Of a stretch of DNA of 64,000 bases, positions 1-64,000 are shown piece by piece; the stretch's first letter is position 1, and the number at the start of each line of letters is the position of its first letter. Position numbers and translations under genes: made by a program. Source of the DNA: Amycolatopsis pithecellobii (GTDB taxonomy: Bacteria; Actinomycetota; Actinomycetes; Mycobacteriales; Pseudonocardiaceae); NCBI RefSeq assembly GCF_009707865.1, contig NZ_WMBA01000007.1, positions 62,001-126,000 of the forward strand, given 5' to 3'. The notes under the pieces were generated by a model, which searched no databases, was not told the DNA's origin, and saw nothing but the letters and a program-made list of their open reading frames with translations.

Positions 1-350
1 TGCGCCCGCCGCTGGTGATGGTCGCCCTGGATCTATCGTCGCGTCTGCTCGCCCACATCCGGCGGTCACAGCGCTGCGGGGTGAACATTTTGGGCAGTCA
101 CCAGGTCGACCTCGCGCGGGCGTTCGCGACGAAGGCTGATGAGAAGTTCGCTGGGGTGGCCTGGCGCTCGGCTCAGGGGGTGCCGCGGCTGGATGGGGCT
201 GCGGGCTGGCTTGCCTGCGATCTGGACGCGCTGGTGCCGTGTGGTGACCACGCCATCGTCGTCGGCGCGGTGACCGACGCTCATTCCGCTGATGCGGAGC
301 CGCTGGCATATGTCCGGCAGAGCTTCGGCGTGCTCGCACCTCCGGCCTGA
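1..350 (+). CDS. Flavin reductase-like domain protein, 5' end missing
   Basis: The reading frame is open from the left edge (frame of position 3) to the stop at 350, so only about 115 C-terminal residues are seen. Blocks such as NILGSHQVDLARAF, KFAGVAW, WLACDLDALV and DHAIVVGAV, ending in YVRQSFGVL, are those of HpaC/ActVB-type flavin reductases, which use NAD(P)H to make free FMNH2 or FADH2 for a partner monooxygenase. It resembles the complete flavin reductase at 8639-9169 block by block, so the two are paralogues. The next gene lies 140 bases downstream and its partner monooxygenase is probably outside the window. The family call is firm; the substrate is unknown. Confidence 0.8.
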   Translation, partial: RPPLVMVALDLSSRLLAHIRRSQRCGVNILGSHQVDLARAFATKADEKFAGVAWRSAQGVPRLDGAAGWLACDLDALVPCGDHAIVVGAVTDAHSADAEPLAYVRQSFGVLAPPA

Positions 351-489
351 ATCGCGGCGCGCGTCGCCTCTACCAGACGAGAAGAAGAGGATCTGTATTT
401 GGATTCTGTCCCGCCCCCTATTTCTCAGCACTCGCCCATCGCGCAAGGCTCCCTCGCAAAAGACATCACGACCACCTCGAAGGAACGTC

Positions 490-906
490 ATGCAGCTCCC
501 TGAATCGGCACGCGAACTAATTCTCAGCGGCGCGATCGCCCACATGGTCACGATCAACCCCGACGGCGGGCCGCAGGTCAGCAACATCTGGGTTGACGTA
601 GACGGCGACGACCTGATCTCCGGCCATTTCGGCGAATACCGGAAGATCACGAACATTCGGCGCGACTCCCGGGTTGCGTACTCCTTCACGGCGCCGGAGC
701 CGATGCCGAATGGGATGCACCCCAACCTCGTCCTCTACGGCACCGCCGAAATCCTCGAAGGTGGTGCTCCCGAGCTCGTCTCCCGACTCGCGCTGCGCTA
801 CGTGGCCCCGGACTTCGACTACCCGGTGCCAGAAGGCCGGCCAGCGGGGTTCACGATCCGCGCGACGATTCGCCGGATCGCCGGTGTAGGGCCCTGGGTC
901 GGCTGA
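490..906 (+). CDS. PPOX-class F420/FMN-dependent oxidoreductase
   Basis: This 138-residue protein has the split beta-barrel signature of the PPOX class: a start like LPESARELILSGAIAHMVT, then NPDGGPQVSNIWVDVDGD and FGEYRKITNIRRDSRVAYS. Actinobacterial members bind F420 or FMN and reduce small organic substrates. The ATG at 490 follows GAAGGAA and gives the normal family length; a longer in-frame extension to 292 has no matching family sequence. The gene is followed 20 bases later by a carboxymuconolactone decarboxylase-like gene and then a VOC gene, a small catabolic trio on the same strand. The substrate cannot be assigned. Confidence 0.8.
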   Translation: MQLPESARELILSGAIAHMVTINPDGGPQVSNIWVDVDGDDLISGHFGEYRKITNIRRDSRVAYSFTAPEPMPNGMHPNLVLYGTAEILEGGAPELVSRLALRYVAPDFDYPVPEGRPAGFTIRATIRRIAGVGPWVG

Positions 907-926
907 CCGCCGTCTGGAGGAGCGCT

Positions 927-1250
927 ATGCCTAATGATGGCCCTGGCCGGTCGAGTATCGGCGACATCGCCCCGACACTCGCTGCCCTCACCGACGACAT
1001 CCTATACGACCAGATCTGGGAACGGCCTGGCCTCGACAAGCGCGACCGCAGCCTGGTCACGGTCGGTGCACTCGTCGCGCTCTACCGAGGTGATGAACTC
1101 GACCTACACCTGCGCACAGCACTGCAGAACGGCGTGACTCTCGACGAGCTCGTCGAACTGATCACCCATCTCGCCTTCTATGCGGGATGGCCTAACTCAG
1201 TCACAGCACTGAACCGGCTCCGGGCGATTCTGCTCGAGCAGACGCCGTAG
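927..1250 (+). CDS. Carboxymuconolactone decarboxylase family protein
   Basis: A 107-residue all-helical protein with the CMD core DKRDRSLVTVGALVAL, then LHLRTALQNGVTLDELVELI and THLAFYAGWPNSVTALN. It lacks the CxxC of the AhpD peroxidase branch, so it belongs with the decarboxylase-like branch related to PcaC. PcaC decarboxylates 4-carboxymuconolactone in the beta-ketoadipate pathway, but many members have other or unknown roles. GGAGGAG lies 5-11 bases before the ATG. It sits between a PPOX flavoprotein and a VOC protein with short gaps, suggesting co-transcription. The precise reaction is not determined here. Confidence 0.8.
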   Translation: MPNDGPGRSSIGDIAPTLAALTDDILYDQIWERPGLDKRDRSLVTVGALVALYRGDELDLHLRTALQNGVTLDELVELITHLAFYAGWPNSVTALNRLRAILLEQTP

Positions 1251-1366
1251 TGGAGCACGCTCGTCGGGACCTCGCCCAGGCAGGTCATAGACGAGCAACT
1301 CATGTCCGACGGATCGGGAAACCGCCCTACGAGCCGATCCGAGATAACCTTCGATTGGACAGCCAG

Positions 1367-1888
1367 ATGAACATTCGCGGGATCGACCACATCGGAATCA
1401 CCGTCCCAGATATCAAGCAAGCAACCGAGTTCTTCGTGAAGGCGTTCGACGCCATCTACATGTACGACATCATCGATGCCCCGATTGGGGGAGCCTGGAT
1501 CGAGGAGGGCCTCGGAGTACCTGAGGGGACAACGATCCAGTCGATTCGAGTATTGCGACTCGGAAATGGTCCGAATATCGAACTTTTCGACTACTCGGCA
1601 ACAGGGCAACAGGCAGCCGCCCTGCCCTGCGACCTGGGCTATCAGCATGTCGCGATCTTTGTAGACGACATCGCCGCCGCATCAGAGAAGCTGGAAGGGG
1701 CCGGTGCGCGGATCCTGGGGGGTGGGGCGCGTGATCTGCCGGGCGCCGAAGCGGGCGAGGGGTGTCAGTTCCTGTACGCCAAGGCGCCGTGGGGGAGCAC
1801 CATTGAGCTCGTCACGTACTCCTCTGTGCAGGCTTACCACTCTGTAACCAGTTTCCGTAAGTGGACGCCGGAGCCCAGGTCAAAGTAG
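1367..1888 (+). CDS. VOC (glyoxalase/extradiol dioxygenase-fold) family protein
   Basis: About 173 residues. Two VOC half-modules are visible: RGIDHIGITVPDIKQATEFF near the start and LGYQHVAIFVDDIAAASEKL in the middle, ending with GSTIELVTY. His (IDH, YQH) and Glu (IEL) at the usual metal positions are present. The frame remains open upstream to a GTG at 1250 overlapping the previous stop, but the family homology starts at the ATG at 1367, so that start is chosen. Members bind a divalent metal and catalyse isomerisation, epimerisation or ring cleavage. The last gene of the small catabolic trio; substrate unknown. Confidence 0.75.
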   Translation: MNIRGIDHIGITVPDIKQATEFFVKAFDAIYMYDIIDAPIGGAWIEEGLGVPEGTTIQSIRVLRLGNGPNIELFDYSATGQQAAALPCDLGYQHVAIFVDDIAAASEKLEGAGARILGGGARDLPGAEAGEGCQFLYAKAPWGSTIELVTYSSVQAYHSVTSFRKWTPEPRSK

Positions 1889-1899
1889 CGCGCAAGCTT

Positions 1900-2060
1900 C
1901 ACAACGACCCGATCGCGGATGGCTCGCGTCGGTCGCCGATGGTTCTGTGCCGGTCGTAGTGGGTGCGGGCGCCGGGCAAGGCGGTCAACGCGGCAAAGGC
2001 CCAGACGTGCCCAGACGTAGCCGACCGCGGCCAGGCGTTGGTTCTTGACTCGGCGGTGCA
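1900..2060 (-). mobile_element. IS110-family transposase remnant (C-terminal part)
   Basis: On the minus strand two frames give [13 protein letters not shown] and then [19 protein letters not shown] followed by IGDR. This is the conserved C-terminal region of IS110-type (DEDD/Ser) transposases. The two pieces are put out of frame by a perfect 10-base tandem duplication (GCCCAGACGT twice, about 2001-2020). Nothing else of the element is recognised. The remnant abuts the decayed alpha-hydroxyacid oxidase gene and may mark the event that started its decay. Confidence 0.6.
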
Positions 2061-2189
2061 GGGATCCAGTGGCGGAGGCCGGCTGTCAAAAACAGCAAGG
2101 AGGCGTCTGCATGGACTGCTGCAAGGTCCACAAGGCTTGCCTGGCTGTCGCGGGCCTCTGTCATCGTGATCGAGCCCGCTGCGGGCGAC

Positions 2190-3517
2190 GGGACTGGCTC
2201 GCGGCGGGCTCTTGGTGCTTCGTGCCCGGAAGCGCACGCGATCCGCGGTGAGCTCGTCGGTGGTCGTGGCCCCGAGCAGTTGCATGGTGCGTCGGACGTC
2301 GTTGCGGAGGATTTCCCGGAGCCGGTCGACTCCCCTCTCCCCGGCCGCCATGAGCCCGTAGAGGTAGGCCCGGCCGATCAACGCTGCGGTGGCGCCGAGG
2401 CAGACCGCGGCGACGATGTCGGCGCCGGACATGACACCACCGTCGACGTAGACCTCTGCCCGTCCGTCGAGGGCCTTCACCACGGCGGGCAGCTGCTCGA
2501 GGGGGTGGGTGCCCGGTCGAGCTGTCGACCGCCGTGGTTGCTCAGAACGACGGCAACCGCGCCGGCGTTGACAACCGAAAGCGCGTCCTCAACGCTGGCC
2601 AGGCCTTTCACGATGAGCTTGCCCGGCCAGGTCTCACGCAGCCAACGAACGTCGCGCACAGTGGCGGACGGGTCGAGAGGCTGCCGAGCTCGGCCACGGT
2701 GCCGGCGAACGAGGACAACCCCGCGAACTCCAGCGGGGGTGTGGTCAGCATGTTGAACCACCACCAGGGGCCGGACCGCACCGTCGAGGAACGTGCGCAG
2801 GGTCAAGGTGGGCGGGATGGTCATGCCGTTGCGGACATCTCTGAGCCGAGCGCCGGGGACCGGGGTGTCGACGGTGAGCACGAGGGTGCCGAAGCCGGCG
2901 GCGCGGGCGCGGTTGATCAGCTCGTGCGTCCGGTCGCGGTCGCGCCATAGATACAGCTGGAACCAGTGGTCGGCACCCGGGGCCGTCGCTGCCAGATCCT
3001 CCGGCGAGGTGGTGCCCATGGTCGACAGCGCGTAGGGCAGGCGGGCACGTCGAGCCGCCCGCCCGACGGCGATCTCGCCCTCGTGGTGAAGCATGCGGGT
3101 GAACCCGGTCGGGCCGAGGACCAGAGGTGGTCTGGTCGAGGCGCCCAGCACGGTCGTGCTGATGTCGATCGCGCTGACATCGCGCAGCACGCTCGGCCGG
3201 AACTCGACCCTGTCAAACGCCTCGCGGGAGCGCCGCAACGACACCTCACGCTCGGCGCCCCCGTCCACGTAGTCGAACACGGCCCGTGGAGTGCGCCGGC
3301 GGGCGATCCGCCGCAGGTCCTCCACGGACGCGGCCGCCGCCGCGCGGCGCCGGCGCCCGTCAAGGAGCACCGGGCGTGGCTTGAGCAGTGGCGCGAACTC
3401 CGACCAATGCGGTACACGGCGCCGGACCGTGGACGTATCCGGCTGAGCGATGGCCGTCGGATGCAGCGCGACCGGCGAGAAGCCGCGGAGGGCTCGGAAG
3501 ATCAAGGAACAGCGCAA
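2190..3517 (-). pseudogene. FMN-dependent alpha-hydroxyacid oxidase (LldD-like), frameshifted
   Basis: Fragments in different minus-strand frames together make one LldD/lactate-monooxygenase-like protein. The N-terminal part (about 3430 down to 2770) has YDYVDGGAE, GPTGFTRMLHHEGE, YALSTMGTTS, QLYLWRDRDR and LTVDTPVPGARLRDVRNGM. The segment WFNMLTTPPLEFAGLSSF at about 2760-2700 is in another frame. The frame then returns for [14 protein letters not shown] and SNHGGRQLD, and shifts again near 2510 before [17 protein letters not shown] and [13 protein letters not shown]. At least three frameshifts (about 2765, 2680 and 2510) rule out a functional product. The intact paralogue is at 11362-12627. 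The start is uncertain because the 5' end overlaps the divergent TetR gene. Confidence 0.85.
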
Positions 3518-4032
3518 AGAGCAGCTGCTGGATGCGCTTGAGCACTTGCTGGAAAAGAAACCCTTGCGCGACCTGGGCGTGGAGGAGATCGCAGAGGCGG
3601 CGGGTATCGCTCGCAGCCGCTTCTACTACAAGTCCAGACATGAGGCATTGGCAGCTCTGCTGCGCAGGATCGCGGATGAGGTACTCGACAGCTACGCCTT
3701 GCCCGACAGTTGGTTCTCGGCGGTGCCCGAAGGAAGGCCGCGCGTCGCTCAGTCTCACTTTCGAGCGCATGTCGGGAGTGTGGCGGAGGCATGGCGCGGC
3801 GGTTCGTGAGGGCTGCGACATGTGGAACGGCGTGCCCGAGGTTGCCGAGAAGTGGCAGGAGATCATGTCGGGACTGGTCGACGCGACGGCGGCGGCGATC
3901 GACCGTGAGCGCGATCGCGGTGCCGCGCCGGACGGACCCGCTGCGCGCCAGCTCGCGCAGACCCTGAACGACGTGGGAACGTCGGTGTGGATGCGCTCGA
4001 TTTACCTCGCGGACGACCCCGCCCCGCGGTAG
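3450..4032 (+). pseudogene. TetR/AcrR-family regulator with one frameshift
   Basis: The first frame encodes a normal TetR helix-turn-helix: KEQRKEQLLDALEHLLEKK, then LGVEEIAEAAGIARSRFYY. Homology then jumps to another frame near 3737, which reads EGRASLSLTFERMSGVWRRH and continues VREGCDMWNGVPEVAEKW to a stop at 4032. Joined at that point the protein would be about 193 residues, the usual length for the family. It is divergent from the decayed alpha-hydroxyacid oxidase, which it probably once controlled. One frameshift could be a sequencing error, but its decayed neighbour makes real loss more likely. Confidence 0.75.
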
Positions 4033-4516
4033 GCGTCTGTCGGTGAGCCGGCGCGAACGGTGTGGTGCTGCATCATCGATTCTCGAAGCTTGCCCAGGAG
4101 CGCCGGGCGTCGGGCAACGTTCGCCCTGGGGAGAAGCCCGGCGGCACACCTCGGTCAGCGTGGTGTGATTGCAAATTTCTCATCGTTCACTGCGACTGTC
4201 GCGGGAAAAGACCTACGGGGATGGATACCCCTCTGGAGCCGCAGGTCCGGTCCTTCGGGCGCCCGAAGCAACCTTTCCGAGGTCGTCACGACTTGCTCCG
4301 ATCACGAAGATCTTCGGCAGGTGTTGGGTTGCCGCGGGGAGTGACGGTTTCGACAGCCGAGCGGGACACGGCTGGTCCGGTGGCGTTCTACGGTTGTTGT
4401 CCGACCGAGGACAATCAGGTTCCGTAACCGTTGTGAGCGTTCCCTGCGACGGTTACGGGCGTGGTGGTTGACCCTTCCACACGTGGTGTGAACCCCGGCT
4501 CGCGACGATCGCGTCA
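4033..4516 (+). other. Intergenic stretch without a recognisable gene
   Basis: No family-like translation was found on either strand in these 484 bases; short open frames have no recognisable motif. One inverted repeat, TTGTCC-N6-GGACAA, lies at 4397-4414 and could be a protein binding site, but no regulator can be paired with it. The stretch leads directly into the isomerase remnant. Confidence 0.4.
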
Positions 4517-4712
4517 TTGCCGTTGGACGCGTTGCCGGCGCACGGCATGCTGGGTGACGGACACATCGACCTGCGTGCGTTCGTCGCGCTCACCTAGTCC
4601 GCCGGCTACCGAAGCGACATCGAGGTGGAAACCTTAATGCAGACAGGTTGACAGTTAGCCCAGCGCGGTGTTCGAGACCATCCGCGGCGGCTATGCCGAG
4701 CGCGTCGTGTGA
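4517..4712 (+). pseudogene. C-terminal remnant of a sugar phosphate isomerase/epimerase
   Basis: Translated with one in-frame stop and a frame change, the sequence reads LPLDALPAHGMLGDGHIDLR then AFVALT, stop, SAGYRSDIEVE, and in another frame VFETIRGGYAERVV followed by a stop. This matches the C-terminus of xylose isomerase-like TIM-barrel proteins (GxGxLGDGxIDL, the AGYxGxxEVE block, and a final ETxRxxYAE). The rest of the gene is gone. It overlaps the 3' end of the RibBA-like gene on the other strand. Confidence 0.55.
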
Positions 4713-5830
4713 AGCTGTGCTGTTCGGGTGGCGACGCGGATGCCGAGGCGGGCCAGTGCGTCGGCTTCGGCCGCGTACGGTGTAAGGAGGTCTACCGAGG
4801 AAATGTCGAGGTCTCGGACAATGCCTGCGGCTATCGCCGTGTCGCGGTTCGCGATCGTGGCTGCGGGTCTGTGCCCCAGTACGGATGTGTTGACGGGACT
4901 GCGAAGGTAGATCAAGACGCCGTGACCGGCGGCGGCGATCGTGGCCAGCGCTTGATGGGTGCTGTCCGCGCAGTCGCAGCGGTGGGAGCCGAACACGTCA
5001 CCGATCAGGCATTCGCGCTGTATTCGCACGGGTACGGACTCACCGGAGTGGTTGCCTAGAACGAAGGCGATGTGCTCCCGCTCGTCGAGGATGCTGTGGT
5101 AGCTGACTGCGGTGAAGTCGGCGTGCGCTAATCGGACATTCGTCCGGGCGGTGGGGGCGACCACGACTCCGTTGCAGAGGCGGTGGTCCCGCAGGTCTGC
5201 GACCGAGATGAGCGGGAACCCGCGGTGCTGCGCGAAACGGCGCAACTCGCTGCCCTGCGCCAGCTCCCGGGGGTCGTTCTCCGAGACCAGCTTGCAGAGT
5301 GCGGCAGAAGGCCGCCTGCCGGCAAGGACGGCGAGGTCGACCGCGGCCTCGGCGGCGCCCGGGCGTTGCAGCACTCCGCCGGCGGACGCGCGGAGCGGCA
5401 CGACATGACCCGGGCGTGTGAATGAGCTCGGCTCGGCGTTTGGGTCGGCCAGTGTGCGCAGGGTGATCGCGCGATCCGTGGCCGAGATGCCGGTCGAAAT
5501 TGCCTCGCGGGCGTCAACCGTGACCGTGTAGGCCGATCCGTGCGGGTCGTGGCTGCGTCTGATGGCGGGCAGCTCGAGGCGATCGGCGTCGGACTCGGTG
5601 ATGGCGACGCAGAGGAAGCCCGAGCCGTACCGGACAGCGACCGCGACGAGCTGCGGAGTCGCGCACTCTGCGGCGAAAACGAGGTCACCGCCGTTCTCGT
5701 CGTGCTCGCTGTCGACGATCACGACCGGCATGCCCTGTGCGAACGCCGCGATCGCTTCCCGCACCGCGGGAGGTCCGATTTCTGCCTGGGCGGATACCGG
5801 CGGCCTGCGGCCGGTGGGTGCCTGAGTCAC
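4691..5830 (-). CDS. RibBA-like fusion protein with altered active sites
   Basis: 379 residues with an N-terminal DHBP synthase-like half (about 20-215) and a C-terminal GTP cyclohydrolase II-like half (about 230-370). Fold-level blocks remain: TGISATDRAITLRTL, RPGHVVPLRASAGGVLQR, and the zinc motif ECLIGDVFGSHRCDC. Catalytic residues do not. The family loop DEDRENEGD is here DSEHDENGGD (Arg to Asp, second Glu to Gly), GGHTEA is PGAAEA (His lost), and the GCHII motif RQEGRxIGL is replaced by LRSPVNTSVL. It is therefore unlikely to make riboflavin precursors. Its start overlaps the stop of the upstream acyl-CoA synthetase by 4 bases, so it is the last gene of a flavin-monooxygenase operon. It may have a new reaction or a binding role. 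Confidence 0.75.
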   Translation of the reverse strand: MTQAPTGRRPPVSAQAEIGPPAVREAIAAFAQGMPVVIVDSEHDENGGDLVFAAECATPQLVAVAVRYGSGFLCVAITESDADRLELPAIRRSHDPHGSAYTVTVDAREAISTGISATDRAITLRTLADPNAEPSSFTRPGHVVPLRASAGGVLQRPGAAEAAVDLAVLAGRRPSAALCKLVSENDPRELAQGSELRRFAQHRGFPLISVADLRDHRLCNGVVVAPTARTNVRLAHADFTAVSYHSILDEREHIAFVLGNHSGESVPVRIQRECLIGDVFGSHRCDCADSTHQALATIAAAGHGVLIYLRSPVNTSVLGHRPAATIANRDTAIAAGIVRDLDISSVDLLTPYAAEADALARLGIRVATRTAQLHTTRSA

Positions 5831-7740
5831 GGTGCGGCTCCCTTCGTCCGGCGACCGATGTTGTGAGCTGATTTCGCAGGCCGTACCCCGAGCTGGGTCT
5901 TGAGCACGGCAAGGACGGACGGGTCCTCGATCGTGGGCGGCGTATCGACGGTTTGTCCCTGAGCCACGTCGCGGATGGTGCGGCGCAGCACCTTTCCCGA
6001 GCGGGTTTTGGGCAATGCGGCAACCACGTGGACCTCACGAAGTGCCGCGACGGCGCCGAATCGCGCCCGGACCAGCCGAACAAGTTCGTCGGCCACGGCC
6101 GGGTCCTGATGGTCGGCGCCGTTCTTGAGCACGATGAACGCGTGCGGGACCTGCCCCTTCAGCGGATCGTCGAGTCCGACCACCGCACACTCCGCGACAC
6201 TGTGGTGAGTGGCGAGGAGTCCTTCGAGGACACCCGTCGACAGGCGATGGCCTGCCACATTGATGACGTCGTCGGTGCGCCCGAGCACCTGCACGGTGCC
6301 GTCGTCGTCGATGTAGCCGCTGTCGCCCGTGTGGTAGTAGCCCGGGTAAGCCGTGAGGTACTCGGACGCGAAACGGTCCGGGTCGTTCCAGATCGCCGTG
6401 GTGACCCCGGGTGGTAACGGCAGCCGTAGGCAGATCGAGCCCTCCCCGCCGCGCGGCACGTCGCGGCCGTTCGCGTCGAGAACGACGACATTGAAGCCGG
6501 GTGTCGGCCTACCCCCGCTTGCTCGTGTCTCGCGGGATCCGGCCGTGATGGGCCATCCCGTTTCCGTCTGCCACCAGTTGTCCACCACCGGTACCCCGAG
6601 CACGTTCCGCGCCCAGGTGGCCGTCTCATCATCAAGGCGCTCACCGGCCACGAACAGCGCTTCAAGCGCGTCCAGCACCTGCTCGCGCACGTGTGCGCCG
6701 TCCTCGTCGGCTCGCCGGATCGCACGCAAGGCCGTGGGCGCGGTGAACAGACCTGTGACCCGGTGCCGGGCACAGATCCGCCAGAACGTTCCCGCGTCCG
6801 GTGTGCCGACCGGCTTTCCCTCGTAGAGCACGGTCGTCGCCCCGATCAGCAGCGGGGCATACACGATGTAGGAGTGGCCGACGACCCAGCCGATGTCCGA
6901 GGCGGCCCACCATACGTCGCCGGCTTCGATACCGAAGATGTGCCGCATCGACCATGCCAGGGCGACGGCGTGCCCGCCGTTGTCTCGGACGACTCCCTTG
7001 GGCCGTCCGGTCGTGCCGGACGTATAGAGAATGTAGAGGGGGTCGCCGCTGGCGACGTCGACACAGGCTAGCTTCGCCCCCGCGTGCGCTTCCATCTCGG
7101 CGTTCCAGTCGAGATCACGGCCGGGTTGAAGCTTGGCGGGCAACTGGGGTCGCTGCTTCACGACCACGGCGCAGATGTCGTTGTCAGCCATGGCGAGCGC
7201 CTCGTCGACGAGCTCCTTGTAGTTGATCACCCGCCCCGGCTCGAATCCGCAGGACGCCGTCAGAATGACCTTGGGCCCTGCGTCATCGAGGCGAGCGGCA
7301 AGCTCCGGCGCGGCGAATCCACCGAACACGACCGAATGGACGGCGCCGATCCGGGCACAAGCGAGCATGCCGATGACGGCCTCGGGAATCATCGGCATGT
7401 AGATCACGACGCGATCCCCGTGCCCTACCCCGAGATTGACCAGCATCGCGGCGCACACCTCGACGGCGCGCTGCAGAGCAGCGTAGGTGAAGCGTTCCTG
7501 CGCTCCCGTCATCGCGCTCTCCCAGACCAGGGCGACGCGATCTCCGTGACCCGCGATGACGTGGCGGTCGAGGGCATTGAAACAGGTGTTGAGACGTCCG
7601 TCGGCGAACCACTGCCACCGGCCGGACGATTCGGGTACGACCTGACTTGGCGCGCGGCTCCAGGCAATGAGCTTGCTCGCCTTGCTCCAGAACGCCGCGC
7701 TGTCCTCGAGGCTGCGGCGGTGTGTGTCTGCGAGTCCCAT
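5827..7740 (-). CDS. Propionyl-CoA synthetase-like acyl-CoA ligase
   Basis: 637 residues from the ATG at 7740, which has GGAGAG about 7 bases upstream; a longer frame to 7842 would run into the previous gene. The ANL-superfamily core is complete: YILYTSGTTGRPKGVVRD (P-loop), then GGHAVALAWSMRHIFG as in PrpE, DVWWAASDIGWVVGHSYI, DNWWQTETGWP, and the C-terminal catalytic Lys in PKTRSGKVLRR. The enzyme adenylates a short-chain acid with ATP and transfers it to CoA. Length and motifs fit PrpE/AcsA. In this operon it probably activates an acid released by the FAH-type hydrolase upstream; that link is inferred from order only. Confidence 0.88.
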   Translation of the reverse strand: MGLADTHRRSLEDSAAFWSKASKLIAWSRAPSQVVPESSGRWQWFADGRLNTCFNALDRHVIAGHGDRVALVWESAMTGAQERFTYAALQRAVEVCAAMLVNLGVGHGDRVVIYMPMIPEAVIGMLACARIGAVHSVVFGGFAAPELAARLDDAGPKVILTASCGFEPGRVINYKELVDEALAMADNDICAVVVKQRPQLPAKLQPGRDLDWNAEMEAHAGAKLACVDVASGDPLYILYTSGTTGRPKGVVRDNGGHAVALAWSMRHIFGIEAGDVWWAASDIGWVVGHSYIVYAPLLIGATTVLYEGKPVGTPDAGTFWRICARHRVTGLFTAPTALRAIRRADEDGAHVREQVLDALEALFVAGERLDDETATWARNVLGVPVVDNWWQTETGWPITAGSRETRASGGRPTPGFNVVVLDANGRDVPRGGEGSICLRLPLPPGVTTAIWNDPDRFASEYLTAYPGYYHTGDSGYIDDDGTVQVLGRTDDVINVAGHRLSTGVLEGLLATHHSVAECAVVGLDDPLKGQVPHAFIVLKNGADHQDPAVADELVRLVRARFGAVAALREVHVVAALPKTRSGKVLRRTIRDVAQGQTVDTPPTIEDPSVLAVLKTQLGVRPAKSAHNIGRRTKGAAP

Positions 7741-7787
7741 CTCCCACTCTCCGTTCGTCGGCTGCGCTCGGACGCCGCGCTCGGGGG

Positions 7788-8648
7788 TCACGCGTTCCTC
7801 GCACGGAATCGCTGCCGGATTTCGCCGATACCCGATGCCCATGTGACGAGTTCGTCGCCCGGGCGCAGGTACCGCGGCGGGTCATAGCCCATGCCGACGC
7901 CGGCTGGGGTGCCAGTGAACACGAGATCACCCGGCGCCAGTTCAACGATCCCTGACAGCGTTTCAAGGAGGGCTGGGATTCCACGAATCATGTTGGCCGA
8001 CCGGTCTCGCTGCACGGGTTCTCCGTTGAGGACGCAACCCAGTTCGATGTCGTCGGGGTCGGGAAACTCGTCGGGAGTCACCAGGAACGGGCCCACCGGC
8101 GAGAAGTTCCGGAACGATTTTGCCATGCTGAACTGCGGTGGTGTCGCCGCGAACTGATGTGCCCGGTCGGAGAGGTCCTGCCCGAGGGTCAGCCCGGCAA
8201 TGTGATCCCAGGCTTCCTCCGGCGGGATATCGCGTCCGGATTTGCCGATCACCACGACGAGCTCAGCCTCCCAGTCGACGCTGTCGGAGGGCAGTGTGAC
8301 GGTGGTGTGGGCACCGCTGAGGCTGCTCGCAAATTTCGTGAAAATCACGGGCTCGGTGGCTGTGGTGAAACCCGTCTCGTCCCGGTGCCTGCCGTAGTTG
8401 AGGCCAATCGCGAAGATCTGGCGTGGGGCGGCGACCACCGGGCCGAGGTCGGCGTACTCGAAGGTTTTCTCGGCGTGGTCCCACGATGATGTGGGCTGGG
8501 TCGTTGTCCAGCGCTGGAACTCGTCCCACCGCCCGAGCAGTTCCGCGGTGTCCGCGGGGAACGCGCCCTCGGTGACATCGTGCACGTCAACGCCGGTCTG
8601 GTGGTCGAGCACGACCGATGCGCGGCCACGCACGTTCGCTAGGCGCAT
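7788..8648 (-). CDS. Fumarylacetoacetate hydrolase family protein
   Basis: 286 residues with a typical FAH C-terminal domain: IFAIGLNYGRHRDE, EPVIFTKFASSLSG, VDWEAELVVVIGK with acidic metal ligands, then AKSFRNFSPVGPFLVT and GDLVFTGTPAGVG. Members cleave C-C bonds in beta-diketo or acylpyruvate-type acids, or hydrate/decarboxylate oxo-acids, using Mg or Ca. The gene starts inside the end of the flavin reductase gene (10-base overlap) and is followed 47 bases later by the acyl-CoA ligase. This suggests it acts on a ring-opened product of the monooxygenase pair. Exact substrate unknown. Confidence 0.87.
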   Translation of the reverse strand: MRLANVRGRASVVLDHQTGVDVHDVTEGAFPADTAELLGRWDEFQRWTTTQPTSSWDHAEKTFEYADLGPVVAAPRQIFAIGLNYGRHRDETGFTTATEPVIFTKFASSLSGAHTTVTLPSDSVDWEAELVVVIGKSGRDIPPEEAWDHIAGLTLGQDLSDRAHQFAATPPQFSMAKSFRNFSPVGPFLVTPDEFPDPDDIELGCVLNGEPVQRDRSANMIRGIPALLETLSGIVELAPGDLVFTGTPAGVGMGYDPPRYLRPGDELVTWASGIGEIRQRFRARNA

Positions 8649-9169
8649 CGCTGCCCCTTGGCCAACTCATCGTGGGTTCCGAAGGTCTGACGGGCGTAGA
8701 TCAGAGGGAGGCGGTCGCTGAACTGGGCGTGTGTGACGGTGGCGAGGACGACGACGTGGTCGCCGCCATCGACCAGCTCCGCGACGTCGCAGGCGAGCCA
8801 CGCCGTGACCGGTCCGAGGTGGGGCAGTCGCTCCTGCATCCGCCAGTGCAAGCCGGAGAACTTGTCTCCGCCACTGCGTCCGAACCCTGCGGCAATGTCG
8901 CGTTGACCGCTGGACAGCACGTTCACCGACAGTCGGCGTGACCGGCGAACGTGGGCCAGAATGTTGGACTTTTTGCCGAGGGATACGGTGACCATGGGCG
9001 GGTTGAGTGAGAGCGAGCTGAACGCGCTGACGGTCGTGCCGTAGGGCGTGCCGTCCGGTGCGAGCGTCGTCACGATCGTGACGGGCGCACACACGCGCGC
9101 CATCGATTCCCGGAAGGTGTGCGCGTCGACTTGCGGCGCGAGTTCGGGGGGTGGAAGGGCGGTCGACAT
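8639..9169 (-). CDS. Flavin reductase, partner of the LLM monooxygenase
   Basis: 176 residues, complete flavin reductase-like domain: VCAPVTIVTTLAPDGTPYG, AFSSLSLNPPMVTVSLGKKS, VNVLSSGQRDIAAGF, and the terminal YARQTFGTH. It should oxidise NAD(P)H to supply reduced FMN. It lies 32 bases after the LLM monooxygenase gene on the same strand, the standard arrangement of a two-component flavin monooxygenase. The N-terminal family blocks begin about 20 residues in, so the ATG at 9169 is reasonable. It is a paralogue of the partial gene at the left edge. Confidence 0.88.
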   Translation of the reverse strand: MSTALPPPELAPQVDAHTFRESMARVCAPVTIVTTLAPDGTPYGTTVSAFSSLSLNPPMVTVSLGKKSNILAHVRRSRRLSVNVLSSGQRDIAAGFGRSGGDKFSGLHWRMQERLPHLGPVTAWLACDVAELVDGGDHVVVLATVTHAQFSDRLPLIYARQTFGTHDELAKGQRCA

Positions 9170-9201
9170 CGGGGGCCTTTCGGCGACGCGAGGATGGTGG
9201 G

Positions 9202-10356
9202 TCAGGCGTGCGGGGAGTAGGGCTTGCGCAGGCCCCCGTTTTCGAGTTTCGGCAGGACGTCAGCGTTGAATCGCTCCAGCCCGTCAACGAAGTCGACAAA
9301 GGACAGTGACACCCCGGCCACGCCGATATCCGACAGCCGTGCCAGCTCTTCGGCGATGTCGTCGGCGGTGCCTACGAGCGGGTATCCGCCGTAGCCGGCG
9401 CGAAGGTGCAGGTTGAACTCTTCCCACTGGTGCGGTTCCATGGCCGAGGAGTTGAGTCCGAGGTATTTGGCGGCGGCGTCGCCGGCGCTCATGTCCGCCT
9501 CGTCGACGAACACCTTCTGCAGGTACGCCTGCGCTTCTTCCTTGGTGTCGCGCTGAATCACGTAGGCGGTCGTCCACGTGTCGACCTCACGCCCGACCTC
9601 GGCCGCGTCGTTCGCACGAGCTTCGACCTGTGCTCGTGCCGCGTCGAGGTCGTACCCGGCGAGCAGGACGTAGCCCGCGTCGGCATATTTGGCGATGAAC
9701 TCGCGTCCGGTCTTGGACCCCCCGGCGTTCATGATCGATGGCAGCGGAGACTGGACCGGCTTCGGTTGCGAATAGCCGCCCTCCACACGGAAGAATTCGC
9801 CAATAAAGTCGAACTCGGAATCCTCGGTCCAGAACTTGCGCACCAGTTCGAACCACTCGGTGGTGTACTGGTAGCGGCGGTCGTGCGGGAGGAATTCACT
9901 GCCCAGCATTTTGAACTCGGGCTCGAACCAGCCGTTGACGATGTTCAGGCAGACTCGACCCCCACTGATGTGGTCGACGGTGGCGACCATCTTGGCCGCG
10001 GCGGCAGGGTGGCTAGCCTGGACATGCGCGGTGGCAACCAGCGTGATGTGATCGGTGACCGACGCCAGGCCTGCGGCCCAGGTGTAGGTTTCGAAGTTGC
10101 GGCCATTGAAGCCGTTGTCGCCGATGGCCTTCCATCGTGCGACCGGAACGAGGGCTTCGAATCCGGCACGATCGGCGATCTCCGCAACTTGTTTGGTGTA
10201 TTCCCACGTCAAGGACGGAACATCGGATGAGAGGGTCATTGCACAGCCGTGATCGCAGTTCGGGCCGAACAAACCCAGCTTGAGCTTATTGCCGGAGAAG
10301 AGGGCGTTGGTACCGCGACGGTCGCGGCGCTCATCGGCAGCTGCAGACGTGGACAT
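9202..10356 (-). CDS. LLM-class FMNH2-dependent monooxygenase, RutA/SfnG-like
   Basis: 384 residues from the ATG at 10356, preceded by AAGGAGC at normal spacing; an upstream ATG at 10389 lacks homology. Luciferase-fold blocks are clear: LKLGLFGPNCDHG, FNGRNFETYTWAAGLASVT, then LVATAHVQASHPAAAAKMVA, DHISGGRVCLNIVNGWFEPE and RYQYTTEWFELVRKFW. NGW and the SGGR block are shared with RutA and SfnG, which use FMNH2 and O2 to open pyrimidine rings or oxidise sulfones. First gene of the operon LLM, flavin reductase, FAH, acyl-CoA ligase, RibBA-like. The substrate is unknown; a ring-opening or C-N/C-S cleavage is inferred. Confidence 0.85.
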   Translation of the reverse strand: MSTSAAADERRDRRGTNALFSGNKLKLGLFGPNCDHGCAMTLSSDVPSLTWEYTKQVAEIADRAGFEALVPVARWKAIGDNGFNGRNFETYTWAAGLASVTDHITLVATAHVQASHPAAAAKMVATVDHISGGRVCLNIVNGWFEPEFKMLGSEFLPHDRRYQYTTEWFELVRKFWTEDSEFDFIGEFFRVEGGYSQPKPVQSPLPSIMNAGGSKTGREFIAKYADAGYVLLAGYDLDAARAQVEARANDAAEVGREVDTWTTAYVIQRDTKEEAQAYLQKVFVDEADMSAGDAAAKYLGLNSSAMEPHQWEEFNLHLRAGYGGYPLVGTADDIAEELARLSDIGVAGVSLSFVDFVDGLERFNADVLPKLENGGLRKPYSPHA

Positions 10357-10447
10357 GGTTGCTCCTTCATAGGGTCGACGGTGACGCAAGGAAGGTCGGA
10401 GTCACCCGCAGCCAATGCCACAGGTGCATGGTGATGTGCCTGACGGG

Positions 10448-11194
10448 CTACGCAGTGGTGCGGTGTTCGTGGCTGTGCTCAAGCTTGCGAACGAACGCGT
10501 CGGCATAGGCAGGGACGTCGAGCGGATACCGGGCACTGATGAAGTTGCCGTCCTCAACAACGAACGGCTTGTCGACCGACTCACCTCGCAGCAGCGCACC
10601 GTCCGGTTGCACGGCGCGCCGGACTTCGGTCTCGGTGTATTTCCAGTACGTGCGGTATCGGCGCCCCACGCGATACCAGGTGATCCGGAATGCCCACTTC
10701 TCCAGTGGAAGTGTCAGCGTGGTGAATCGCCGTCCGGAGATAATGCTGCGTCCGGTGACGGGGTCGATGCTGCGGGCGGGAATCAACGTTCCGTGACAGA
10801 CAGCGCCAATCAGCTTGCCTGCCCGCGCGAAGTCGATGACGCGTCGTTGCAGGACACCGCTGTCGAGGTATTGTCGCATTCCCTGCGCGTGGCCACCCGA
10901 GAGGTGGATCGCGTCGAATTCATTCGCGTCGATGTCGCGGAAGGCGATTGGTTCGCGGAATTCTGGCGCCGCGGTCATCTCCCGATACGCCGCGACGGCT
11001 TCCGGCCCCGCCGGCAGAGGATTGAACCACCCGCTCTTGAGCAGACGCTGATCGCACTCGGCAACCCGACCCGTCTCGGTGGCGAACGTGACCTTGAACC
11101 CGGCGCGGGTGAATCGTTGCCACGACACGGCGGACTCGGTTGTGTCGAAGTCGTGGTCGGGGAGAGGGACGACCACACGGTATTCGGCGGACAT
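10448..11194 (-). CDS. DJ-1/PfpI type 1 glutamine amidotransferase-like protein
   Basis: 248 residues from the ATG at 11194, which has GAAGGAGC upstream; the GTG at 11221 adds a non-homologous stub. The DJ-1/PfpI core is present: FDAIHLSGGHAQGMRQYLDS with the glycine loop, and the nucleophile elbow IGAVCHGTLIPARS, where Cys is followed by His. Such proteins act as glyoxalases, chaperones or hydrolases of small electrophiles. It is divergent from the intact alpha-hydroxyacid oxidase, and its 3' end faces away from the LLM operon. A detoxifying role is plausible but unproven. Confidence 0.82.
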   Translation of the reverse strand: MSAEYRVVVPLPDHDFDTTESAVSWQRFTRAGFKVTFATETGRVAECDQRLLKSGWFNPLPAGPEAVAAYREMTAAPEFREPIAFRDIDANEFDAIHLSGGHAQGMRQYLDSGVLQRRVIDFARAGKLIGAVCHGTLIPARSIDPVTGRSIISGRRFTTLTLPLEKWAFRITWYRVGRRYRTYWKYTETEVRRAVQPDGALLRGESVDKPFVVEDGNFISARYPLDVPAYADAFVRKLEHSHEHRTTA

Positions 11195-11249
11195 AACGGC
11201 AGCTCCTTCGGCACCGTGCATGCATGAGCAGTACGAAGAGCATGAACAT

Positions 11250-11287
11250 GCATCCAGTACTTGTCAACCTGCTCGTGTATTGGATGC
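11250..11287. promoter_or_regulatory. Inverted repeat between divergent DJ-1 and hydroxyacid oxidase genes
   Basis: GCATCCAGTAC at 11250-11260 is matched by GTATTGGATGC at 11277-11287 (10 of 11 positions, 16-base gap). CTTGTCAACCTG, a weak copy of the GntR-type palindrome seen elsewhere in the window, overlaps the left arm at 11260-11271. The position between two divergent starts makes it a likely operator, perhaps for the GntR gene at 12669. Confidence 0.5.
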
Positions 11288-11361
11288 GTGAATCGCCTGG
11301 TCTGGTCCTTGTGGATGCGGACGTACTTGACTTTGGTGTCGGCTGGATGCAGCCTCGTGGC

Positions 11362-12627
11362 ATGGACCGTGACGCTCGTGCCCGCTACCGGCAGCTGCCC
11401 CGGTGGTCGGAGCTGGCTCCGTTGCTGCAGCCCAAGCCGCTGGTACTCAGCGGTGATCGCCGGCGAGCCAGGCGCGCCGCTACCGTGCGCGACTTTTCTG
11501 CCGCCGCGCAGCGCCGGGTTCCGCGTGCGGTTTACGACTACGTCGCTGGCGCTGCGGAGGACGAGAGGTCCATGTGGCGTGCCCGCGCGGTGCTCGAATC
11601 GGTGGAGTTCGTCCCACGGGTGCTGCGCGATGTGTCAGACGTGGATCCCACCGTGTCTCTGCTGGGGCGGGAAGCCTCAATCCCGGTGGTGTTCGCGCCT
11701 ACCGGCTTCACGCGGATGATGCACCATGAGGGGGAGCGTGCCGTGGCGCGTGCGGCCGGTGCGGCCGGCATTCCGTATGCGCTCTCGACGATGGGCACGA
11801 CCTCGATCGAGGCCGTTGCCGCGGAAATCCCCGCCTGCCGTCGATGGTTCCAGCTGTACCTGTGGAGCGACCGCGCGCGCAGCCGCGATCTCGTCCGCCG
11901 AGCACGAGACCATGGTTATGAAGCCTTGATTCTCACCGTCGACACCCCGGTCGCCGGATCCCGGCTGCGGGACGTCCGCAACGGAATGACCATCCCGCCG
12001 TCGCTGGGCCTGTCCACGATCGTCGACGGGGCCCGCCACCCTCATTGGTGGTTCAACCTGCTCACCACGCCGCCGCTGTCGTTCGCGTCGCTGTCCGGTT
12101 GGCGGGGGACGGTCGCGGACCTGGCGAACCAGCTGTTCGATCCTTCGGTCACGTTGGACGATCTTGCCTGGTTGCGGTCGGAATGGGATGGCAAGCTGAT
12201 CGTGAAAGGGATCCAGTCGGTGGACGACGCTGAAGCCGCGGTCGCGGCCGGCGCGGACGCCGTCGTTGTGAGCAACCATGGCGGCCGTCAGCTCGATCGC
12301 TGCGCGACTCCGCTCGAGGCGCTCCCGTCGGTCGCCGAGGCGATCGGCGACCGCGCCGAGTTGCTCGTCGATGGTGGGTTCCTGTCCGGATCGGATGTCG
12401 TCGCCGCGCTGTGTCTCGGCGCCGACGCGATCCTTGTCGGCCGTGCCTACCTCTATGGGCTGATGGCGGCAGGCGAACCAGGCGTGCGCCGGGTCGCGGA
12501 CCTGCTGGCGAAGGAGATCCGGGTCACAATGCAGCTGCTTGGCGCCGCGACCGTGAAGGACCTGACACCGGCGATGGTGCGACTACCGAGAATGTCCGAA
12601 CGCCCCGGCCCGGTTTTGCCGATGTGA
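11362..12627 (+). CDS. FMN-dependent alpha-hydroxyacid oxidase/dehydrogenase (LldD-like)
   Basis: 421 residues from the ATG at 11362 (an ATG at 11347 is also possible). The FMN-binding TIM barrel is complete: VYDYVAGAAEDE, FAPTGFTRMMHHEGE, YALSTMGTTS, WFQLYLWSDR, ILTVDTPVAGSRLRDVRNGM, GKLIVKGIQSVDDAEAAV, the catalytic [12 protein letters not shown], and VDGGFLSGSDVVAALCLGA followed by [13 protein letters not shown]. It oxidises a 2-hydroxyacid to the 2-oxoacid using FMN. It is close in sequence to the decayed copy at 2190-3517, so this is the surviving paralogue. It is followed 41 bases later by a GntR gene, possibly in one transcript. Natural substrate unknown. Confidence 0.88.
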   Translation: MDRDARARYRQLPRWSELAPLLQPKPLVLSGDRRRARRAATVRDFSAAAQRRVPRAVYDYVAGAAEDERSMWRARAVLESVEFVPRVLRDVSDVDPTVSLLGREASIPVVFAPTGFTRMMHHEGERAVARAAGAAGIPYALSTMGTTSIEAVAAEIPACRRWFQLYLWSDRARSRDLVRRARDHGYEALILTVDTPVAGSRLRDVRNGMTIPPSLGLSTIVDGARHPHWWFNLLTTPPLSFASLSGWRGTVADLANQLFDPSVTLDDLAWLRSEWDGKLIVKGIQSVDDAEAAVAAGADAVVVSNHGGRQLDRCATPLEALPSVAEAIGDRAELLVDGGFLSGSDVVAALCLGADAILVGRAYLYGLMAAGEPGVRRVADLLAKEIRVTMQLLGAATVKDLTPAMVRLPRMSERPGPVLPM

Positions 12628-12668
12628 GAACATATCCGGCCGGACCGTCACACCAGGAGGCATTGTTC

Positions 12669-13382
12669 ATGGCAGCGCAGCCATACGACAGCGGCACTGA
12701 ACTCGGCGAGGGCGACTACACGAACGCTCCCGAGAACACCGGCGACAATCTCACGCAAGCCGCCTACTATCGGATCCGCGCGATGATCCTTGACGGCGAA
12801 CTCGCGATCGGCGGTCAGGTCAGCGTGGTGGGCCTGGCGACTTTGTTCGGAATGAGCCGCAGCCCGGTCCGGTCCGCTGTCGAACGCCTCATCTCCGAAC
12901 GACTGGTCCGCAAGACAGCCGGCGGCGCGGCCGTCGCCGCGCCCAGCCGGCACGATCTGCTGGACGCACTGATCGTTCGGGCGCCGCTCGAGGGACTGGC
13001 GGCACGGCTGGCTGCACCCCACGTTGACGACATCGCCTTGCAACGACTCACTGACATTCATGGCCGCTTCTCCGCCGCAGTCGACGCCGGAGACCCTGCC
13101 ATGGCACGCCGCGCCGACTTGGAATTCCACCAGACCATTCAGAATCTCTCGGCCAACGCCTGTCTGGTCGATTCCCTCGAACGCGTCCAGACCCAGGTGA
13201 TCCTCGCGGCGTACTCGACGGCGTGGAACTCCAGCAAACGCCCCGCAGCCCTCGAGCATGCCCGGATCCTGGATGCGCTCACCCAGCAAGACGCCGAGAC
13301 CGCCGAACACGTCGCGGTCCGGCACATACAGAACCTGACCAGCCGCGTGCTTGACGAATGGAAACGCAGCGACGCCCTCTGA
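12669..13382 (+). CDS. GntR-family regulator, FCD subfamily
   Basis: 237 residues from the ATG at 12669, with AGGAGG upstream. The N-terminal winged helix is visible as LTQAAYYRIRAMILDGELAI, then FGMSRSPVRSAVERLISERL. The C-terminal FCD domain has the ligand/metal region RRADLEFHQTIQNLSAN and ends in a helical bundle. FCD regulators bind organic acids and usually repress adjacent catabolic genes. Located between an alpha-hydroxyacid oxidase and an LLM oxidoreductase; the inverted repeat at 11250-11287 is the best operator candidate. Confidence 0.88.
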   Translation: MAAQPYDSGTELGEGDYTNAPENTGDNLTQAAYYRIRAMILDGELAIGGQVSVVGLATLFGMSRSPVRSAVERLISERLVRKTAGGAAVAAPSRHDLLDALIVRAPLEGLAARLAAPHVDDIALQRLTDIHGRFSAAVDAGDPAMARRADLEFHQTIQNLSANACLVDSLERVQTQVILAAYSTAWNSSKRPAALEHARILDALTQQDAETAEHVAVRHIQNLTSRVLDEWKRSDAL

Positions 13383-13417
13383 ACGCCCCCAACAGCGGGG
13401 GCGGAAATGGAGTAACC

Positions 13418-14329
13418 GTGGCACCGATCGAGGGAATGAACCTCGGACAGTTCGGCATCTGGACGTTCGATTTCGAAGCACAACCTGCCAGCGTGGTGCG
13501 CGACTCCGTCCAAGAACTCGAACAACTCGGCTGGCGTGCGCTCTGGATACCGGAACTGCTCGGCCGGGAAGCCCTGACGCATGCGGGTTTCCTGTTGTCA
13601 TGTACGAAGCGGATCGCGGTACTCAACGGTATTGCACAGATCTGGTCGCGCGAGGCACGCTGGACTCACGGAGCGGCGGTGCTGCTGTCTGACGCATACC
13701 CTGACCGTTACGTGCTGGGGCTGGGTGTTGGTGCCGGAAAACCCGGGGTGCCATCCGTATCAGCGATGCGCCAATACCTGGACTACCTCGATGCGGTCAC
13801 CAGCATCAACCCCACTCCGGCGGCACCGGTGCGACGCCTGCTTGCTGCCTACGGACCGAAGATGGTCGAGCTGGCCCGCGACCGTGCCGCGGGTGCACAC
13901 ACCTACCACGTCACAGTCGGACACACCGCACAATCGCGGGAAATCCTGGGACCCAAGCCGTTCCTCGGTGTAGAACAAGCAGTCCTCTTCGAACGCGATC
14001 CCGAGACGGCACGGGCAATCGCCCGAGAACACTTGCATAGCTATTTCACCACCCCATATAACGTCGCCAAATTCCTACGCCTCGGCTACACCGAAGCCGA
14101 TATCGACAGCGGCCGGGGCAGCGACCGGATCGTCGACGACCTCGTTGTGTGGGGCGACGTCGACATCATCGCGCAACGGCTGCACGAACACCTCGACGCC
14201 GGAGCCGACCACGTCGGTATCCAAGTGATCGGTAACGCGCCAGGCGCATCCGCGATGCCGCAATGGCGCCTTCTGACCGACGCTCTCTCCTCACAGCTTG
14301 TGCTGAGCACGCGAGCCAAGCCGCAATAG
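13418..14329 (+). CDS. LLM-class oxidoreductase, probably F420-dependent
   Basis: 303 residues from the GTG at 13418, which has GGAG six bases before it; this removes an N-terminal stub overlapping the GntR gene. Luciferase-like blocks include LGQFGIWTFDFEAQPAS, LEQLGWRALWIPELLGREA, LNGIAQIWSREA, DAYPDRYVLGLGVGAG and a C-terminal LHEHLDAGADHVGIQV. The pattern matches the actinobacterial group that uses coenzyme F420 rather than FMN. No flavin reductase is adjacent, consistent with F420. The substrate is unknown; it probably belongs with the hydroxyacid oxidase and GntR genes before it. Confidence 0.82.
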   Translation: MAPIEGMNLGQFGIWTFDFEAQPASVVRDSVQELEQLGWRALWIPELLGREALTHAGFLLSCTKRIAVLNGIAQIWSREARWTHGAAVLLSDAYPDRYVLGLGVGAGKPGVPSVSAMRQYLDYLDAVTSINPTPAAPVRRLLAAYGPKMVELARDRAAGAHTYHVTVGHTAQSREILGPKPFLGVEQAVLFERDPETARAIAREHLHSYFTTPYNVAKFLRLGYTEADIDSGRGSDRIVDDLVVWGDVDIIAQRLHEHLDAGADHVGIQVIGNAPGASAMPQWRLLTDALSSQLVLSTRAKPQ

Positions 14330-14840
14330 TCACCCACCTTGGAGATGCAACCCCAGTCTCCTTATCGGTCTCGCGATCTGCCGAGCCGACTGCCGCTCGG
14401 CTCAACACACCGCACGCCAGCCACCAGGGTTCCGCATCGACGAAGATCGCCGGTCGTTGTGATGCTTTGGCCTGCAGGCGTGACCATGCCCCACGGTCTT
14501 GGACGATCCGGCCCCGACACTGACTCGCCGCTGCCGCAGTCGACGAGGTCGCCGGCGCCGCCGAGGTCGAGCCCAGTCCAACTGAAGGCGAGACGACTCC
14601 GCCGCGGACAAAGCTATTTGATGCACCCGGGAATGATGCTGTCGGAAGTGAAAGCCCCGGTGGATGACACGCCTACAGAGCTCGAGACCCGAATCGATCA
14701 GGCGCGTGCCGAGCAGATCCGAGCCCAGTTGTGCGCGGCTCGGCGCCAGTGTTTCGGTGACGAGCCGCGGGTTCTGCACGAATCCGCAGCTGGTCTGCTG
14801 GAATCCGCAGCTGTGTCGCGAGGAACGTCACACCGCTAGT
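14330..14840 (+). other. Gap without a recognisable gene
   Basis: A 166-codon open frame on the plus strand and a 125-codon frame on the minus strand cross this gap, but neither shows a family motif and both are rich in Arg, Pro and Ser as expected from chance frames in GC-rich DNA. It may contain the lost 5' end of the AraC pseudogene. No terminator or operator stands out. Confidence 0.4.
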
Positions 14841-15602
14841 GACCTGCTCGCGGAGATTTCCGCGGGGACACCGGTACTGGACGGCAATCCGGGGGACTGG
14901 CCGGGCCTGACCTTCTACCGGCCGCACCGCAGTGGGAAGAGGTGCAGTCGCTGTCGCTGTGCATCATCGCGCAAGGCCGAAAATGCGTGGTCACCGACGG
15001 GCAGAAGCACTGCTACGACCCCTTCGACTACCTCGTGCTCAGCGGGGCGCCAGCACTTCACCGCGGAGATCGTGGAAGCCTCGCCCGCCAGGCCGTTCCT
15101 GTCGCTGGTGCTCCAGATCGACCCGGATCTCGTCCGGCGGGTCTCGGCCGACGTCGTCGACCGGCGGGTGCTCGCCCCGATCTATCCCGCCGAAATGGTG
15201 TACCGGGTCCTGCAGGCCGAGCAGTTCTCCCGCCTGCTGGACCTCGCCGCCACCGAAGTGGCGCGCAACCCGGTGAGCGAGGTGATTTCGCACGTACGGG
15301 ACAACATGTCCGAACTGCTCACCGTGAGCGATCTCGCGGAACGGGTCTCGATGAGTCCCTCGGCGTTCTCGCATCTCTTCCGCGAGGTCACCGGAAAATC
15401 GCCCTATCAGTTCGTCAAGGAAATGCGCCTGAATCGTGCTAGAGAGCTGCACGTCGAAGGCGATCTGACCGTCACGCAGGTTTCCCGAGCAGTCGGTTAC
15501 GGCAGTACGTCACATTTCATCAACGAGTTCCGCTCGCGGTTCGGTGCGACCCCGAGAGCGTATTCCTATCGTCGTTCGATGCGGGAGGAACTGAGCAGCT
15601 GA
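14841..15602 (+). pseudogene. AraC-family regulator with two compensating frameshifts
   Basis: The N-terminal cupin-like AraC_N domain starts in one frame (LLAEISAGTPVLDG, GLTFYRPH). It moves near 14935 to another frame (QSLSLCIIAQGRKCVV, then CYDPFDYLVLSG) and returns near 15045 (QHFTAEIVEASPARPF). The C-terminal two-helix-turn-helix region is intact: LLTVSDLAERVSMSPSAFSH, LFREVTGKSPYQFVKEMRL and AVGYGSTSHFINEFRSRFG. Family consensus needs all three segments in one frame, so the protein as read is scrambled in about 35 residues. The DNA-binding domain could still be made. It faces the truncated DJ-1 gene across a strong terminator. Confidence 0.8.
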
Positions 15603-15622
15603 CCGCATGCGGGAACCAGGCG

Positions 15623-15653
15623 CGGCCGGTGAGGGCGGGGCCCTCACCGGCCG
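15623..15653. terminator. Bidirectional terminator hairpin between convergent genes
   Basis: CGGCCGGTGAGGGC at 15623-15636 pairs perfectly with GCCCTCACCGGCCG at 15640-15653 around a GGG loop, a 14-base GC-rich stem. It lies between the end of the AraC pseudogene (plus) and the end of the DJ-1 remnant (minus). No long T-run follows, which is usual in actinomycetes. Confidence 0.8.
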
Positions 15654-15657
15654 TCGT

Positions 15658-16107
15658 TCATCGGGCCTGCCCTGCCGGCTGCAGCGCGTTCACCAGCTCT
15701 TCGGCCAGCGGCGCCGACGAGGCCGGGTTCTGTCCGGTGTGGAGGGTGCCGTCCACCACGACGTGTGGTTCCCACGGGCCGCTGCTCTTCTCGAACCGGC
15801 CACCGGCGCAAGCTAGGCGGTCCTCCAACAGCCACGGCGCCCGGTCGGCGAAACCGACCTGGCTCTCTTCGACGTCGGAGAAACCGGTCACCCGCCGCCC
15901 GGCGAAGAGCCACTTGCCGTCCGGGCCCGTCGCTGGCAGCAGTGCGGCCGGGCCGTGGCACACGGCCGCCACCGGCTTGCCTGCGGCGTCGAAGGCCGCG
16001 ACGAGGCCACCGAACTCCGCCGACGCCGCGAGATCCTCCATCGGTGTGGGCTTGCAGTGTGCGCGGCCTAATAGTCTTGAGGTTTCAAGATATTTCTTGT
16101 CACTCAT
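15658..16107 (-). pseudogene. DJ-1/PfpI protein missing its N-terminal and middle parts
   Basis: The C-terminal two-thirds of a HchA/PfpI-type protein is well preserved: AAFDAAGKPVAAVCHGPAAL with the nucleophile Cys, GRRVTGFSDVEES, and HVVVDGTLHTGQNPASSAPL followed by AEELV. The normal N-terminal region (strand 1, substrate-loop residues and the block with PGGHG) is absent. A short piece, MSDKKYLETSRLLG, is joined directly to DLAASAEFGGLVAAF. About 90 residues are missing, so a functional fold is unlikely. It is convergent with the AraC pseudogene, and both partners of this pair have decayed. Confidence 0.7.
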
Positions 16108-16111
16108 CGGG

Positions 16112-17161
16112 TCATGCCGAGGATTCGTCAGCGCAAGTGCTCGGGGTGGGCACGGCGCTGCCGTTAGGCGTCGTAGTCGATGCCACAACCAAACGATGCG
16201 CGAGAGCTTGCACGGCGGCGGCGAGTTCGGGCGGGTGCTCGATAATGAACGGCCGATCCATGACAGCTAGTCGGCCGGCGACCCATTCGAGGCGTTCCAC
16301 ACGGAGAAAAACCCTGACCCAAACTTCTTCTGCCCGGAAGTCTGGCAACGGGGTCACCGAAGCGAACACTCGAGGAATGTGATTCCACACGCGTTCAGCG
16401 TCGGCTTGCACCAGAACCGACACCTCTACTCGACTTGGGTCCGGGGGGAGCGGTCCCAGAACCGGCCGAAACGGCTCTCTCTGTGATGAAGAGGAGAAAA
16501 CGCCGTCAAGCTGCCGTATACCGGAAATCCTGTCCAACCGAAAGGTTCGCGTCACCTGCTTGGCAACATCCAAACCCGACAGATAAAGCAAGCCTCGGTG
16601 AGCTACAACGCCGTAAGGGTGCACTTCGCGCCGTTCTTGTGGGCCGAAGCGGGGGGTGTAGTCGAATGAAACTGGGCGCCGATCACGCGCGGCTTCGGAC
16701 AGGTCGAACAACCCGCGTCCGCGACCGCTGTCCCCTTCGTTGGCGACTGGCCGAACACTCTCCCGCGCGCTCGTGAAGTCAACGACGGCGAGAACGGCTT
16801 CGATGCGACGTCCCAGCAACGCTGGCACAACGCGACGCACTTTGGCTGCAGCGTTCTGGATCGCCGTCTCCGACACCGGTCCTGAACCCGAGCGGTCCGC
16901 GACGAGCAACGCCCAAATGACGGCCAACGCCTCCTCGTCCGTCAGCATGAGAGGTGGCATACGGTAGCCGGGAGCCAACCGATAGCCACCGTACCGACCG
17001 CGGACCGAGTCGACAGGGATGTCAAGGTCGCGTAGGTGCTCCACGTAGCGACGCACGGTTCGGCTGTCGACCCCGAGCTGCTCGGCAAGCTCAGCGATTG
17101 TCTTCATGCCGCCCGACTGCAGGATCTCGAGCAGCGTCAGTACGCGAGCTGTCGACTGCAC
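16112..17161 (-). CDS. WYL-domain transcriptional regulator
   Basis: 349 residues from the GTG at 17161, which has TTGGAG five bases upstream; the long N-terminal extension of the frame runs antisense through the neighbouring gene and is not homologous. The HTH is STARVLTLLEILQSGGMKT, then LGVDSRTVRRYVEHLRDL, with the wing VRGRYGGYRLAPGY. The WYL part follows (RPVSFDYTPRFGPQERREVH and PYGVVAHRGLLYLSGLD), then the WCX C-terminus. WYL proteins are ligand-responsive regulators of metabolic or stress genes. It is divergent from the glyoxalase gene at 17228, its probable target. Confidence 0.87.
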   Translation of the reverse strand: MQSTARVLTLLEILQSGGMKTIAELAEQLGVDSRTVRRYVEHLRDLDIPVDSVRGRYGGYRLAPGYRMPPLMLTDEEALAVIWALLVADRSGSGPVSETAIQNAAAKVRRVVPALLGRRIEAVLAVVDFTSARESVRPVANEGDSGRGRGLFDLSEAARDRRPVSFDYTPRFGPQERREVHPYGVVAHRGLLYLSGLDVAKQVTRTFRLDRISGIRQLDGVFSSSSQREPFRPVLGPLPPDPSRVEVSVLVQADAERVWNHIPRVFASVTPLPDFRAEEVWVRVFLRVERLEWVAGRLAVMDRPFIIEHPPELAAAVQALAHRLVVASTTTPNGSAVPTPSTCADESSA

Positions 17162-17227
17162 CGCATCTCCAAATGTTGACGAAATAGTGGACAGGATTCG
17201 ACCCCTATCCAGGCTAGCGTTGTCGCC

Positions 17228-17683
17228 ATGTCCAAATCCAACTCTGTCCAACTCGCGTCCGTCCGCCTCATCACCGACGACCTGCCGCGCCTTGTCCGCT
17301 TCTACGAGATGATCACCGGCGTCACAGCCCAGTACCTGACGGAAGATTTCGTCGAGGTCGTCACGCCGTCCGCCACGTTCGCGCTGAGTACTCCGGAACG
17401 GGTCGCCTTCATAAAGGAAAACACGCCGCGTGCGGGCGCTAACAACACCGCCATCTTCGAGTTCCTCGTGGAGGACGTGGAGGTGCTCTTCTCGAAGCTG
17501 TTGGACGAGTACGGCGACGACCTCCATGTCGTGCAGAGTCCCGTCACGATGCCTTGGGGGAACCGCTCAGTCCTCATCAGGGACCCGGAAGGTTCCCTCA
17601 TCAACCTGTACACGCCGGTGACCCCGGGCGGCATCGAACTGCAGCAGAACCGCACCCCGAAGATGCTTCCGGAATCGAGTTGA
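17228..17683 (+). CDS. VOC/glyoxalase-family protein
   Basis: 151 residues. Signature blocks: VQLASVRLITDDLPRLVRFY at the N-terminus, AIFEFLVEDVEVLFSKLLD, and a C-terminal WGNRSVLIRDPEGSLINLY. Such small single-domain VOC proteins act as glyoxalase I-like lyases, or bind and detoxify antibiotics and electrophiles. It is divergent from the WYL regulator with 66 bases between starts, a common regulator-target arrangement. The gap contains AATGTTGACGAA (17172-17183), which loosely resembles the GntR palindrome but is probably only part of the promoter. Confidence 0.82.
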   Translation: MSKSNSVQLASVRLITDDLPRLVRFYEMITGVTAQYLTEDFVEVVTPSATFALSTPERVAFIKENTPRAGANNTAIFEFLVEDVEVLFSKLLDEYGDDLHVVQSPVTMPWGNRSVLIRDPEGSLINLYTPVTPGGIELQQNRTPKMLPESS

Positions 17684-17716
17684 CGACCCAGGTCCACCCG
17701 GCGGAGGGCTGAGGCC

Positions 17717-18310
17717 AGCCACGGCGCGACTTAACCTCTAGCGACCGGCAGACTGCGCTTGGCCCGTTGTGTCGTGGACGAGGGGTGGCCGCTACGGCGT
17801 GCGGCTGAGCGGTTCCAGGTTTCAGTCTCGACCGCGAAACGGCGGGCCGATCGCTACCGCGAGCAGGGTGAAGCGGGCATGGTCGACCGATCCAGCCGTC
17901 CGCACCGCAGTCCCGGTCGCACGCCCACGCGCACCGGACGCCGGATCATCAAGGTCCGCGTGCTGCGGCGGTGGGGACCGGCTCGGATCGCCTTGTTCCG
18001 GCACCTGGTGCCCTCCACCGAAATCCTGCCCGATGAGAAGAAGGAAGCTGTGGTCGCGTTCTGGCAGTGCGCTCAGATCTTCTTTGCTGCCAACGGAATC
18101 ATCGTCCAACGGGTGCTTACCGACAACGGATCATGCTACAGGTCCCGCCTCTGGGCCTACGCCAAGCCCTACCGATCCGAAACCGAACGACGCCAGGCAC
18201 TACCGCAGTGGCTCCACACCTACAACCACCACCGTGGCCACACCGCACTCGACGACCACCACCCGCCCACCGCGTCCCCAACGCCGGTCTCCGTCGAGAT
18301 GCGCCTGGAA
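17717..18310 (+). mobile_element. IS481-family transposase with two internal in-frame deletions
   Basis: The frame reads GRLRLARCVVDEGWPLRRAA, ERFQVSVSTAKRRADRYRE, MVDRSSRPHRSPGRTPTRT and VRVLRRWGPARIALF, the N-terminal HTH of IS481 transposases. It then jumps directly to STEILPDEKKE, the middle of the DDE domain. After VLTDNGSCYRSRLWAY it jumps again to AKPYRSETERRQALPQW, then LHTYNHHRGHTAL, the C-terminus. The first and third catalytic acidic segments are lost, so it cannot transpose. Both deletions keep the frame. It marks the left edge of the catabolic island. Confidence 0.85.
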
Positions 18311-18678
18311 CGTGCTCGCGCACTTGTGCTCAGCCGAGGGCTCATCGTCGTCGCGCAAAACGGCGCGAGTGTTGGGCGATGGTTGCGGCGCTGCACGGCC
18401 GCGGAACGTAGTGGCTGCCCCGAGTCGGCGCCAGGCGCCGCGCGAGAGCCGGGCGCACCGTCCCCGTTCACGCACCGGTCGGTGGACTCGCCACCCGACC
18501 GCGGGTAAGGCGCACCGAATCCGCTCAACCGACCACCCAGGACCCTGCCCGTCCCACCCGCCGCCAATTCGGCTGTAGCAAAATGTTGACAATCTTGTTA
18601 GCGTTATCGAGTGAAGTGTTGCAGCCGTGGGTGCGGCGACCGCCGTAATGCTGCCCTCAAGGAAGAGGACCGTCGACT
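18311..18678 (+). other. Leader region of the catabolic island
   Basis: Between the IS481 remnant and the alcohol dehydrogenase start there is no recognisable gene. The stretch holds the GntR-type site at 18582-18593 and a TTGACA -35-like element inside it (18587-18592). GGAAGAGG lies shortly before the GTG start at 18679. Confidence 0.5.
18582..18593. promoter_or_regulatory. GntR-type operator, site A
   Basis: AATGTTGACAAT matches the palindrome ATTGT-N2-ACAAT at 11 of 12 positions. It is about 90 bases before the first gene of the ADH/aldolase/ALDH operon. The site contains TTGACA, so bound repressor would cover a -35 element. See the perfect copy at 28208-28219. Confidence 0.6.
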
Positions 18679-19794
18679 GTGAGCTACCCGCACACCTCTC
18701 GCGCCGTCGTGGTCCCAGACCACGACTCAGGGATCAGCGTCCACGAACTACCGGTGCCGGCGCTCGTCGAAAGTGCTGTGCTGGTTCGAATCGAAGCCGC
18801 GACTGGCTGCGGAACGGACGTGCACATCGCTGCAGGACACATGCGCCACGCGACAACCTGCCGCGTGCCCCTCGTTCTCGGACACGAGATGGTGGGGCGT
18901 GTTGTCGCACTCGGTTCGAACCGAACAACCGATGCCCTCAACCGACCGGTGAGCGAGGGAGACCTGATCGCTTGGGCTTCGCCTTGGTGCGGTAGCTGCT
19001 ACTGGTGTGCCATCGCGAAGCAACCGACCCTGTGCATCAACGCCAACGTCTACGGTTTCGGGCCAACTGACCAGTTTCCAGGACTGACCGGTGGCTTCGC
19101 CGAGTACTGCTACGTCCATCCCCGCTCCCAGCTCGTGAAAGTGCCGGAATTGTTGGAACCCGCTCTGGCTTCGTCCGCGACCTGCGCGTTCCGTACCGTC
19201 GTGCACGCTTTCGAGACCGCCGGGCGCGTCGCCCCCACCGACACCCTCGTCATCCAAGGTTCCGGCGCGGTCGGTCTTTACGCCACGGCCTACGCCAAGA
19301 TGGTCGGTATACCGCAGGTCATCGTCATCGGCGCGCCAACCGAACGCCTCAACCTGGCGACCCAATGGGGCGCGTCGCAGGTACTCGACATCCAAACGAC
19401 CACCCCCGAGGAGCGGCTCGAAGCGGTCATTGCTGCAACCGACGGCCGCGGCGCCGACCTCGTCGCGGAATGCAGCGGGGTAGCGCCCGCCTTCACCGAA
19501 AGCCTGAACCTTGTGCGGCGCGGAGGGAGAGTCTTGGTCGTCGGCGCAGCCGACCCGCGACCTAGCGAAATCCACGCCACCAGCTTCAACATGCGTCAAA
19601 TCTCGGTGTCCGGCAGCATCTCGGCCGAAATCTCCCACTTCTGGCGCGCGTTCAACCTGCTCGAACAGCACCAAACAAACTTCGACTTCTCGGCGCTGCT
19701 CGGAAACCATTACACCCTCGACACCGTCGATGATGCGTTGACCTCCATTGCCGAAGGCGCAATGAAACCCGTCATCGAACCAACACCCTCATGA
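18679..19794 (+). CDS. Zinc-dependent alcohol dehydrogenase (MDR family)
   Basis: 371 residues starting at a GTG with GGAAGAGG upstream. Catalytic zinc ligands are C44 (GCGTDVH) and H69-E70 (LGHEMVG). The structural zinc cysteines are C104, C107, C110 and C119 in WCGSCYWCAIAKQPTLC. The Rossmann motif IQGSGAVGLYA is intact. It should oxidise a primary or secondary alcohol with NAD(P)+. It is the first gene of an operon with a class II aldolase (4-base overlap) and an aldehyde dehydrogenase, following GntR site A. In this island an aryl side-chain alcohol is a reasonable substrate, by inference only. Confidence 0.88.
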   Translation: MSYPHTSRAVVVPDHDSGISVHELPVPALVESAVLVRIEAATGCGTDVHIAAGHMRHATTCRVPLVLGHEMVGRVVALGSNRTTDALNRPVSEGDLIAWASPWCGSCYWCAIAKQPTLCINANVYGFGPTDQFPGLTGGFAEYCYVHPRSQLVKVPELLEPALASSATCAFRTVVHAFETAGRVAPTDTLVIQGSGAVGLYATAYAKMVGIPQVIVIGAPTERLNLATQWGASQVLDIQTTTPEERLEAVIAATDGRGADLVAECSGVAPAFTESLNLVRRGGRVLVVGAADPRPSEIHATSFNMRQISVSGSISAEISHFWRAFNLLEQHQTNFDFSALLGNHYTLDTVDDALTSIAEGAMKPVIEPTPS

Positions 19795-20519
19795 CCGCCG
19801 CCCACACTGTAAGGCCAACACGTGACCAAGTACTGAAAAACCTGGTTATCGCGAATCGTGTCCTCGCGGCGTACGAAGTGGTCGACGGGTGGGGGCATGT
19901 GAGCGCCCGCGACCCCGATGACGCCGACAGCTTCATCATGAGCGCCGTCCGCGCGCCCGCCCTCGTCCGCGAACGGGACTTGGTAGCGATTCGGGTCGGC
20001 GACGGTGAACCCCCCGCGCAGATAAAGGCATCCGTCGAACGTCACATTCACGCCGGCATCTACCGCAGTCGAAAAGACGTAACGGCTGTAGTGCATTGCC
20101 ACGCCGAGGCGCTGATCCCGTTCGGAGTCGCCGGAGTTCCTCTGCGCCCATTGGCCCACACCGACGCGTTCCTCATAGACGGATGCCCAATTTGGGAGAT
20201 TCGAGCTGCGACCTACCGCGACACCATGCTCGTCGATACAGCCGAACTGGGTGACTCACTTGCTGCAACACTCGCCCAGGCACCCATCGCGTTGATGCGC
20301 GGTCACGGCGCCACCATCGTCGGCGCCTCCATCCACGAAGCGGTGTACCGAGCTATCTATGCCCGTCACGCCGCCCTTGTCGACCTAGCCGGCCGGTCGC
20401 TCGGCACCGTCCGCTACTTGAGCACCGACGAGGCCCGTTCGGCGGCGGACTCGACCGTCAAAACCTTCGACCGCACCTGGGAACTGTGGAGCACCCAGCA
20501 TGGTGCGACGTCCCTCTGA
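19791..20519 (+). CDS. Class II aldolase/adducin family protein
   Basis: 242 residues with the zinc-binding class II aldolase signature: GWGHVSARDPDDADSFIMS, then AVVHCHAEAL (metal His residues) and MRGHGATIVGASIHEAVYRA (third His region). The family includes fuculose-phosphate aldolase, ribulose-phosphate epimerase relatives and decarboxylases of hydroxylated aromatic or pyridine acids. It performs retro-aldol or decarboxylation chemistry on a chelating 2-hydroxy-carbonyl substrate. It overlaps the ADH stop by 4 bases and the ALDH follows after 12 bases, so the three products probably act in sequence. The substrate is not assigned. Confidence 0.85.
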   Translation: MTAAHTVRPTRDQVLKNLVIANRVLAAYEVVDGWGHVSARDPDDADSFIMSAVRAPALVRERDLVAIRVGDGEPPAQIKASVERHIHAGIYRSRKDVTAVVHCHAEALIPFGVAGVPLRPLAHTDAFLIDGCPIWEIRAATYRDTMLVDTAELGDSLAATLAQAPIALMRGHGATIVGASIHEAVYRAIYARHAALVDLAGRSLGTVRYLSTDEARSAADSTVKTFDRTWELWSTQHGATSL

Positions 20520-20531
20520 ACGGAGATAGCC

Positions 20532-22025
20532 ATGAATGACACTGTGCTTGCCGACAATCAGGCCCGCGCTCAGGAAATGTTGGCCACGCAATGGCAGCTG
20601 TTCCTCGACGGCGGCCTGCGTGACGCCCAGAACGGTGCAACTTTCGATGTGGTGTCGCCGCACGCCGAACAGGTCATCGCGCAGGTGCCCAACGCCTCGG
20701 TAGACGACGCTGATGCCGCAGTAGCCGCAGCCACCCGCGCATGGCCGAGCTGGGCGGCGATGCCACCGACCGAGCGCGCGAAATACGTTAGCCAGATCGC
20801 GTCCATCATCGAAGCGAACCGCGACGACCTGGCGCTACTCGACGCCGTGGACGGCGGGGCACCAATCGGCATCATGGCCATGGACGTCAATCACTCCGCA
20901 GCTGTCTGCCGCTACTTCGCGGGACTAGCGCTCGAGACCAAGGGATACAGCGTTCCGTTAACGACCGGTACACACTTCACCGTCCGCGAACCCTACGGCG
21001 TCGTCGCCGCGATCGTCCCCTTCAACCATCCCATCCTATTCGCAGTCACCAAGCTGGCCGCCCCGCTGGTCGCCGGCAACTGCGTAATTCTCAAGCCGGC
21101 CGAAGCGACCCCGCTTTCAGCTCTCTGGTTGGGAAAGTTGCTCAGCGACGTCTTCCCGCCCGGCGTAGTCCAAATCCTGACCGGCGACGGACCGACGGTG
21201 CCTTCTCGGCTCGTAAAACATCCCGACGTCACGCGCATCTCGTTCACTGGCAGCGAGCAGACCGGGCGGCGAATCCTGCGTGATGCAGCCGACACCGGCG
21301 TCAAGGAGGTGTCCCTCGAACTCGGCGGCAAGAACGCCATGGTTGTGTATCCGGACGCTGACCCGCAAGAGGTTGCAGACGCTGCCTTCCGCGGCATGAA
21401 CTTCGCCTGGTCCGGCCAGTCCTGCGGATCCACATCACGCCTGGTGATCCACGAAACATTGGCCGATAAAGTTCTGAACCTCATGGTTGACCGGCTACAA
21501 GGACGGCGGATCGGGAACCCTGTCGACCCTTCCAACGAACAGGGACCGATGGTCGACAAGCGGCAGTTCGACCGAGTCACCGGCTTCGTATCCGAAGCCG
21601 TTGAACAGGGAGCCCGAGTCGTGTGCGGCGGCGGAACCCCTGCAACGGCGCAGCACGGCTACTACTTCGAACCCACCATCCTTGACGGAGTCGACACCAC
21701 AGACCGCGTCGCAGTGGAGGAAATCTTCGGCCCGGTCCTGTCAGTGATTCGCTGGAACGACGGAGATGACCCCGTCGACATCGCCAACTCAGTGCGCTAC
21801 GGCCTCACCGGGAGCGTGTTCTCTAACGATGTACGCCTCGCGCTGAGAGCAGCCAAACGGATTCGAGCCGGCTACATCTGGATCAACGGTTCCGCCCGCC
21901 ACTTCATCGGGATGCCCTTCGGCGGCTACAAGGCCTCCGGCCTCGGCCGGGAAGAATCAATCGAAGAGCTCCTGAGCTACACCCAGGTGAAGTCGATTCA
22001 CATCGTCGACGAGGTAACGTCATAG
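20532..22025 (+). CDS. NAD(P)-dependent aldehyde dehydrogenase
   Basis: 497 residues, full-length ALDH. Visible motifs: PYGVVAAIVPFNHPILF, LKPAEATPLSAL, FTGSEQTGRRIL for cofactor binding, the catalytic Glu in SLELGGKNAMV, the catalytic Cys in GQSCGSTSRLV, and EEIFGPVLSVI. The last family block is MPFGGYKASGLGREESIEEL. It oxidises an aldehyde, probably aromatic, to the acid. The ATG has GGAG 9 bases upstream. It is the third gene after ADH and class II aldolase, consistent with oxidising the aldehyde left after alcohol oxidation or side-chain cleavage. Followed by a PucR-type regulator after 18 bases. Confidence 0.92.
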   Translation: MNDTVLADNQARAQEMLATQWQLFLDGGLRDAQNGATFDVVSPHAEQVIAQVPNASVDDADAAVAAATRAWPSWAAMPPTERAKYVSQIASIIEANRDDLALLDAVDGGAPIGIMAMDVNHSAAVCRYFAGLALETKGYSVPLTTGTHFTVREPYGVVAAIVPFNHPILFAVTKLAAPLVAGNCVILKPAEATPLSALWLGKLLSDVFPPGVVQILTGDGPTVPSRLVKHPDVTRISFTGSEQTGRRILRDAADTGVKEVSLELGGKNAMVVYPDADPQEVADAAFRGMNFAWSGQSCGSTSRLVIHETLADKVLNLMVDRLQGRRIGNPVDPSNEQGPMVDKRQFDRVTGFVSEAVEQGARVVCGGGTPATAQHGYYFEPTILDGVDTTDRVAVEEIFGPVLSVIRWNDGDDPVDIANSVRYGLTGSVFSNDVRLALRAAKRIRAGYIWINGSARHFIGMPFGGYKASGLGREESIEELLSYTQVKSIHIVDEVTS

Positions 22026-22043
22026 AGGTGTGGAGGGGCCACC

Positions 22044-23111
22044 ATGCAAGAACTGTTAGGGCGCCTTCGCGACATTGACTCCTCGGCGGCGAACGCAGTC
22101 GGTATCATCCAGTACTTCGACTCTTTAGTCGAAGGGCGCGCAGGCGTGCATGCGTTCCTGCGCGCAGCCGCAGCTCTGTCAGGGGCGGTCTCCGGAATCG
22201 ACGTACCCGCGTTTCGCATCAGCGCCCGAGTGAACCCAGACGGACGCCCCCTCGAAGCGAACCCCGATCAAGCCAGCTGCGAAGGAAGTACCCGAGCGTT
22301 ATCCGAAACCATCGGCGGCCGTGTATGGATCGAACGCTGCGGCGAGCAAGGCGCTAGCGACCAGATAATCCTGGAACGCTTGTCGGCCGGCGTGCAGGTC
22401 GCCTTGGGGCGGACCCGACACCACCAAAGTCACGACCCGGCACGGGTGGACGTGCTGCTGGATGCCGAGTCGTCGTTCCCCGACCGAGCCGAAGCCGCGC
22501 AACGGCTCGGTCTCGATCTTCGAGCAACGGCGCGCGTAACGGCGATATTGTCCTCTCGCTCGGAGGACGATCCCGCTGCCCTTCCGCCTTGGCCACGCTC
22601 AACCCGGATAGGCCGGGTGGTGGCAGTAGTGCTCCAACCGCACCACAACTCACCCGATCTCGGCCCCGAGTTCCGGTCAGGCACCGGTCCCAGCCTCCCG
22701 GTAGGCGAACTGCACCAGTCTTGGCGGGGTGCACTCACCGCTCTTCGTTTCACATCCGCTGCCGCTGCCGGTCTCTACGCGCCTGCACAGCATCTTTCCT
22801 TTGACGAACTGGGCGTGATGCAGCGGCTGGCGTGCTCCTGGGACCAGGACCAGACGCCGGATCCGGACGTGGTTGCGTTGCGTGTACTCGAACAGGAAGC
22901 ACCGAACTCCATCTTGATCCTTGAGGCGTTGGCTGCGACAGAGAGCTACCGTCAGGCAGCCACGCTGCTTCATCGCCATCACTCATCTCTGCAAGCCCGG
23001 GTGCCTCGTCTCGAGGAATCGTTGGGTTACCGATTCGACCCGCCCGGCAAGCTGCGGCTCGCTGCCGCCCTGGCGATGCAACGTTTGGCAGCGTCGGGTG
23101 CACTGCCCTGA
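22044..23111 (+). CDS. PucR-type helix-turn-helix regulator
   Basis: 355 residues. The C-terminus carries the PucR HTH_30: NSILILEALAATESYRQAAT, LLHRHHSSLQARVPRLEESL and GYRFDPPGKLRLAAALAMQR. The N-terminal 230 residues form a sensing region with a GAF-like look (VWIERCGEQG, ERLSAGVQVALGRTR) but no confident subdomain. PucR-family activators control purine, amino-acid and phenylpropanoid catabolism in actinomycetes. Being 18 bases after the ALDH gene, it is probably co-transcribed and regulates this operon or the BVMO operon downstream. The ligand is unknown. Confidence 0.8.
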   Translation: MQELLGRLRDIDSSAANAVGIIQYFDSLVEGRAGVHAFLRAAAALSGAVSGIDVPAFRISARVNPDGRPLEANPDQASCEGSTRALSETIGGRVWIERCGEQGASDQIILERLSAGVQVALGRTRHHQSHDPARVDVLLDAESSFPDRAEAAQRLGLDLRATARVTAILSSRSEDDPAALPPWPRSTRIGRVVAVVLQPHHNSPDLGPEFRSGTGPSLPVGELHQSWRGALTALRFTSAAAAGLYAPAQHLSFDELGVMQRLACSWDQDQTPDPDVVALRVLEQEAPNSILILEALAATESYRQAATLLHRHHSSLQARVPRLEESLGYRFDPPGKLRLAAALAMQRLAASGALP

Positions 23112-23477
23112 CTGGCTGACGGGGGGCGCAGCCGACGAACATCTGCGGCCCGCCAGGTGGTCGCCCTCCGCTACTGATCGGCATCATTTGGCGGTTACAG
23201 GTACGGGTGCGAGGTTGACAAAATCGAGGGAAGGGTCGGCCAGTCGCCACTCGACTTCAGTTGCCCGTCAGAAAGCGTGCTCATGCCATACAGTCGAACG
23301 CCGTGTTCGTTCTCGCTGCCCCGAAGCGGCCAGTCCGTTCACCGTGCCCGACGGGTCCGTGGCTCAGCTTCGCTGCTCCGAACACGCTGCCCTCATGGCG
23401 CCTCGTCGACGGCTGCGTCGCCGGCATAACAGTAATTCGAGCAGCACCCCCGAAGACCGTTAGAGAGGCGTTCGTCA
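23112..23477 (+). other. Intergenic region before the SDR/BVMO operon
   Basis: No family-like protein is encoded. A weak copy of the GntR-type site, GAGGTTGACAAA (8 of 12), lies at 23211-23222 and includes TTGACA. A plus-strand frame of 180 codons starting inside the PucR gene has no recognisable motif. TAGAGAGG is found 10-17 bases before the SDR start. Confidence 0.4.
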
Positions 23478-24497
23478 ATGAGTCTCGAACCGTCATCGCC
23501 CGCCAAGCCGGGGCACGCGCTGATCACCGGCACCGGGTTACTAGGTGCGCACGTCGGTCGATGGCTGCTCGACGACGGCTGGGAAGTGACCCTGCTGGAC
23601 CGTGCACCTGACCACAGCTACCTCCAACAAATCCTCGGACGGTCCTATCTCGATCGTGGAGCGACCGTCTTAACCGGCGACCTTCTCGACCCGCATCTGA
23701 CGAGCAAAACCCTGAAAGGGGTGCAGCCTGACGTCGTCATCCACACAGCCGCTCTCATCGCGTTGGAAGCACAACGGAACCTGGGTTTGACACTCGACGT
23801 CAACGTGGTTGCGCCGGCTCGGTTAGCGACCTGGGCAGCGGAGAACGGCGCGCACCGGTTCGTAGCAACCAGCACTTGGGGCGTTTACGACCAGGCGTAC
23901 CAGCAGCCGTTGACGGAAGACTCGCCGGTGGGCCCCGTACCGCAGAGCCACTACGCGGCATCGAAGGTCGCGATGGAATACACCCTCCACAGTTTGGCAA
24001 CGACTGGCGCCCTGTCAGTGGTCGTTGCTCGCCCTTCAACTCTGTACGGGTACGCGCCAGCTGACGCCGGAGGTCCCGGCACTGCGGTGATCGAACGGCT
24101 CGTTCGGGCCGCCCTGCGTGGCGAACCAGTCACAGTTTCGAACGCTGCGGTGACCGGCGGCGAGTTGGTGTATGCCGTGGATGCAGCGAAGGTTCTCGCC
24201 TCGGCCGCGTCCTCGACGCTCCCAGACCCGTTCACCATCGTTCTCGCAAGTTCCGGTGAGCTGACCGATGCCTACGAACTAGCCGATGCGATCCGCACCC
24301 ACGTGCCTTCGGCGCAGGTTGATGTTGACCGGAGTCCTGCGACCGGTCCCCGGCCGCCGCGTTACGCGTTCGCTACCGACGCATCGAAAACACGCATCCT
24401 GCTCGGCTTGGACCCGCCGTCGCTGCTGAAGGACGGAATTGGTCGATACATCGAGGCCATGCGGGGATACGAAGCGCAGGAGGAACACACACGATGA
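23478..24497 (+). CDS. NAD(P)-dependent epimerase/dehydratase (extended SDR)
   Basis: 339 residues. It has the glycine-rich GHALITGTGLLGAHVGRWLL, a variant of GxxGxxG, then GDLLDPHLTS, VIHTAALIALEAQ, VATSTWGVYDQ, and the catalytic pair in SHYAASKVAMEY (YxxxK). This fits extended SDRs that oxidise or reduce hydroxyl groups on sugars or aryl side chains. It overlaps the BVMO gene by 4 bases and so heads an SDR, BVMO, esterase operon. In that context it may form the ketone that the BVMO oxidises; this is inferred. Confidence 0.85.
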   Translation: MSLEPSSPAKPGHALITGTGLLGAHVGRWLLDDGWEVTLLDRAPDHSYLQQILGRSYLDRGATVLTGDLLDPHLTSKTLKGVQPDVVIHTAALIALEAQRNLGLTLDVNVVAPARLATWAAENGAHRFVATSTWGVYDQAYQQPLTEDSPVGPVPQSHYAASKVAMEYTLHSLATTGALSVVVARPSTLYGYAPADAGGPGTAVIERLVRAALRGEPVTVSNAAVTGGELVYAVDAAKVLASAASSTLPDPFTIVLASSGELTDAYELADAIRTHVPSAQVDVDRSPATGPRPPRYAFATDASKTRILLGLDPPSLLKDGIGRYIEAMRGYEAQEEHTR

Positions 24498-26008
24498 CCG
24501 GCGAGACTATCGAGACGGTAATCATCGGTGCAGGCTTCAGCGGCCTGTCCGCCGCGCACGAGCTGTTGACGTCGGGGCGCAACGACTTCGTACTGCTCGA
24601 GCAAGCCAGCGAGGTCGGCGGGGTCTGGCGAGACAACCAGTACCCGAACGCCGCATGCGATGTGCCAGCCCAGCTGTACAGCCTCTCATTCGCCCCCAAC
24701 GCCGAATGGTCCTGCAACTACGCGCCTTGGCACGAGATACTCGCCTACATGAACAAGGTTGTCGACGACCTTGGCATTCGCGACCGAATCCGGTTCGAAA
24801 CCGAACTCGTAGCCGCGACCTGGGAACACAATTCAGGCGAATGGCTACTGACCCTCGCCGACGCGTCCACCATCCGGTGCCGCTTCCTTATCTCAGCAGT
24901 CGGGGCGTTGAGCCGACCGTTGATTCCTGACCTCCCAGGGATGGATGAGTTCCGTGGGGAAATCCTGCATACCGCCCACTGGCACCCTGACGTTCGACTC
25001 GAGGGCAAGCGAGTCGCGGTCATCGGCGCCGGGGCCAGCGCGGTACAGGTTGTCCCGTACGCCGTCGACACGGCGGCCGAGGTGTTGTCGGTCGTTCGCA
25101 CCCCCCCATACGTGATGCCGAAACCCGAGGAACATTACGACGAGGCCGCGAAGGCCAGGTTCCGTGCCAAACCTGAAGAGATGGACCGGAAACGCAAGGA
25201 ACACTACGACTTCTTCACTGTGTCGACGGACGCTCAGGCCGCGATGGACACCACCTTCTTAGACAAGGTGGAAGCCGATTGGCGCGACCATCTTGAGTCG
25301 GCCGTTGCCGACCCCGACCTTCGACGTTTACTGACACCGAACTACAGATGGGGCTGTCGTCGCCCCGTCGTTTCCAACGTGTACTACCCGGCTCTGGCTG
25401 ACCCCAAGACGACTGTCTGGGACGTTGGGATTGTTGCTTTCACACCAACCGGTGTTGTGGGGTCCGACGGACGCGAATGGGACGCCGACGTAGTCATCCT
25501 CGCAACCGGGTTCCGCGGCACCGAACTGTTCGAAGGCGTCGACTACACCGGCATCGGCGGCAGACAGCTCAGAAAAGAATGGGCGAGCGAACCGCAGGCT
25601 TGGAAAGGCACCCTGGTGTACGGGTTCCCCAACCTCTTCCTCATCACCGGCCCGAACACCCAAGCGTCCGGTTCGATCATTGGCATCATCGAGGCGCAGA
25701 CCCGGATGGTCGTCGCCCTCATCGACCTCGCCGATCGAGCCGGCGCGAGCAGCGTCGCCGTCACCGAAGACGCGCAGCGTCGCTACAACGAATGGCTGGA
25801 CGCCGTCATGGCTGGAACGGTGTGGCAGATCGGCGGTTGCGCAAGCTGGTACCGCGTTGGCGGCACCGGCAAGGTCGTCACCAAGTACCCAGGATCGTTG
25901 GCAAGCTTCGAGGCCGTCACATCTGACCTGGACCCCGACGACCTGGAGCTCACCGTCCTCGACCGGGCGGCAGCTGACACGGAGGACCGGTCGCGTGCAA
26001 CGACATGA
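24494..26008 (+). CDS. FAD-dependent Baeyer-Villiger-type monooxygenase
   Basis: 504 residues with two Rossmann motifs: TVIIGAGFSGLSAAHELL (FAD) and RVAVIGAGASAVQVVPY (NADPH). Between them lies FRGEILHTAHWHPD, which fits the BVMO fingerprint FxGxxxHxxxW with His replacing the usual final Pro/Asp. Other blocks: GGVWRDNQYPNAACDVPA, VVILATGFRGTELFEG and FLITGPNTQASGS. It should insert oxygen next to a ketone to give an ester. The overlapping downstream alpha/beta hydrolase could hydrolyse that ester, a classical pair. An aryl-ketone substrate is inferred from the surrounding island. Confidence 0.87.
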   Translation: MTGETIETVIIGAGFSGLSAAHELLTSGRNDFVLLEQASEVGGVWRDNQYPNAACDVPAQLYSLSFAPNAEWSCNYAPWHEILAYMNKVVDDLGIRDRIRFETELVAATWEHNSGEWLLTLADASTIRCRFLISAVGALSRPLIPDLPGMDEFRGEILHTAHWHPDVRLEGKRVAVIGAGASAVQVVPYAVDTAAEVLSVVRTPPYVMPKPEEHYDEAAKARFRAKPEEMDRKRKEHYDFFTVSTDAQAAMDTTFLDKVEADWRDHLESAVADPDLRRLLTPNYRWGCRRPVVSNVYYPALADPKTTVWDVGIVAFTPTGVVGSDGREWDADVVILATGFRGTELFEGVDYTGIGGRQLRKEWASEPQAWKGTLVYGFPNLFLITGPNTQASGSIIGIIEAQTRMVVALIDLADRAGASSVAVTEDAQRRYNEWLDAVMAGTVWQIGGCASWYRVGGTGKVVTKYPGSLASFEAVTSDLDPDDLELTVLDRAAADTEDRSRATT

Positions 26009-27059
26009 TGACTCCCTCCACGACAGCGCCGAGTCCGGGCTGAGACGACGCCGACCGCCACTCGACCCCGAACTCGGGGCAGTGTTGGCGTCGTTCCCTG
26101 CGGAGGCGTTGGCGTCGGTCAGCGCAAACAACATCAGTTCGTTGCGCCGCGTCCTTTCGACCCAGACCGCGGACCTGCGTCAGATCGAACAACTCGACCT
26201 CATTGTCGACGAGTACCACGCTCAGGCACCTGACGGCGCGCAGGTGCCGCTGACCGTTTTGCGTCCCCGGTACAGTGCGGGCCCGGTGCCCTGCATTTAC
26301 TACATCCATGGCGGGGGCATGATCGCCGGCAACCGGTTACTCCGCGTCGACAAGCTGGCCGAACTCGTCCTGGAGTTAGGTGTCGCCGTTGTGAGCGTCG
26401 AGTACCGGTTGGCGCCCGAGCATCCGTACCCAGCCGGTTTGCACGATTGTTACGCAGGTCTGGAATGGATCTCCTCGCACGCGTGTGAGAACGGATTCGA
26501 TCCCGACTACCTACTGGTACACGGCGTGAGCGCAGGCGGGGGACTGGCCGCAGGGATTGCGCTGATGGCTCGGGACTTCGGCGGCCCCCAGATCACGCAC
26601 CTCATCCTGCAGGCTCCGATGCTCGATGACCGTAACCAGACCCCCTCGAGCAGCGAGCTGGAAGGTGATGCACCGTGGGACCGGGTCTCCAATGTCACCG
26701 GCTGGTCAGCGCTCCTCGGGGACGGAGCCGGCGGGCCTGACACGTCGCCCTATGCGGCGCCGTCCAGAGCCGAGAATCTCGACCACATGCCCTCCACATA
26801 CATAGACGTTGGGCAAGTCGAGACTTTTCGTGACGAAGCCATCGAGTTCGCGACCCGGCTGGCCCGCGAAGGGGGACTTGTCGAGTTTCACCTGTGGCCC
26901 GGCGCTTGGCACGGTTTCGACTACACCGCTCCGCACGCTGCAGTATCGCAAGTGTCCAACCAGACGCGAAGCGCTTTCATAGACCGAGCCGTAGCGTCGT
27001 CGCTTAACGTCCGACAACGGCCGCGGACGGCAGGTCCAGCATCGGATAAACGGTTCTAG
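25995..27059 (+). CDS. Alpha/beta hydrolase of the hormone-sensitive-lipase group
   Basis: 354 residues from the GTG at 25995, which has GGAGG 9 bases upstream and lies inside the end of the BVMO gene. HSL-family features: CIYYIHGGGMIAGN (oxyanion HGGG), VSVEYRLAPEHPYPAGLHDC, the nucleophile elbow VHGVSAGGGLAAG, an acid in YIDVGQVETFRDEA, and His in GAWHGFDYT. It hydrolyses short-chain esters. Translational coupling to the BVMO supports hydrolysis of the BVMO ester product. Its 3' end overlaps that of the LigJ-like gene on the opposite strand by 56 bases. Confidence 0.88.
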   Translation: MQRHDDSLHDSAESGLRRRRPPLDPELGAVLASFPAEALASVSANNISSLRRVLSTQTADLRQIEQLDLIVDEYHAQAPDGAQVPLTVLRPRYSAGPVPCIYYIHGGGMIAGNRLLRVDKLAELVLELGVAVVSVEYRLAPEHPYPAGLHDCYAGLEWISSHACENGFDPDYLLVHGVSAGGGLAAGIALMARDFGGPQITHLILQAPMLDDRNQTPSSSELEGDAPWDRVSNVTGWSALLGDGAGGPDTSPYAAPSRAENLDHMPSTYIDVGQVETFRDEAIEFATRLAREGGLVEFHLWPGAWHGFDYTAPHAAVSQVSNQTRSAFIDRAVASSLNVRQRPRTAGPASDKRF

Positions 27060-28026
27060 CGTTCCGTTCGTAGATTGCGTTTCGCTGCGCTGCGGTGAGG
27101 TTCGCCGCCTCCACGTAACGTTTGGTGTCGTCAAAATAGTAACCCGTCTCCGGATCAAGACCCCGGACAGCGCCCACCATTTCAGACCCGAAAAGCAGGT
27201 TTTCGGTCCCAACCGCCGAAACCAGTAGATCTACCCCCGGCTGGTGATACACGCACGTGTCGAAGAAAACGTTGTGCATCAAATGCTCCTGCAACGTCGG
27301 CTTTCCCAACATATCCGCAAGACCGCGAAATCGGCCCCAATGGTATGGAACCGCTCCACCTCCGTGCGGGATGATCAAACGCAACTGTGGGAATCGAGCG
27401 AATACGTCTCCCTGCAGCAGCTGCATGAAGGCGGTCGTGTCGGCATTCAAGTAGTGGGCGCCGGTCGCGTGGAACGCACGGTTGTCGCTCGCAGACACGT
27501 GCACCATCGCAGGAACTTGAAGCTCGCTCATCGCCTCATACAAGGGAAACCAGTACGGGTCGTGAAGCGGCGGGCTCGTCCAATGACCGCCACTTGGATC
27601 CGGATTGAGGTTCGCTCCCACGAAACTCAACTGCTCCACACACCGCCGGAGCTCCTCGACTGCCGCGTCCACCGGCTCGCCGGCAGCCTGCGGCAGCTGA
27701 CACACAGGCGCGAACTCGCGGGGAAACAGCCCCACGACCCTCGCAATGAGATCGTTGTTCGCATGCGCCCATGCGACGCTCGTCTGGAGATCGCCGAGGT
27801 GATGCCCCATGGCCGACGCGCGCGGAGAGAACAGCGTCAGGTCCGTGCCGCGTTCCCTCATCAACCTGAGTTGGTTGTGTTCCAAGGCCTCGCGAAGTTC
27901 GTCGTCGCTGATCCGCGGGTACGCGGGCGGACAGGACCCGTTGGAGTGAGCGTCCAACTGTTCGGTGCGCCAAACGGAATGCGCCGTCGGAACGGTCGTG
28001 AAGTGGCCGTGACAGTCGATGATCAT
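27004..28026 (-). CDS. ligJ: 4-oxalomesaconate hydratase (LigJ-type amidohydrolase)
   Basis: 340 residues from the ATG at 28026 with AGGAGCA upstream (a GTG immediately before is also possible). This is an amidohydrolase-superfamily protein: IIDCHGHFTT with the HxH metal site, VHVSASDNRAFH, IIPHGGGAVPYHWGRFRG, FFDTCVYHQPGVDLL and the LigJ-specific FGSEMVGAVRGLDPETGYY. LigJ hydrates 4-oxalomesaconate to 4-carboxy-4-hydroxy-2-oxoadipate in gallate and protocatechuate 4,5-cleavage routes. Length equals characterised LigJ. It is transcribed away from the GntR gene, and the rest of the pathway is on the other side. The perfect operator at 28208-28219 lies in the shared promoter region. Confidence 0.88.
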   Translation of the reverse strand: MIIDCHGHFTTVPTAHSVWRTEQLDAHSNGSCPPAYPRISDDELREALEHNQLRLMRERGTDLTLFSPRASAMGHHLGDLQTSVAWAHANNDLIARVVGLFPREFAPVCQLPQAAGEPVDAAVEELRRCVEQLSFVGANLNPDPSGGHWTSPPLHDPYWFPLYEAMSELQVPAMVHVSASDNRAFHATGAHYLNADTTAFMQLLQGDVFARFPQLRLIIPHGGGAVPYHWGRFRGLADMLGKPTLQEHLMHNVFFDTCVYHQPGVDLLVSAVGTENLLFGSEMVGAVRGLDPETGYYFDDTKRYVEAANLTAAQRNAIYERNARTVYPMLDLPSAAVVGR

Positions 28027-28207
28027 CACTTGCTCCTGGTCGCGTTAGCTGAATCGTGGCGCTTCGAAGGTGGCGCGGCGAGGAAACGTACGGTCAGGCA
28101 ACGGCGGGTTCGCGCCCCAGCCCCGATGCCGTGAAGGATGGGTCGGCCGCGGTTGACGCCGGCCGGATTGGTGAGCCGCACCCGTTAACCTGCCAAACGA
28201 CGACAAC

Positions 28208-28219
28208 ATTGTCAACAAT
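28208..28219. promoter_or_regulatory. GntR-type operator, site B (perfect palindrome)
   Basis: ATTGTCAACAAT is an exact ATTGT-N2-ACAAT palindrome between the divergent ligJ and gntR starts. On the minus strand it contains TTGACA, a good -35 for ligJ, with TTAACG about 18 bases further. It therefore probably lets the GntR protein control ligJ. Confidence 0.7.
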
Positions 28220-28272
28220 TCTATCCAGTTGCTGTCCGTTGAGCTACCAGGGCGTGCACGGCATCCAGCGCG

Positions 28273-28284
28273 ATCGTTGACAAT
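28273..28284. promoter_or_regulatory. GntR-type operator, site C (gntR promoter)
   Basis: ATCGTTGACAAT matches the palindrome at 11 of 12 positions and ends 42 bases before the gntR ATG. Its centre is 65 bases from that of site B, so one regulator could bind both sites and repress both directions, including its own gene. Confidence 0.65.
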
Positions 28285-28326
28285 ATGGGTTGGTACTACG
28301 CAAGCAATCTGACGCAGGAGAAATCG

Positions 28327-28983
28327 ATGACGCAGAGGCTGCTCCCGGGGGCTGCAGGCAAGCAACGTGCCGCGGACGGGTTACGGACAAGCATCCTGAA
28401 CGGCGACATGGTCCCCGGCCAGCGGCTGGTAGAGGCAGACCTCGTCGAACTCTACGCAGTGACGCGATCAAGCGTGCGCGACGCGATCGACGACCTCATC
28501 TCGGAAGGCCTCGTGGAGCGCGTTGTCAACAAGGGCGCGCGGGTACGAGTCGTCTCACTCGACGAAGCGATCTCGATACTCGAATGCCGTGGCGTACTTG
28601 AGGGTCTTATCGCCGCACGAGCCGCCCAGCGCATCACCAAGAAGGGTGCTGCCGAGCTCCGGGCCATCGGGCGGCGGATGGAGCGGGCAGTAGCAGACGG
28701 CGAACTGCTGACCTACTCGCGACTGAACTCTCAACTGCACGCGCGCATCGCCGAGCTGTCCGGACAACAGACCGCGTCGAACCTCATCCACCGACTCAGG
28801 TCCCAGATCGTTCGTCACCAGTTCCAGCTGTCACTGCGTCCCGGACGGCCTCCGGTGTCCCTCAAACAGCATCTTGAAATCATCGATGCCGTCGCATCCT
28901 CGGATCCCGTCCGCGCGGAACGCGCCGCTCGGGCGCACCTGGAGAGCGTCATCGACGCGCTCGGCACCGCCCCCTCCGTCTGA
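28327..28983 (+). CDS. GntR-family regulator (FCD) of the methoxyaromatic island
   Basis: 218 residues from the ATG at 28327, preceded by AGGAG. N-terminal winged helix: ADGLRTSILNGDMVPGQRLV, then YAVTRSSVRDAIDDLISEGL and the wing VERVVNKGARVRVVS. The FCD ligand-binding domain includes RLNSQLHARIAELSGQQ with metal-binding residues and a final RAARAHLESVIDAL. Such proteins are usually repressors released by an aromatic or dicarboxylic acid. Operator-like palindromes flank its gene and precede ligM and the ADH operon. It is therefore the best candidate master regulator of the island, perhaps sensing syringate, vanillate or gallate; the ligand is inferred. Confidence 0.9.
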   Translation: MTQRLLPGAAGKQRAADGLRTSILNGDMVPGQRLVEADLVELYAVTRSSVRDAIDDLISEGLVERVVNKGARVRVVSLDEAISILECRGVLEGLIAARAAQRITKKGAAELRAIGRRMERAVADGELLTYSRLNSQLHARIAELSGQQTASNLIHRLRSQIVRHQFQLSLRPGRPPVSLKQHLEIIDAVASSDPVRAERAARAHLESVIDALGTAPSV

Positions 28984-29041
28984 CCCACGACTTCGCCGGG
29001 GCGGAGGGCGGAGCACAGCGGTACCCCCTTTCGGCTACGAG

Positions 29042-29075
29042 ATTGTTGACGATTTGGTTAGCACGCGCCTACAGT
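29042..29075 (+). promoter_or_regulatory. ligM operon promoter with GntR-type operator, site D
   Basis: ATTGTTGACGAT (29042-29053) matches the GntR palindrome at 11 of 12 positions. TTGACG at 29046-29051 forms a -35, and TACAGT at 29070-29075, 18 bases later, a plausible -10. The operator overlaps the -35, so binding should block transcription of the ligM-to-folD operon. Confidence 0.65.
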
Positions 29076-29137
29076 CACACGAAACACCACTCGACGACGG
29101 GCCGCGAATCTCAAGCCCCGGAAGAAGGGTCCTCACG

Positions 29138-30505
29138 ATGAGCTCCGAGAAGCTGCAGACCGCCGTCGAGCGCGCTGGGGGCGCAGTTCCGTTGCTGCGC
29201 AACTCACCCATCCGGCCGCACACGTTCCCGGTGGCAGCCGAGTTCAGCAACTGGCGGACCGAACAATCGGCATGGCGCGACAGCTGCGCCCTGCTGGACC
29301 AGTCCCACCACATGACGGACTTGTTCATCTCGGGACCCGGCGCGTTGCGTCTGCTACGCGAACACGGCGTGAACTCGTTCGCGAACTTCGCCCCCGGCAA
29401 GGCCAAGCAGTACGTGGCAGTCAACCCCGACGGCTACTTCATCGGAGACGCGGTCCTTTTCTACCTCGATGACGAACTGTTCGACATCGTTGGACACCCC
29501 ATGGTCCTCAACTGGCTCCAGTACAACGCCGAAGTCGGCCAGTACGACGTCACGCTCGAACGGGACGAGAACTCCTACGACCGGGTCTCAGGGCCGCCCA
29601 AGCAGTACCGCTACGAGCTGCAAGGCCCCAACGCTCTCAAGGTCCTGGAATCGGCCACGAACGCCGCAGTTCCGGACGTCAAGTTCTTCAACATGGCCGA
29701 CTTCGAGATCGCCGGTCACCGAGTCCGCGGTCTTCGGCACGGCATGGCAGGCCAACCCGGTTTCGAACTGTTCGGGCCGTGGGCCGAGGGCGATGACGTT
29801 CTAGCAGCCCTCCTGGCCGCAGGCCGGGACTTCGACCTCGTGCGCGCTGGCGCGAAGGCCTACTCCACGGCAAACCTGGAATCCGCATGGATCCCGTCGC
29901 CGATGCCGGCCATCTTCGCAGACAACCTGCGCGACTACCGCGAATGGCTGGATGTGAAAGAGATGGGTTCGCTCGGAGGCAGTATGGACTCGACCGACAT
30001 CGCCGACTACTACGTCACGCCATATGACATCGGTTACGGCCGGATCGTCGTTTTCGACCACGAGTTCGTCGGCCGGGAAGCGCTGGAAGCGCACGCCAGC
30101 GATGCTCACCGAACCAAAGTGACACTGGTGTGGAACAGTGACGACGTTGCCGCAGCGATAGGCACACTGTTCGAGCCCGGCACCCCCGCGAAGTACATCG
30201 AGATGCCGAAGGCCAGATACGCGCTCTTCCACATCGACCAGGTACTCAACGATGGTGAGCTTATCGGGCTTTCGATGGACGCAGGCTACCTGGCCAACGA
30301 GCACCTGATGGCCTCACTCGCAACCCTTGACTCCACGTACGCCGAACCCGGAACCGAACTGACGCTCCTGTGGGGGGAGAAGGAACGCAGCGCCAAACCG
30401 CAGGTCGAAGCACACCGCCAGATTCCGATTCGCGTCACGGTCGCGCCGGCCCCCTACGTGCAGTTCGCCCGCAGCAGCTACCGCTCAGCCCGATTGACCC
30501 GATAG
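29138..30505 (+). CDS. ligM: Tetrahydrofolate-dependent aryl O-demethylase (LigM/DesA-like)
   Basis: 455 residues, close in length to Sphingobium LigM (about 470) and related to the GcvT aminomethyltransferase fold. Conserved blocks: HHMTDLFISGPGALRLL, FAPGKAKQYVAVNPDGYFIG, YELQGPNALKVLE, LRHGMAGQPGFELFGPW, KAYSTANLESAWIPSPMPA, SLGGSMDSTDIADYYVTPYD and FDHEFVGREALE. The enzyme moves the methyl group of vanillate, 3-O-methylgallate or syringate to tetrahydrofolate, giving 5-methyl-THF and a phenol. Directly followed (2 bases) by MTHFR, then PurU and FolD, which recycle the methyl-THF. The LigM versus DesA substrate range cannot be read from sequence alone. Confidence 0.88.
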   Translation: MSSEKLQTAVERAGGAVPLLRNSPIRPHTFPVAAEFSNWRTEQSAWRDSCALLDQSHHMTDLFISGPGALRLLREHGVNSFANFAPGKAKQYVAVNPDGYFIGDAVLFYLDDELFDIVGHPMVLNWLQYNAEVGQYDVTLERDENSYDRVSGPPKQYRYELQGPNALKVLESATNAAVPDVKFFNMADFEIAGHRVRGLRHGMAGQPGFELFGPWAEGDDVLAALLAAGRDFDLVRAGAKAYSTANLESAWIPSPMPAIFADNLRDYREWLDVKEMGSLGGSMDSTDIADYYVTPYDIGYGRIVVFDHEFVGREALEAHASDAHRTKVTLVWNSDDVAAAIGTLFEPGTPAKYIEMPKARYALFHIDQVLNDGELIGLSMDAGYLANEHLMASLATLDSTYAEPGTELTLLWGEKERSAKPQVEAHRQIPIRVTVAPAPYVQFARSSYRSARLTR

Positions 30506-30507
30506 GC

Positions 30508-31419
30508 ATGAAGACCGAGCGAGCACCACGAAACCCTGCCCTGGCGGCACGCCTCGGCTCGTTACTCGGCAACATCAGCTACGAGGTCATGCCGTTCAAG
30601 CGCACCGAAGACGAAGTCGTCGCGCACGTGCCGTTGGACATTCCAGTGACCATCACCGTCACTGAAGCAAAGGGCATTTCGGCCACAATCGACCTGGCCG
30701 AACGCCTCGCCGCGCATGGCTACCACGTCAACCCGCACCTGCCGGCCCGCCAGATCGGCAGCGAGGCGGAGCTGGTCGACATTGTCAACCGTATGCTCGC
30801 AAACGGAATCGACCGCGCGTTTATCGTGGCCGGTGACGCCAAAGAGCCGGCTGGCGACTATGACAGCGCCTTAAAGCTGATCCAAGCACTCGACCACATG
30901 GGCCGACCTCTGTCAGACATAGGTGTAAGCGGCTACCCCGAAGGCCACGCGCACATATCCGATGCCGACCTCGACACGGCGCTCCGAACAAAAACCCCTT
31001 ACGCGGCACGCATAGTCACACAGATGTGTTTCGACGCGACCACCATCGCGCGCTGGGCAGACGCAACCGCTCAACGCGGCATCACGGTGCCGGTGATAGT
31101 CGGCCTTCCCGGACCCGTGAGCCGGCAGAAACTCGTTCGCATCGCAGGCGGTATAGGCCTCGGCCAATCTGCGCGGTTCCTGCAGAAACAACAAGGACTT
31201 CTCCGCAAATTCCTGACACCCGGCGGTTTCACCCCAGATGGCCTGCTACGCAAGCTCGCAGCGCTGCCGACGGCGTCGGCAGGAAACATTCAAGGGCTGC
31301 GCATATTCACGTTCAACGAAATCGCTGGAACAGAAGAATGGCGGCGAAACCTAGCCGCGTCGTTACCCGGCGCGCTTGGCGAACCCTGTCCACCCGCCCA
31401 GCGGGTCAGCGCCCAGTAG
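30508..31419 (+). CDS. metF: Methylenetetrahydrofolate reductase family protein
   Basis: 303 residues with the MTHFR barrel. The N-terminal catalytic Glu is in NISYEVMPFKRTEDE, followed by VTITVTEAKGIS, FIVAGDAKEPAGDYDSAL, IGVSGYPEGHAHISD, VTQMCFDATTIARW and VPVIVGLPGPVSRQKLV. In this setting it should run oxidatively, turning 5-methyl-THF made by the O-demethylase into 5,10-methylene-THF with FAD. The same ligM-metF pairing is known in Sphingobium. It sits 2 bases after ligM, so production is probably coupled. A general methionine-biosynthesis role is less likely given the context. Confidence 0.88.
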   Translation: MKTERAPRNPALAARLGSLLGNISYEVMPFKRTEDEVVAHVPLDIPVTITVTEAKGISATIDLAERLAAHGYHVNPHLPARQIGSEAELVDIVNRMLANGIDRAFIVAGDAKEPAGDYDSALKLIQALDHMGRPLSDIGVSGYPEGHAHISDADLDTALRTKTPYAARIVTQMCFDATTIARWADATAQRGITVPVIVGLPGPVSRQKLVRIAGGIGLGQSARFLQKQQGLLRKFLTPGGFTPDGLLRKLAALPTASAGNIQGLRIFTFNEIAGTEEWRRNLAASLPGALGEPCPPAQRVSAQ

Positions 31420-31448
31420 CCGCCGTCACCTACACGAATCGGAATCCA

Positions 31449-32324
31449 ATGGCTCTCAATTCAGCCAGCACCGCCGACAACGGCCGGCTACTAATCCGCG
31501 GCGCCGACCGGCCGGGCATCGTCGCGTGCGTGTCGAGCCTTCTGGCCGACTTCGGGGCGAACGTCGTCTCACTCGACCAGTATTCGTCCGACCCTGAGGG
31601 TGGCCGTTTCTTTCAGCGCACCGAAATCCACATGCCGAACTTTCCAGCGCGTATCGACGAACTCCGCAAAGCGCTGACGACCGCGTTGACCGACGGACTC
31701 GATCTCGAGTGGGACCTCGTGGAAAGCAAGAAAGTCAAGCGCGTCGCCCTGTTCGTGTCCAAATCAGACCACTGCCTGTTGGACCTTCTATGGCGGCACC
31801 GACGTGGTGAACTCAACATGAACGTCAGCATGGTCATATCCAACCACCCGGACCTCAGCGATGACGTACGCGCGTTCGGCATTCCCTACCTGCATGTCCC
31901 GGTCAACAGGGATGACAAGGCCGCAGCCGAGGAACGGCACCTGGAACTGCTTCAAGGTAACGTCGACCTTGTTGTTCTCGCGCGGTACATGCAAATTATT
32001 TCGGGCGACTTCCTACGCCGAGTAGGCGCCCCGGTGATTAACATTCATCATTCGTTCCTGCCAGCTTTCGTCGGCGCTGGGCCGTACCAGAAAGCGCGCG
32101 ATCGTGGCGTCAAGCTGATCGGTGCGACCGCGCACTACGTGACCGAAGACCTCGACGAAGGCCCCATCATCGAACAGGACGTGGTGCGCGTGACACACGA
32201 AATGAGCACGGCCGATCTGGCGCGCCGCGGCGCGGACGTTGAACGGCAGGTCTTAGCCCGCGCCGTCGCGTGGCATTGCGACGACCGAGTTCTACGCGAC
32301 GGCAACACCACCATCGTGTTCTGA
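31449..32324 (+). CDS. purU: Formyltetrahydrofolate deformylase
   Basis: 291 residues from the ATG at 31449. The N-terminal ACT domain reads LLIRGADRPGIVACVSSLLA. The hydrolase domain has VALFVSKSDHCLLDLLWR, MNVSMVISNHPDL, IPYLHVPVN, VVLARYMQIISGDFL, the active-site NIHHSFLPAFVGAGPY, and GATAHYVTEDLDEGPIIEQD. It hydrolyses 10-formyl-THF to formate and THF. Within this operon it closes the folate loop after FolD, freeing THF for the O-demethylase. Sphingobium uses formyl-THF ligase (LigH) for this step, so PurU is a different, irreversible solution. Confidence 0.92.
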   Translation: MALNSASTADNGRLLIRGADRPGIVACVSSLLADFGANVVSLDQYSSDPEGGRFFQRTEIHMPNFPARIDELRKALTTALTDGLDLEWDLVESKKVKRVALFVSKSDHCLLDLLWRHRRGELNMNVSMVISNHPDLSDDVRAFGIPYLHVPVNRDDKAAAEERHLELLQGNVDLVVLARYMQIISGDFLRRVGAPVINIHHSFLPAFVGAGPYQKARDRGVKLIGATAHYVTEDLDEGPIIEQDVVRVTHEMSTADLARRGADVERQVLARAVAWHCDDRVLRDGNTTIVF

Positions 32325-32350
32325 CGCGCCTGCCGAGAGGAGCCATCCAC

Positions 32351-33049
32351 GTGAGGAATGTCGTATACACACGCCCTCCCCGGGCATCCAGCGAGGCTGC
32401 TGCCGAGTTAGGCGCGTTCGGTACCGCAACCGTTCACGAAGCGCAACACCGTGCCGGTTACCTCGGGGCGTCAATCAGGCCGGCTTGGCCTGGAGCTCGT
32501 GTAGGCGGCACCGCCGTTACCGCACTCTGCTGGCCAGGTGACAACACGATGATCCATGTTGCCGTCGAGCAATGCCAGGCCGGCGACATCCTCGTCGTCG
32601 CGACGACATCACCATGCCAAGACGGTCTGTTCGGCGAGCTGTTCGCCACCGCGCTCCAACATCGCGGCGTCATTGGAGCGGTACTCAGCTGCGGTGTCCG
32701 CGACGTGGCAGAGCTACACGCCATGCGCTTTCCGGTGTGGTCACAATACGTCAGCGCGCAAGGGACCGTGAAACAGACCCTCGGGTCCGTCAATGCACCA
32801 GTCACCGTCGGAGGCGTCTTGATCAACCCGGGCGACGTGCTCGTTGCCGATGACGACGGAGCGGTTTGTGTCCCTCGTGATCAGGTCGAGGACACCCGTA
32901 CTTCATCGCGGGCGCGAGAAAAGAAGGAAGCGCAGACCCGCGCACGGTTGCGAACAGGAGAGGTCGGCCTGGACATCTACGGAATGCGCACGCGGCTGAC
33001 TGAACTCGGCCTCGAGTACTGCTCCCACCCCGAATCCGTCGACCCGTGA
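32351..33049 (+). CDS. ligK: 4-carboxy-4-hydroxy-2-oxoadipate aldolase (LigK/RraA family)
   Basis: 232 residues from the GTG at 32351, which has AGGAG 8 bases upstream. RraA-fold blocks: AELGAFGTATVHEA, RPAWPGARVGGTAVTALCWP, DNTMIHVAVEQCQAGDILVV, GVIGAVLSCGVRDVAELH, VNAPVTVGGVLINPGDVLVA with DDDGAVCVPR, and the C-terminal LDIYGMRTRLTELGLEY typical of CHA aldolases. It splits CHA into pyruvate and oxaloacetate and often also decarboxylates oxaloacetate, using Mg. Its 3' end overlaps the start of the OMA tautomerase gene. Together with ligJ and the tautomerase it completes the lower gallate pathway. Confidence 0.9.
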   Translation: MRNVVYTRPPRASSEAAAELGAFGTATVHEAQHRAGYLGASIRPAWPGARVGGTAVTALCWPGDNTMIHVAVEQCQAGDILVVATTSPCQDGLFGELFATALQHRGVIGAVLSCGVRDVAELHAMRFPVWSQYVSAQGTVKQTLGSVNAPVTVGGVLINPGDVLVADDDGAVCVPRDQVEDTRTSSRAREKKEAQTRARLRTGEVGLDIYGMRTRLTELGLEYCSHPESVDP

Positions 33050-34149
33050 CCGCCGACAAGAGCGTGAGCGGCATCCGCTGCATGTGGATGCGGGGTGGCA
33101 CCTCCAAGGCTGCCGTTTTCCTGGCCGACGACCTGCCGACGAGCACCGTCGAACGCGACGAAATGCTCCTGAGCATCATGGGCTCACCGGACCCGCGCCA
33201 GATCGACGGAATCGGCGGCGCAACGTCACTGACAAGCAAAGTCGCCGTGGTCTCGAAGTCGACAGCACCCGGTATCGACGTCGACTACCTGTTCCTGCAG
33301 GTGGCAGTAAACGAGAACGTTGTCTCCGACCGACAGAACTGCGGCAACATCCTGGCCGCGATAGGCCCGTTTGCTGTGGAGCGCGGGCTTGTGCAGGCCA
33401 CCGGACCGGAGGCCGCAGTGCGTATTCGGATGGTCAACTCGAACACCATCGCTACAGCCAGATTCCCTCTCCGGGACGGGATGCTGCGTAACGACGGTGA
33501 GGTGCACATTGCCGGCGTACCAGGTAAGGCAGCAGGAGTGCGCCTCTACTTCGAGGACACCGAAGGTTCAGCCACCGGTGCCCTGTTTCCCACGGGCCGA
33601 GTTATCGACACGATCGACGGTATCGACGTCACCTGCGTCGACAACGGTATGCCGGTAGTACTTGTAGCAGCAACCGACCTGGGCCTGTCAGGTCAGGAAA
33701 CACCGCAAGAGCTGTCCGATAACGAGCGTGTTACCGCCCGGGTCGACGCGCTCCGCCAGAAAGCCGGGCATCTGATGGGACTCGGCGCGACCAGCAACAG
33801 TTCCGTCCCCAAGACCGTCGCCGTCAGCCCACCCGTTCACGGCGGTGCCGTGGCCACCAGGTCGTTCATCCCGACCCGACCACATGAGGCGATCGGAGTC
33901 TTCGCCGCCGTCAGCGTCATCACCGCGCTGCTCACGCCCGGCGCTGTGGCGCACGAGCTGCTGTCCCGGCATCCGGCCGGCACGACCAGCTTCGACGTCG
34001 AACACCCGACAGGGTTCCTTCGTGTCGACGCGGTTATGGAACCCGCCCAAGGGGCGGTCGGCGGATTACGAGTGACCCGGTCCGGGGTCGTCAGGACTGC
34101 TCGCAAGCTCATGGACGGCACCGTTTATCCGCGTCACCGCCTGCACTGA
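33046..34149 (+). CDS. galD: 4-oxalomesaconate tautomerase (GalD/LigU-type, PrpF family)
   Basis: 367 residues beginning at a GTG overlapping the ligK stop (GTGA). PrpF-family signatures: IRCMWMRGGTSKAAVFLADD, IDGIGGATSLTSKVAVV, VNENVVSDRQNCGNILAAIG with the active-site Cys region, and TVAVSPPVHGG near the C-terminus. PrpF/GalD proteins shift double bonds. GalD and LigU interconvert keto/enol isomers of 4-oxalomesaconate to give the form used by the hydratase. The neighbouring ligK and ligJ make this role much more likely than methylaconitate isomerisation. Confidence 0.87.
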   Translation: MTADKSVSGIRCMWMRGGTSKAAVFLADDLPTSTVERDEMLLSIMGSPDPRQIDGIGGATSLTSKVAVVSKSTAPGIDVDYLFLQVAVNENVVSDRQNCGNILAAIGPFAVERGLVQATGPEAAVRIRMVNSNTIATARFPLRDGMLRNDGEVHIAGVPGKAAGVRLYFEDTEGSATGALFPTGRVIDTIDGIDVTCVDNGMPVVLVAATDLGLSGQETPQELSDNERVTARVDALRQKAGHLMGLGATSNSSVPKTVAVSPPVHGGAVATRSFIPTRPHEAIGVFAAVSVITALLTPGAVAHELLSRHPAGTTSFDVEHPTGFLRVDAVMEPAQGAVGGLRVTRSGVVRTARKLMDGTVYPRHRLH

Positions 34150-34183
34150 CCACGATCTGTCCGCGCGAGAGAAAGAACCTGGC

Positions 34184-35137
34184 ATGCCACTCGGCCACGA
34201 GGTCGCCCACCTCTCCCACATCGAGCTATTGACACCTGTTCTCGATAAAAGCGTCGCCTTCTTTGTCGACTATCTCGGAATGACCGTTGTCGGCGGCGAC
34301 GACAACAAGGTGTATGTGCGGGCGTTTGACGATTACGAACATCACACACTCACACTCGTGGCGCATTCGTCGTCCGGCATCGGTCGGACGAACCTGCGAG
34401 CGAGTAGCCCGGATGCGCTGGCCCGTCGCGTGAAGGCGCTCGAAGGCGCAGGACGAAGCAGCGGCTGGCAGGACGGGGACCCTGGATACGGACCCACGTT
34501 CGTCTTCCAGGACCCGGACGGACACGAGCTCGGCCTCTACTGGGAGTCGGAACGTTACAACCCGACCAAGGATCTGCGGCCCGCCCTGAAGAACCAAGCG
34601 CAACGATACCCAGGTCGCGGGGTCAGCGTCCGACGCCTGGACCACGTCAACTACCTCGGCGCGGACGTCGAAGCGAATCGCGACTTCTTGCGCGACCAGC
34701 TCGGCGCGCTTGTCACTGAACAGATCGTCCTCGACGACGGCTCGATAGCCGGCACCTGGACCACCTTCACGAACAAGGGCTACGACGCCGTTTACACACG
34801 TGACCGCACCGGCACCACCGGCCGACTGCATCACATCGCGTTCGCTACCGACACTCGCGAGGACATTCTGCGGGCAGCCGACATTGCGCTCGAACAAGGC
34901 GTTTTCATTGAGTCCGGGCCACACAAGCACGCTATCCAACAAACGTTCTTCCTGTACGTGTACGAGCCCGGCGGCAACCGTATCGAACTGTGCAACGCCG
35001 GCGCGCGGCTGGTATTGGCCCCCGATTGGGAGACCATTAATTGGACAGAGGCCGAACGGGCGAAAGGTCAGGCGTGGGGAATGAAAACCATTGAGTCTTT
35101 CCACACCCACGGCACCCCCCCGGTCGGGAACACGTAA
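34184..35137 (+). CDS. Type I (VOC) extradiol ring-cleavage dioxygenase
   Basis: 317 residues in two VOC modules. The catalytic C-terminal half aligns with catechol 2,3-dioxygenase: metal ligands H154 (RRLDHVNYLG), H217 (GRLHHIAF) and E268 (GGNRIELCNAG), plus H249 (GPHKHA) and Y260 (LYVYEPGG). The acid/base His of C23O (H199 in XylE, AHDVAF) is Tyr here (GYDAVY). Known gallate dioxygenases are the unrelated type II enzymes. Because the lower pathway in this operon starts at 4-oxalomesaconate, gallate or 3-O-methylgallate is the expected substrate; this is an inference. The gene sits between the OMA tautomerase and folD. Confidence 0.82.
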   Translation: MPLGHEVAHLSHIELLTPVLDKSVAFFVDYLGMTVVGGDDNKVYVRAFDDYEHHTLTLVAHSSSGIGRTNLRASSPDALARRVKALEGAGRSSGWQDGDPGYGPTFVFQDPDGHELGLYWESERYNPTKDLRPALKNQAQRYPGRGVSVRRLDHVNYLGADVEANRDFLRDQLGALVTEQIVLDDGSIAGTWTTFTNKGYDAVYTRDRTGTTGRLHHIAFATDTREDILRAADIALEQGVFIESGPHKHAIQQTFFLYVYEPGGNRIELCNAGARLVLAPDWETINWTEAERAKGQAWGMKTIESFHTHGTPPVGNT

Positions 35138-35139
35138 CA

Positions 35140-36039
35140 ATGTCCGCCAAGATAATCGACGGCCGGGCAATCTCAGCCGAGATTCGACAGGGTCTGGTGC
35201 GGCGAGTCCAATCATTGCATGCCGAATCATTGCTGACGCCCGGGCTCGCCGTAGTGCTCGTCGGTAATAACCCTGCGTCGAAGGTTTACGTCGCGAATAA
35301 AAAGAGGGCCTGCGCTCAGGTCGGAGTTACATCGTTCAGCGAGAACTTCCCGGCAGAAATCACGACGGACGAACTCATCCGCCATATACGCAGCCTGAAC
35401 GCGCGAGCAGACGTTCACGGAGTGCTGGTGCAGCTACCGCTGCCAGGCCACATCGACATGCGGCAGGTGCTTGAAGCCATCGACGTGGCGAAAGACGTCG
35501 ACGGGTTTCACCTTTACAACGTCGGTGGGCTTGTCGTTGGACAGACGGTCTTCGCCCCGTGCACTCCATACGGGGTCGTCGAGCTTCTCGCCTATGAAGG
35601 CATCACAGTTGAAGGCCGCAACGTCGTCGTTGTCGGCGCGAGCAACATCGTCGGCAAGCCGCTCGGACTCATGCTCATGCAGGGTGACGCCACTGTGTCC
35701 ATCTGTCACGCCAAAACGCGGGACCTAGCCCAGTTCACGATCCTGGCCGACATACTAGTTGTCGCCGCCGGCGTTCCAGGCCTGATACGCGGCGAAATGG
35801 TCCGCCACGGCGCCGTTGTCATTGACGTCGGCATCAACAGAATGCCGGATAACAGCATCACCGGTGACGTCGACTTCGAAGCCGTCCGCAGGAAAGCTTC
35901 GTACATCACGCCGGTACCCGGCGGCGTCGGACCAATGACCGTCACGATGCTGCTCGAAAACACAATTTCAGCGGCCGAGAGGTTCGCGCTCAAAACCCGC
36001 CTCACTGGAACCGCCGACGAAACGCGACTAGTGCCGTGA
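35140..36039 (+). CDS. folD: Methylenetetrahydrofolate dehydrogenase/cyclohydrolase
   Basis: 299 residues with all FolD landmarks: PGLAVVLVGNNPASKVYVAN followed by KKRACAQVG with the catalytic Lys, VHGVLVQLPLPGHID, KDVDGFHLYNVGGLVVG, FAPCTPYGVVELL, VVGASNIVGKPLGLMLM for NADP binding, and TPVPGGVGPMTVTMLLENT. It oxidises 5,10-methylene-THF to methenyl-THF and hydrolyses it to 10-formyl-THF, which PurU then deformylates. It starts 2 bases after the dioxygenase stop, so a C1 enzyme is embedded in the ring-cleavage operon. Probably an island-dedicated copy in addition to a housekeeping folD elsewhere. Confidence 0.93.
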   Translation: MSAKIIDGRAISAEIRQGLVRRVQSLHAESLLTPGLAVVLVGNNPASKVYVANKKRACAQVGVTSFSENFPAEITTDELIRHIRSLNARADVHGVLVQLPLPGHIDMRQVLEAIDVAKDVDGFHLYNVGGLVVGQTVFAPCTPYGVVELLAYEGITVEGRNVVVVGASNIVGKPLGLMLMQGDATVSICHAKTRDLAQFTILADILVVAAGVPGLIRGEMVRHGAVVIDVGINRMPDNSITGDVDFEAVRRKASYITPVPGGVGPMTVTMLLENTISAAERFALKTRLTGTADETRLVP

Positions 36040-36211
36040 CCAGAGTGTGCACAACACAGAAGCAACGGTCGCCGACCCGCCAGGTGGCGTCCTTCCACCC
36101 CAGGACCGAGCCTGTTGGCGGTTATCTGGATCACGCCTGATGACCTAAATTCGTTTCTCAAGACAGGCCTGGACCCCCCGTCTGAACACCTACGACGCAT
36201 TGGAGCCTCGC

Positions 36212-38329
36212 ATGAAGTTTGTGATCGGAATCGACGTCGGTGGCACCTTCACCGACGCCGTGGTTGCAGACACAGACGGCAACATCATCGGCGCGAAAAC
36301 GCCTTCCACCCCCGACGACTACTCCCGGGGGGTCCTCACAGCCGTATCCGACCTCGCAGCCGTCCTCGAAATGGACGAACGCGAAATGCTCAGCAACACC
36401 GCCTACATCGCGCACGGCACCACAGCAAGTATCAACGCCCTCGTCACCGGAAACGTTGAACCCGTCGCCTTCATCACGACTCGCGGACACGGCGACTCAA
36501 TCTCGATCATGAACGTCGAAGGCCGGTACCTCGGCTTGTCCGCGATGGCCCTGCAAGACACGCTCACCACCCGCAAACCCGCACCGCTCGTACCCAAGTC
36601 CCGCATTTTCGAAATCACCGAACGTATCGATCAGGCCGGCGACGTGGTTGTGCCACTGAACGAGGACGAGGTCCGTGATGCAGTACGCGGCCTGCAAGAA
36701 ATGGGTGTCCAAGCCGTCGCGGTGTCACTGCTCTGGTCATTCCAGAACCCCCAGCACGAACACCGCGTCCGAGACATCATCGCCGAGATGGCTCCGGAAA
36801 CGTTCGTCGCGTTGTCCAGCGACATTTCACCGCGCATCCGCGAGTTCGCACGCAGCTCGACAACGATCATGAGCACGGCGCTCGGGCCGCCGTTGCGTCG
36901 CTACCTCCAGCCACTGGACCGGGAGCTGCACGAACGCGGACTCGCAGGGCCTTTACTGATCATGCAGAGCTCCGGCGGCACGATCGCAGCAGACGAGGCA
37001 CCCGCCTCAGCGATCACCACAGTAGGTTCCGTACTGAGCGGCGGTGTAGTCGGCGCCACCCGCCTCGCGCAACAGCTCGGCCACAGGAACGTCGTAACCG
37101 CCGACGTGGGCGGAACGACGTTCCTGGTCGGAATGGTCGTGGATGGCGAACCGGTACGCGCCGCCTCAACAATCATCAACCAGCACTCCATCAACGTTCC
37201 CACCATCAAGGTCGACGCCATCGGGTCCGGCGGCGGAGCAATCGCCTGGATTGATGCGGGCGGGAACCTGCGCGTCGGCCCGCAAAGCGCAGCAGCCGTT
37301 CCAGGGCCTGCTGCCTACGACGCCGGCGGCACCGACCCGACCGTCACCGACGCCAACATCGTGCTCGGCATCATCGACCCGAACTTCTTCCTCGGCGGCA
37401 AACGCCAACTGCAAGTCGAACTTGCAGAACGCGCGCTCCTGGAAAAGGTCGGCAAGCCGCTCGGGCTCGACGCCGAGCAGGCCGCAGCAGCGGTCTACGA
37501 AGTGCAGAACGCGCAGACTGCCGACCTTGCACGCAAGGTCGTAGTCGAAGCCGGTCACGACCCGCGTGACTTCGTCATGTACGCCTTCGGCGGATCCGGA
37601 CCCATCCATGCAGCCGCGATCGCCACAGAACTCGGCATCAGCGAACTCGTGGTGCCCTTAGGAGCCGCAGCGTCCGGGTTCTCCGCTTTCGGTCTTGCCG
37701 CATCCGACGTGACGGTGACAGCAGAACTCTCCGATCCCGGCACGTTCCCACTGAACCCGGCCAACGTACAAGCGAACTATGACACGGCCGCCGCCCGAGT
37801 GACTGGCGCCCTGGAAAGGCAGGGCGTCCAGTACCAAACTGTTGACATCGAGCGCGAGTTTGATGCCCGCTACGTCTCGCAGATGTTCGAGGTCACCGTC
37901 AACGCGCCAGCTGGGGACGTGGACGAAGACACCATCAAGGTCATGGCGGAAAACTTCGCCTCGCGGTACGCGGAGTTGTACGGCGAAGGAGCGGCCGCCG
38001 CCGGCGCCGGATACCAAGCGATCACCTACCGGGTCCGAGGTGTCGGCCGGCTCCCATTTCGCCCAGTCCTGCCCCCGCACGCCAAGGCCGACACCACAGA
38101 CGCGTCGGGCGCGATCAAAACGCGAAGGCGTGTCTTCTTGGACGTAACTCGCGGTTTCGAGCCAACACCGATCTACGACTATGACCGGCTGAAAGCAGGA
38201 CACCAGTTCGACGGTCCGGCCGTGATTGAGGCTGTAACCACGACGGTCACCATCCCGGCCGAGCGGACGGCGCGGGTCGACGACTACGGCAACATCCGTG
38301 TGAGCTTGACCGAGGAGAATGCACAGTGA
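36212..38329 (+). CDS. Hydantoinase/oxoprolinase A-type subunit (ketone carboxylase-like)
   Basis: 705 residues from the ATG at 36212 with GGAG 6 bases upstream. The ASKHA ATPase-like start is FVIGIDVGGTFTDAVVADTD. Further blocks: YIAHGTTASINALVTGNV, LSSDISPRIREFARSSTTIM, LLIMQSSGGTIAADEAP, VTADVGGTTFLVGMVVDGE, IDAGGNLRVGPQSAAAVPGP and VMYAFGGSGPIHAAAIATEL. HyuA-type proteins use ATP to activate a carbonyl or lactam; relatives are beta subunits of acetone and acetophenone carboxylases. Its stop overlaps the HyuB-like start by 4 bases. In this island carboxylation of an aryl ketone is plausible, while hydantoin hydrolysis remains an alternative. Confidence 0.85.
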   Translation: MKFVIGIDVGGTFTDAVVADTDGNIIGAKTPSTPDDYSRGVLTAVSDLAAVLEMDEREMLSNTAYIAHGTTASINALVTGNVEPVAFITTRGHGDSISIMNVEGRYLGLSAMALQDTLTTRKPAPLVPKSRIFEITERIDQAGDVVVPLNEDEVRDAVRGLQEMGVQAVAVSLLWSFQNPQHEHRVRDIIAEMAPETFVALSSDISPRIREFARSSTTIMSTALGPPLRRYLQPLDRELHERGLAGPLLIMQSSGGTIAADEAPASAITTVGSVLSGGVVGATRLAQQLGHRNVVTADVGGTTFLVGMVVDGEPVRAASTIINQHSINVPTIKVDAIGSGGGAIAWIDAGGNLRVGPQSAAAVPGPAAYDAGGTDPTVTDANIVLGIIDPNFFLGGKRQLQVELAERALLEKVGKPLGLDAEQAAAAVYEVQNAQTADLARKVVVEAGHDPRDFVMYAFGGSGPIHAAAIATELGISELVVPLGAAASGFSAFGLAASDVTVTAELSDPGTFPLNPANVQANYDTAAARVTGALERQGVQYQTVDIEREFDARYVSQMFEVTVNAPAGDVDEDTIKVMAENFASRYAELYGEGAAAAGAGYQAITYRVRGVGRLPFRPVLPPHAKADTTDASGAIKTRRRVFLDVTRGFEPTPIYDYDRLKAGHQFDGPAVIEAVTTTVTIPAERTARVDDYGNIRVSLTEENAQ

Positions 38330-40590
38330 CCGCCATCATTCCCGTGCCCGGTTCGGAGCGCTACGCCAGTCGTCCGATCGAGCCGTCGGAACTGCGCAAA
38401 CGCATTTCGCCGACGCTTCCCCTGCACGAAGTCGACGAGACAGCAGCGTCGGTTGACCCGCTGACCTATGAAGTGATTCGCCACCGCATCTACTCGATCA
38501 CAGACGAGGTCGGCGACACCCTCAAGCGAATGTCTGGGTCGCCGGGGGTCACAGAGTCCAACGACTTCGACTTCGCGATCTGCGACGAGCTTGGTCAAGA
38601 AGTCCAGGTAGGTCTGTACAACACGGGCCTCGCAGCCACCATCGACCTGGCCATCTACTGGATCCTTGAGCACCGGTCGGACAATCCTGGCATCGAACCC
38701 GGCGACATGTTCCTCACGAACGACCCGTGGGTCGGACCGGGGCTGCATCAGAATGACACGGCGATCATCGCCCCCTTGTTCTGGGAAGGGGAGCTCTTCG
38801 GATGGACGACGTCGATCTGTCACTTGATCGACGTCGGCGGCGCGAAGCCCGGATCGGCAGACCTCGCAGCACAGGACATCTTCACGGAGGCGTCCCCTAC
38901 CCCGCCGATCAAGATCGTGCGAGGAGGCAAACTGCAGGCAGACGTGGTCGACATGTTCACCCGTCGCTCACGCATGCCGCATCACGTGGAACTCGACCTG
39001 CGGGCACAGGTCGCAGCGAACGAAGGCAGTCAACATCGTCTGAACCAACTCGTCGGCAAGTACGGACCCGCGACGGTCAAGCTGGTCATGAAGAAGATGA
39101 TGGCCGACGCAGAGAATCGGCTGCGAGCCCGCTTGTCGAGCATTCCCGACGGATCGTGGGACTCGTTCGGGTACCTCGAACAGTCTGCTGTCGGTGACCG
39201 TGGTCTGCACAAGCTGGCGTTGAAGCTGACGAAAACCGGCGACCACCTCACGTTCGACTTCCGCGGCACCGACCCCTCCTCAGGCATGATCAACTCCGCG
39301 TACACAGGCATGCGCGGAGGTATCGCGTTGGCGCTGCTACCCATGCTCTGCGGCGATATTCCATGGTCGGTCGGCGGCCTCATGCGGTGTTTCGACGTCA
39401 TCACAGACGAAGGCACGGTCAACAACGCTGCGTTCCCGGCCGCCGTCGGCTGGGCGTCGATCACCTCCGGGCTTGCCACCGCAAACGTCGTCGGCCAGTG
39501 CCTCGGCCGGATGCTGGACACGTCGCCTGACCTACAAGCGCGGGTTCAGGCCTGCGGTACCGGTTCGCACGACGCCGTCACTCTGGCTGGTGTCGACCAA
39601 CATGGGCATCCCAGCGTCACACTCCTGTTCGACTCCATGGCGGGCGGGTTCGGGGCGCGCACGACCTCCGACGGAGGCGACACCGCAGGCTTTCTGCACA
39701 TGCCGATGGGCCGCGCGCCCGACGTGGAGATGCAGGAAATCATCGCCCCATACCTGTTCCTGTGGCGGCGTGAAGAGGTCGACTCCGGAGGCGCCGGCCA
39801 GAACCGCGGCGGCGTGTCGATCTCCATCTGCATCGTCCCTCACGGCACGAGCACCGCGATGGCCGGCGCGTTCTCCGTGAACGGGAAGGCCCGCCCGGAA
39901 AGCCACGGCCTGGCCGGCGCATTCCCCGGCGGACCGACCGCAGACGTCATCGTGCGAAACGCTGACGTGCAAGCAGCCTTCGCGGCCGGTGAGATCCCTC
40001 AGCAGATCTCCGAACTCGGCGGACACGCGGAAGTCGTGCAGAACAGGGTCGAAACTCTTATCGGCCTGAACGACGCCATCTACGTGCACCCGGGCGGCGG
40101 CGGCGGCTATGGAGACCCCCTGCTGCGCGAACCGTCGCTGGTCGCGTCGGACGTACTCGCAGGCAAAGTCAGCGCAACGGCCGCCTTCGACCTGTATGGA
40201 GTCGTACTGACAGCGGACAGGCAAAGCGAACCGGCAGAAACCGAATCGCGACGCAGCCAAATCCGATTCGAACGCGTCGGCCACGCACCACTACCCAGAT
40301 CATCAACACAACCATCTGATCTTGAACATATCGACGCGAACCTCGGCCTAGCTGGGTCCACAGTGTCCTGCCTCCACTGCGGGCAGCAGCTGGGAGAGTA
40401 CGGCTCTGACCTGACCGCATCCGTCACTCACGCCGATCAAAGACTGACAGCCAACGTGTTCGGCATGATCGTCGATACGTCCGAATACGTCGACAGAGAG
40501 ATCGTCATCCGCTCTTACTACTGCCCCGGTTGCGCTACGCAGCTGCGTGTCGAGTCGGTGCCCGCGGACGAATCGCCTGCATTCCGCTGA
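38326..40590 (+). CDS. Hydantoinase B-type subunit fused to a zinc-ribbon domain
   Basis: 754 residues. The HyuB domain spans about 40-610: YEVIRHRIYSITDEVGDTLK, FLTNDPWVGPGLHQNDTAI, HLIDVGGAKPGSADLA, GMRGGIALALLPMLCGDIPW, NNAAFPAAVGWASITSG and VHPGGGGGYGDPLLRE. A C-terminal extension (about 680-754) has CLHCGQQLGEY and YYCPGCATQL, two CxxC pairs forming a zinc ribbon. It resembles the separate gamma subunit of acetone carboxylase. The fusion of the two functions supports a ketone carboxylase rather than a simple hydantoinase. Translationally coupled to the A subunit. Confidence 0.83.
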   Translation: MTAIIPVPGSERYASRPIEPSELRKRISPTLPLHEVDETAASVDPLTYEVIRHRIYSITDEVGDTLKRMSGSPGVTESNDFDFAICDELGQEVQVGLYNTGLAATIDLAIYWILEHRSDNPGIEPGDMFLTNDPWVGPGLHQNDTAIIAPLFWEGELFGWTTSICHLIDVGGAKPGSADLAAQDIFTEASPTPPIKIVRGGKLQADVVDMFTRRSRMPHHVELDLRAQVAANEGSQHRLNQLVGKYGPATVKLVMKKMMADAENRLRARLSSIPDGSWDSFGYLEQSAVGDRGLHKLALKLTKTGDHLTFDFRGTDPSSGMINSAYTGMRGGIALALLPMLCGDIPWSVGGLMRCFDVITDEGTVNNAAFPAAVGWASITSGLATANVVGQCLGRMLDTSPDLQARVQACGTGSHDAVTLAGVDQHGHPSVTLLFDSMAGGFGARTTSDGGDTAGFLHMPMGRAPDVEMQEIIAPYLFLWRREEVDSGGAGQNRGGVSISICIVPHGTSTAMAGAFSVNGKARPESHGLAGAFPGGPTADVIVRNADVQAAFAAGEIPQQISELGGHAEVVQNRVETLIGLNDAIYVHPGGGGGYGDPLLREPSLVASDVLAGKVSATAAFDLYGVVLTADRQSEPAETESRRSQIRFERVGHAPLPRSSTQPSDLEHIDANLGLAGSTVSCLHCGQQLGEYGSDLTASVTHADQRLTANVFGMIVDTSEYVDREIVIRSYYCPGCATQLRVESVPADESPAFR

Positions 40591-40687
40591 ACCATTCGTC
40601 GGCCCACCTGCGCCGGCCACGCACACGAAAGTCGTTACCTCGCCCGTCATCGGACGGTGAGGCCATGCCATAAAAAGTGGAGACGGT

Positions 40688-41845
40688 ATGTCATTCCTCG
40701 GACAGCGCAGTTCGCGGAAGCTTTTCATCGCCGCTGTGTCAGCGTTAACGATCCTGATCGCAGGTTGCGGGAGCAGCAGCACCGGCGACAGCAGCAGTAA
40801 CGCGTCAAGCAGCGGTAGCGGCGCCGGGGGTGCACAGGTGAGCGCGGCGAAGGCCGACATGGCTGCCTACGCCGGCAAGGCCTCTGCCTTCCCGGTCGGC
40901 ACGCCACTCACCAAGCGGGTGCCTGCCGGCTCAACCTTGGCCTACCTGCAGTGCGCCGCGCCGACGTGTGCTCTCGCCGGAAAAGCTGTCGCCGGAGCGG
41001 CGCAGGCCCTCGGGTTGAACTACCACCCGGTCCAGTCCGGCTCCTCGTCGACCGACGTGACCGCCGCCATGAACTCGATCATCGCGCTCAATCCGAAGAT
41101 CGTGATCATCCCTGGTCTCAACCCGGGACCCTTCTGCACCCAGCTCAAGCAGCTGACGTCGATGGGCGTGGGCGTCGGAACCTTCGGGGTTGTGGGCGCG
41201 CAGGCGTGCGGCGTGGAGGCGTCGATGAACGGCGAGACGTCGCAGAAACTCGGCGGTCGTCTGATGGCAGATTGGGTTGTCGCCAATAAAGGCGCGGAGG
41301 CCAAGGTCGCTCTGTACGTTTCCCCGGAACTTTCCTTCTCCGCGAACGTCCAGACCGGGTTCACGACACAGATGAAGGAGCTGTGCGCTTCCTGCTCGGT
41401 GCGCATCGTGAAAATCCCGCTGGCCTCCTATGCGAGCACAGCACCCAGCATGATGGTGTCGGACCTGCAGCGGAACGCCGACACAAACACTATGGTCTTC
41501 GACAACCAAGAAGGAGCTATCGGCCTGCCGTCCGCGCTGCGAACCGCTGGCCTCAGCGATCGGGTGAAAGAGATCGGGTGGGGCCCCGAGCCGGCAAACC
41601 TCTCTGACATCAAGTCCGGACAGATCACTGCAGGCGTTGGCGTTGACGTGCCGACCATGATCTGGATGGCGGTCGACGCTGCGATCCGTATTGCGACTGG
41701 GCAGCCGCTGGCCGGGGAAGAGACGCAAGGCGTACCGCCGACGCAGGTGTTGCAGCAATCAGACATCACCTTCGACCCAACTAACGGCTTCGCGCCTTAC
41801 CCGGACTTTGCGCAGCGCTTCATCAAGCTGTGGGGCGCACCTTGA
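40688..41845 (+). CDS. ABC transporter substrate-binding lipoprotein (CUT2/sugar type)
   Basis: 385 residues. The signal peptide SSRKLFIAAVSALTILIAGC ends in a lipobox with the lipidated Cys at 27, followed by a Ser/Gly linker. The mature part is a periplasmic-binding fold of the ribose-binding group: AAMNSIIALNPKIVIIPGLN, LGGRLMADWVVANKGAEAKV, VSDLQRNADTNTMVFDNQEG and SDIKSGQITAGVGVDVPTM. It binds the substrate outside the membrane for import. GGAGACGGT precedes the ATG. It forms an operon with the ATPase and permease after the carboxylase genes, so the ligand is probably the island's aromatic substrate or its glycoside, which is inferred. Confidence 0.87.
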   Translation: MSFLGQRSSRKLFIAAVSALTILIAGCGSSSTGDSSSNASSSGSGAGGAQVSAAKADMAAYAGKASAFPVGTPLTKRVPAGSTLAYLQCAAPTCALAGKAVAGAAQALGLNYHPVQSGSSSTDVTAAMNSIIALNPKIVIIPGLNPGPFCTQLKQLTSMGVGVGTFGVVGAQACGVEASMNGETSQKLGGRLMADWVVANKGAEAKVALYVSPELSFSANVQTGFTTQMKELCASCSVRIVKIPLASYASTAPSMMVSDLQRNADTNTMVFDNQEGAIGLPSALRTAGLSDRVKEIGWGPEPANLSDIKSGQITAGVGVDVPTMIWMAVDAAIRIATGQPLAGEETQGVPPTQVLQQSDITFDPTNGFAPYPDFAQRFIKLWGAP

Positions 41846-43452
41846 CCGCCGGGGCCCCCGGTGTCGCATCACCTGGGGAGAGCAGCCGCGATTCGCTATT
41901 GGTTGTCAACGGGCTGTCCAAGACCTTCGCGGCGCTGCGAGCTCTAGACGATGTCTCGTTCACGGTGGGTAGAGGCGAGATCGTCGCTGTCGTCGGACAG
42001 AACGGTTCCGGCAAATCCACACTCGTCAAAGTGCTCGCAGGCGTCCATGAACCCGACCCAGGGTCGAGCGTCCGTCTCCGCGGACGGGAACTGGCAGCCG
42101 GCGGCGGGTCACTAGCGCCCGACGGACTGCACTTCATTCACCAGGACCTCGGGCTGGTACCGACGCTGAACACGATCGAGAACTTGGACCTGACACCAGG
42201 CCCGAACCGGAGACCTAAGCTCCTTCCCTTCAACCGGGCAGCCGAACGGCGTGACGCACGGCGATTGATCGAACGGTTCGGAACATCTTTCGACGTGGAC
42301 CTGCCGATTTCGGGTTTGTCCCCGGAACAGCGAACCATCGTGGCCATCGCCCGCGCAATGAATGATTGGGCTGGTCCGGACGAAGTGTTAGTCCTCGACG
42401 AGCCGACCGCAGCACTTGAAGGCCAAGAGGTTGAGCAGCTGTTCACCGCCGTCAGGCGCGCAGCGAACAACGGTGCGGGAGTTATCTTCATCTCCCATCG
42501 GCTCGACGAAGTCATCAATCTGGCTCATCGCGTAGTTGCGCTGCGCGACGGGCGCGTCGTGGCCGACGTTTCTACATCGGACCTAGACCATCGTCGACTA
42601 ATTCGGGTAATAGCAGGCCGGGACGTGAAAGGCGCCGTATGCGTCGGCGACGTACGCGGGGGAGTCGCGATAGCGGTTGACCATCTTGCAGGAGGAACCG
42701 TCCGTGATGTCAGCCTCGCCGTGCACGAGGGTGAAGTCGTGGGTATCTACGGTCTGCTCGGCTCAGGTAGAGAGCAACTCGGCCAGCTAATCTACGGGAC
42801 GCTCCGTAGGACGACAGGCCGAATATCCGTCGCAGGTCGCGACCTGCGACGCGGAGACCCACGCGACGCAATGGCGTCGGGCGTGGCCTTTGTACCGAGC
42901 GACCGGCACCGCGACGGGGCCGTGATGACGTTGTCGATGCGGGAAAACCTCACTCTGCCAGAACTCGCGCCTCTCACTTCGAAGCTTGGTGCAGTGCGGT
43001 CAAGGGCGGAGGGTAGGGAAGCACACCACTGGGCCAGCCGTATCCAACTTAGCCCGGCCGAACCAGAACGAGCGTTACAGCTGTTCAGCGGCGGTAATCA
43101 ACAAAAGGTGGTACTCGCTGCTCGTTTGCGAACCCGACCGCGCGTATTGATTCTCGACGAGCCGACGCAAGGCGTTGATGTCGCAGCGAAGTCTGCACTC
43201 TACGACCTCGTGGGAAACGCAGCCCAAGACGGGGCGAGCGTTCTGGTTTCCAGCTCGGACACCGAAGAGCTCGTGCAGATCTGCAACCGGGTGCTGGTAA
43301 TGCGCGACGGGCGCGTCACCGCAGAAGTCGATCGTGAACATTTGTCTGAAGAACTCCTGGTTGCCGAAAGTCTCGGCCTAACGCAGGCCCCTCCTTCCGA
43401 CGCCAAGGTCCTGAAACTGCGAGGAGAACATGATGCACGAGACTGCAGTTGA
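41830..43452 (+). CDS. ABC transporter ATPase, tandem domains (RbsA type)
   Basis: 540 residues when read from the GTG at 41830; a TTG at 41842 overlapping the upstream stop is also possible. The first nucleotide-binding domain has Walker A VVGQNGSGKSTLVKVLAG, ISGLSPEQRTIVAIARAM and VLVLDEPTAALEGQEV. The second domain has the degenerate loop GLLGSGREQLGQLIYG, the signature LFSGGNQQKVVLAARL and LILDEPTQGVDVAAKS. This two-domain layout is typical of sugar-type CUT2 importers. It overlaps both neighbours, indicating a tightly coupled transporter operon. Confidence 0.9.
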   Translation: MGRTLTAGAPGVASPGESSRDSLLVVNGLSKTFAALRALDDVSFTVGRGEIVAVVGQNGSGKSTLVKVLAGVHEPDPGSSVRLRGRELAAGGGSLAPDGLHFIHQDLGLVPTLNTIENLDLTPGPNRRPKLLPFNRAAERRDARRLIERFGTSFDVDLPISGLSPEQRTIVAIARAMNDWAGPDEVLVLDEPTAALEGQEVEQLFTAVRRAANNGAGVIFISHRLDEVINLAHRVVALRDGRVVADVSTSDLDHRRLIRVIAGRDVKGAVCVGDVRGGVAIAVDHLAGGTVRDVSLAVHEGEVVGIYGLLGSGREQLGQLIYGTLRRTTGRISVAGRDLRRGDPRDAMASGVAFVPSDRHRDGAVMTLSMRENLTLPELAPLTSKLGAVRSRAEGREAHHWASRIQLSPAEPERALQLFSGGNQQKVVLAARLRTRPRVLILDEPTQGVDVAAKSALYDLVGNAAQDGASVLVSSSDTEELVQICNRVLVMRDGRVTAEVDREHLSEELLVAESLGLTQAPPSDAKVLKLRGEHDARDCS

Positions 43453-44518
43453 CCCGGAGGTCATGGCGACACCAGCGGACGCGGTGATCCGGCGCGGCTA
43501 CGTCGAGAAAACGTTGCTGCAACGCGCCTTGCACGTGGCGTCGTTCCGTAACGTCAGCGCTATCTACATTTTTGTAGCATTGTTCATCATCTTCTCCATC
43601 TGGGTTCCGTCGACGTTTCTTACGGCGGGGGTATGGAAATCCATGCTGGCCGGCCAAGCGTTGGTGGCGATTACGGCAATTGCTGTCGCTATTCCGCTGG
43701 CGGCTGGGCTCTTCGATCTTGCAGTTGGGGCCGAAGTTGGCATTGCCGGCATCCTCGTCGCGTGGCTGCTTCACGACCAGGGCGTGCCGATCCTGCCGGC
43801 CATTCTTCTCGCCGTACTCGCCGGCGCCGTCGTTGGCTCCGTAAGCGGGCTTTTAGTGGTTCGGGGACGTATCGACAGCTTCATCGCTACGTTGGGCATG
43901 AGTTCCGTATTGCTCGCGCTCACCGACTGGATTTCGTCGAACGAACAGATACTCGGGCTGTCGCCACATTTTCAGAACATTGCGACGACGACCTTCTTCG
44001 GTCTCGCGCTGCCGTTCTGGTTCATGCTCGCGCTCGGTGTTGTCGTCTGGTATGTGCTGGAACGCACGCCGGTCGGACGTCGCGTTTACGCGACCGGGGG
44101 GAACATCAACTCTGCGCGACTCAGCGGCGTTAAGACCAGCTACGTTGTAGTTGGAGCCCTGGCTGCTTGCGGAGCGCTAGCAGCTCTGGCAGGCATTCTA
44201 CAAACGTCACTGACTGCGACGGGTGACCCGACGGTCGGGCCAGGCTTCCTGTTGCCGGCGTACGCGGCAGCGTTCCTAGGATCAACCCAGTTTCGTGGCG
44301 GCCGATACAACGTGTGGGGAACTGTCGTCGCGGTCTATGTACTCGCAACCGGCGTAACCGGGCTCCAGCTCGCCGGAGCGCCGGTTTGGATTCCGAACCT
44401 GTTCAACGGACTTGCGCTGCTGATCGCGGTAGCAATGGCGTCGGCCGGACGAGCCAGGACCAGGACCCTGGCGATACGACGAGTGATACGGCGTGGGCGT
44501 GTTTCTCGTGGAGACTGA
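43430..44518 (+). CDS. ABC transporter permease (RbsC type)
   Basis: 362 residues, starting at tandem ATG codons after GAGGAG. About nine to ten membrane segments are visible, for example AIYIFVALFIIFSIWVPSTF, ALVAITAIAVAIPLAAGLFD and VVGALAACGALAALAGILQ. The conserved EAA-like cytoplasmic loop VLERTPVGRRVYATGGN and the following NSARLSGVKTSYVVVGAL are as in RbsC/XylH. It forms the channel for the substrate delivered by the lipoprotein. Last gene of the island; a palindrome follows 45 bases after the stop. Confidence 0.9.
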   Translation: MMHETAVDPEVMATPADAVIRRGYVEKTLLQRALHVASFRNVSAIYIFVALFIIFSIWVPSTFLTAGVWKSMLAGQALVAITAIAVAIPLAAGLFDLAVGAEVGIAGILVAWLLHDQGVPILPAILLAVLAGAVVGSVSGLLVVRGRIDSFIATLGMSSVLLALTDWISSNEQILGLSPHFQNIATTTFFGLALPFWFMLALGVVVWYVLERTPVGRRVYATGGNINSARLSGVKTSYVVVGALAACGALAALAGILQTSLTATGDPTVGPGFLLPAYAAAFLGSTQFRGGRYNVWGTVVAVYVLATGVTGLQLAGAPVWIPNLFNGLALLIAVAMASAGRARTRTLAIRRVIRRGRVSRGD

Positions 44519-44563
44519 CCGCGGCCGGCGACCGCAACGAAACGAGGGACGGCGTGGGCAAAC

Positions 44564-44583
44564 CGGCTGACATTTGTCAGCCG
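44564..44583. terminator. Palindrome after the transporter operon, possible terminator
   Basis: CGGCTGACA at 44564-44572 pairs with TGTCAGCCG at 44575-44583 around TT. It is 45 bases after the permease stop. The stem is perfect but has no T-run, so it may be a terminator or a binding site. Confidence 0.45.
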
Positions 44584-44839
44584 AACCATCGAGGGCGGCC
44601 ACCGGACCATGAGTGACACCAAACTGCCGACCCGGCTGCGGCTCTGGGGCTTCCACAAGGCGGCTCAGGTGCGCCTGTTCCTCATCGCGCAGGCTTGTGA
44701 GCACACCGCCGATCCGCCGTCCGCCAGCCGTAACAGCCGGAGGTCCGGACCGCCCAAGTAGTGGTTCGGTCGCGTTGACGCCGTACCCGATGGTGGGCCT
44801 GCGGGCCGTCGGACATGAGCAGGGTCGAGTCGCTGCGCA
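44584..44839 (+). other. Region between the island and IS remnants
   Basis: A 50-codon frame at 44610-44762 (starting MSDTKLPTRLRLWGFHKAA) shows no family motif. Together with the following IS fragments this looks like a zone of degraded insertions. Confidence 0.35.
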
Positions 44840-44990
44840 CGCCCGGTGTCTATGGGCGCGCAAGATCCACGTCGCGTTGAACTGCCGTAGAAGGTGGTGG
44901 CGCGGCGCATGGTGGAGCGGCTGATGCAGAGCCTGGGCCTGCAGAGGATTCGCCGCGAGAAGGCGGCGCCGCACCACGATCGGCGACAGG
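44840..44990 (+). mobile_element. IS3-family transposase (OrfB) remnant
   Basis: In shifting frames the DNA reads GVYG, RKIHVALN, then VARRMVERLMQSLGLQRIRR followed by EKA. This corresponds to the IS3 OrfB segment YGARKVxxxL, VARCTVERLMRxLGLxGxRRGK just before the DDE domain. Two frame breaks and loss of everything else show it is dead. It lies on the right edge of the catabolic island. Confidence 0.6.
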
Positions 44991-45097
44991 GCCGACACCG
45001 AACGCACCTCCGCGCCGCTTGGGCTCGACATGTTCAACCGGTTGGCCGTCGGCCGGCGGGTCTCCAGGGGCTGTCAGTGTCGGAGGAGCCGAAGCCG

Positions 45098-45235
45098 ATG
45101 GCTGGGGAGTCGTCGGCTGCGGATGGGTTGAATGTGAAGATCGCTCAAGAGTTGTTGGCCAAAGCCCGCTCGGAGGGCGTGTCGGTGATATCCGGGCCCG
45201 AGCTTTCGGCGTATCTGACGGCGCTGGTCGGCTGA
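45098..45235 (+). mobile_element. IS256-family transposase remnant (N-terminus only)
   Basis: A 45-codon frame beginning at an ATG with GGAGGAG upstream ends NVKIAQELLAKARSEGVSVI, SGPELSAYLTALVG, stop. The segment matches the first helices of IS256-type transposases (ELLxxARxEGxxLxGPxGLLxxLT). All catalytic domains are missing. With the IS3 piece just before it, this marks an insertion hot spot between the island and the lanthipeptide operon. Confidence 0.5.
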
Positions 45236-45440
45236 GTCAGGCATTCGGCTCGAGCTGATGTGTTGCTCCAGAGTCGAGGTCGACAGGTGCAACACCCAGC
45301 CCACGGCTGATCGCGTTGAGGTCCGCGTCCAAGTAATGCAGCGAGTTATCAGAACCCACCCCCAAGCTCGAACAACACGTTGAAGGGCTGGAGCAGCGTG
45401 CCCGCCAGGGGTCCACGCGGCCTGAGTCAGTTACCTGTCG

Positions 45441-47639
45441 TCATAGCGCGCCCTCGCGCGCATCGGGCCGAGCCTCGTGGTCCGGTCGTTCAATTTGCTG
45501 GCGGACAAGTCTGGCGTAGTGGCCATCGCGGGCAATCAGTTCCGGGTGCGTTCCTCGCTCGACGACGGATCCCTGGTCCAGCACGAGAATCGTGTCGGCG
45601 TCACGAATGGTGCTCAGTCGATGAGCGATGATGATCTGTGTACAGTCCAGCGTTCGCAGGTTCCGCGCGACCCGCTGCTCCGTTTCCACATCGAGATGGC
45701 TCGTGGCCTCGTCCAGCAGAAGGAATGCGGGCTTGCGGGAAACCGCGCGCGCGATGGACAGGCGTTGTCGCTGCCCACCGGAAAGCGCGCTGCCGCCCTC
45801 GGCGACGAAAGTGTCGTATCCCATCGGCATCGCCATGATGTCCTCATGTATCGCGGCGATCTTGGCTGCCTCGACCACACTGTCTCGCACCAGCCCCGGG
45901 CTGCTCAGGGCGATATTGGAGAATATCGACCCGCTGAACAGAGCGCTTTCCTGGAGCACGACCCCGAACTGGTGACGCACCTCCTGCAGGTCTAGGTGCT
46001 GCAGGGAAAGACCGTCATAGAACACGTCCCCTTCCGTGGGGACGTGCAGCCCCAGCAGCAGTTTGGCGAGCGTGCTCTTTCCCGACCCCGACGGCCCGAC
46101 GATCGCTACCCGTTTGCCAGGGCCGATGGCCAAGTCGACTTGACGCAACACGTCCGGTGCACCTTCGGCATAGCGGAAGCCGACGTGGCGCAACCGTAGG
46201 TTTCCGGACAAGCGGGGAGCAGGTGCGACCTCGCGGCGGTACTGTTCCGGCTCGGCCGCTGTCACATCACTTATCCGGTCCAGATTGGCGCCAACGAGCT
46301 GGAACTGCTGGCCGCTGTTGACGAGGGAAGAGAGGGGCATGAAGAAGGCGGCGGCCAACGCCACCAATGCCACCATGGTGCCGAGACTGATCGATCCGTT
46401 GAGAACTTGTGTCGCCCCCACCCACAACAGCGCCAGTTGCCCCAGCGAACGCAGCGCCGTCAGGATCGCGGTCACCGTGCCGGAGGCGTAGTAGTAGCGC
46501 AGCGAGATGTTCAGATGATCGAAGAACGCGTTCGACCAGCGATCGAAGGCACCCTGTTCGGCTCCGGATGCTTTCAGCGTTGCAATACCGGAAAGCGCCT
46601 CGGCGAGATGGCCCTGCGCCTTCCCGAATGCCGCCAGTTCCTGATGCGCCAGCTTGCCGATGCGGCGGTTCGTGACCACAAGGAACATCACCTGCACCAA
46701 CCCGAACACCAGCGTCAACAGGCCGAATGGCGGCGACTGCCAGAAGAGGATGACCAGGTAGAACGCGGCGAGCCCGCTGTCCATGACGGCGGAAAGCAAC
46801 TGGTTGCTCAGTATCTCGCGCAACGTCGCGTTACTGGACGCCCGCGCCAGCAGGTCACCACTGGAGCGCTGCTGGAAGAACCCGTACGGCAGCAGGAAAA
46901 GATGCTCGACGAAGCTGAGCATCATGTGCATGTCGATGCGTGCCCGCAGATGTACGAGCAACCATTCCCGCAGCAGGCCGGCGACTGTGGTGGCGAGAAA
47001 GATCGCGAGGATGCCGATCCCCAGGACGGGCATCACTTCCCGCATCCGGTAAGGAAGGACCTGGTCCACGACCACCTTGGTCAGCAGTGGCAGGGCCAGC
47101 CCGAGCAGGAGGACGATGAGGGAGACGCCGACGATCTGCAGGAATGTCCAGGGGGCCCGCCGGAAATACTGGAGTATGTAGGTGCGGAACACCTGCCTGG
47201 AGGTCGCCGGCCGGCGGGCGAACGTCGCGCCGGGCTCGGGGCAGATCACGACTCCCGTGAAGCCGGCGCTGAACTCGTCGTGCGTCAGACGGTAACGTCC
47301 TCTGGCGGGATCGACGACGTCAACGTGTTTGCGTCCCCATGCTTCCACTACCAGGAAGTGATTGAACTCCCAGTGCACGATCGCCGGAAGCCGGAGGAAA
47401 CGGAGATCGTTCTGCTGCACCGATACCGCCCGAACGCGCATGCCGTAGCGGCGTGCCGCCTGGACAATGTCCAACGCGGAAAGGCCGTCCCGGCCCACTC
47501 CCGAGCGCGTCCGCAACTCGGAGAGGGAGATCCGGCAACCGTAGTAATTGAGGACCATCGCAAGGCAAGCGAGCCCACACTCCACCTCGCTCATCTGCCG
47601 CACTTCGGGAACGCGTTGTCGCCGTACGATCTGGATCAT
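45441..47639 (-). CDS. lanT: Peptidase-containing ABC exporter of the lanthipeptide (LanT)
   Basis: 732 residues. The N-terminal C39 peptidase has catalytic Cys in QMSEVECGLACLAMVLNYYG, His in IVHWEFNHFLVVEAWG and Asp in VDVVDPARGRY. Six membrane segments follow, such as IVGVSLIVLLLGLALPLL. The C-terminal ATPase has VAIVGPSGSGKSTLAKLLLG, SALSGGQRQRLSIARAVS, AFLLLDEATSHLDVE and IIAHRLSTIRDAD. It removes the leader at a Gly-Ala/Gly-Gly-type site and exports the modified peptide. It starts 3 bases after the HlyD-like gene and is the last gene of the operon. No separate immunity ABC genes (LanFEG) are present. Confidence 0.93.
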   Translation of the reverse strand: MIQIVRRQRVPEVRQMSEVECGLACLAMVLNYYGCRISLSELRTRSGVGRDGLSALDIVQAARRYGMRVRAVSVQQNDLRFLRLPAIVHWEFNHFLVVEAWGRKHVDVVDPARGRYRLTHDEFSAGFTGVVICPEPGATFARRPATSRQVFRTYILQYFRRAPWTFLQIVGVSLIVLLLGLALPLLTKVVVDQVLPYRMREVMPVLGIGILAIFLATTVAGLLREWLLVHLRARIDMHMMLSFVEHLFLLPYGFFQQRSSGDLLARASSNATLREILSNQLLSAVMDSGLAAFYLVILFWQSPPFGLLTLVFGLVQVMFLVVTNRRIGKLAHQELAAFGKAQGHLAEALSGIATLKASGAEQGAFDRWSNAFFDHLNISLRYYYASGTVTAILTALRSLGQLALLWVGATQVLNGSISLGTMVALVALAAAFFMPLSSLVNSGQQFQLVGANLDRISDVTAAEPEQYRREVAPAPRLSGNLRLRHVGFRYAEGAPDVLRQVDLAIGPGKRVAIVGPSGSGKSTLAKLLLGLHVPTEGDVFYDGLSLQHLDLQEVRHQFGVVLQESALFSGSIFSNIALSSPGLVRDSVVEAAKIAAIHEDIMAMPMGYDTFVAEGGSALSGGQRQRLSIARAVSRKPAFLLLDEATSHLDVETEQRVARNLRTLDCTQIIIAHRLSTIRDADTILVLDQGSVVERGTHPELIARDGHYARLVRQQIERPDHEARPDAREGAL

Positions 47640-47642
47640 CGA

Positions 47643-48206
47643 TCACCCCGCGGCTCGGGCGAAACCGGGAAGGAGCGCAAGCAGGCGTTGTGAGCCGGAA
47701 TCGACCTCAGCGGTTATGCGGCTCCCTGCGTAGGTGACGGCGGGCAGCGCCTGCCCGAGCCGTACCGTCGCGACGACGGACGGTTCCGTGATCAAATCCG
47801 AGCCGACCTCGACCCGGTAGCGTTCTCGCGCCGCCTCCGGGCTGATCGCCCCCGATTCAACCTGGGCGATGGCACCCTGCGCGTAGGTATCCGACGACCC
47901 GATCCGCATCTTGACGGTTCTGCCCACGAGCACCTGGCTCGACTGATCCGGTGGCAGGAAGAGGACGGCCGCGGCGCCGGCGTCAGCAGCCCGGAGCTCT
48001 TGCGGCCCGACAACGAGTCCGGGCGCGCTCAGGTAAGTGGGAATCCGGATCGACCACGCGAGGGCAGCGGCCCCGACGAGCAACACCAGCAGGATCCATG
48101 CGCACACAATGATCGGCCGGCCGACGAGGCGCGGAACGATGTCCTTCTCGGTGCGCCGCCGGTATTCCTCGATCGCGCGCGGCCGGAATATGGGGCGAGC
48201 AGGCAT
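47643..48206 (-). CDS. HlyD-like membrane protein of the lanthipeptide secretion system
   Basis: 187 residues with one N-terminal membrane segment, PIIVCAWILLVLLVGAAALA, after a basic cytoplasmic tail. A beta-rich outer domain follows (YLSAPGLVVGPQELRAADAG, VLVGRTVKMRIGSSDTYAQG, VVATVRLGQALPAVTYAG). It looks like a shortened HlyD/membrane-fusion protein of the kind paired with peptidase-containing exporters in lanthipeptide and related bacteriocin systems. It lies between lanM and lanT with gaps of 16 and 3 bases. It probably stabilises the exporter or guides the peptide across the envelope. Confidence 0.78.
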   Translation of the reverse strand: MPARPIFRPRAIEEYRRRTEKDIVPRLVGRPIIVCAWILLVLLVGAAALAWSIRIPTYLSAPGLVVGPQELRAADAGAAAVLFLPPDQSSQVLVGRTVKMRIGSSDTYAQGAIAQVESGAISPEAARERYRVEVGSDLITEPSVVATVRLGQALPAVTYAGSRITAEVDSGSQRLLALLPGFARAAG

Positions 48207-48222
48207 GATCAGGTCCCTCTTC

Positions 48223-51200
48223 TCAGCCGGTCCCCGACATGGTTGGAGGAGCCAGCAGCAGAACGGAAGGCACGTTGTCCGGCTCCGCCAGCCGGAGGAG
48301 TTCGTAGCCGATTCCGGCCAATCCCGTCATCAACCCCGGCGTTTCCACGCCCAGCGGGACACCGGTCACGGGGCCGTTGGCGCCCAGGCTCGCCACGATC
48401 TGCTCGGTCGCGCCCTCCAGGGCAGCGTTGTCTCCGGGCCTGTTGAGCATTCGCGCGGCGGTGAGGACGAAGTCCGCGTTTCCCAGTGCACCATGGCAGA
48501 GCGAGTGGTTCATCATGAACCCGTAGCGCGTCGTGATGCTCAGCGCACGGTCGATTTCAGCTCGTGTCGTCGGGTCGTCGAGCTGGTGCAACGCCGCCAA
48601 GCGGGCGAGCCCTATCCCGGGGGCACCGTGACACCAGGCCACCATGCTCTTGTGATCGGGGTTGTCCCGCCCGGGGAAGACCCGCAGGTCGGCCCAATTG
48701 CCAAGTTCTGGCACAAAAAGGCTCCGATCGTACTTCAACCCCTCGATGCCGGCTGCTCGAAATCGTTCCGCACCGCTGGCGTCGGCCAGTTTCAGCAGGC
48801 TCAAGGCGATACCGGCGGTGCCGTGCGAGAACCCACCCAGCGGCGGTTGGCCCGAAAGCGTCGTCCAGTTGGCCCCCTGGGCAGCGGGCTGGACGGTGGC
48901 GAGCAGCCGGTCCCCACAGCGGATCGCCACCTCCAACGTCCGTGGAGCGGGGCGGACGGCATGCAGGGCGAGCAGCGAGAGTGCACAGCCCGCCGAACCA
49001 TAAATGATGTCAAGGCGTTCATCACCGGCAATGAGCGGCGACAGCCTCTCGACCAGTCCTTCAGCCTCGGCGAGGAGGCTCGCATCCGCCCAGAGGACAC
49101 CCAGATTAGTGAGAAGATAGATAACCGAACCCACCCCGTCGAAGGCACCGACCGACAGCGAAGCGGCTTCCTCCCGCCGGGCTTCGAGCCAGGCCCCCAC
49201 GTGGACCCGCACCGACTCGAGCGCTCGATGGGCCAGGACGGTGTGGGATTTCCGGCCGGTCACCGCGCCCAGGTAGGCCAGGAAGAGCGTGATTCCGGGA
49301 GTGCCGGCGTAGAGGTCGGACCCAGCCGGGAACAGGCCCCACGCCGACTCGTCCAGCGGCCCCACCCCAAGCCAGTACGCGCCGTTCTCGTTCTGGAACG
49401 CGAGTTCGCCGAGCCGTCCCCCTGCGGCATCGGCAAGTTCGAGTAACTGTGCACGGGTGACCGGACGCCCCACAGGTCGGCAAGCCGGCGGCCGCCCGAT
49501 CGCGTCCTCGCGATCCATCCGAAGCGTCGCCAGTGAGGCCTCAATGATCCAGATTTGCCTGCCGAGGTCGTCCTCGCCCAGCCGGTAGAGCCGCTGCCTG
49601 ACCAGATCCAGGCTCGGTGTATCGAGAAAGCCGGGAACTCCTTCGCCGTCCGAAGTAAAAATCGTCCGACTGTCGGGATACGTGGTGAATACCGGAATAT
49701 CGCCGCGCCGCAGGTCGTGCTGCTCCGCCCGAATGACGCGAGCGAGATGGGGGCGTTGCGGGACCTCGGCCCAGAGACGGTCGAAGAAGCGATCGCGGTC
49801 GAGCGCGTCGCGCAGCACGTCCGGGTGGAAGCTCTCGTACCAGAGCAGACCGTAGACGTTGGTCGAGCGGATGACGACACGTATCTCGTCGCGGGCGAAG
49901 CGTGGCAGCCACTCAGCGAGCAGTTCTTCCCGGTGCCGGCGGAGCAGGCGGTACATCCGCGTGAAACCGGCGACGATTTCGTCCTGGTAATCCAGGACAT
50001 TCACGTCCTTGTCGGCCAACCACGGCCGGTTTTCGGCTGCCGGTAGGTCGGCAAGCCGCCGGTCGAGCCGCATCTCGTCGCTTCCTTGTTCTTCCCAGCT
50101 GATAAGCGGATGCGGATTCGTCTGCCCCGCCTGCCCGCCCAGCCCACTCATGTCCACGCCCAGCGAGTCCTCGCCCGCCCAGATGCGCCGGGGCAGTATC
50201 CCGACCTGCCAAACCGATTCATCCAGCGCACCCGCAGCCGGATTTTCGGTCAATACCGGATCTCCGGCGTGCACGTGCGGATGAAAGAGGGCTTCGAGGT
50301 CGACCAGCACCGGATGCTCGCCCGCGGCAATCAGGTTCTCATTGTGAAAATCGGCGGCGCACAGCGCGTAAAGAACCGCCAAAAAACTCCCTTGACGTTC
50401 GTAAAACCGAGCTACTTCCGTCTCCGACGCGCAAGGCGATACGGCGACGAACGCGGACCAGCCGTATTTGCCGCGATCGATGAGTGTGAGGGGCTGGAAA
50501 CGAGGCTCGGCCCCGCGGTCGTTCAACCAGGACAGCAACTCCTGGAAGTGCGCGTCGACGGCGAGCGGCTTTGGCTTGTAAAGCAGCCTCATGCCGGAGC
50601 CGAAGGTGACGAGCAGAACGCTACGTCCCCCTCGATGCCGGTCGCCTTTTCCCGCGTCGAGGTCGACCAGCGGCCCCGGATCGCCATCGGCGGCAGTGAA
50701 GACGTCGCGGATCGCGTGCCAGTCGGCGTGGAGGTGAGCCATGAATTCGGACAAATAGGCGGTCCACTGCTCGACGGTGACCACCAGTTGCCGCGCGAGA
50801 ACGGGGTATCTGACCAAGAACGAGTCGACGAACCCCCGTTGGTCATGCTGGTGGAGGAAATGCTCGAACCGGGCTTGCGGTGTGTCACCTTCGAGATTTC
50901 CGCGAAGGCGCGCGATGTGCATTTCCAGGATGAGCGGCTTGCTGATCTGATACAGGACGGCGGGTGCGATATTCCGCTGGAATATCTTGCGCAGCGTCTC
51001 CGCATCCAAAAGCTCGGATCCGAATTTCTGCCGAATTTCTTTCAAATCCCCCATCAGGGATCGGAGGAAATGCTCGAAGAGTGGCGCGAGTGCCGGTAAC
51101 CATTCCGCGAGAGGGTGTTCGATTTCGATTTCGTGGAGTGTATTCAGTAGCTTCTGATCCGGGTCGGCGCCGGTATAAGATTTGCGCAGCGCGGCCAGCC

Positions 51201-51558
51201 ACTGCGGATACCGGGGAATCCGATCCTTCAGGAAATCCGCGGGCTCCGCGAGGATGGCAAGCAAATCCTTTGCTGACAGCGAATCGAGTGCGAGCCGTTT
51301 TTCGAGCAGCGGCTCGTGCTCGAACGGCTTCTGGGCTTTCCAAGTACGCAACCGGCGGGTCGCTCGCTCGGTGTCGAAGTGTCGAGCGGCTGCCTCCGCT
51401 GGTGCACCGCGCTCGGTCAGCGACAGCCCTCGATACCACGCTGCCGCTCGCCACACCTCGTGGCCCGCTGCCACATCTGCCATGGTTCTCACGACCGCCG
51501 CTTCCGCCCCGCCCCGCCTCGCTCGCCGGTTCAGCACATGTGGGGACCGCTGAACCAT
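48223..51558 (-). CDS. lanM: Class II lanthionine synthetase (LanM)
   Basis: 1111 residues from the ATG at 51558; an ATG at 51483 is also possible. The N-terminal dehydratase domain includes GSGMRLLYKPKPLAVDAHFQ, CAADFHNENLIAAGEHPVLV followed by DLEALFHP (phosphorylation/elimination residues), and RVVIRSTNVYGLLWYES. The C-terminal LanC-like cyclase has GFSHGTAGIALSLL and the zinc ligands in MVAWCHGAPGIGLARL and NHSLCHGALGNADFV. It phosphorylates and dehydrates Ser/Thr of the precursor, then adds Cys to form (methyl)lanthionine rings. It follows the precursor gene by 78 bases, so one LanM serves one peptide. Length is usual for LanM. Confidence 0.95.
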   Translation of the reverse strand: MVQRSPHVLNRRARRGGAEAAVVRTMADVAAGHEVWRAAAWYRGLSLTERGAPAEAAARHFDTERATRRLRTWKAQKPFEHEPLLEKRLALDSLSAKDLLAILAEPADFLKDRIPRYPQWLAALRKSYTGADPDQKLLNTLHEIEIEHPLAEWLPALAPLFEHFLRSLMGDLKEIRQKFGSELLDAETLRKIFQRNIAPAVLYQISKPLILEMHIARLRGNLEGDTPQARFEHFLHQHDQRGFVDSFLVRYPVLARQLVVTVEQWTAYLSEFMAHLHADWHAIRDVFTAADGDPGPLVDLDAGKGDRHRGGRSVLLVTFGSGMRLLYKPKPLAVDAHFQELLSWLNDRGAEPRFQPLTLIDRGKYGWSAFVAVSPCASETEVARFYERQGSFLAVLYALCAADFHNENLIAAGEHPVLVDLEALFHPHVHAGDPVLTENPAAGALDESVWQVGILPRRIWAGEDSLGVDMSGLGGQAGQTNPHPLISWEEQGSDEMRLDRRLADLPAAENRPWLADKDVNVLDYQDEIVAGFTRMYRLLRRHREELLAEWLPRFARDEIRVVIRSTNVYGLLWYESFHPDVLRDALDRDRFFDRLWAEVPQRPHLARVIRAEQHDLRRGDIPVFTTYPDSRTIFTSDGEGVPGFLDTPSLDLVRQRLYRLGEDDLGRQIWIIEASLATLRMDREDAIGRPPACRPVGRPVTRAQLLELADAAGGRLGELAFQNENGAYWLGVGPLDESAWGLFPAGSDLYAGTPGITLFLAYLGAVTGRKSHTVLAHRALESVRVHVGAWLEARREEAASLSVGAFDGVGSVIYLLTNLGVLWADASLLAEAEGLVERLSPLIAGDERLDIIYGSAGCALSLLALHAVRPAPRTLEVAIRCGDRLLATVQPAAQGANWTTLSGQPPLGGFSHGTAGIALSLLKLADASGAERFRAAGIEGLKYDRSLFVPELGNWADLRVFPGRDNPDHKSMVAWCHGAPGIGLARLAALHQLDDPTTRAEIDRALSITTRYGFMMNHSLCHGALGNADFVLTAARMLNRPGDNAALEGATEQIVASLGANGPVTGVPLGVETPGLMTGLAGIGYELLRLAEPDNVPSVLLLAPPTMSGTG

Positions 51559-51636
51559 GGTCCAGCGGCCCCGAATTCTTTCGACCAGGCAACGCCACGG
51601 ACACTGGAGTGGCCGGGCGCACTCGCCGATCGCCAC

Positions 51637-51867
51637 TCAGCAGCTGGAGCAGGGGTTCAGGGAGTTGCCGCGGGTGGTCACGCAGGTCTTGGTATTGCAG
51701 CCGACGCTGGCCCCACTCTGTGCCGCGCCCAGGACTTCGCCCAGTTCGGCATCGGTCAGCTCGATGGCGCCCGCCGGGTTCGGCGGCAGAGCGGCCAGCT
51801 CTGCGCTGCTGAGGCTACCGCGGTACTCGGCGTCCTCCCACGCTCGAATGGTCTTGTCAATACTCAT
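51637..51867 (-). CDS. lanA: Class II lanthipeptide precursor
   Basis: 76 residues, ATG at 51867 with GAGGA seven bases upstream. The acidic leader contains ELTDAELGEVLGA, a typical class II recognition helix ending in Gly-Ala for C39 cleavage. Cleavage there leaves a 28-residue core starting AQSGASVGCNTKTC and ending NSLNPCSSC. The core has four Cys (9, 14, 25, 28) and nine Ser/Thr, so up to four thioether rings. The leader resembles the mersacidin group, while the core was not recognised as a known lantibiotic. It is the first gene of lanA-lanM-hlyD-lanT. Confidence 0.93.
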   Translation of the reverse strand: MSIDKTIRAWEDAEYRGSLSSAELAALPPNPAGAIELTDAELGEVLGAAQSGASVGCNTKTCVTTRGNSLNPCSSC

Positions 51868-52269
51868 GACAGGTTCCTCAATGCCTTTTCTCGCAGGTGT
51901 TCACTACAGGTATTCTGATTACCCTATTGCTGCTCGGCGCATGCTTTCCGCGCCAAGCGTGGCCCTTTCAGAAGACCACCGCCTATTTCGGCCCGGAGAG
52001 AGCTGCCGGCGGGCGAAATATCCGCCGCCGCACCACGATTCGCGATCGCGCTATCCCGGCTGGGTCGATTACCAAGCCTGAACCGCGTACTGCATGACGT
52101 CAAGGGGAGCGAGAACATCAGTTTTGCCGGCGGGTGAGCATGTTGTTCTTCGCGTCTGCAGCGCACGTAATGATGAAGAATCACAGGGTCAGCACAGCGT
52201 TCGCGAATTAATCAAGAGTGACATTTGACATCCACTGCCTACGCCCCGATGTAGCCCGAGCGTTTCGCG
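51868..52269 (-). other. Upstream region of the lanthipeptide operon
   Basis: No gene is recognised in this 400-base stretch, which is less GC-rich than its neighbours. The lanA promoter must be here. GAGGA at about 51875-51879 (minus strand) is the lanA ribosome binding site. No clear -35/-10 pair or operator could be chosen with confidence, and no dedicated regulator gene is adjacent. Confidence 0.4.
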
Positions 52270-52575
52270 GATCAGGTAGGTCTGGTTGTGAGCCAGCACG
52301 CCCGCGGTGTCGCAGAGCCCGGCTCGACCGGCTCGGCTTGCTGGGCGACCTCGAAGACATCGCCGGCGCGGGCCATCAGGGCTGCGGCCCCGTGCGCGAG
52401 TCGGTCGAGGCGTTCGGCGAGGGTGGCGGCGCTCAGCGCCTGCTGATACCAGTCGCGGCTGTGCAGGTCGATCGGCTGGGAGTCGCCGACGATCGCGACG
52501 TCGACGACCCGCTTGAGCAGGTCGGCCTTGGTGCCGAAGCGGACGTAGATGGTGCGGTGCCCGACGGTAACTGGG
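52270..52575 (-). pseudogene. TetR-family regulator fragment without its N-terminus
   Basis: The minus strand reads VGHRTIYVRFGTKADLLKRV, then VDVAIVGDSQPIDLHSRDWY, QQALSAATLAERLDRLAHGA, AALMARAGDVFEVAQQAE and a stop near 52260. The first block is the recognition helix end of a TetR HTH, and the rest is a normal TetR ligand domain. Helices 1 and 2 and a start codon are missing upstream. A plus-strand frame across the same bases is a shadow. Confidence 0.65.
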
Positions 52576-52693
52576 CTGCTGCCGCTCAGTTCGCTGCTTC
52601 CGCGATTACCGGCGGTGTGGCTCGCTGAGTTGGACGAGCTGTCACCGCGGTGAAGGGGGCACTAGCCAATTCGGCGACCCGCTGTCGATCTTG

Positions 52694-53092
52694 CTACGGC
52701 AAAGGGTCCGTTTGTGAGAGGTCGTAGCGCGGGTCGGTGTCGCGTCCGATGTACAGGTTGCCGATGCCGCGCATCAGCTCGTAGGGCCTCGTGCCGGTCC
52801 TGATGTCGCCGGCGCCGACAAGCTGCGCGCACACGGGCTCCAGGCGGTCGAGGAAGTAGCTGAGCAGCGCGGCGAAGCCGTGGGGACGGTAGACCGCGGT
52901 GACGAGATCGGCCCGGGTCGGAAAGTGGCGGTAGATCGTCCCCAGCCCGACACCCGCTTTGGCCGCGATCTGGCGTATCGGCGCGTCGACGCCGGAGGTG
53001 ACGACGACCTCGGCGGCGGCGAGCAGCGTCTGCCGGTTGCGTACCGCGTCGGCCCGCTTGGTTCGGGGCGGCGCCTTCCCGGCGGACACCAT
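52694..53092 (-). CDS. TetR/AcrR-family regulator, shortened
   Basis: 132 residues from the ATG at 53092, which follows GGAAGGAAG. The HTH is complete: RNRQTLLAAAEVVVTSGVDA, then IRQIAAKAGVGLGTIYRHFP. The C-terminal part, ALLSYFLDRLEPVCAQLVGA and YELMRGIGNLYIGRDTDPRY, is typical of a common TetR group, but about 50 residues of the ligand domain between these blocks are missing, and the usual length is 185-200. It may bind DNA without normal ligand response. Divergent from the hydrolase at 53240, with two clear operators between them. Confidence 0.75.
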   Translation of the reverse strand: MVSAGKAPPRTKRADAVRNRQTLLAAAEVVVTSGVDAPIRQIAAKAGVGLGTIYRHFPTRADLVTAVYRPHGFAALLSYFLDRLEPVCAQLVGAGDIRTGTRPYELMRGIGNLYIGRDTDPRYDLSQTDPLP

Positions 53093-53110
53093 GCTTCCTT
53101 CCAACGCGCC

Positions 53111-53156
53111 TTGACAAGCGGAACATCGTTCCGAATAATAAGTGGAACCATGTTCC
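53111..53156 (+). promoter_or_regulatory. Hydrolase promoter with two TetR-type operators
   Basis: TTGACA (53111-53116) and AATAAT (53134-53139) are separated by exactly 17 bases, an excellent sigma-70-like promoter toward the hydrolase. The palindrome CGGAAC-ATC-GTTCCG (53119-53133) fills the spacer. A second copy, GGAAC-CAT-GTTCC, lies at 53144-53156; centres are 24 bases apart. Binding would block RNA polymerase. The divergent TetR gene is the natural source of the regulator. Confidence 0.82.
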
Positions 53157-53239
53157 GTCTCACGTTAGCTGAGGCCGGACGGGTTTGACCACTCACCTGC
53201 GCCGCCGGTAGCGGCACGGGCTCCAGAAGGGAACCTCCT

Positions 53240-54199
53240 ATGAGTGCATCCACCGACACCGCCGCCTTCGGCTCGCCCGCTCCCGTCCTGTCGTACAGCC
53301 CGGTGGTTCTGTCCGTGCCCGGACGGCCCGTGGACCTCCAGGTCCGCGTCTCGGCGCCCGCGACCGGGGCCGGCCTGCCCGTCATCCTGTTCTCTCACGG
53401 CCACGGCGGCTCCAACAACCTCTCCTCGCTGAACGGGTACGCGCCCATCGCCAATCTCTGGGCGGCAGCCGGGTTCGTCGTCATCCAGCCCACCCACCTC
53501 AGCTCCAGCACACTGAGCCGTCAGCTCGCCGGCACCCCCGGAGCCCCCTTCTTCTGGCGCTCGCGTGCCGAGGACATGAGCGACATACTCGACCGGCTCG
53601 ACGAGATCGAGAAGACTGTGCCGCAGCTGGCCGGGCGCATCGACCACAACAAGATCGCGGTGGCCGGGCACTCCCTCGGCGGCCACACCGCCGGCCTCCT
53701 GCTGGGCGCCCGCAGCGCCGACCCCGACACCGGGGAGGAAGTGAACCTGATCGAGCCCCGGATCAAGGCGGGCGTGCTGCTGGCCGCACCGGGCAGGGGC
53801 GGCGACATCCTCACCGGACCGATGGCCGAGGCCGTGCCGTTCTTCCACACCACCGACTTCTCCACAATGACCACCCCCACCCTGGTCGTCGCCGGCGACA
53901 AGGACGACTCGAAGCACTTCACCGACGTCGGCCCCGACTGGCACGCCGACCCCTACCACCTCGCCCCCGCACCCAAGACCCTGCTCACCTTGTTCGGCGC
54001 CGAGCACCTACTCGGCGGCATCTCCGGGTACGACGCCGAGGAGACCACCGACGAGAACTCCGAGCGGGTCGCCGCCGTCGCCCGCCTCACCTCGGCCTAC
54101 CTGCGCACCCAGCTACAGCCCGGCGACCACGCCTGGCAGGCGGCGTGCCAGGCGCTGATGACCGGGGCCGACCCGGCCGGACGAGTCGAATCCAAATAG
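53240..54199 (+). CDS. Alpha/beta hydrolase (chlorophyllase/PAF-acetylhydrolase-like)
   Basis: 319 residues. Core motifs: LPVILFSHGHGGSNNLSSLN (oxyanion region), the nucleophile elbow KIAVAGHSLGGHTAGLLLGA (GHSLGG), an Asp in VVAGDKDDSKHFTD, and His in LTLFGAEHLLGGISGYDAEE. No signal peptide. GGGAACCTCC precedes the ATG. It hydrolyses an ester, amide or lactone of unknown identity. It is controlled by the operator-rich promoter upstream and is divergent from a shortened TetR gene, a layout typical of inducible detoxification genes. Confidence 0.87.
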   Translation: MSASTDTAAFGSPAPVLSYSPVVLSVPGRPVDLQVRVSAPATGAGLPVILFSHGHGGSNNLSSLNGYAPIANLWAAAGFVVIQPTHLSSSTLSRQLAGTPGAPFFWRSRAEDMSDILDRLDEIEKTVPQLAGRIDHNKIAVAGHSLGGHTAGLLLGARSADPDTGEEVNLIEPRIKAGVLLAAPGRGGDILTGPMAEAVPFFHTTDFSTMTTPTLVVAGDKDDSKHFTDVGPDWHADPYHLAPAPKTLLTLFGAEHLLGGISGYDAEETTDENSERVAAVARLTSAYLRTQLQPGDHAWQAACQALMTGADPAGRVESK

Positions 54200-54279
54200 G
54201 CCGCCGCAGCGAAAGGCCACAGCAGTGTTCAGATCCTCCTGCCACGGAGGAAGATCCTGGCCCTTCCCGGCTTGCGGTA

Positions 54280-54453
54280 CGGGGTGATCACCTCCGGGTT
54301 GAGGTCAGCACGGCGAAGGCTGTCGTCGCCGACGTCGGGTTCACCGCGGAACACCGGCTGGAGCGCTACCTCCGTCACGCCACGGCGGCCGCACTGACCT
54401 ACGGCGATGCCGACTTCCACCTCGACCGGCTCGCCAGCCGGCTGGGGCTGTAG
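54280..54453 (+). pseudogene. C-terminal remnant of an acyl-CoA dehydrogenase-like protein
   Basis: The frame reads VEVSTAKAVVADVGFTAEHR, LERYLRHATAAALTYGDADF, HLDRLASRLGL and stops. This resembles the last helix region of acyl-CoA dehydrogenases (AKxxAADxGFTxxxPLERYLRDAR, then a xxRLIAxxLGL end). No upstream part of the gene is seen. The assignment rests on a short segment. Confidence 0.4.
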
Positions 54454-54459
54454 AAAGGG

Positions 54460-55107
54460 TCAGTCCCGCGTGGCGTGCAGGCCGGCGAGCAGGATCCGCA
54501 GGATGCGCTTGAGGGTCGGCAGGAATGGCAGGCAGGCAAAGGCGAGTTCCGGGTGCTGGGCGTAGACCTCGGCCATGGTCGGTGACGGCTTGGACGCCGG
54601 GTAGAACGTGCCCGCGAACGCCATCGCCGCGCCGACCAGTTCGAAACTCTCGTCGTCGGTCAGCGTCGGGTCGGCTGCGGCGACGGCCTTGCCCAGTTCG
54701 GTGAGCGCGTCCAGCGCGGTGCGCTTGAAGTCGCTTGCCGCGGGCACGGCCACGTTGTGCTCCAGGTTGATCTGCATCTGGCTGAGCAGATCGCACAGCA
54801 GCGTGCGCGCGGCGAGCGTCTCGGCGAGCGCGTCCACGACGCCGTCGCCCGCGGCCAAGCGCCGCAGCACCTCGGCCGCCCACTCCCGCCAGCACTCGGC
54901 GGTAAGCGCGAGGTAGATCTCCTCGCGGGTGCCGAAATAGCGCACCACATTGGACTTCGCCAGCCCGACGGCATCGGCGATGGCGCCGAGGGTCACGTTG
55001 CGAACCCCGGACGCGGTGGCCAGGTCGCGCGCCGCCGACAGGATGGCGTCGCGGCGCTCCTGTTTGTGTTCCGGGCTCCTGGCCCGCAGAAACTTTGCCT
55101 GGGACAT
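54460..55107 (-). CDS. TetR/AcrR-family regulator of the molybdenum oxidoreductase operon
   Basis: 215 residues. HTH: KQERRDAILSAARDLATASG, then LGAIADAVGLAKSNVVRYF and GTREEIYLALTAECWREWA. The ligand domain is of the TetR_C_17-like kind (LLCDLLSQMQINLEHNVAVP, FAGTFYPASKPSPTMAEVYA). It is divergent from the 2Fe-2S/FAD/Mo operon at 55207, with direct and inverted repeats between the starts. It probably represses that operon until an aldehyde or its metabolite is present. Confidence 0.88.
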   Translation of the reverse strand: MSQAKFLRARSPEHKQERRDAILSAARDLATASGVRNVTLGAIADAVGLAKSNVVRYFGTREEIYLALTAECWREWAAEVLRRLAAGDGVVDALAETLAARTLLCDLLSQMQINLEHNVAVPAASDFKRTALDALTELGKAVAAADPTLTDDESFELVGAAMAFAGTFYPASKPSPTMAEVYAQHPELAFACLPFLPTLKRILRILLAGLHATRD

Positions 55108-55140
55108 CTCCTCGACATCATAGGGGCGAACTTAAAAGAC

Positions 55141-55175
55141 TGCCGTTCTCTTGTTAAGAGGATGCTGTTCTGTTA
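55141..55175. promoter_or_regulatory. Repeats between tetR and the xanthine dehydrogenase-family operon
   Basis: TGCCGTTCTCTTGTTA (55141-55156) and TGCTGTTCTGTTA (55163-55175) are imperfect direct repeats, and CTCTT-GTT-AAGAG (55148-55160) is an inverted repeat within them. They lie in the 99-base gap between divergent starts and are the likely TetR binding site. Confidence 0.55.
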
Positions 55176-55206
55176 GCTTGGGCGACATGATGACGGGAGG
55201 ACGGAC

Positions 55207-55692
55207 GTGACCGAGATCCGCCTGTGGGTGAACGGGTCCGCCGAGGCGCTGGACGTGGAGCCGCGGGTCAGCCTGCTGGACGCGCTGCGCGAACACCTCG
55301 GCCTGACCGGTACGAAGAAGGGATGCGACCAGGGCGCGTGCGGCGCATGCACCGTGCTGGCTGACGGGGTGCGGATCAACTCGTGCCTGGCGCTCGCCGT
55401 GCAGTACGCCGATCGCGAGATCACCACGATCGAGGGCGTCGACCATCCGCTGCAGGAGGCGTTCGTGAAGCACGACGGCTTCCAGTGCGGCTACTGCACA
55501 TGCGGCCAGATCTGCTCCGCGGTGGGCATGCTGGCCGAGCACAAGGAGGGCATGCCCAGCGCGGTCACCGAGGATCCGGACGGACCGGGGGAGCTGTCCG
55601 AGGACGAGATCCGGGAACGCATGAGCGGCAACCTGTGCCGCTGCGGCGCCTACAACGGGATCGTCGGCGCGATCCAGGAGGTGGCCGGGTGA
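55207..55692 (+). CDS. 2Fe-2S subunit of xanthine dehydrogenase-family aldehyde oxidoreductase
   Basis: 161 residues. The plant-type cluster ligands are C40, C45, C48 and C60 (KKGCDQGACGACTV). The second cluster uses C94, C97, C144 and C146 (QCGYCTCGQ, GNLCRCGAYN). It passes electrons from the Mo site to FAD, as YagT/PaoA does in E. coli. GGAGG lies 7-11 bases before the GTG start at 55207, giving the normal family length. Its stop overlaps the FAD subunit start (GTGA). No twin-arginine signal is present, unlike periplasmic YagT, so the complex is probably cytoplasmic. Confidence 0.92.
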   Translation: MTEIRLWVNGSAEALDVEPRVSLLDALREHLGLTGTKKGCDQGACGACTVLADGVRINSCLALAVQYADREITTIEGVDHPLQEAFVKHDGFQCGYCTCGQICSAVGMLAEHKEGMPSAVTEDPDGPGELSEDEIRERMSGNLCRCGAYNGIVGAIQEVAG

Positions 55693-56687
55693 GATCGTTC
55701 GCCTACGTGGTCGCGCCGGACATGCCCACGGCGTTGCGGGTGATCGCCGATGAGCCGAACGCGAAGTTCCTCGGCGGCGGCACGAACCTCGTCGACCTGA
55801 TGCGCCGCGACATCGAGCGCCCGGACACCGTCGTCGACATCACCCGCCTGCCGTTGACCGAGATCGACGAACTCCCGGACGGCTCCGTCCGGGTCGGCGC
55901 GCTCGTGCGCAACAGCACGCTGGCGGCGCATCCGCTCGTGCGCGCCCGGTATCCCGTGCTGTCCCAGGCGATCCTGCACGGAGCGTCCGCGCAGCTGCGG
56001 AACATGGCCACGGTCGGCGGAAACCTGGTGCAGCGCACCCGATGCCCGTACTTCGAGGACCTGGCGTCACCGTGCAACCGGCGGGAGCCGGGCAGCGGCT
56101 GCGGCGCGCTCGGCGGGTTGACCCGTGACCACGCGATCCTCGGCGTGAGCGAACACTGCATCGCCACGCATCCCTCGGACATGGCCGTCGCGCTCGTCGC
56201 GCTGGACGCCGTGGTGGAGTTGGAGAGCGCGCGTGGCGTGCGACGGGTCCCGGTGACCGAATTCCACCGGCTGCCCGGCGACCAGCCGCATCTCGAAACG
56301 GTCCTGGCCGCCGACGAACTGATCACCGCGATCGAACTCCCCGCGCTGCCGGTGGCGGCGACCTCGCGCTACCGCAAGATCCGCGACCGCGCCTCCTACG
56401 CCTTCGCCCTCGTCTCCGTCGCCGGGGCGCTGCGGGTGACCGACGGCCACGTCGACGCGGCCCGGCTGGCGCTCGGCGGGGTGGCGCCCACACCGTGGCG
56501 GGCGTACGCGGCCGAGCGGGTGCTGCTCGGCGCACCGGCCACGGAGGAGTCGTTTCACCGTGCCGCCGACGTGGAACTGGCCCCGGCGACCGCCCAGCCG
56601 CACAACGGTTTCAAGATCGAGCTGGCGCGCCGCACGATGGTGGCGACGCTGCGCCGCCTGCTGCCGAGCACGGAGGAATCAGCATGA
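55689..56687 (+). CDS. FAD-binding subunit of aldehyde oxidoreductase (YagS-like)
   Basis: 332 residues from the GTG at 55689. FAD-binding blocks: KFLGGGTNLVDLMRRDIERP, GASAQLRNMATVGGNLVQRT and RYRKIRDRASYAFALVSVAG. Cysteines in TRCPYFED, SPCNRREPGSGC and EHCIATHPSD match the extra 4Fe-4S cluster of YagS/PaoB. It accepts electrons from the 2Fe-2S subunit and passes them to an external acceptor. It overlaps both neighbours by 4 bases, so the three subunits are translationally coupled. Confidence 0.92.
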   Translation: MRSFAYVVAPDMPTALRVIADEPNAKFLGGGTNLVDLMRRDIERPDTVVDITRLPLTEIDELPDGSVRVGALVRNSTLAAHPLVRARYPVLSQAILHGASAQLRNMATVGGNLVQRTRCPYFEDLASPCNRREPGSGCGALGGLTRDHAILGVSEHCIATHPSDMAVALVALDAVVELESARGVRRVPVTEFHRLPGDQPHLETVLAADELITAIELPALPVAATSRYRKIRDRASYAFALVSVAGALRVTDGHVDAARLALGGVAPTPWRAYAAERVLLGAPATEESFHRAADVELAPATAQPHNGFKIELARRTMVATLRRLLPSTEESA

Positions 56688-58888
56688 CCGGCACCCTGGA
56701 CCCAGTGGTGGGCAAGCCGATCGACCGGGTCGACGGCAACGCCAAGACCACCGGCGGCGCCCGTTTCACCGCCGAGTACCCCTACCCCAACCTCGCCCAC
56801 GCCGCGCTGGTCCACTCGACGATCGCGCGCGGCCGCATCGTGTCCGTCGACACGACGGCCGCGACCGCCGTGCCAGGCGTGATCGCCGTGCTCACCCACC
56901 ACAACGCGCCCCCGATGAAGCCCGCGTCGAAGGCGAGCAGGCTGAACCTGAGCACGCTCGTGTCCGGCACGTCGGTCAACTTCCTCAACACCGACCAGGT
57001 CCACTGGAACGGCCAACCGGTCGCGGTGGTGGTCGCCGAGAGCGGCGAAGCGGCCCGTGCGGCGGCCCGGCTGGTCCGCGTCGGCTACCGGCCGTCGGAG
57101 TCCGTTGTGGACTTCGCGACGGCCCAGCGCGATGCCAAGCCGCAGCCGGGCAACGCCCTGATGCCCAGCGGCGCGAAGAAGGGTGACGCCGAGGCCGCGC
57201 TGGCGGCCGCGGCGGTGTCGGTGGACCTGCGGTTCACCACGCCGCCGTTGAACCACAACGCGATCGAGCCGCACGCGACGACAGCGGCCTGGGACGGCGA
57301 TCGGCTCACAGTGCACGAGACGACGCAGAGCATCGACTGGCTGCGCAGCCACCTGGCACTCCGGTTCGCCGTGCCACGCGCCAACATCCGGATCGTCGCG
57401 CCGTACGTGGGCGGCGGCTTCGGCGGCAAGGGCTCGGTCTGGCCTGGCACCCTGCTTGCCGTGCTCGCCGCGCGTGCCACCGGGCGGCCGGTGCGGCTGT
57501 CGCTGACCCGGGAAGCGGTCTACCGCACGGTCGGCGGCCGCACCCCGTCGGTGCAACGGGTCGCCCTCGGCGCCGACTCGAACGGCAAGCTGTCCGCGCT
57601 CGTGCACACCAGCGTGAGCTACGTCGGCCGGGTCGGTGGCACGGGGGAACCGGTGACGTCCCAGTCCCGCCACCTGTACGCCGCCGACACCATGCTGCTG
57701 CGCCAGGACATCGTCGAGATGGACCTGATCCCGAACACCTTCATGCGCGCACCCGGCGAGGCCATCGGGACGTTCGGGCTGGAGGCGGCGGTGGACGAAC
57801 TGGCCTACCGGCTGGGCCTCGACCCGATCGAGTTGCGGATGCGCAACGAGCCGGCCGTCAGCCCGGTGGACGGCCACAAGTTCTCCCACCGCCTGTTGCG
57901 CGAGGTCTACGCCCTCGGCGCGGACCGCTTCGGCTGGGCGAACCGGTCACCTCGGCCGGGTTCGATGCGCGACGGCCGCTGGCTGGTCGGCATGGGCGTG
58001 GCCACGGCGTACCACCCGGCCATGCGGTTCACCGCCGACGTGACGGTGCGGCTGTCCGCGGACGGCAGCGTCCTGGTCAGGTGCGGCTTCCACGAGATGG
58101 GCATGGGCGCGGCCACGGCACAGGCGCAGATCGCGGCTGACGCGCTCGGCGTGCCGTTCGAGGCCGTGCGCGTGGCCTACGGCGACTCGGATCTGCCCGC
58201 GGCCCCGATGGCCGGCGGTTCGATCCAGACCGCCACCGCGGCAGGCAGTGTGCTGGCCGCGTCCGAGAAGCTGAAGCGGCGCCTGCGCTCGCTCGCCCGG
58301 CGGCACGGCACCGACGGCGTGCACCACGCCGAGACCCTCGTTAGGGCCGGCCTACCGGCCATCGAGGCAGCCGTCGGCTCGGGCACCCGGCTGGGCCGGC
58401 TCGCAAGCCAGGCACGGCTGATGAGCACGATCATGCGGGACCGGCGCTGGGCGAGGGCCGCGTGCGGCGCGCAGTTCTGCGAGGTGCGTGTCGATCCCGA
58501 CACCGGCGAGGTGCGGGTGACGCGGTGGACCGGGGTGTTCGACATCGGCCGGGTGGTCAACCCGAAGACGGCCGCCAGCCAGATGCGCGGCGGCATCGTG
58601 ATGGGCATCGGTATGGCGCTGGCCGAGGAGACTCTCGTCGACCCGCGCACCGGCCGGATCATGAACCCCGGTCTCGCCGGCTACCACCTCCCCGTGCACG
58701 CCGACATCCCGCCGATCGACGTGGCGTTCCTCGACGATCCCGACCCGACCATGCCGCTGGGCATCGTCGGCGCGGGCGAGGTGAGCATCACGGGCGTGGC
58801 CGCGGCCGTGGCCAACGCCGTCCATCACGCGACCGGCAGGCGCATCCACGATCTGCCGATCACGCTGGACAAGGTGATGTCGGCGTAG
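56684..58888 (+). CDS. Molybdopterin-binding subunit of aldehyde oxidoreductase (YagR-like)
   Basis: 734 residues from the ATG at 56684, with GGAGG upstream. Landmarks: GKPIDRVDGNAKTTGGARFT, FTTPPLNHNAIEPHATTAAW, YVGGGFGGKGSVWPGTLLAV, NTFMRAPGEAIGTFGLEAA, TGVFDIGRVVNPKTAASQMR and the active-site Glu in GIVGAGEVSITGVAAAV. It hydroxylates aldehydes, or heteroaromatic rings, with water at a Mo-cytosine-dinucleotide-type centre. No XdhC/PaoD-like maturation gene was seen nearby. Broad aldehyde detoxification is the likely role, by analogy with PaoABC. Confidence 0.92.
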   Translation: MTGTLDPVVGKPIDRVDGNAKTTGGARFTAEYPYPNLAHAALVHSTIARGRIVSVDTTAATAVPGVIAVLTHHNAPPMKPASKASRLNLSTLVSGTSVNFLNTDQVHWNGQPVAVVVAESGEAARAAARLVRVGYRPSESVVDFATAQRDAKPQPGNALMPSGAKKGDAEAALAAAAVSVDLRFTTPPLNHNAIEPHATTAAWDGDRLTVHETTQSIDWLRSHLALRFAVPRANIRIVAPYVGGGFGGKGSVWPGTLLAVLAARATGRPVRLSLTREAVYRTVGGRTPSVQRVALGADSNGKLSALVHTSVSYVGRVGGTGEPVTSQSRHLYAADTMLLRQDIVEMDLIPNTFMRAPGEAIGTFGLEAAVDELAYRLGLDPIELRMRNEPAVSPVDGHKFSHRLLREVYALGADRFGWANRSPRPGSMRDGRWLVGMGVATAYHPAMRFTADVTVRLSADGSVLVRCGFHEMGMGAATAQAQIAADALGVPFEAVRVAYGDSDLPAAPMAGGSIQTATAAGSVLAASEKLKRRLRSLARRHGTDGVHHAETLVRAGLPAIEAAVGSGTRLGRLASQARLMSTIMRDRRWARAACGAQFCEVRVDPDTGEVRVTRWTGVFDIGRVVNPKTAASQMRGGIVMGIGMALAEETLVDPRTGRIMNPGLAGYHLPVHADIPPIDVAFLDDPDPTMPLGIVGAGEVSITGVAAAVANAVHHATGRRIHDLPITLDKVMSA

Positions 58889-59058
58889 TCGCGAACTCTG
58901 GTGTCGGCTGCGCCGAGGGTGATCGTGATCTTCATCGGCGCGGGTTTCAACCCCAGGCTGGCCGCCGCATCGTCGCTGGCCACCTTCGTCATCGGCTCGG
59001 TGCATTTCAACCTGGGACCCGACGCACAGGATCCAGCGACGACGAGTTCGTCTGACAG

Positions 59059-59132
59059 TCCTGGGTGGAGAGGTATCTCCACCCAGGATACGGTCGCTGA
59101 CCGAAGACAGGGACGGCCTGAATTCCTAGCGT
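59059..59132 (+). promoter_or_regulatory. Long palindrome and -10-like element before the kinase operon
   Basis: TCCTGGGTGGAGA (59059-59071) and TCTCCACCCAGGA (59076-59088) form a perfect 13-base inverted repeat with loop GGTA. TAGCGT at 59127-59132 is a -10-like hexamer whose first base is 53.5 bases from the palindrome centre. The second copy at 63126-63206 has the same geometry and shares ATACGG just after the arm. Probably an activator site for the response regulator. No gene is recognised from 58889 to here. Confidence 0.75.
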
Positions 59133-59176
59133 TGTGCACGTTCAGACGAGGTGTCGACAGCTGGGAGGTGGGACTG

Positions 59177-59887
59177 GTGAGTGGTCCTGTTGAGGTCATC
59201 CTGATCATCGCCGCGATCGGTTATGTGCTGACTCGCCGGCTGATCGGGGAGCCGGCGGAGGGGCGGCGCATCTTGCTCCTCCCGGTCGTGCTCACCGGGG
59301 TTGGCGTCCTGGATCTGGCCAAGGCCACGTTGTCGCCGGTGTCGATCGGCTTCCTGGTCGGCACGACCGCGATCAGCCTCGCGCTCGGCCTGTTGCGCGG
59401 GGCCAGTATCCGGGTGTTCGAGCAGAACGGCGTGGTCTTCTTGCGCTACACGGCGACCACCGTGGTGCTCTGGGCGGTCAACCTCGGGATCAAGCTCCTC
59501 GGGAGCGTGACACTCGGCCTGGTGGACCCGATGGCGGAGCACGCGGCCGGCACCGGGCTGATGTTCACGCTCGGCGTGGGCATGGTGGTGGAGGGATTGG
59601 CGGTGCTGGCCAAAGCGATGCGATCCGGCGGCCGGATCGTGTGGCAGAAGGGCCGGAACGGGCAGCCGCACGCTACGTCCTCCCTGCTGGACGGATTGCA
59701 GCAGAAGGTGCGGGCCACGGACTGGTCGCAGCAGGGCCGTCGTCGCCGGGGTGGTGGTCTCGCGTCCGTCATCGAGGACGTGCGTGCCCTCGACTTCCGG
59801 CAGCCGAACAACGGCACCAGCCCCTACGATGGGCCGCAGCGCAGCGCCGACCTGCCGATCTTCGACCGGCGCACCCGCGAACGGTGA
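59177..59887 (+). CDS. Membrane protein, first gene of the two-component operon
   Basis: 236 residues from the GTG at 59177, with GGGAGG upstream; a longer frame to 58901 would include the palindrome. Four to five membrane segments are seen: VEVILIIAAIGYVLTRRLIG, RILLLPVVLTGVGVLDLAK, IGFLVGTTAISLALGLLRGA, TATTVVLWAVNLGIKLLGSV and GTGLMFTLGVGMVVEGLAVL. The C-terminal 70 residues are basic and cytoplasmic. It resembles DUF1453/CcdC-like actinobacterial membrane proteins. Thirty-two bases before the histidine kinase, it may be an accessory sensor or the system's target. Confidence 0.75.
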   Translation: MSGPVEVILIIAAIGYVLTRRLIGEPAEGRRILLLPVVLTGVGVLDLAKATLSPVSIGFLVGTTAISLALGLLRGASIRVFEQNGVVFLRYTATTVVLWAVNLGIKLLGSVTLGLVDPMAEHAAGTGLMFTLGVGMVVEGLAVLAKAMRSGGRIVWQKGRNGQPHATSSLLDGLQQKVRATDWSQQGRRRRGGGLASVIEDVRALDFRQPNNGTSPYDGPQRSADLPIFDRRTRER

Positions 59888-59919
59888 CGGCGACCGGCCG
59901 TCGAGGACAATTCGAGCCG

Positions 59920-61104
59920 ATGAACACCGAAAGCGATGACACGGCTTGGGTCGTGGCTCCTGCGACCGCGGGGTTGACGCCGCGGTTCGCCGATGAGTTG
60001 ATCCGCCCGTTCGTCGTCGCGACCGTCTCGGTGATCACCCTGATTGAGCTGTCGGCGCGTCCGCCGGGCCGGTTCTCCGGCCTGATCTGGGCACTGACCG
60101 CGGTGGTGATCGTCGTGGGTGTCGCTTCTTTCTGCCCCTGGCATCGGCTCCGGGATTCGGCGCAGTTCGCGCTGGCGTCCGTGCTCGCGGTCGCCGGCGC
60201 GCTGCTGTTCGCGCTGGCGCCGACGACCGCGGCCGTGGCGTTCGTGTTCGTCGCCTCCGCGACCGCCGGCGAAAAGCTGGCGTCCCGGCAGACGGCGTTC
60301 ACGATCGTCGGCGCCACGACCGTGATCACGATGGTCGCGACCTGGGCAGCAGGCTCACTGCTGCGCGTGCCGGGCGAGCCTGTGTGGTGGCTGTCGCTGG
60401 CCGTGGGTCTGCCGCTGTACATCGGCATCGCCCGCAGGGAGCGGAAAGACGCGCTCGCCGTCGCCGAGTTCGCCGCCCAGCAGAGCCGGCGCGCCGCGGC
60501 GTCCGAGGCTCGGGAGGCAGCGCTGGAGGAGCGCGGCCGGATCGCCCGGGAGATCCACGACGTGCTCGGCCACTCGCTATCCGGCATCGCCATGCAACTG
60601 GACATGACAGACGCCCTGCTCGCCGGAGGCCGGGCTGCGGAAGCCGGCGAGGCCGTGCGCCGGGCGCGCGCCCTGGCGGTGTCCGGGATGGGAGAGACCC
60701 GGCGGGCGATCCACGCGCTGCGCGACGACACGTTGCCGCTGCCGGAGACCCTGTCCCGGCTGGCCGACAGCAGCAGCGCCAGCTGCGCGGTCGAGGGTGA
60801 GCCGGGCGAAGTACCGGTCGAGGTGGCCCAAGCCGTCATCCGTACCGCGCAGGAGGCGATCACCAACGCGCATCGGCACGCACCCGGCGCCAAGGTGAGC
60901 CTGCTACTGGAGTACCAAGACCAGCTGGTTCGGCTCACCGTCACCGACACCGGCGCGCCCGCCGCGCACCGCAACGAATCGGGCAGTGGGATGGGTCTGG
61001 TCGGGATGCGCGAACGCGCCTCTCTGCTCGGTGGCACATTGCGCGCCGGCCCGCTCGAACCGCCCGAGCAGGGGTGGACCGTGAGATTGGAGTTGCCGCG
61101 ATGA
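59920..61104 (+). CDS. Sensor histidine kinase (NarL/DesK class)
   Basis: 394 residues. The N-terminal part has five or so membrane segments (about 28-170). The HisKA_3 domain has the phospho-accepting H213 in RIAREIHDVLGHSLSGIAMQ, followed by the HATPase with NAHRHAPGAKVS and SGMGLVGMRERASLLGG. It autophosphorylates on His and passes the phosphate to the response regulator encoded by the next gene, which overlaps it by 4 bases (ATGA). With few extracellular residues between helices, it probably senses a membrane event, as DesK and LiaS do. The signal is unknown. Confidence 0.92.
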   Translation: MNTESDDTAWVVAPATAGLTPRFADELIRPFVVATVSVITLIELSARPPGRFSGLIWALTAVVIVVGVASFCPWHRLRDSAQFALASVLAVAGALLFALAPTTAAVAFVFVASATAGEKLASRQTAFTIVGATTVITMVATWAAGSLLRVPGEPVWWLSLAVGLPLYIGIARRERKDALAVAEFAAQQSRRAAASEAREAALEERGRIAREIHDVLGHSLSGIAMQLDMTDALLAGGRAAEAGEAVRRARALAVSGMGETRRAIHALRDDTLPLPETLSRLADSSSASCAVEGEPGEVPVEVAQAVIRTAQEAITNAHRHAPGAKVSLLLEYQDQLVRLTVTDTGAPAAHRNESGSGMGLVGMRERASLLGGTLRAGPLEPPEQGWTVRLELPR

Positions 61105-61766
61105 CCCCGATCCGGCTGCTGATCGTCGACGACCAGGCCGCGGTCCGGGACGCGCTCGCCGTCATGCTCGACCTCGATCCCGACATCACCGTGGTGGGCA
61201 CCGCCGGAAACGGCAAGGAGGCCATCGCCGCGGTGGACGAGCACGGCCCGGAGGTCGTGCTGATGGATCTGCACATGCCGGTGATGGGCGGTGTGGAGGC
61301 CACCACGGTGCTGCAGCAATCCCGGCCGGAACTGCCCGTCGTGGTGTTGACCACCTTCGAGGACGACGAGTCCGTGCTTGCCGCCTTGCGCGCCGGCGCT
61401 CGCGGCTACCTGACCAAGGATGCCAATCGCGGCACCATCGTCCAGGCCGTGCGCAGCGCCCACGCCGGCCATGCGGTGCTCAACCCCGACGTACAAATGC
61501 GCCTGCTCAACCTGGCCACGCGTACCGGCTCGCCGCAACCACAGGAACCGGACGCCGCCGCGCAGCTGACCGCACGGGAGCGGGAGATCCTGGATTTGAT
61601 CGGCCAAGGACTGCGAAACGGTGAGATCGCCCGGCGGTTGTACATCAGCGAAGCCACCGTGAAGACCCACGTCAACAACCTCTTTGCGAAAGCGGGTCTG
61701 CACTCCCGCGCCGACGCCGTGCGGCTCGCCCTCAGCCGCAACGGCGCGACTCGGCCCGAGGAATAG
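61101..61766 (+). CDS. LuxR/NarL-family response regulator
   Basis: 221 residues from the ATG at 61101. Receiver domain: RLLIVDDQAAVRDAL with D10-D11, phospho-acceptor D56 in EVVLMDLHMPVMGG, and K106 in RGYLTKDAN. The C-terminal LuxR HTH is LTAREREILDLIGQGLRNGE, then IARRLYISEATVKTHVNNLF. It is the partner of the upstream kinase. The two long palindromes at 59059-59088 and 63126-63169 are the most likely binding sites, which would make both membrane-protein genes its regulon. Confidence 0.93.
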   Translation: MTPIRLLIVDDQAAVRDALAVMLDLDPDITVVGTAGNGKEAIAAVDEHGPEVVLMDLHMPVMGGVEATTVLQQSRPELPVVVLTTFEDDESVLAALRAGARGYLTKDANRGTIVQAVRSAHAGHAVLNPDVQMRLLNLATRTGSPQPQEPDAAAQLTAREREILDLIGQGLRNGEIARRLYISEATVKTHVNNLFAKAGLHSRADAVRLALSRNGATRPEE

Positions 61767-61774
61767 CCGGGGAC

Positions 61775-61789
61775 CCGCCGGTTCGGCGG
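61775..61789. terminator. Short hairpin between convergent regulator and P450 genes
   Basis: CCGCCG (61775-61780), loop GTT, CGGCGG (61784-61789). It lies in the 42-base gap between the ends of the response regulator and P450 genes, where a bidirectional terminator is expected. The stem is short. Confidence 0.5.
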
Positions 61790-61808
61790 ACCCTCATTCC
61801 GTGGTCCG

Positions 61809-63032
61809 TCAGCTCGCCCAGGTGACCGGCAGTTCGGTGATTCCACCGGTCAAGTGGTCGCTGCGAACGGGAAGGTCGTGGACGCGGGCGGCCAGTTGCA
61901 CGGTCGGAAACCGGCTGAACAATGCGGTGAACACGGCCCGTAGTTCGGTGCGGGCGAGGCTGGCGCCGATGCAGAAGTGCGCGCCGTGGCCGAACGCCAA
62001 GTGGTTGTTGGGCGCGCGGGAGGGGTCGAACACATCGGGATCGGCGAACATCGCCGGGTCACGGTTCGCCGCGCTGGGGGCCAGCAGCACCGCGTCGCCC
62101 TGCCGGATGAGCACTCCGCCGATCTCGATATCGGCGTGGGCGTAGCGCAACACCCCGAGGTCCGCGGGCGCGGCCATGCGCAGGATTTCCTCGACGATCC
62201 CCGTAATCTGGCCCGCGGGGTCGGCGAGGAACGCGACCTGGCGAGCCGGGTTCGCCAACAGCAGCAGCACCCCGAGATCGATCCGGTTGACGGTGGTCTC
62301 GTGACCGGCGAACAGCAGCCCAGCAGCCAGCCCAGCCAGTTTTTCGTCGGTGAATGACGGGTCGTCAGCTTGCGCACGGACCAGGTCGGACAGTACGTCC
62401 TGCGCGGGATGAACCCTTTTGGCGGCGGCCAACCGGCCCATATAGGCGTGGAAGTCGGCCATCGCCGTCGCCGCGTCTCCGGAGGAGTTCATCCGACTGG
62501 CCCGATGAGACAGGTCGCGAAAGTACTCGCGGTCGGTGACCGGAACCCCGAGCAGTTCGCTGATCACCAGGGCGGGCAACGGAAACGACAGGTGTGCGTG
62601 CAGGTCGACCGGCTGGTGTGGGGCACGGCCTCGCGCCGCGGCCATCTCGTCAAGGCATTGCCCCACCAACTCGGCGACACGGTCGTCCAGGGCACGCATC
62701 CGCTTCGCCGAGAAGGCCGGCCGCAGCAACGCCCGCATGCGCGCGTGATCCGCGTGCTCGGTGTCGTAGTCGCCGTCCGGGCCGCCCATGATCGCGGTGT
62801 CGCTGAGGGTGGGCGCGGTGGCGGCATCCGGATGTGAGCGGCCGAGCTGCGGGTCGGCGAACAGGGTGCGGGCCTGCTCATAGCCGGTGACCAGCCAGGC
62901 CAGGTCGCCGGCGGGTGTGCGCACTCGTGCCACTGGCGCCCGCTGGCGCAACTCCCCGAAAGCCGGGGCGGGGTCGAGCATGGTGGACCGGCTGAACGGG
63001 AGTTGCGGAAGCTCGGTGGGTTTGGCGGTCAT
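61809..63032 (-). CDS. Cytochrome P450
   Basis: 407 residues. The I-helix oxygen motif is LLFAGHETTVNRID, the ExxR is EEILRMAAP, and the haem loop is AFGHGAHFCIGASLAR with the axial Cys. The N-terminus PQLPFSRSTMLDPAPAFGEL is that of bacterial class I P450s such as CYP105 and CYP107. It needs a ferredoxin and reductase, not encoded nearby. It hydroxylates or epoxidises a small molecule. Its start is about 90 bases from the second long palindrome and divergent from the gene at 63281, so the response regulator could also influence it. Confidence 0.93.
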   Translation of the reverse strand: MTAKPTELPQLPFSRSTMLDPAPAFGELRQRAPVARVRTPAGDLAWLVTGYEQARTLFADPQLGRSHPDAATAPTLSDTAIMGGPDGDYDTEHADHARMRALLRPAFSAKRMRALDDRVAELVGQCLDEMAAARGRAPHQPVDLHAHLSFPLPALVISELLGVPVTDREYFRDLSHRASRMNSSGDAATAMADFHAYMGRLAAAKRVHPAQDVLSDLVRAQADDPSFTDEKLAGLAAGLLFAGHETTVNRIDLGVLLLLANPARQVAFLADPAGQITGIVEEILRMAAPADLGVLRYAHADIEIGGVLIRQGDAVLLAPSAANRDPAMFADPDVFDPSRAPNNHLAFGHGAHFCIGASLARTELRAVFTALFSRFPTVQLAARVHDLPVRSDHLTGGITELPVTWAS

Positions 63033-63125
63033 CAGCGTTCCTTTCCGGTAATGGCCACCCTGGAAAACGGGGCCGTCATCTCGAGTGAGGGTAAGGAGGC
63101 CGACCGGCTCCGGTCCTGGTCCCAG

Positions 63126-63206
63126 CGCCGTATTTCGGGTGGAGACTCACCTCCACCCGAAATACGGCGAGGACCGCAGGACATCACGGTCGGGTACTTC
63201 TAACGT
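63126..63206 (+). promoter_or_regulatory. 19-base-arm palindrome and -10-like element before gene 63281
   Basis: CGCCGTATTTCGGGTGGAG (63126-63144) and its exact complement (63151-63169) flank ACTCAC. TAACGT at 63201-63206 starts 53.5 bases from the palindrome centre, the same distance as at 59059-59132. GGGTGGAG...CTCCACCC is common to both. It lies between the divergent P450 and membrane-protein genes. Probable response-regulator binding site; as RNA it would also form a strong hairpin. Confidence 0.77.
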
Positions 63207-63280
63207 GATTGTCAGACGCACGCCGAACCGAAATTCCGGATTCTCTGGAACGAATATTCATTCGAAAGGAATGGCACTCG

Positions 63281-63886
63281 ATGAGTTACCTCCGAGGCTT
63301 CGCGCCGTGGATCGCCTTCTCCCTGGTGTCATCGTTCGGCTGGCAGTGGGCAGCACTGGTCGCGCTGGGCATCAGCGGGGCTTCCCTGGTGATCAACCGT
63401 CGTGCCGGAACGAAGCTCGACGGGCAGATCCTGGATATCGGCATGATCACCTACTTCGCCGCTCTCACCGCGTTGGCCTTCGCCGCACCGCACTCGCCGC
63501 TGCAGAGCTACGACACCCCGATCTCCACGGCCTGGTTGGGGCTGATCGCGCTGACCAGCCTGGCGATCGGCCAGCCCTTCACGCTCGGCATCGCGCGCCG
63601 CAGGGTCGCGCCGGAAGTCGCCAATTCGCCGCAGTTCCGCCACATCAACATGGTCATCACCGCGATCTGGACGATCAGCTTCATATTCATCTCGGCGGCC
63701 GGGTTCGCCTGCGTCGCGCTGCACGGCGGCATCGTTGCGCAGATCGCCTACCAGGTCGTCGGATTCGGCCTACCTGCGTACTTCACCCGCCGGTACACCG
63801 CGCGGATCCGGAACCGCCGCGCCGCCCAACCCGACGCCGATGAGAGGTTTCGGGTTGGACTCCAATCAGGATCGATGCTCAAGTGA
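63281..63886 (+). CDS. Multi-pass membrane protein of unknown function
   Basis: 201 residues from the ATG at 63281, with AAAGGA upstream. Five to six membrane segments: APWIAFSLVSSFGWQWAAL, VALGISGASLVINRR, IGMITYFAALTALAFAAPHS, STAWLGLIALTSLAIGQPFT, VITAIWTISFIFISAAGFAC and a last one ending AYQVVGFGLPAYFTRRYT. The Arg-rich ends are cytoplasmic. No catalytic motif was recognised. The shared promoter architecture with the kinase operon suggests it responds to the same signal, perhaps membrane stress. Confidence 0.75.
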   Translation: MSYLRGFAPWIAFSLVSSFGWQWAALVALGISGASLVINRRAGTKLDGQILDIGMITYFAALTALAFAAPHSPLQSYDTPISTAWLGLIALTSLAIGQPFTLGIARRRVAPEVANSPQFRHINMVITAIWTISFIFISAAGFACVALHGGIVAQIAYQVVGFGLPAYFTRRYTARIRNRRAAQPDADERFRVGLQSGSMLK

Positions 63887-63907
63887 AATGGTTGCCGCGC
63901 GATGCGG

Positions 63908-64000
63908 TCACCAGTCGATCAGTCCGGCGAACGCTTCCTCGGTCAGCACGGCGCCATCGCGTTCGCCTTTGGGGTAGTCGGTGAGGCGGGCGAGGATGGA
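63908..64000 (-). CDS. C-terminal end of an unidentified gene, cut by the window edge
   Basis: The minus strand is open from the right edge to a TGA at 63908-63910 and encodes 30 residues, including ILARLTDYPKGERDGAVLTE and EAFAGLIDW at the end. Base composition and a natural-looking acidic C-terminus favour a real gene. It is too short to recognise a family. Confidence 0.45.
   Translation of the reverse strand, partial: SILARLTDYPKGERDGAVLTEEAFAGLIDW

Follow-up and report, generated by a model that had tools for sequence, protein, structure and literature searches.

A candidate type I gallate dioxygenase in a predicted actinomycete regulon for O-methylated gallates

The window, a stretch of 64,000 nucleotides from Amycolatopsis pithecellobii (contig NZ_WMBA01000007.1), carries at 27004-36039 a block of genes that a sequence-only reading took for a complete route from syringate to central metabolism. 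Which methoxylated gallate would enter this route, and which enzyme would open its ring? Profile, phmmer and Pfam matches showed that all five activities named by that reading (LigM-like O-demethylase, 4-oxalomesaconate (OMA) tautomerase, LigJ hydratase, LigK aldolase and extradiol dioxygenase) are encoded where it placed them. The folate genes metF, purU and folD and the GntR/FCD regulator gene, all inside the same interval, were missing from its gene list.

Gene content and predicted control of the block

The block consists of ligJ, the regulator gene and a tight operon of seven genes in the order tetrahydrofolate O-demethylase, MetF, PurU, LigK, OMA tautomerase, extradiol dioxygenase and FolD. 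The seven genes lie on the same strand and either overlap or are at most about 35 nt apart.

27004..28029, minus strand: OMA-pathway hydratase of the LigJ type with an amidohydrolase fold (phmmer match with crystallised 4-oxalomesaconate hydratase; Pfam Amidohydro_2)
28208..28219, no strand assigned: operator candidate ATTGTCAACAAT, ligJ/gntR divergent region
28273..28284, no strand assigned: operator candidate ATCGTTGACAAT, ligJ/gntR divergent region
28327..28983, plus strand: GntR/FCD regulator, predicted operator binder (Pfam GntR and FCD)
29042..29053, no strand assigned: operator candidate ATTGTTGACGAT, upstream of the operon
29138..30505, plus strand: aryl O-demethylase using tetrahydrofolate, from a third clade separate from those of DesA and LigM (profile scores, tree, residues)
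30508..31419, plus strand: divergent MetF-like methylenetetrahydrofolate reductase, predicted methyl-tetrahydrofolate oxidation (Pfam MTHFR)
31449..32324, plus strand: PurU formyltetrahydrofolate deformylase (TIGR00655)
32351..33049, plus strand: LigK/GalC-type 4-carboxy-4-hydroxy-2-oxoadipate aldolase (NF006731; PDB 3noj)
33046..34149, plus strand: GalD/LigU-type OMA tautomerase (NF033377)
34184..35137, plus strand: extradiol dioxygenase of type I (VOC), predicted to act on gallate (Pfam, synteny, residues, tree, structure comparison)
35140..36039, plus strand: FolD methylene-tetrahydrofolate dehydrogenase/cyclohydrolase (NF008058)

The block quite probably serves as a regulon for the catabolism of O-methylated gallates, with syringate and/or 3-O-methylgallate as the likeliest substrates. 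Directly visible are the gene families, the arrangement of the operon, synteny, the conserved operator motif, the conserved iron-ligand positions and the predicted fold; all of the reactions, the substrate and the repressor-operator pairing are predicted from these. The GcvT-fold demethylase would transfer an aryl methyl group to tetrahydrofolate, and MetF (acting oxidatively), FolD and PurU would convert the methyl group to formate and regenerate tetrahydrofolate. The type I VOC dioxygenase would then cleave gallate at C4-C5. Because C5 of gallate bears a hydroxyl, the product would be OMA directly, so that no LigC or LigI is needed. Finally, GalD would tautomerise OMA, LigJ would hydrate it and LigK would split the product into pyruvate and oxaloacetate.

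The gene families support this conversion of an O-methylated gallate, by way of OMA, into pyruvate and oxaloacetate. The best PDB matches of the LigJ protein are crystallised 4-oxalomesaconate hydratases (phmmer, 502.6 bits), followed at 203 bits by a family of biphenyl meta-cleavage-product hydrolase (LigY); among amidohydrolases of known structure, the hydratase is its nearest relative. The LigK aldolase scored 311.7 bits with NF006731 (cut-off 179), 287.8 bits with TIGR02798 (below the cut-off of 304.5) and 244.4 bits against PDB 3noj. Neither of the two outcomes that the sequence-only reading had named as refuting it was seen: the crystallised hydratase and aldolase match these two proteins better than other amidohydrolases or RraA regulators do, and the demethylase lies outside the GcvT/sarcosine group (see below). 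The OMA tautomerase exceeds the NF033377 cut-off (470.6 bits against 440) and is the only match in the genome at an E-value of 1e-30 or better. In the folate arm, PurU (TIGR00655, 378.9 against 285.95) and FolD (NF008058, 371.7 against 355) pass their cut-offs; the MetF-like protein passes that of Pfam MTHFR (51 bits against 24) and falls below that of TIGR00676 (60.3 against 293.7). PurU is not known from the one-carbon arm of Sphingobium SYK-6, but it is not unique to the window, as a demethylase locus of Sphingobium TomTYG72 has it too.

The operator pattern ATYGTYRACRAT occurs three times in the window, against 0.06 matches expected, and is enriched upstream of related operons. The ATTGTTGACGAT site overlaps a promoter-like match at 29046, in a promoter scan that gave 2 matches in total against 1.6 by chance. 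A looser pattern, TYGTYRACRA, gave a noisy signal, with 99 matches near starts where 31.9 were expected, and stricter forms were then counted; these operator counts omitted loci L055-L058 and loci of the window's own genome. The 105 loci of the operator and LigB counts include at least one stretch twice (L073 and L103 are the same A. sacchari region). Through the conserved motif, ligJ, gntR and the operon are linked as a putative regulon, in which the GntR/FCD repressor would bind the ATYGTYRACRAT sites and control gntR itself as well as ligJ and the operon.

Neighbouring genes were rejected as members of the pathway. HyuA/HyuB and an ABC transporter (36212-44518) begin some 160-170 nt past folD and are not preceded by an operator match, and no match to HyuA or HyuB was counted among the 80 named dioxygenase loci described below. 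The HyuA/HyuB pair is present in one divergent locus (L056). Upstream, the genes at 18679-27059 were each matched in at most 4 of the 80 loci.

The ring-opening dioxygenase

The sequence-only reading had named the ring-opener an extradiol dioxygenase and listed it among families known from Sphingobium. It is indeed an extradiol dioxygenase, but of type I rather than the type II family of the Sphingobium enzymes. Pfam detected two glyoxalase/dioxygenase stretches and only glyoxalase-type domains, with no LigB-superfamily domain. The nearest NCBIfam models, catechol 2,3-dioxygenase (TIGR03211, 305.2 against a cut-off of 320.2) and HpaD, both scored below their cut-offs. The predicted fold is a VOC fold with 2-His-1-carboxylate iron ligands, and the nearest structures are AphC and C23O. 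AphC of Rhodococcus RHA1 (7q2a, and the near-identical 3lm4) shares the fold and the iron-ligand positions at 36-38% identity. On these features the ring-opener is classed as a type I (VOC, AphC-like) enzyme, unlike the LigB-superfamily enzymes DesB and GalA.

Around the active site, L198, H200, D247, T252 and F307 of AphC (3lm4) are replaced in the window enzyme by K198, Y200, H247, Q252 and H307. Positions 198, 200, 247 and 307 depart from AphC in all 58 close aligned rows. Position 200, the equivalent of the second-sphere catalytic His200 of HPCD, is Tyr in all 58; the 5 outgroup rows all have His there. H247, H307, H309 and K198 are candidate contacts for the carboxylate of gallate. The signature residues are the same as in enzymes of tannase-linked gallate clusters, and the window enzyme forms one supported clade with these, in a tree where the tool flagged long branches, the window row included.

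Synteny was counted around the best 80, in named loci, of at least 588 confirmed relatives of the dioxygenase, disregarding tblastn matches that covered 60% or less of the query. In 70 of the 80 loci the dioxygenase has both LigK and GalD close by, more than expected by chance, and in 67 a GntR homologue. A PIG-L GalB hydratase is present in 49, many of them actinomycete loci. A LigB-type ORF lay nearby in only 3 of the 80; the LigB profile was built from nine translated matches, two of them apparently out of frame (L019, L020), and still detected the three positive-control loci. Six loci have no GalD, LigK or hydratase: three are truncated on one side, the dioxygenase starting the stored stretch, and three are named Amycolatopsis demethylase clusters that contain the dioxygenase. 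For relatives in Roseomonas and Pantoea, annotation shows neither GalD nor LigK within 7-8 kb, and one in Bradyrhizobium has the PIG-L hydratase only. The Amycolatopsis clusters and these relatives weigh against the regulon reading, as do Tyr200, the score just under the catechol 2,3-dioxygenase cut-off, and the profile scores and pocket residues of the demethylase described below.

These associations are best explained if the dioxygenase represents a gallate dioxygenase family that has gone unrecognised, with members in Actinomycetota, Pseudomonadota and Deinococcota, its predicted activity resting on synteny; the clade probably spans hundreds of genomes. On balance, we favour the view that VOC proteins now carrying the label catechol 2,3-dioxygenase or "VOC family protein" would constitute a type I gallate dioxygenase unrelated to GalA and DesB, with Tyr in place of the standard catalytic His, here joined to a third-clade tetrahydrofolate O-demethylase in a self-contained syringyl operon. 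No report of a VOC gallate dioxygenase was found in the covered portions of the open-licence literature on gallate/syringate catabolism, type I dioxygenases and tannase. PDB 9wgj, which is 51% identical and has Tyr200, was not among the matches listed by the structure searches (library to April 2026). Its plasmid matches were all below 60% identity.

The demethylase and the substrate

The demethylase aligns with LigM across residues 6-450 and scores 434.6 bits against it, compared with 46.1 bits for the best GcvT, and so does not fall in the GcvT/sarcosine group. It retains the catalytic Tyr247 of LigM. Full-length similarity to DesA and LigM together with Tyr247 identifies a tetrahydrofolate-dependent aryl O-demethylase in the broad sense. 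The label LigM-like needs narrowing: the protein stays below the cut-offs of both the DesA model (NF047633, 565 against 800) and the LigM model (NF047885, 491.5 against 580), and the tree places it in a third clade, apart from the DesA and LigM clades. In its pocket, H122, F31 and K245 stand in place of the R122, Y31 and R245 of the examined DesA and LigM rows. By sequence the enzyme is thus neither LigM nor DesA, and its likeliest predicted substrate is syringate. On O-methylated gallates it would perform either one or two demethylations.

The block holds one demethylase, and the window's genome has no LigM above the cut-off. Completeness from syringate would therefore need either an enzyme that demethylates twice or a second route. 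A parallel 3-O-methylgallate route is possible, since contig C56 of the same genome groups LigA and LigB with a hydrolase that is 82% identical to its R. opacus counterpart. Another region of the genome has LigB-, LigJ- and LigK-like genes. It is conceivable, if rather doubtful, that the C56 module opens 3-O-methylgallate made by the block while the window dioxygenase serves free gallate only, with GalD, LigJ and LigK shared; the window GalD, the only one found in the genome, would suit such sharing. However, no match to the demethylase, MetF or PurU was found in the 20 kb covered around the module, C56 has no exact operator match, and the window dioxygenase and the demethylase belong to one operon.

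The single demethylase and the lack of a LigM above the cut-off would also suit a dioxygenase that cleaves 3-O-methylgallate instead of gallate after one demethylation of syringate. A methylesterase would then convert the methyl ester left by ring opening to the precursor of OMA, the course taken by the Mga route of Pseudomonas NGC7. The same demethylase clade is paired with LigAB and an alpha/beta hydrolase in R. opacus and A. sacchari, the three Amycolatopsis clusters lacking GalD and LigK would also fit, and an HSL-type esterase is encoded upstream at 25995-27059. We regard this as unlikely: the esterase gene is outside the operon with no operator match before it and has a homologue in only 2 of the 80 loci, and the residues and clade of the dioxygenase match those of the tannase-linked gallate clusters.

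The third clade and its altered pocket could further indicate another methoxy-arene, such as 4-O-methylgallate or a di- or trimethoxybenzoate, the remainder being a plain gallate pathway. This is improbable, as clade members adjoin true LigM in R. opacus, A. sacchari (contig C55) and two genomes of one family (f16), the arrangement expected of a syringate demethylase. The arrangement is not universal: in A. acidicola, as in the window's genome, there is no LigM above the cut-off. The best curated model and nearest structures of the dioxygenase might suggest a conventional 2,3-dioxygenase of catechol or alkylcatechols, placed here by accident; this is very hard to credit given a block with no semialdehyde-processing gene, GalD and LigK beside most of the best relatives, and the uniform departure from AphC.

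Known pathways and significance

The predicted regulon combines features of several known systems. With Sphingobium SYK-6 (DesA, LigM, DesB, LigU, LigJ, LigK) it shares tetrahydrofolate-dependent demethylation, OMA, and the LigJ-type hydratase, LigK-type aldolase and GalD/LigU-type tautomerase; it differs in the third-clade demethylase, the type I ring-opener in place of type II and the GntR/FCD regulator. The gal pathway of P. putida KT2440 (GalA, GalB, GalC, GalD) likewise leads from gallate through OMA to pyruvate and oxaloacetate, whereas the window has a VOC ring-opener and LigJ hydratase; GalA and GalB belong to the LigB superfamily and PIG-L, respectively. The R. opacus pRop44186_a cluster contains a 69% identical demethylase with MetF, PurU, FolD and LigK nearby, but has LigAB and a hydrolase instead of the VOC enzyme, a true LigM as well, and a PIG-L hydratase.

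In the covered portions of PMC12314914, the Mga route of Pseudomonas NGC7 (VanA1B1, MgaAB, MgaC, MgaD, then GalDBC) also runs from syringate to OMA under a GntR-type repressor; unlike the window, its Rieske demethylase releases formaldehyde, MgaAB opens 3-O-methylgallate and a hydrolase is required. The same portions describe full syringate sets predicted in Actinomycetes. Syringate catabolism outside the sphingomonads, presented by the sequence-only reading as the novelty here, is thus not new in itself. The new element, if confirmed, is the predicted type I gallate dioxygenase.

If this prediction holds, many actinomycetes and some of the proteobacteria associated with plants would channel carbon from gallate and tannins into metabolism through an enzyme annotated as a catechol dioxygenase or VOC protein, and gallate and syringate use would therefore be missed in those genomes. 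The central ring-cleavage step would have undergone non-homologous replacement, and the clade would offer a natural test of Tyr in place of the acid-base His in type I extradiol enzymes. For work on lignin, the locus would provide a compact operon predicted to convert methoxylated gallates into pyruvate and oxaloacetate without release of free formaldehyde.

Cluster layout and candidate operator

The cluster at 27004-36039 comprises LigJ on the minus strand, a GntR/FCD regulator divergent from it, and a plus-strand operon of seven genes in the order O-demethylase, MetF, PurU, LigK, 4-oxalomesaconate (OMA) tautomerase (here denoted GalD), VOC dioxygenase and FolD. Adjacent genes overlap or lie about 35 nt or less apart, and the set is a real operon. 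We picked the motif ATYGTYRACRAT from the window, where its three matches (0.06 expected in 64 kb) all lie in the two promoter regions of the cluster, and afterwards tested it on other loci. In 2.02 Mb from 105 related loci, with at least one stretch entering twice, the motif matched 112 times; 85 of these matches, in 73 loci, fell upstream of pathway genes, compared with 7.7 expected. Each of three control palindromes matched once or not at all over all 105. We infer that the GntR protein pairs with this candidate operator. The whole genome carries 12 sites: three at the cluster, two on contig C103 and seven elsewhere. On C103 (locus L229), exact ATTGTCAACAAT sites at 9146 and 14037 enclose a region in which another GntR-like regulator was recognized by eye; the aldehyde dehydrogenase of this region is 31% identical to that of the window.

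The stretch 18679-27059 (alcohol dehydrogenase, class II aldolase, aldehyde dehydrogenase, PucR-like regulator, epimerase, flavin monooxygenase, HSL-type esterase) reads as a separate catabolic cluster; its aldolase scores 82.6 bits against the 3,4-dihydroxyphthalate decarboxylase model (cut-off 200). Directly 3' of folD, at 36212-44518, lie a HyuA/HyuB pair, whose nearest curated models are caprolactamase and acetophenone carboxylase with scores far under the cut-offs, and then a ribose-type ABC transporter. Class II lanthipeptide-type genes occupy 45441-51636. Individual features are:

45441-47639, C39-peptidase ABC transporter, beside the LanM-like synthetase
48223-51636, minus strand, LanM-like synthetase with DUF4135 and LANC_like domains
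56495-58888, molybdopterin-binding xanthine-dehydrogenase-type gene

The lower pathway and its likely substrate

The lower pathway predicted from family matches (OMA tautomerase, LigK, LigJ) is solid. In profile searches the tautomerase exceeded its curated cut-off and LigK one of two. LigJ, checked among amidohydrolases, matched the crystallised 4-oxalomesaconate hydratase at 502.6 bits (next family, 203) and is a predicted hydratase of this kind. A genome search found GalD, over its cut-off, to be the sole match at E of 1e-30 or better, so flux requiring this tautomerase should pass through it.

Gallate cut at C4-C5 yields OMA directly because C5 already bears oxygen; a start from protocatechuate would require the LigC and LigI steps. 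PMC8431788 reports a type II enzyme producing OMA from gallate, and PMC8091115 and PMC12314914 describe cleavage of 3-O-methylgallate to a methyl ester requiring a hydrolase. Contig C56 of the same genome carries LigAB together with a hydrolase that shares 82% identity with the R. opacus enzyme, which makes a parallel 3-O-methylgallate branch plausible; the fold class and position of the C56 hydrolase suggest that it may act like MgaC of the Pseudomonas NGC7 Mga route. The sequence-only reading, a complete syringate/3-O-methylgallate pathway, holds in outline and fails in part of its enzyme assignments. Its claim to novelty outside sphingomonads is weak, syringate catabolism there being known or predicted (PMC12314914).

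A third demethylase clade and its predicted C1 arm

The O-demethylase resembles LigM over its full length (434.6 bits) and is distant from GcvT (46.1 bits). As to clade, the earlier label 'LigM-like' needs correction: the protein scores 491.5 against the LigM model (cut-off 580; two actinomycete LigMs, 885.6 and 899.8) and 565 against the DesA model (cut-off 800). A tree built on 35 rows, 34 of them different, places it within a 13-row clade (99/95) separate from the LigM group (100/100) and the DesA group (100/100; three rows, of which two were scored, both over the DesA cut-off). By sequence it is a third clade beside DesA and LigM. Ten third-clade rows were checked: Tyr247 is conserved in all, and replacements are Tyr31 to Phe in nine, Arg122 to His in eight and Arg245 to Lys in eight, whereas Arg122, Tyr31 and Arg245 are all kept in 3/3 DesA-group and 7/7 LigM rows.

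A true LigM adjoins the third-clade demethylase in R. opacus, A. sacchari (contig C55) and two family f16 genomes, the arrangement expected of a syringate step. Evidence on the other side is that a LigM profile search found none over cut-off in A. acidicola, and that the window genome likewise has none over cut-off, its five matches scoring 420-491 bits. The window enzyme may therefore carry out either one or two demethylations. The window genome is unusually rich in THF O-demethylases, with four further paralogues across three regions (L059, L060 and L061 on contigs C85, C132 and C73), each containing MetF and PurU matches.

Because MetF, FolD and PurU adjoin the demethylase, we predict a C1 route in which methyl-THF would pass through methylene-THF and formyl-THF to formate, with MetF, divergent by profile search, presumably running in the oxidative direction. 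The same set lies beside the third-clade demethylases of A. sacchari, A. tucumanensis, A. acidicola and R. opacus and, as in the window, adjoins a Sphingobium demethylase of the DesA group. The R. opacus cluster on pRop44186_a (L096) includes annotated pabB, folP, fdhD and an FdhF/YdeP-type gene, which suggests dedicated folate supply and formate oxidation serving O-demethylation. In the A. sacchari demethylase cluster (L103, about 10950-13130), a dihydropteroate-synthase-like frame and an MHS/MFS-type transporter were seen by eye 3' of the dioxygenase.

The predicted gallate dioxygenase

Three iron-ligand positions are invariant across 63 aligned dioxygenase rows; position 200 is Tyr in 58, the window among them, and His in five outgroup rows. 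Lys198, Tyr200, His247, Gln252 and His307 occur in all ten plasmid-collection relatives checked. In contrast, the Rhodococcus enzyme AphC (3lm4) has Leu198, His200, Asp247, Thr252 and Phe307, and the T. thermophilus HB8 enzyme, encoded near dmpG and acetaldehyde dehydrogenase genes, has Leu198, His200, Gly247, Ser252 and Phe307. PDB 9wgj ('catechol 1,2-dioxygenase', 51% identical) shares Lys198, Tyr200 and His307 but lacks His247 and Gln252.

In a tree that carries a long-branch warning from the tree tool, the window enzyme falls in a 31-row clade (100/99) together with gallate clusters, both LigJ-type and from Nocardia, and with the Amycolatopsis demethylase clusters; a tannase-like gene lies near four rows of this clade. 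Among relatives beyond actinomycetes, no GalD or LigK is annotated within 7-8 kb of the dioxygenase in Roseomonas and Pantoea At-9b, which counts against the gallate prediction; the other loci examined favour it. LigJ- and LigK-like genes lie within 8 kb of it in Methylobacterium, and PIG-L and LigK at the Thermus oshimai locus. PIG-L, dioxygenase, LigK and GalD occur together in Rhizobium Q54, Agrobacterium vitis, Thioclava and Roseibium and, with tannase, in a walnut Agrobacterium tumefaciens. It is this predicted family of type I gallate dioxygenases that merits testing at the bench.
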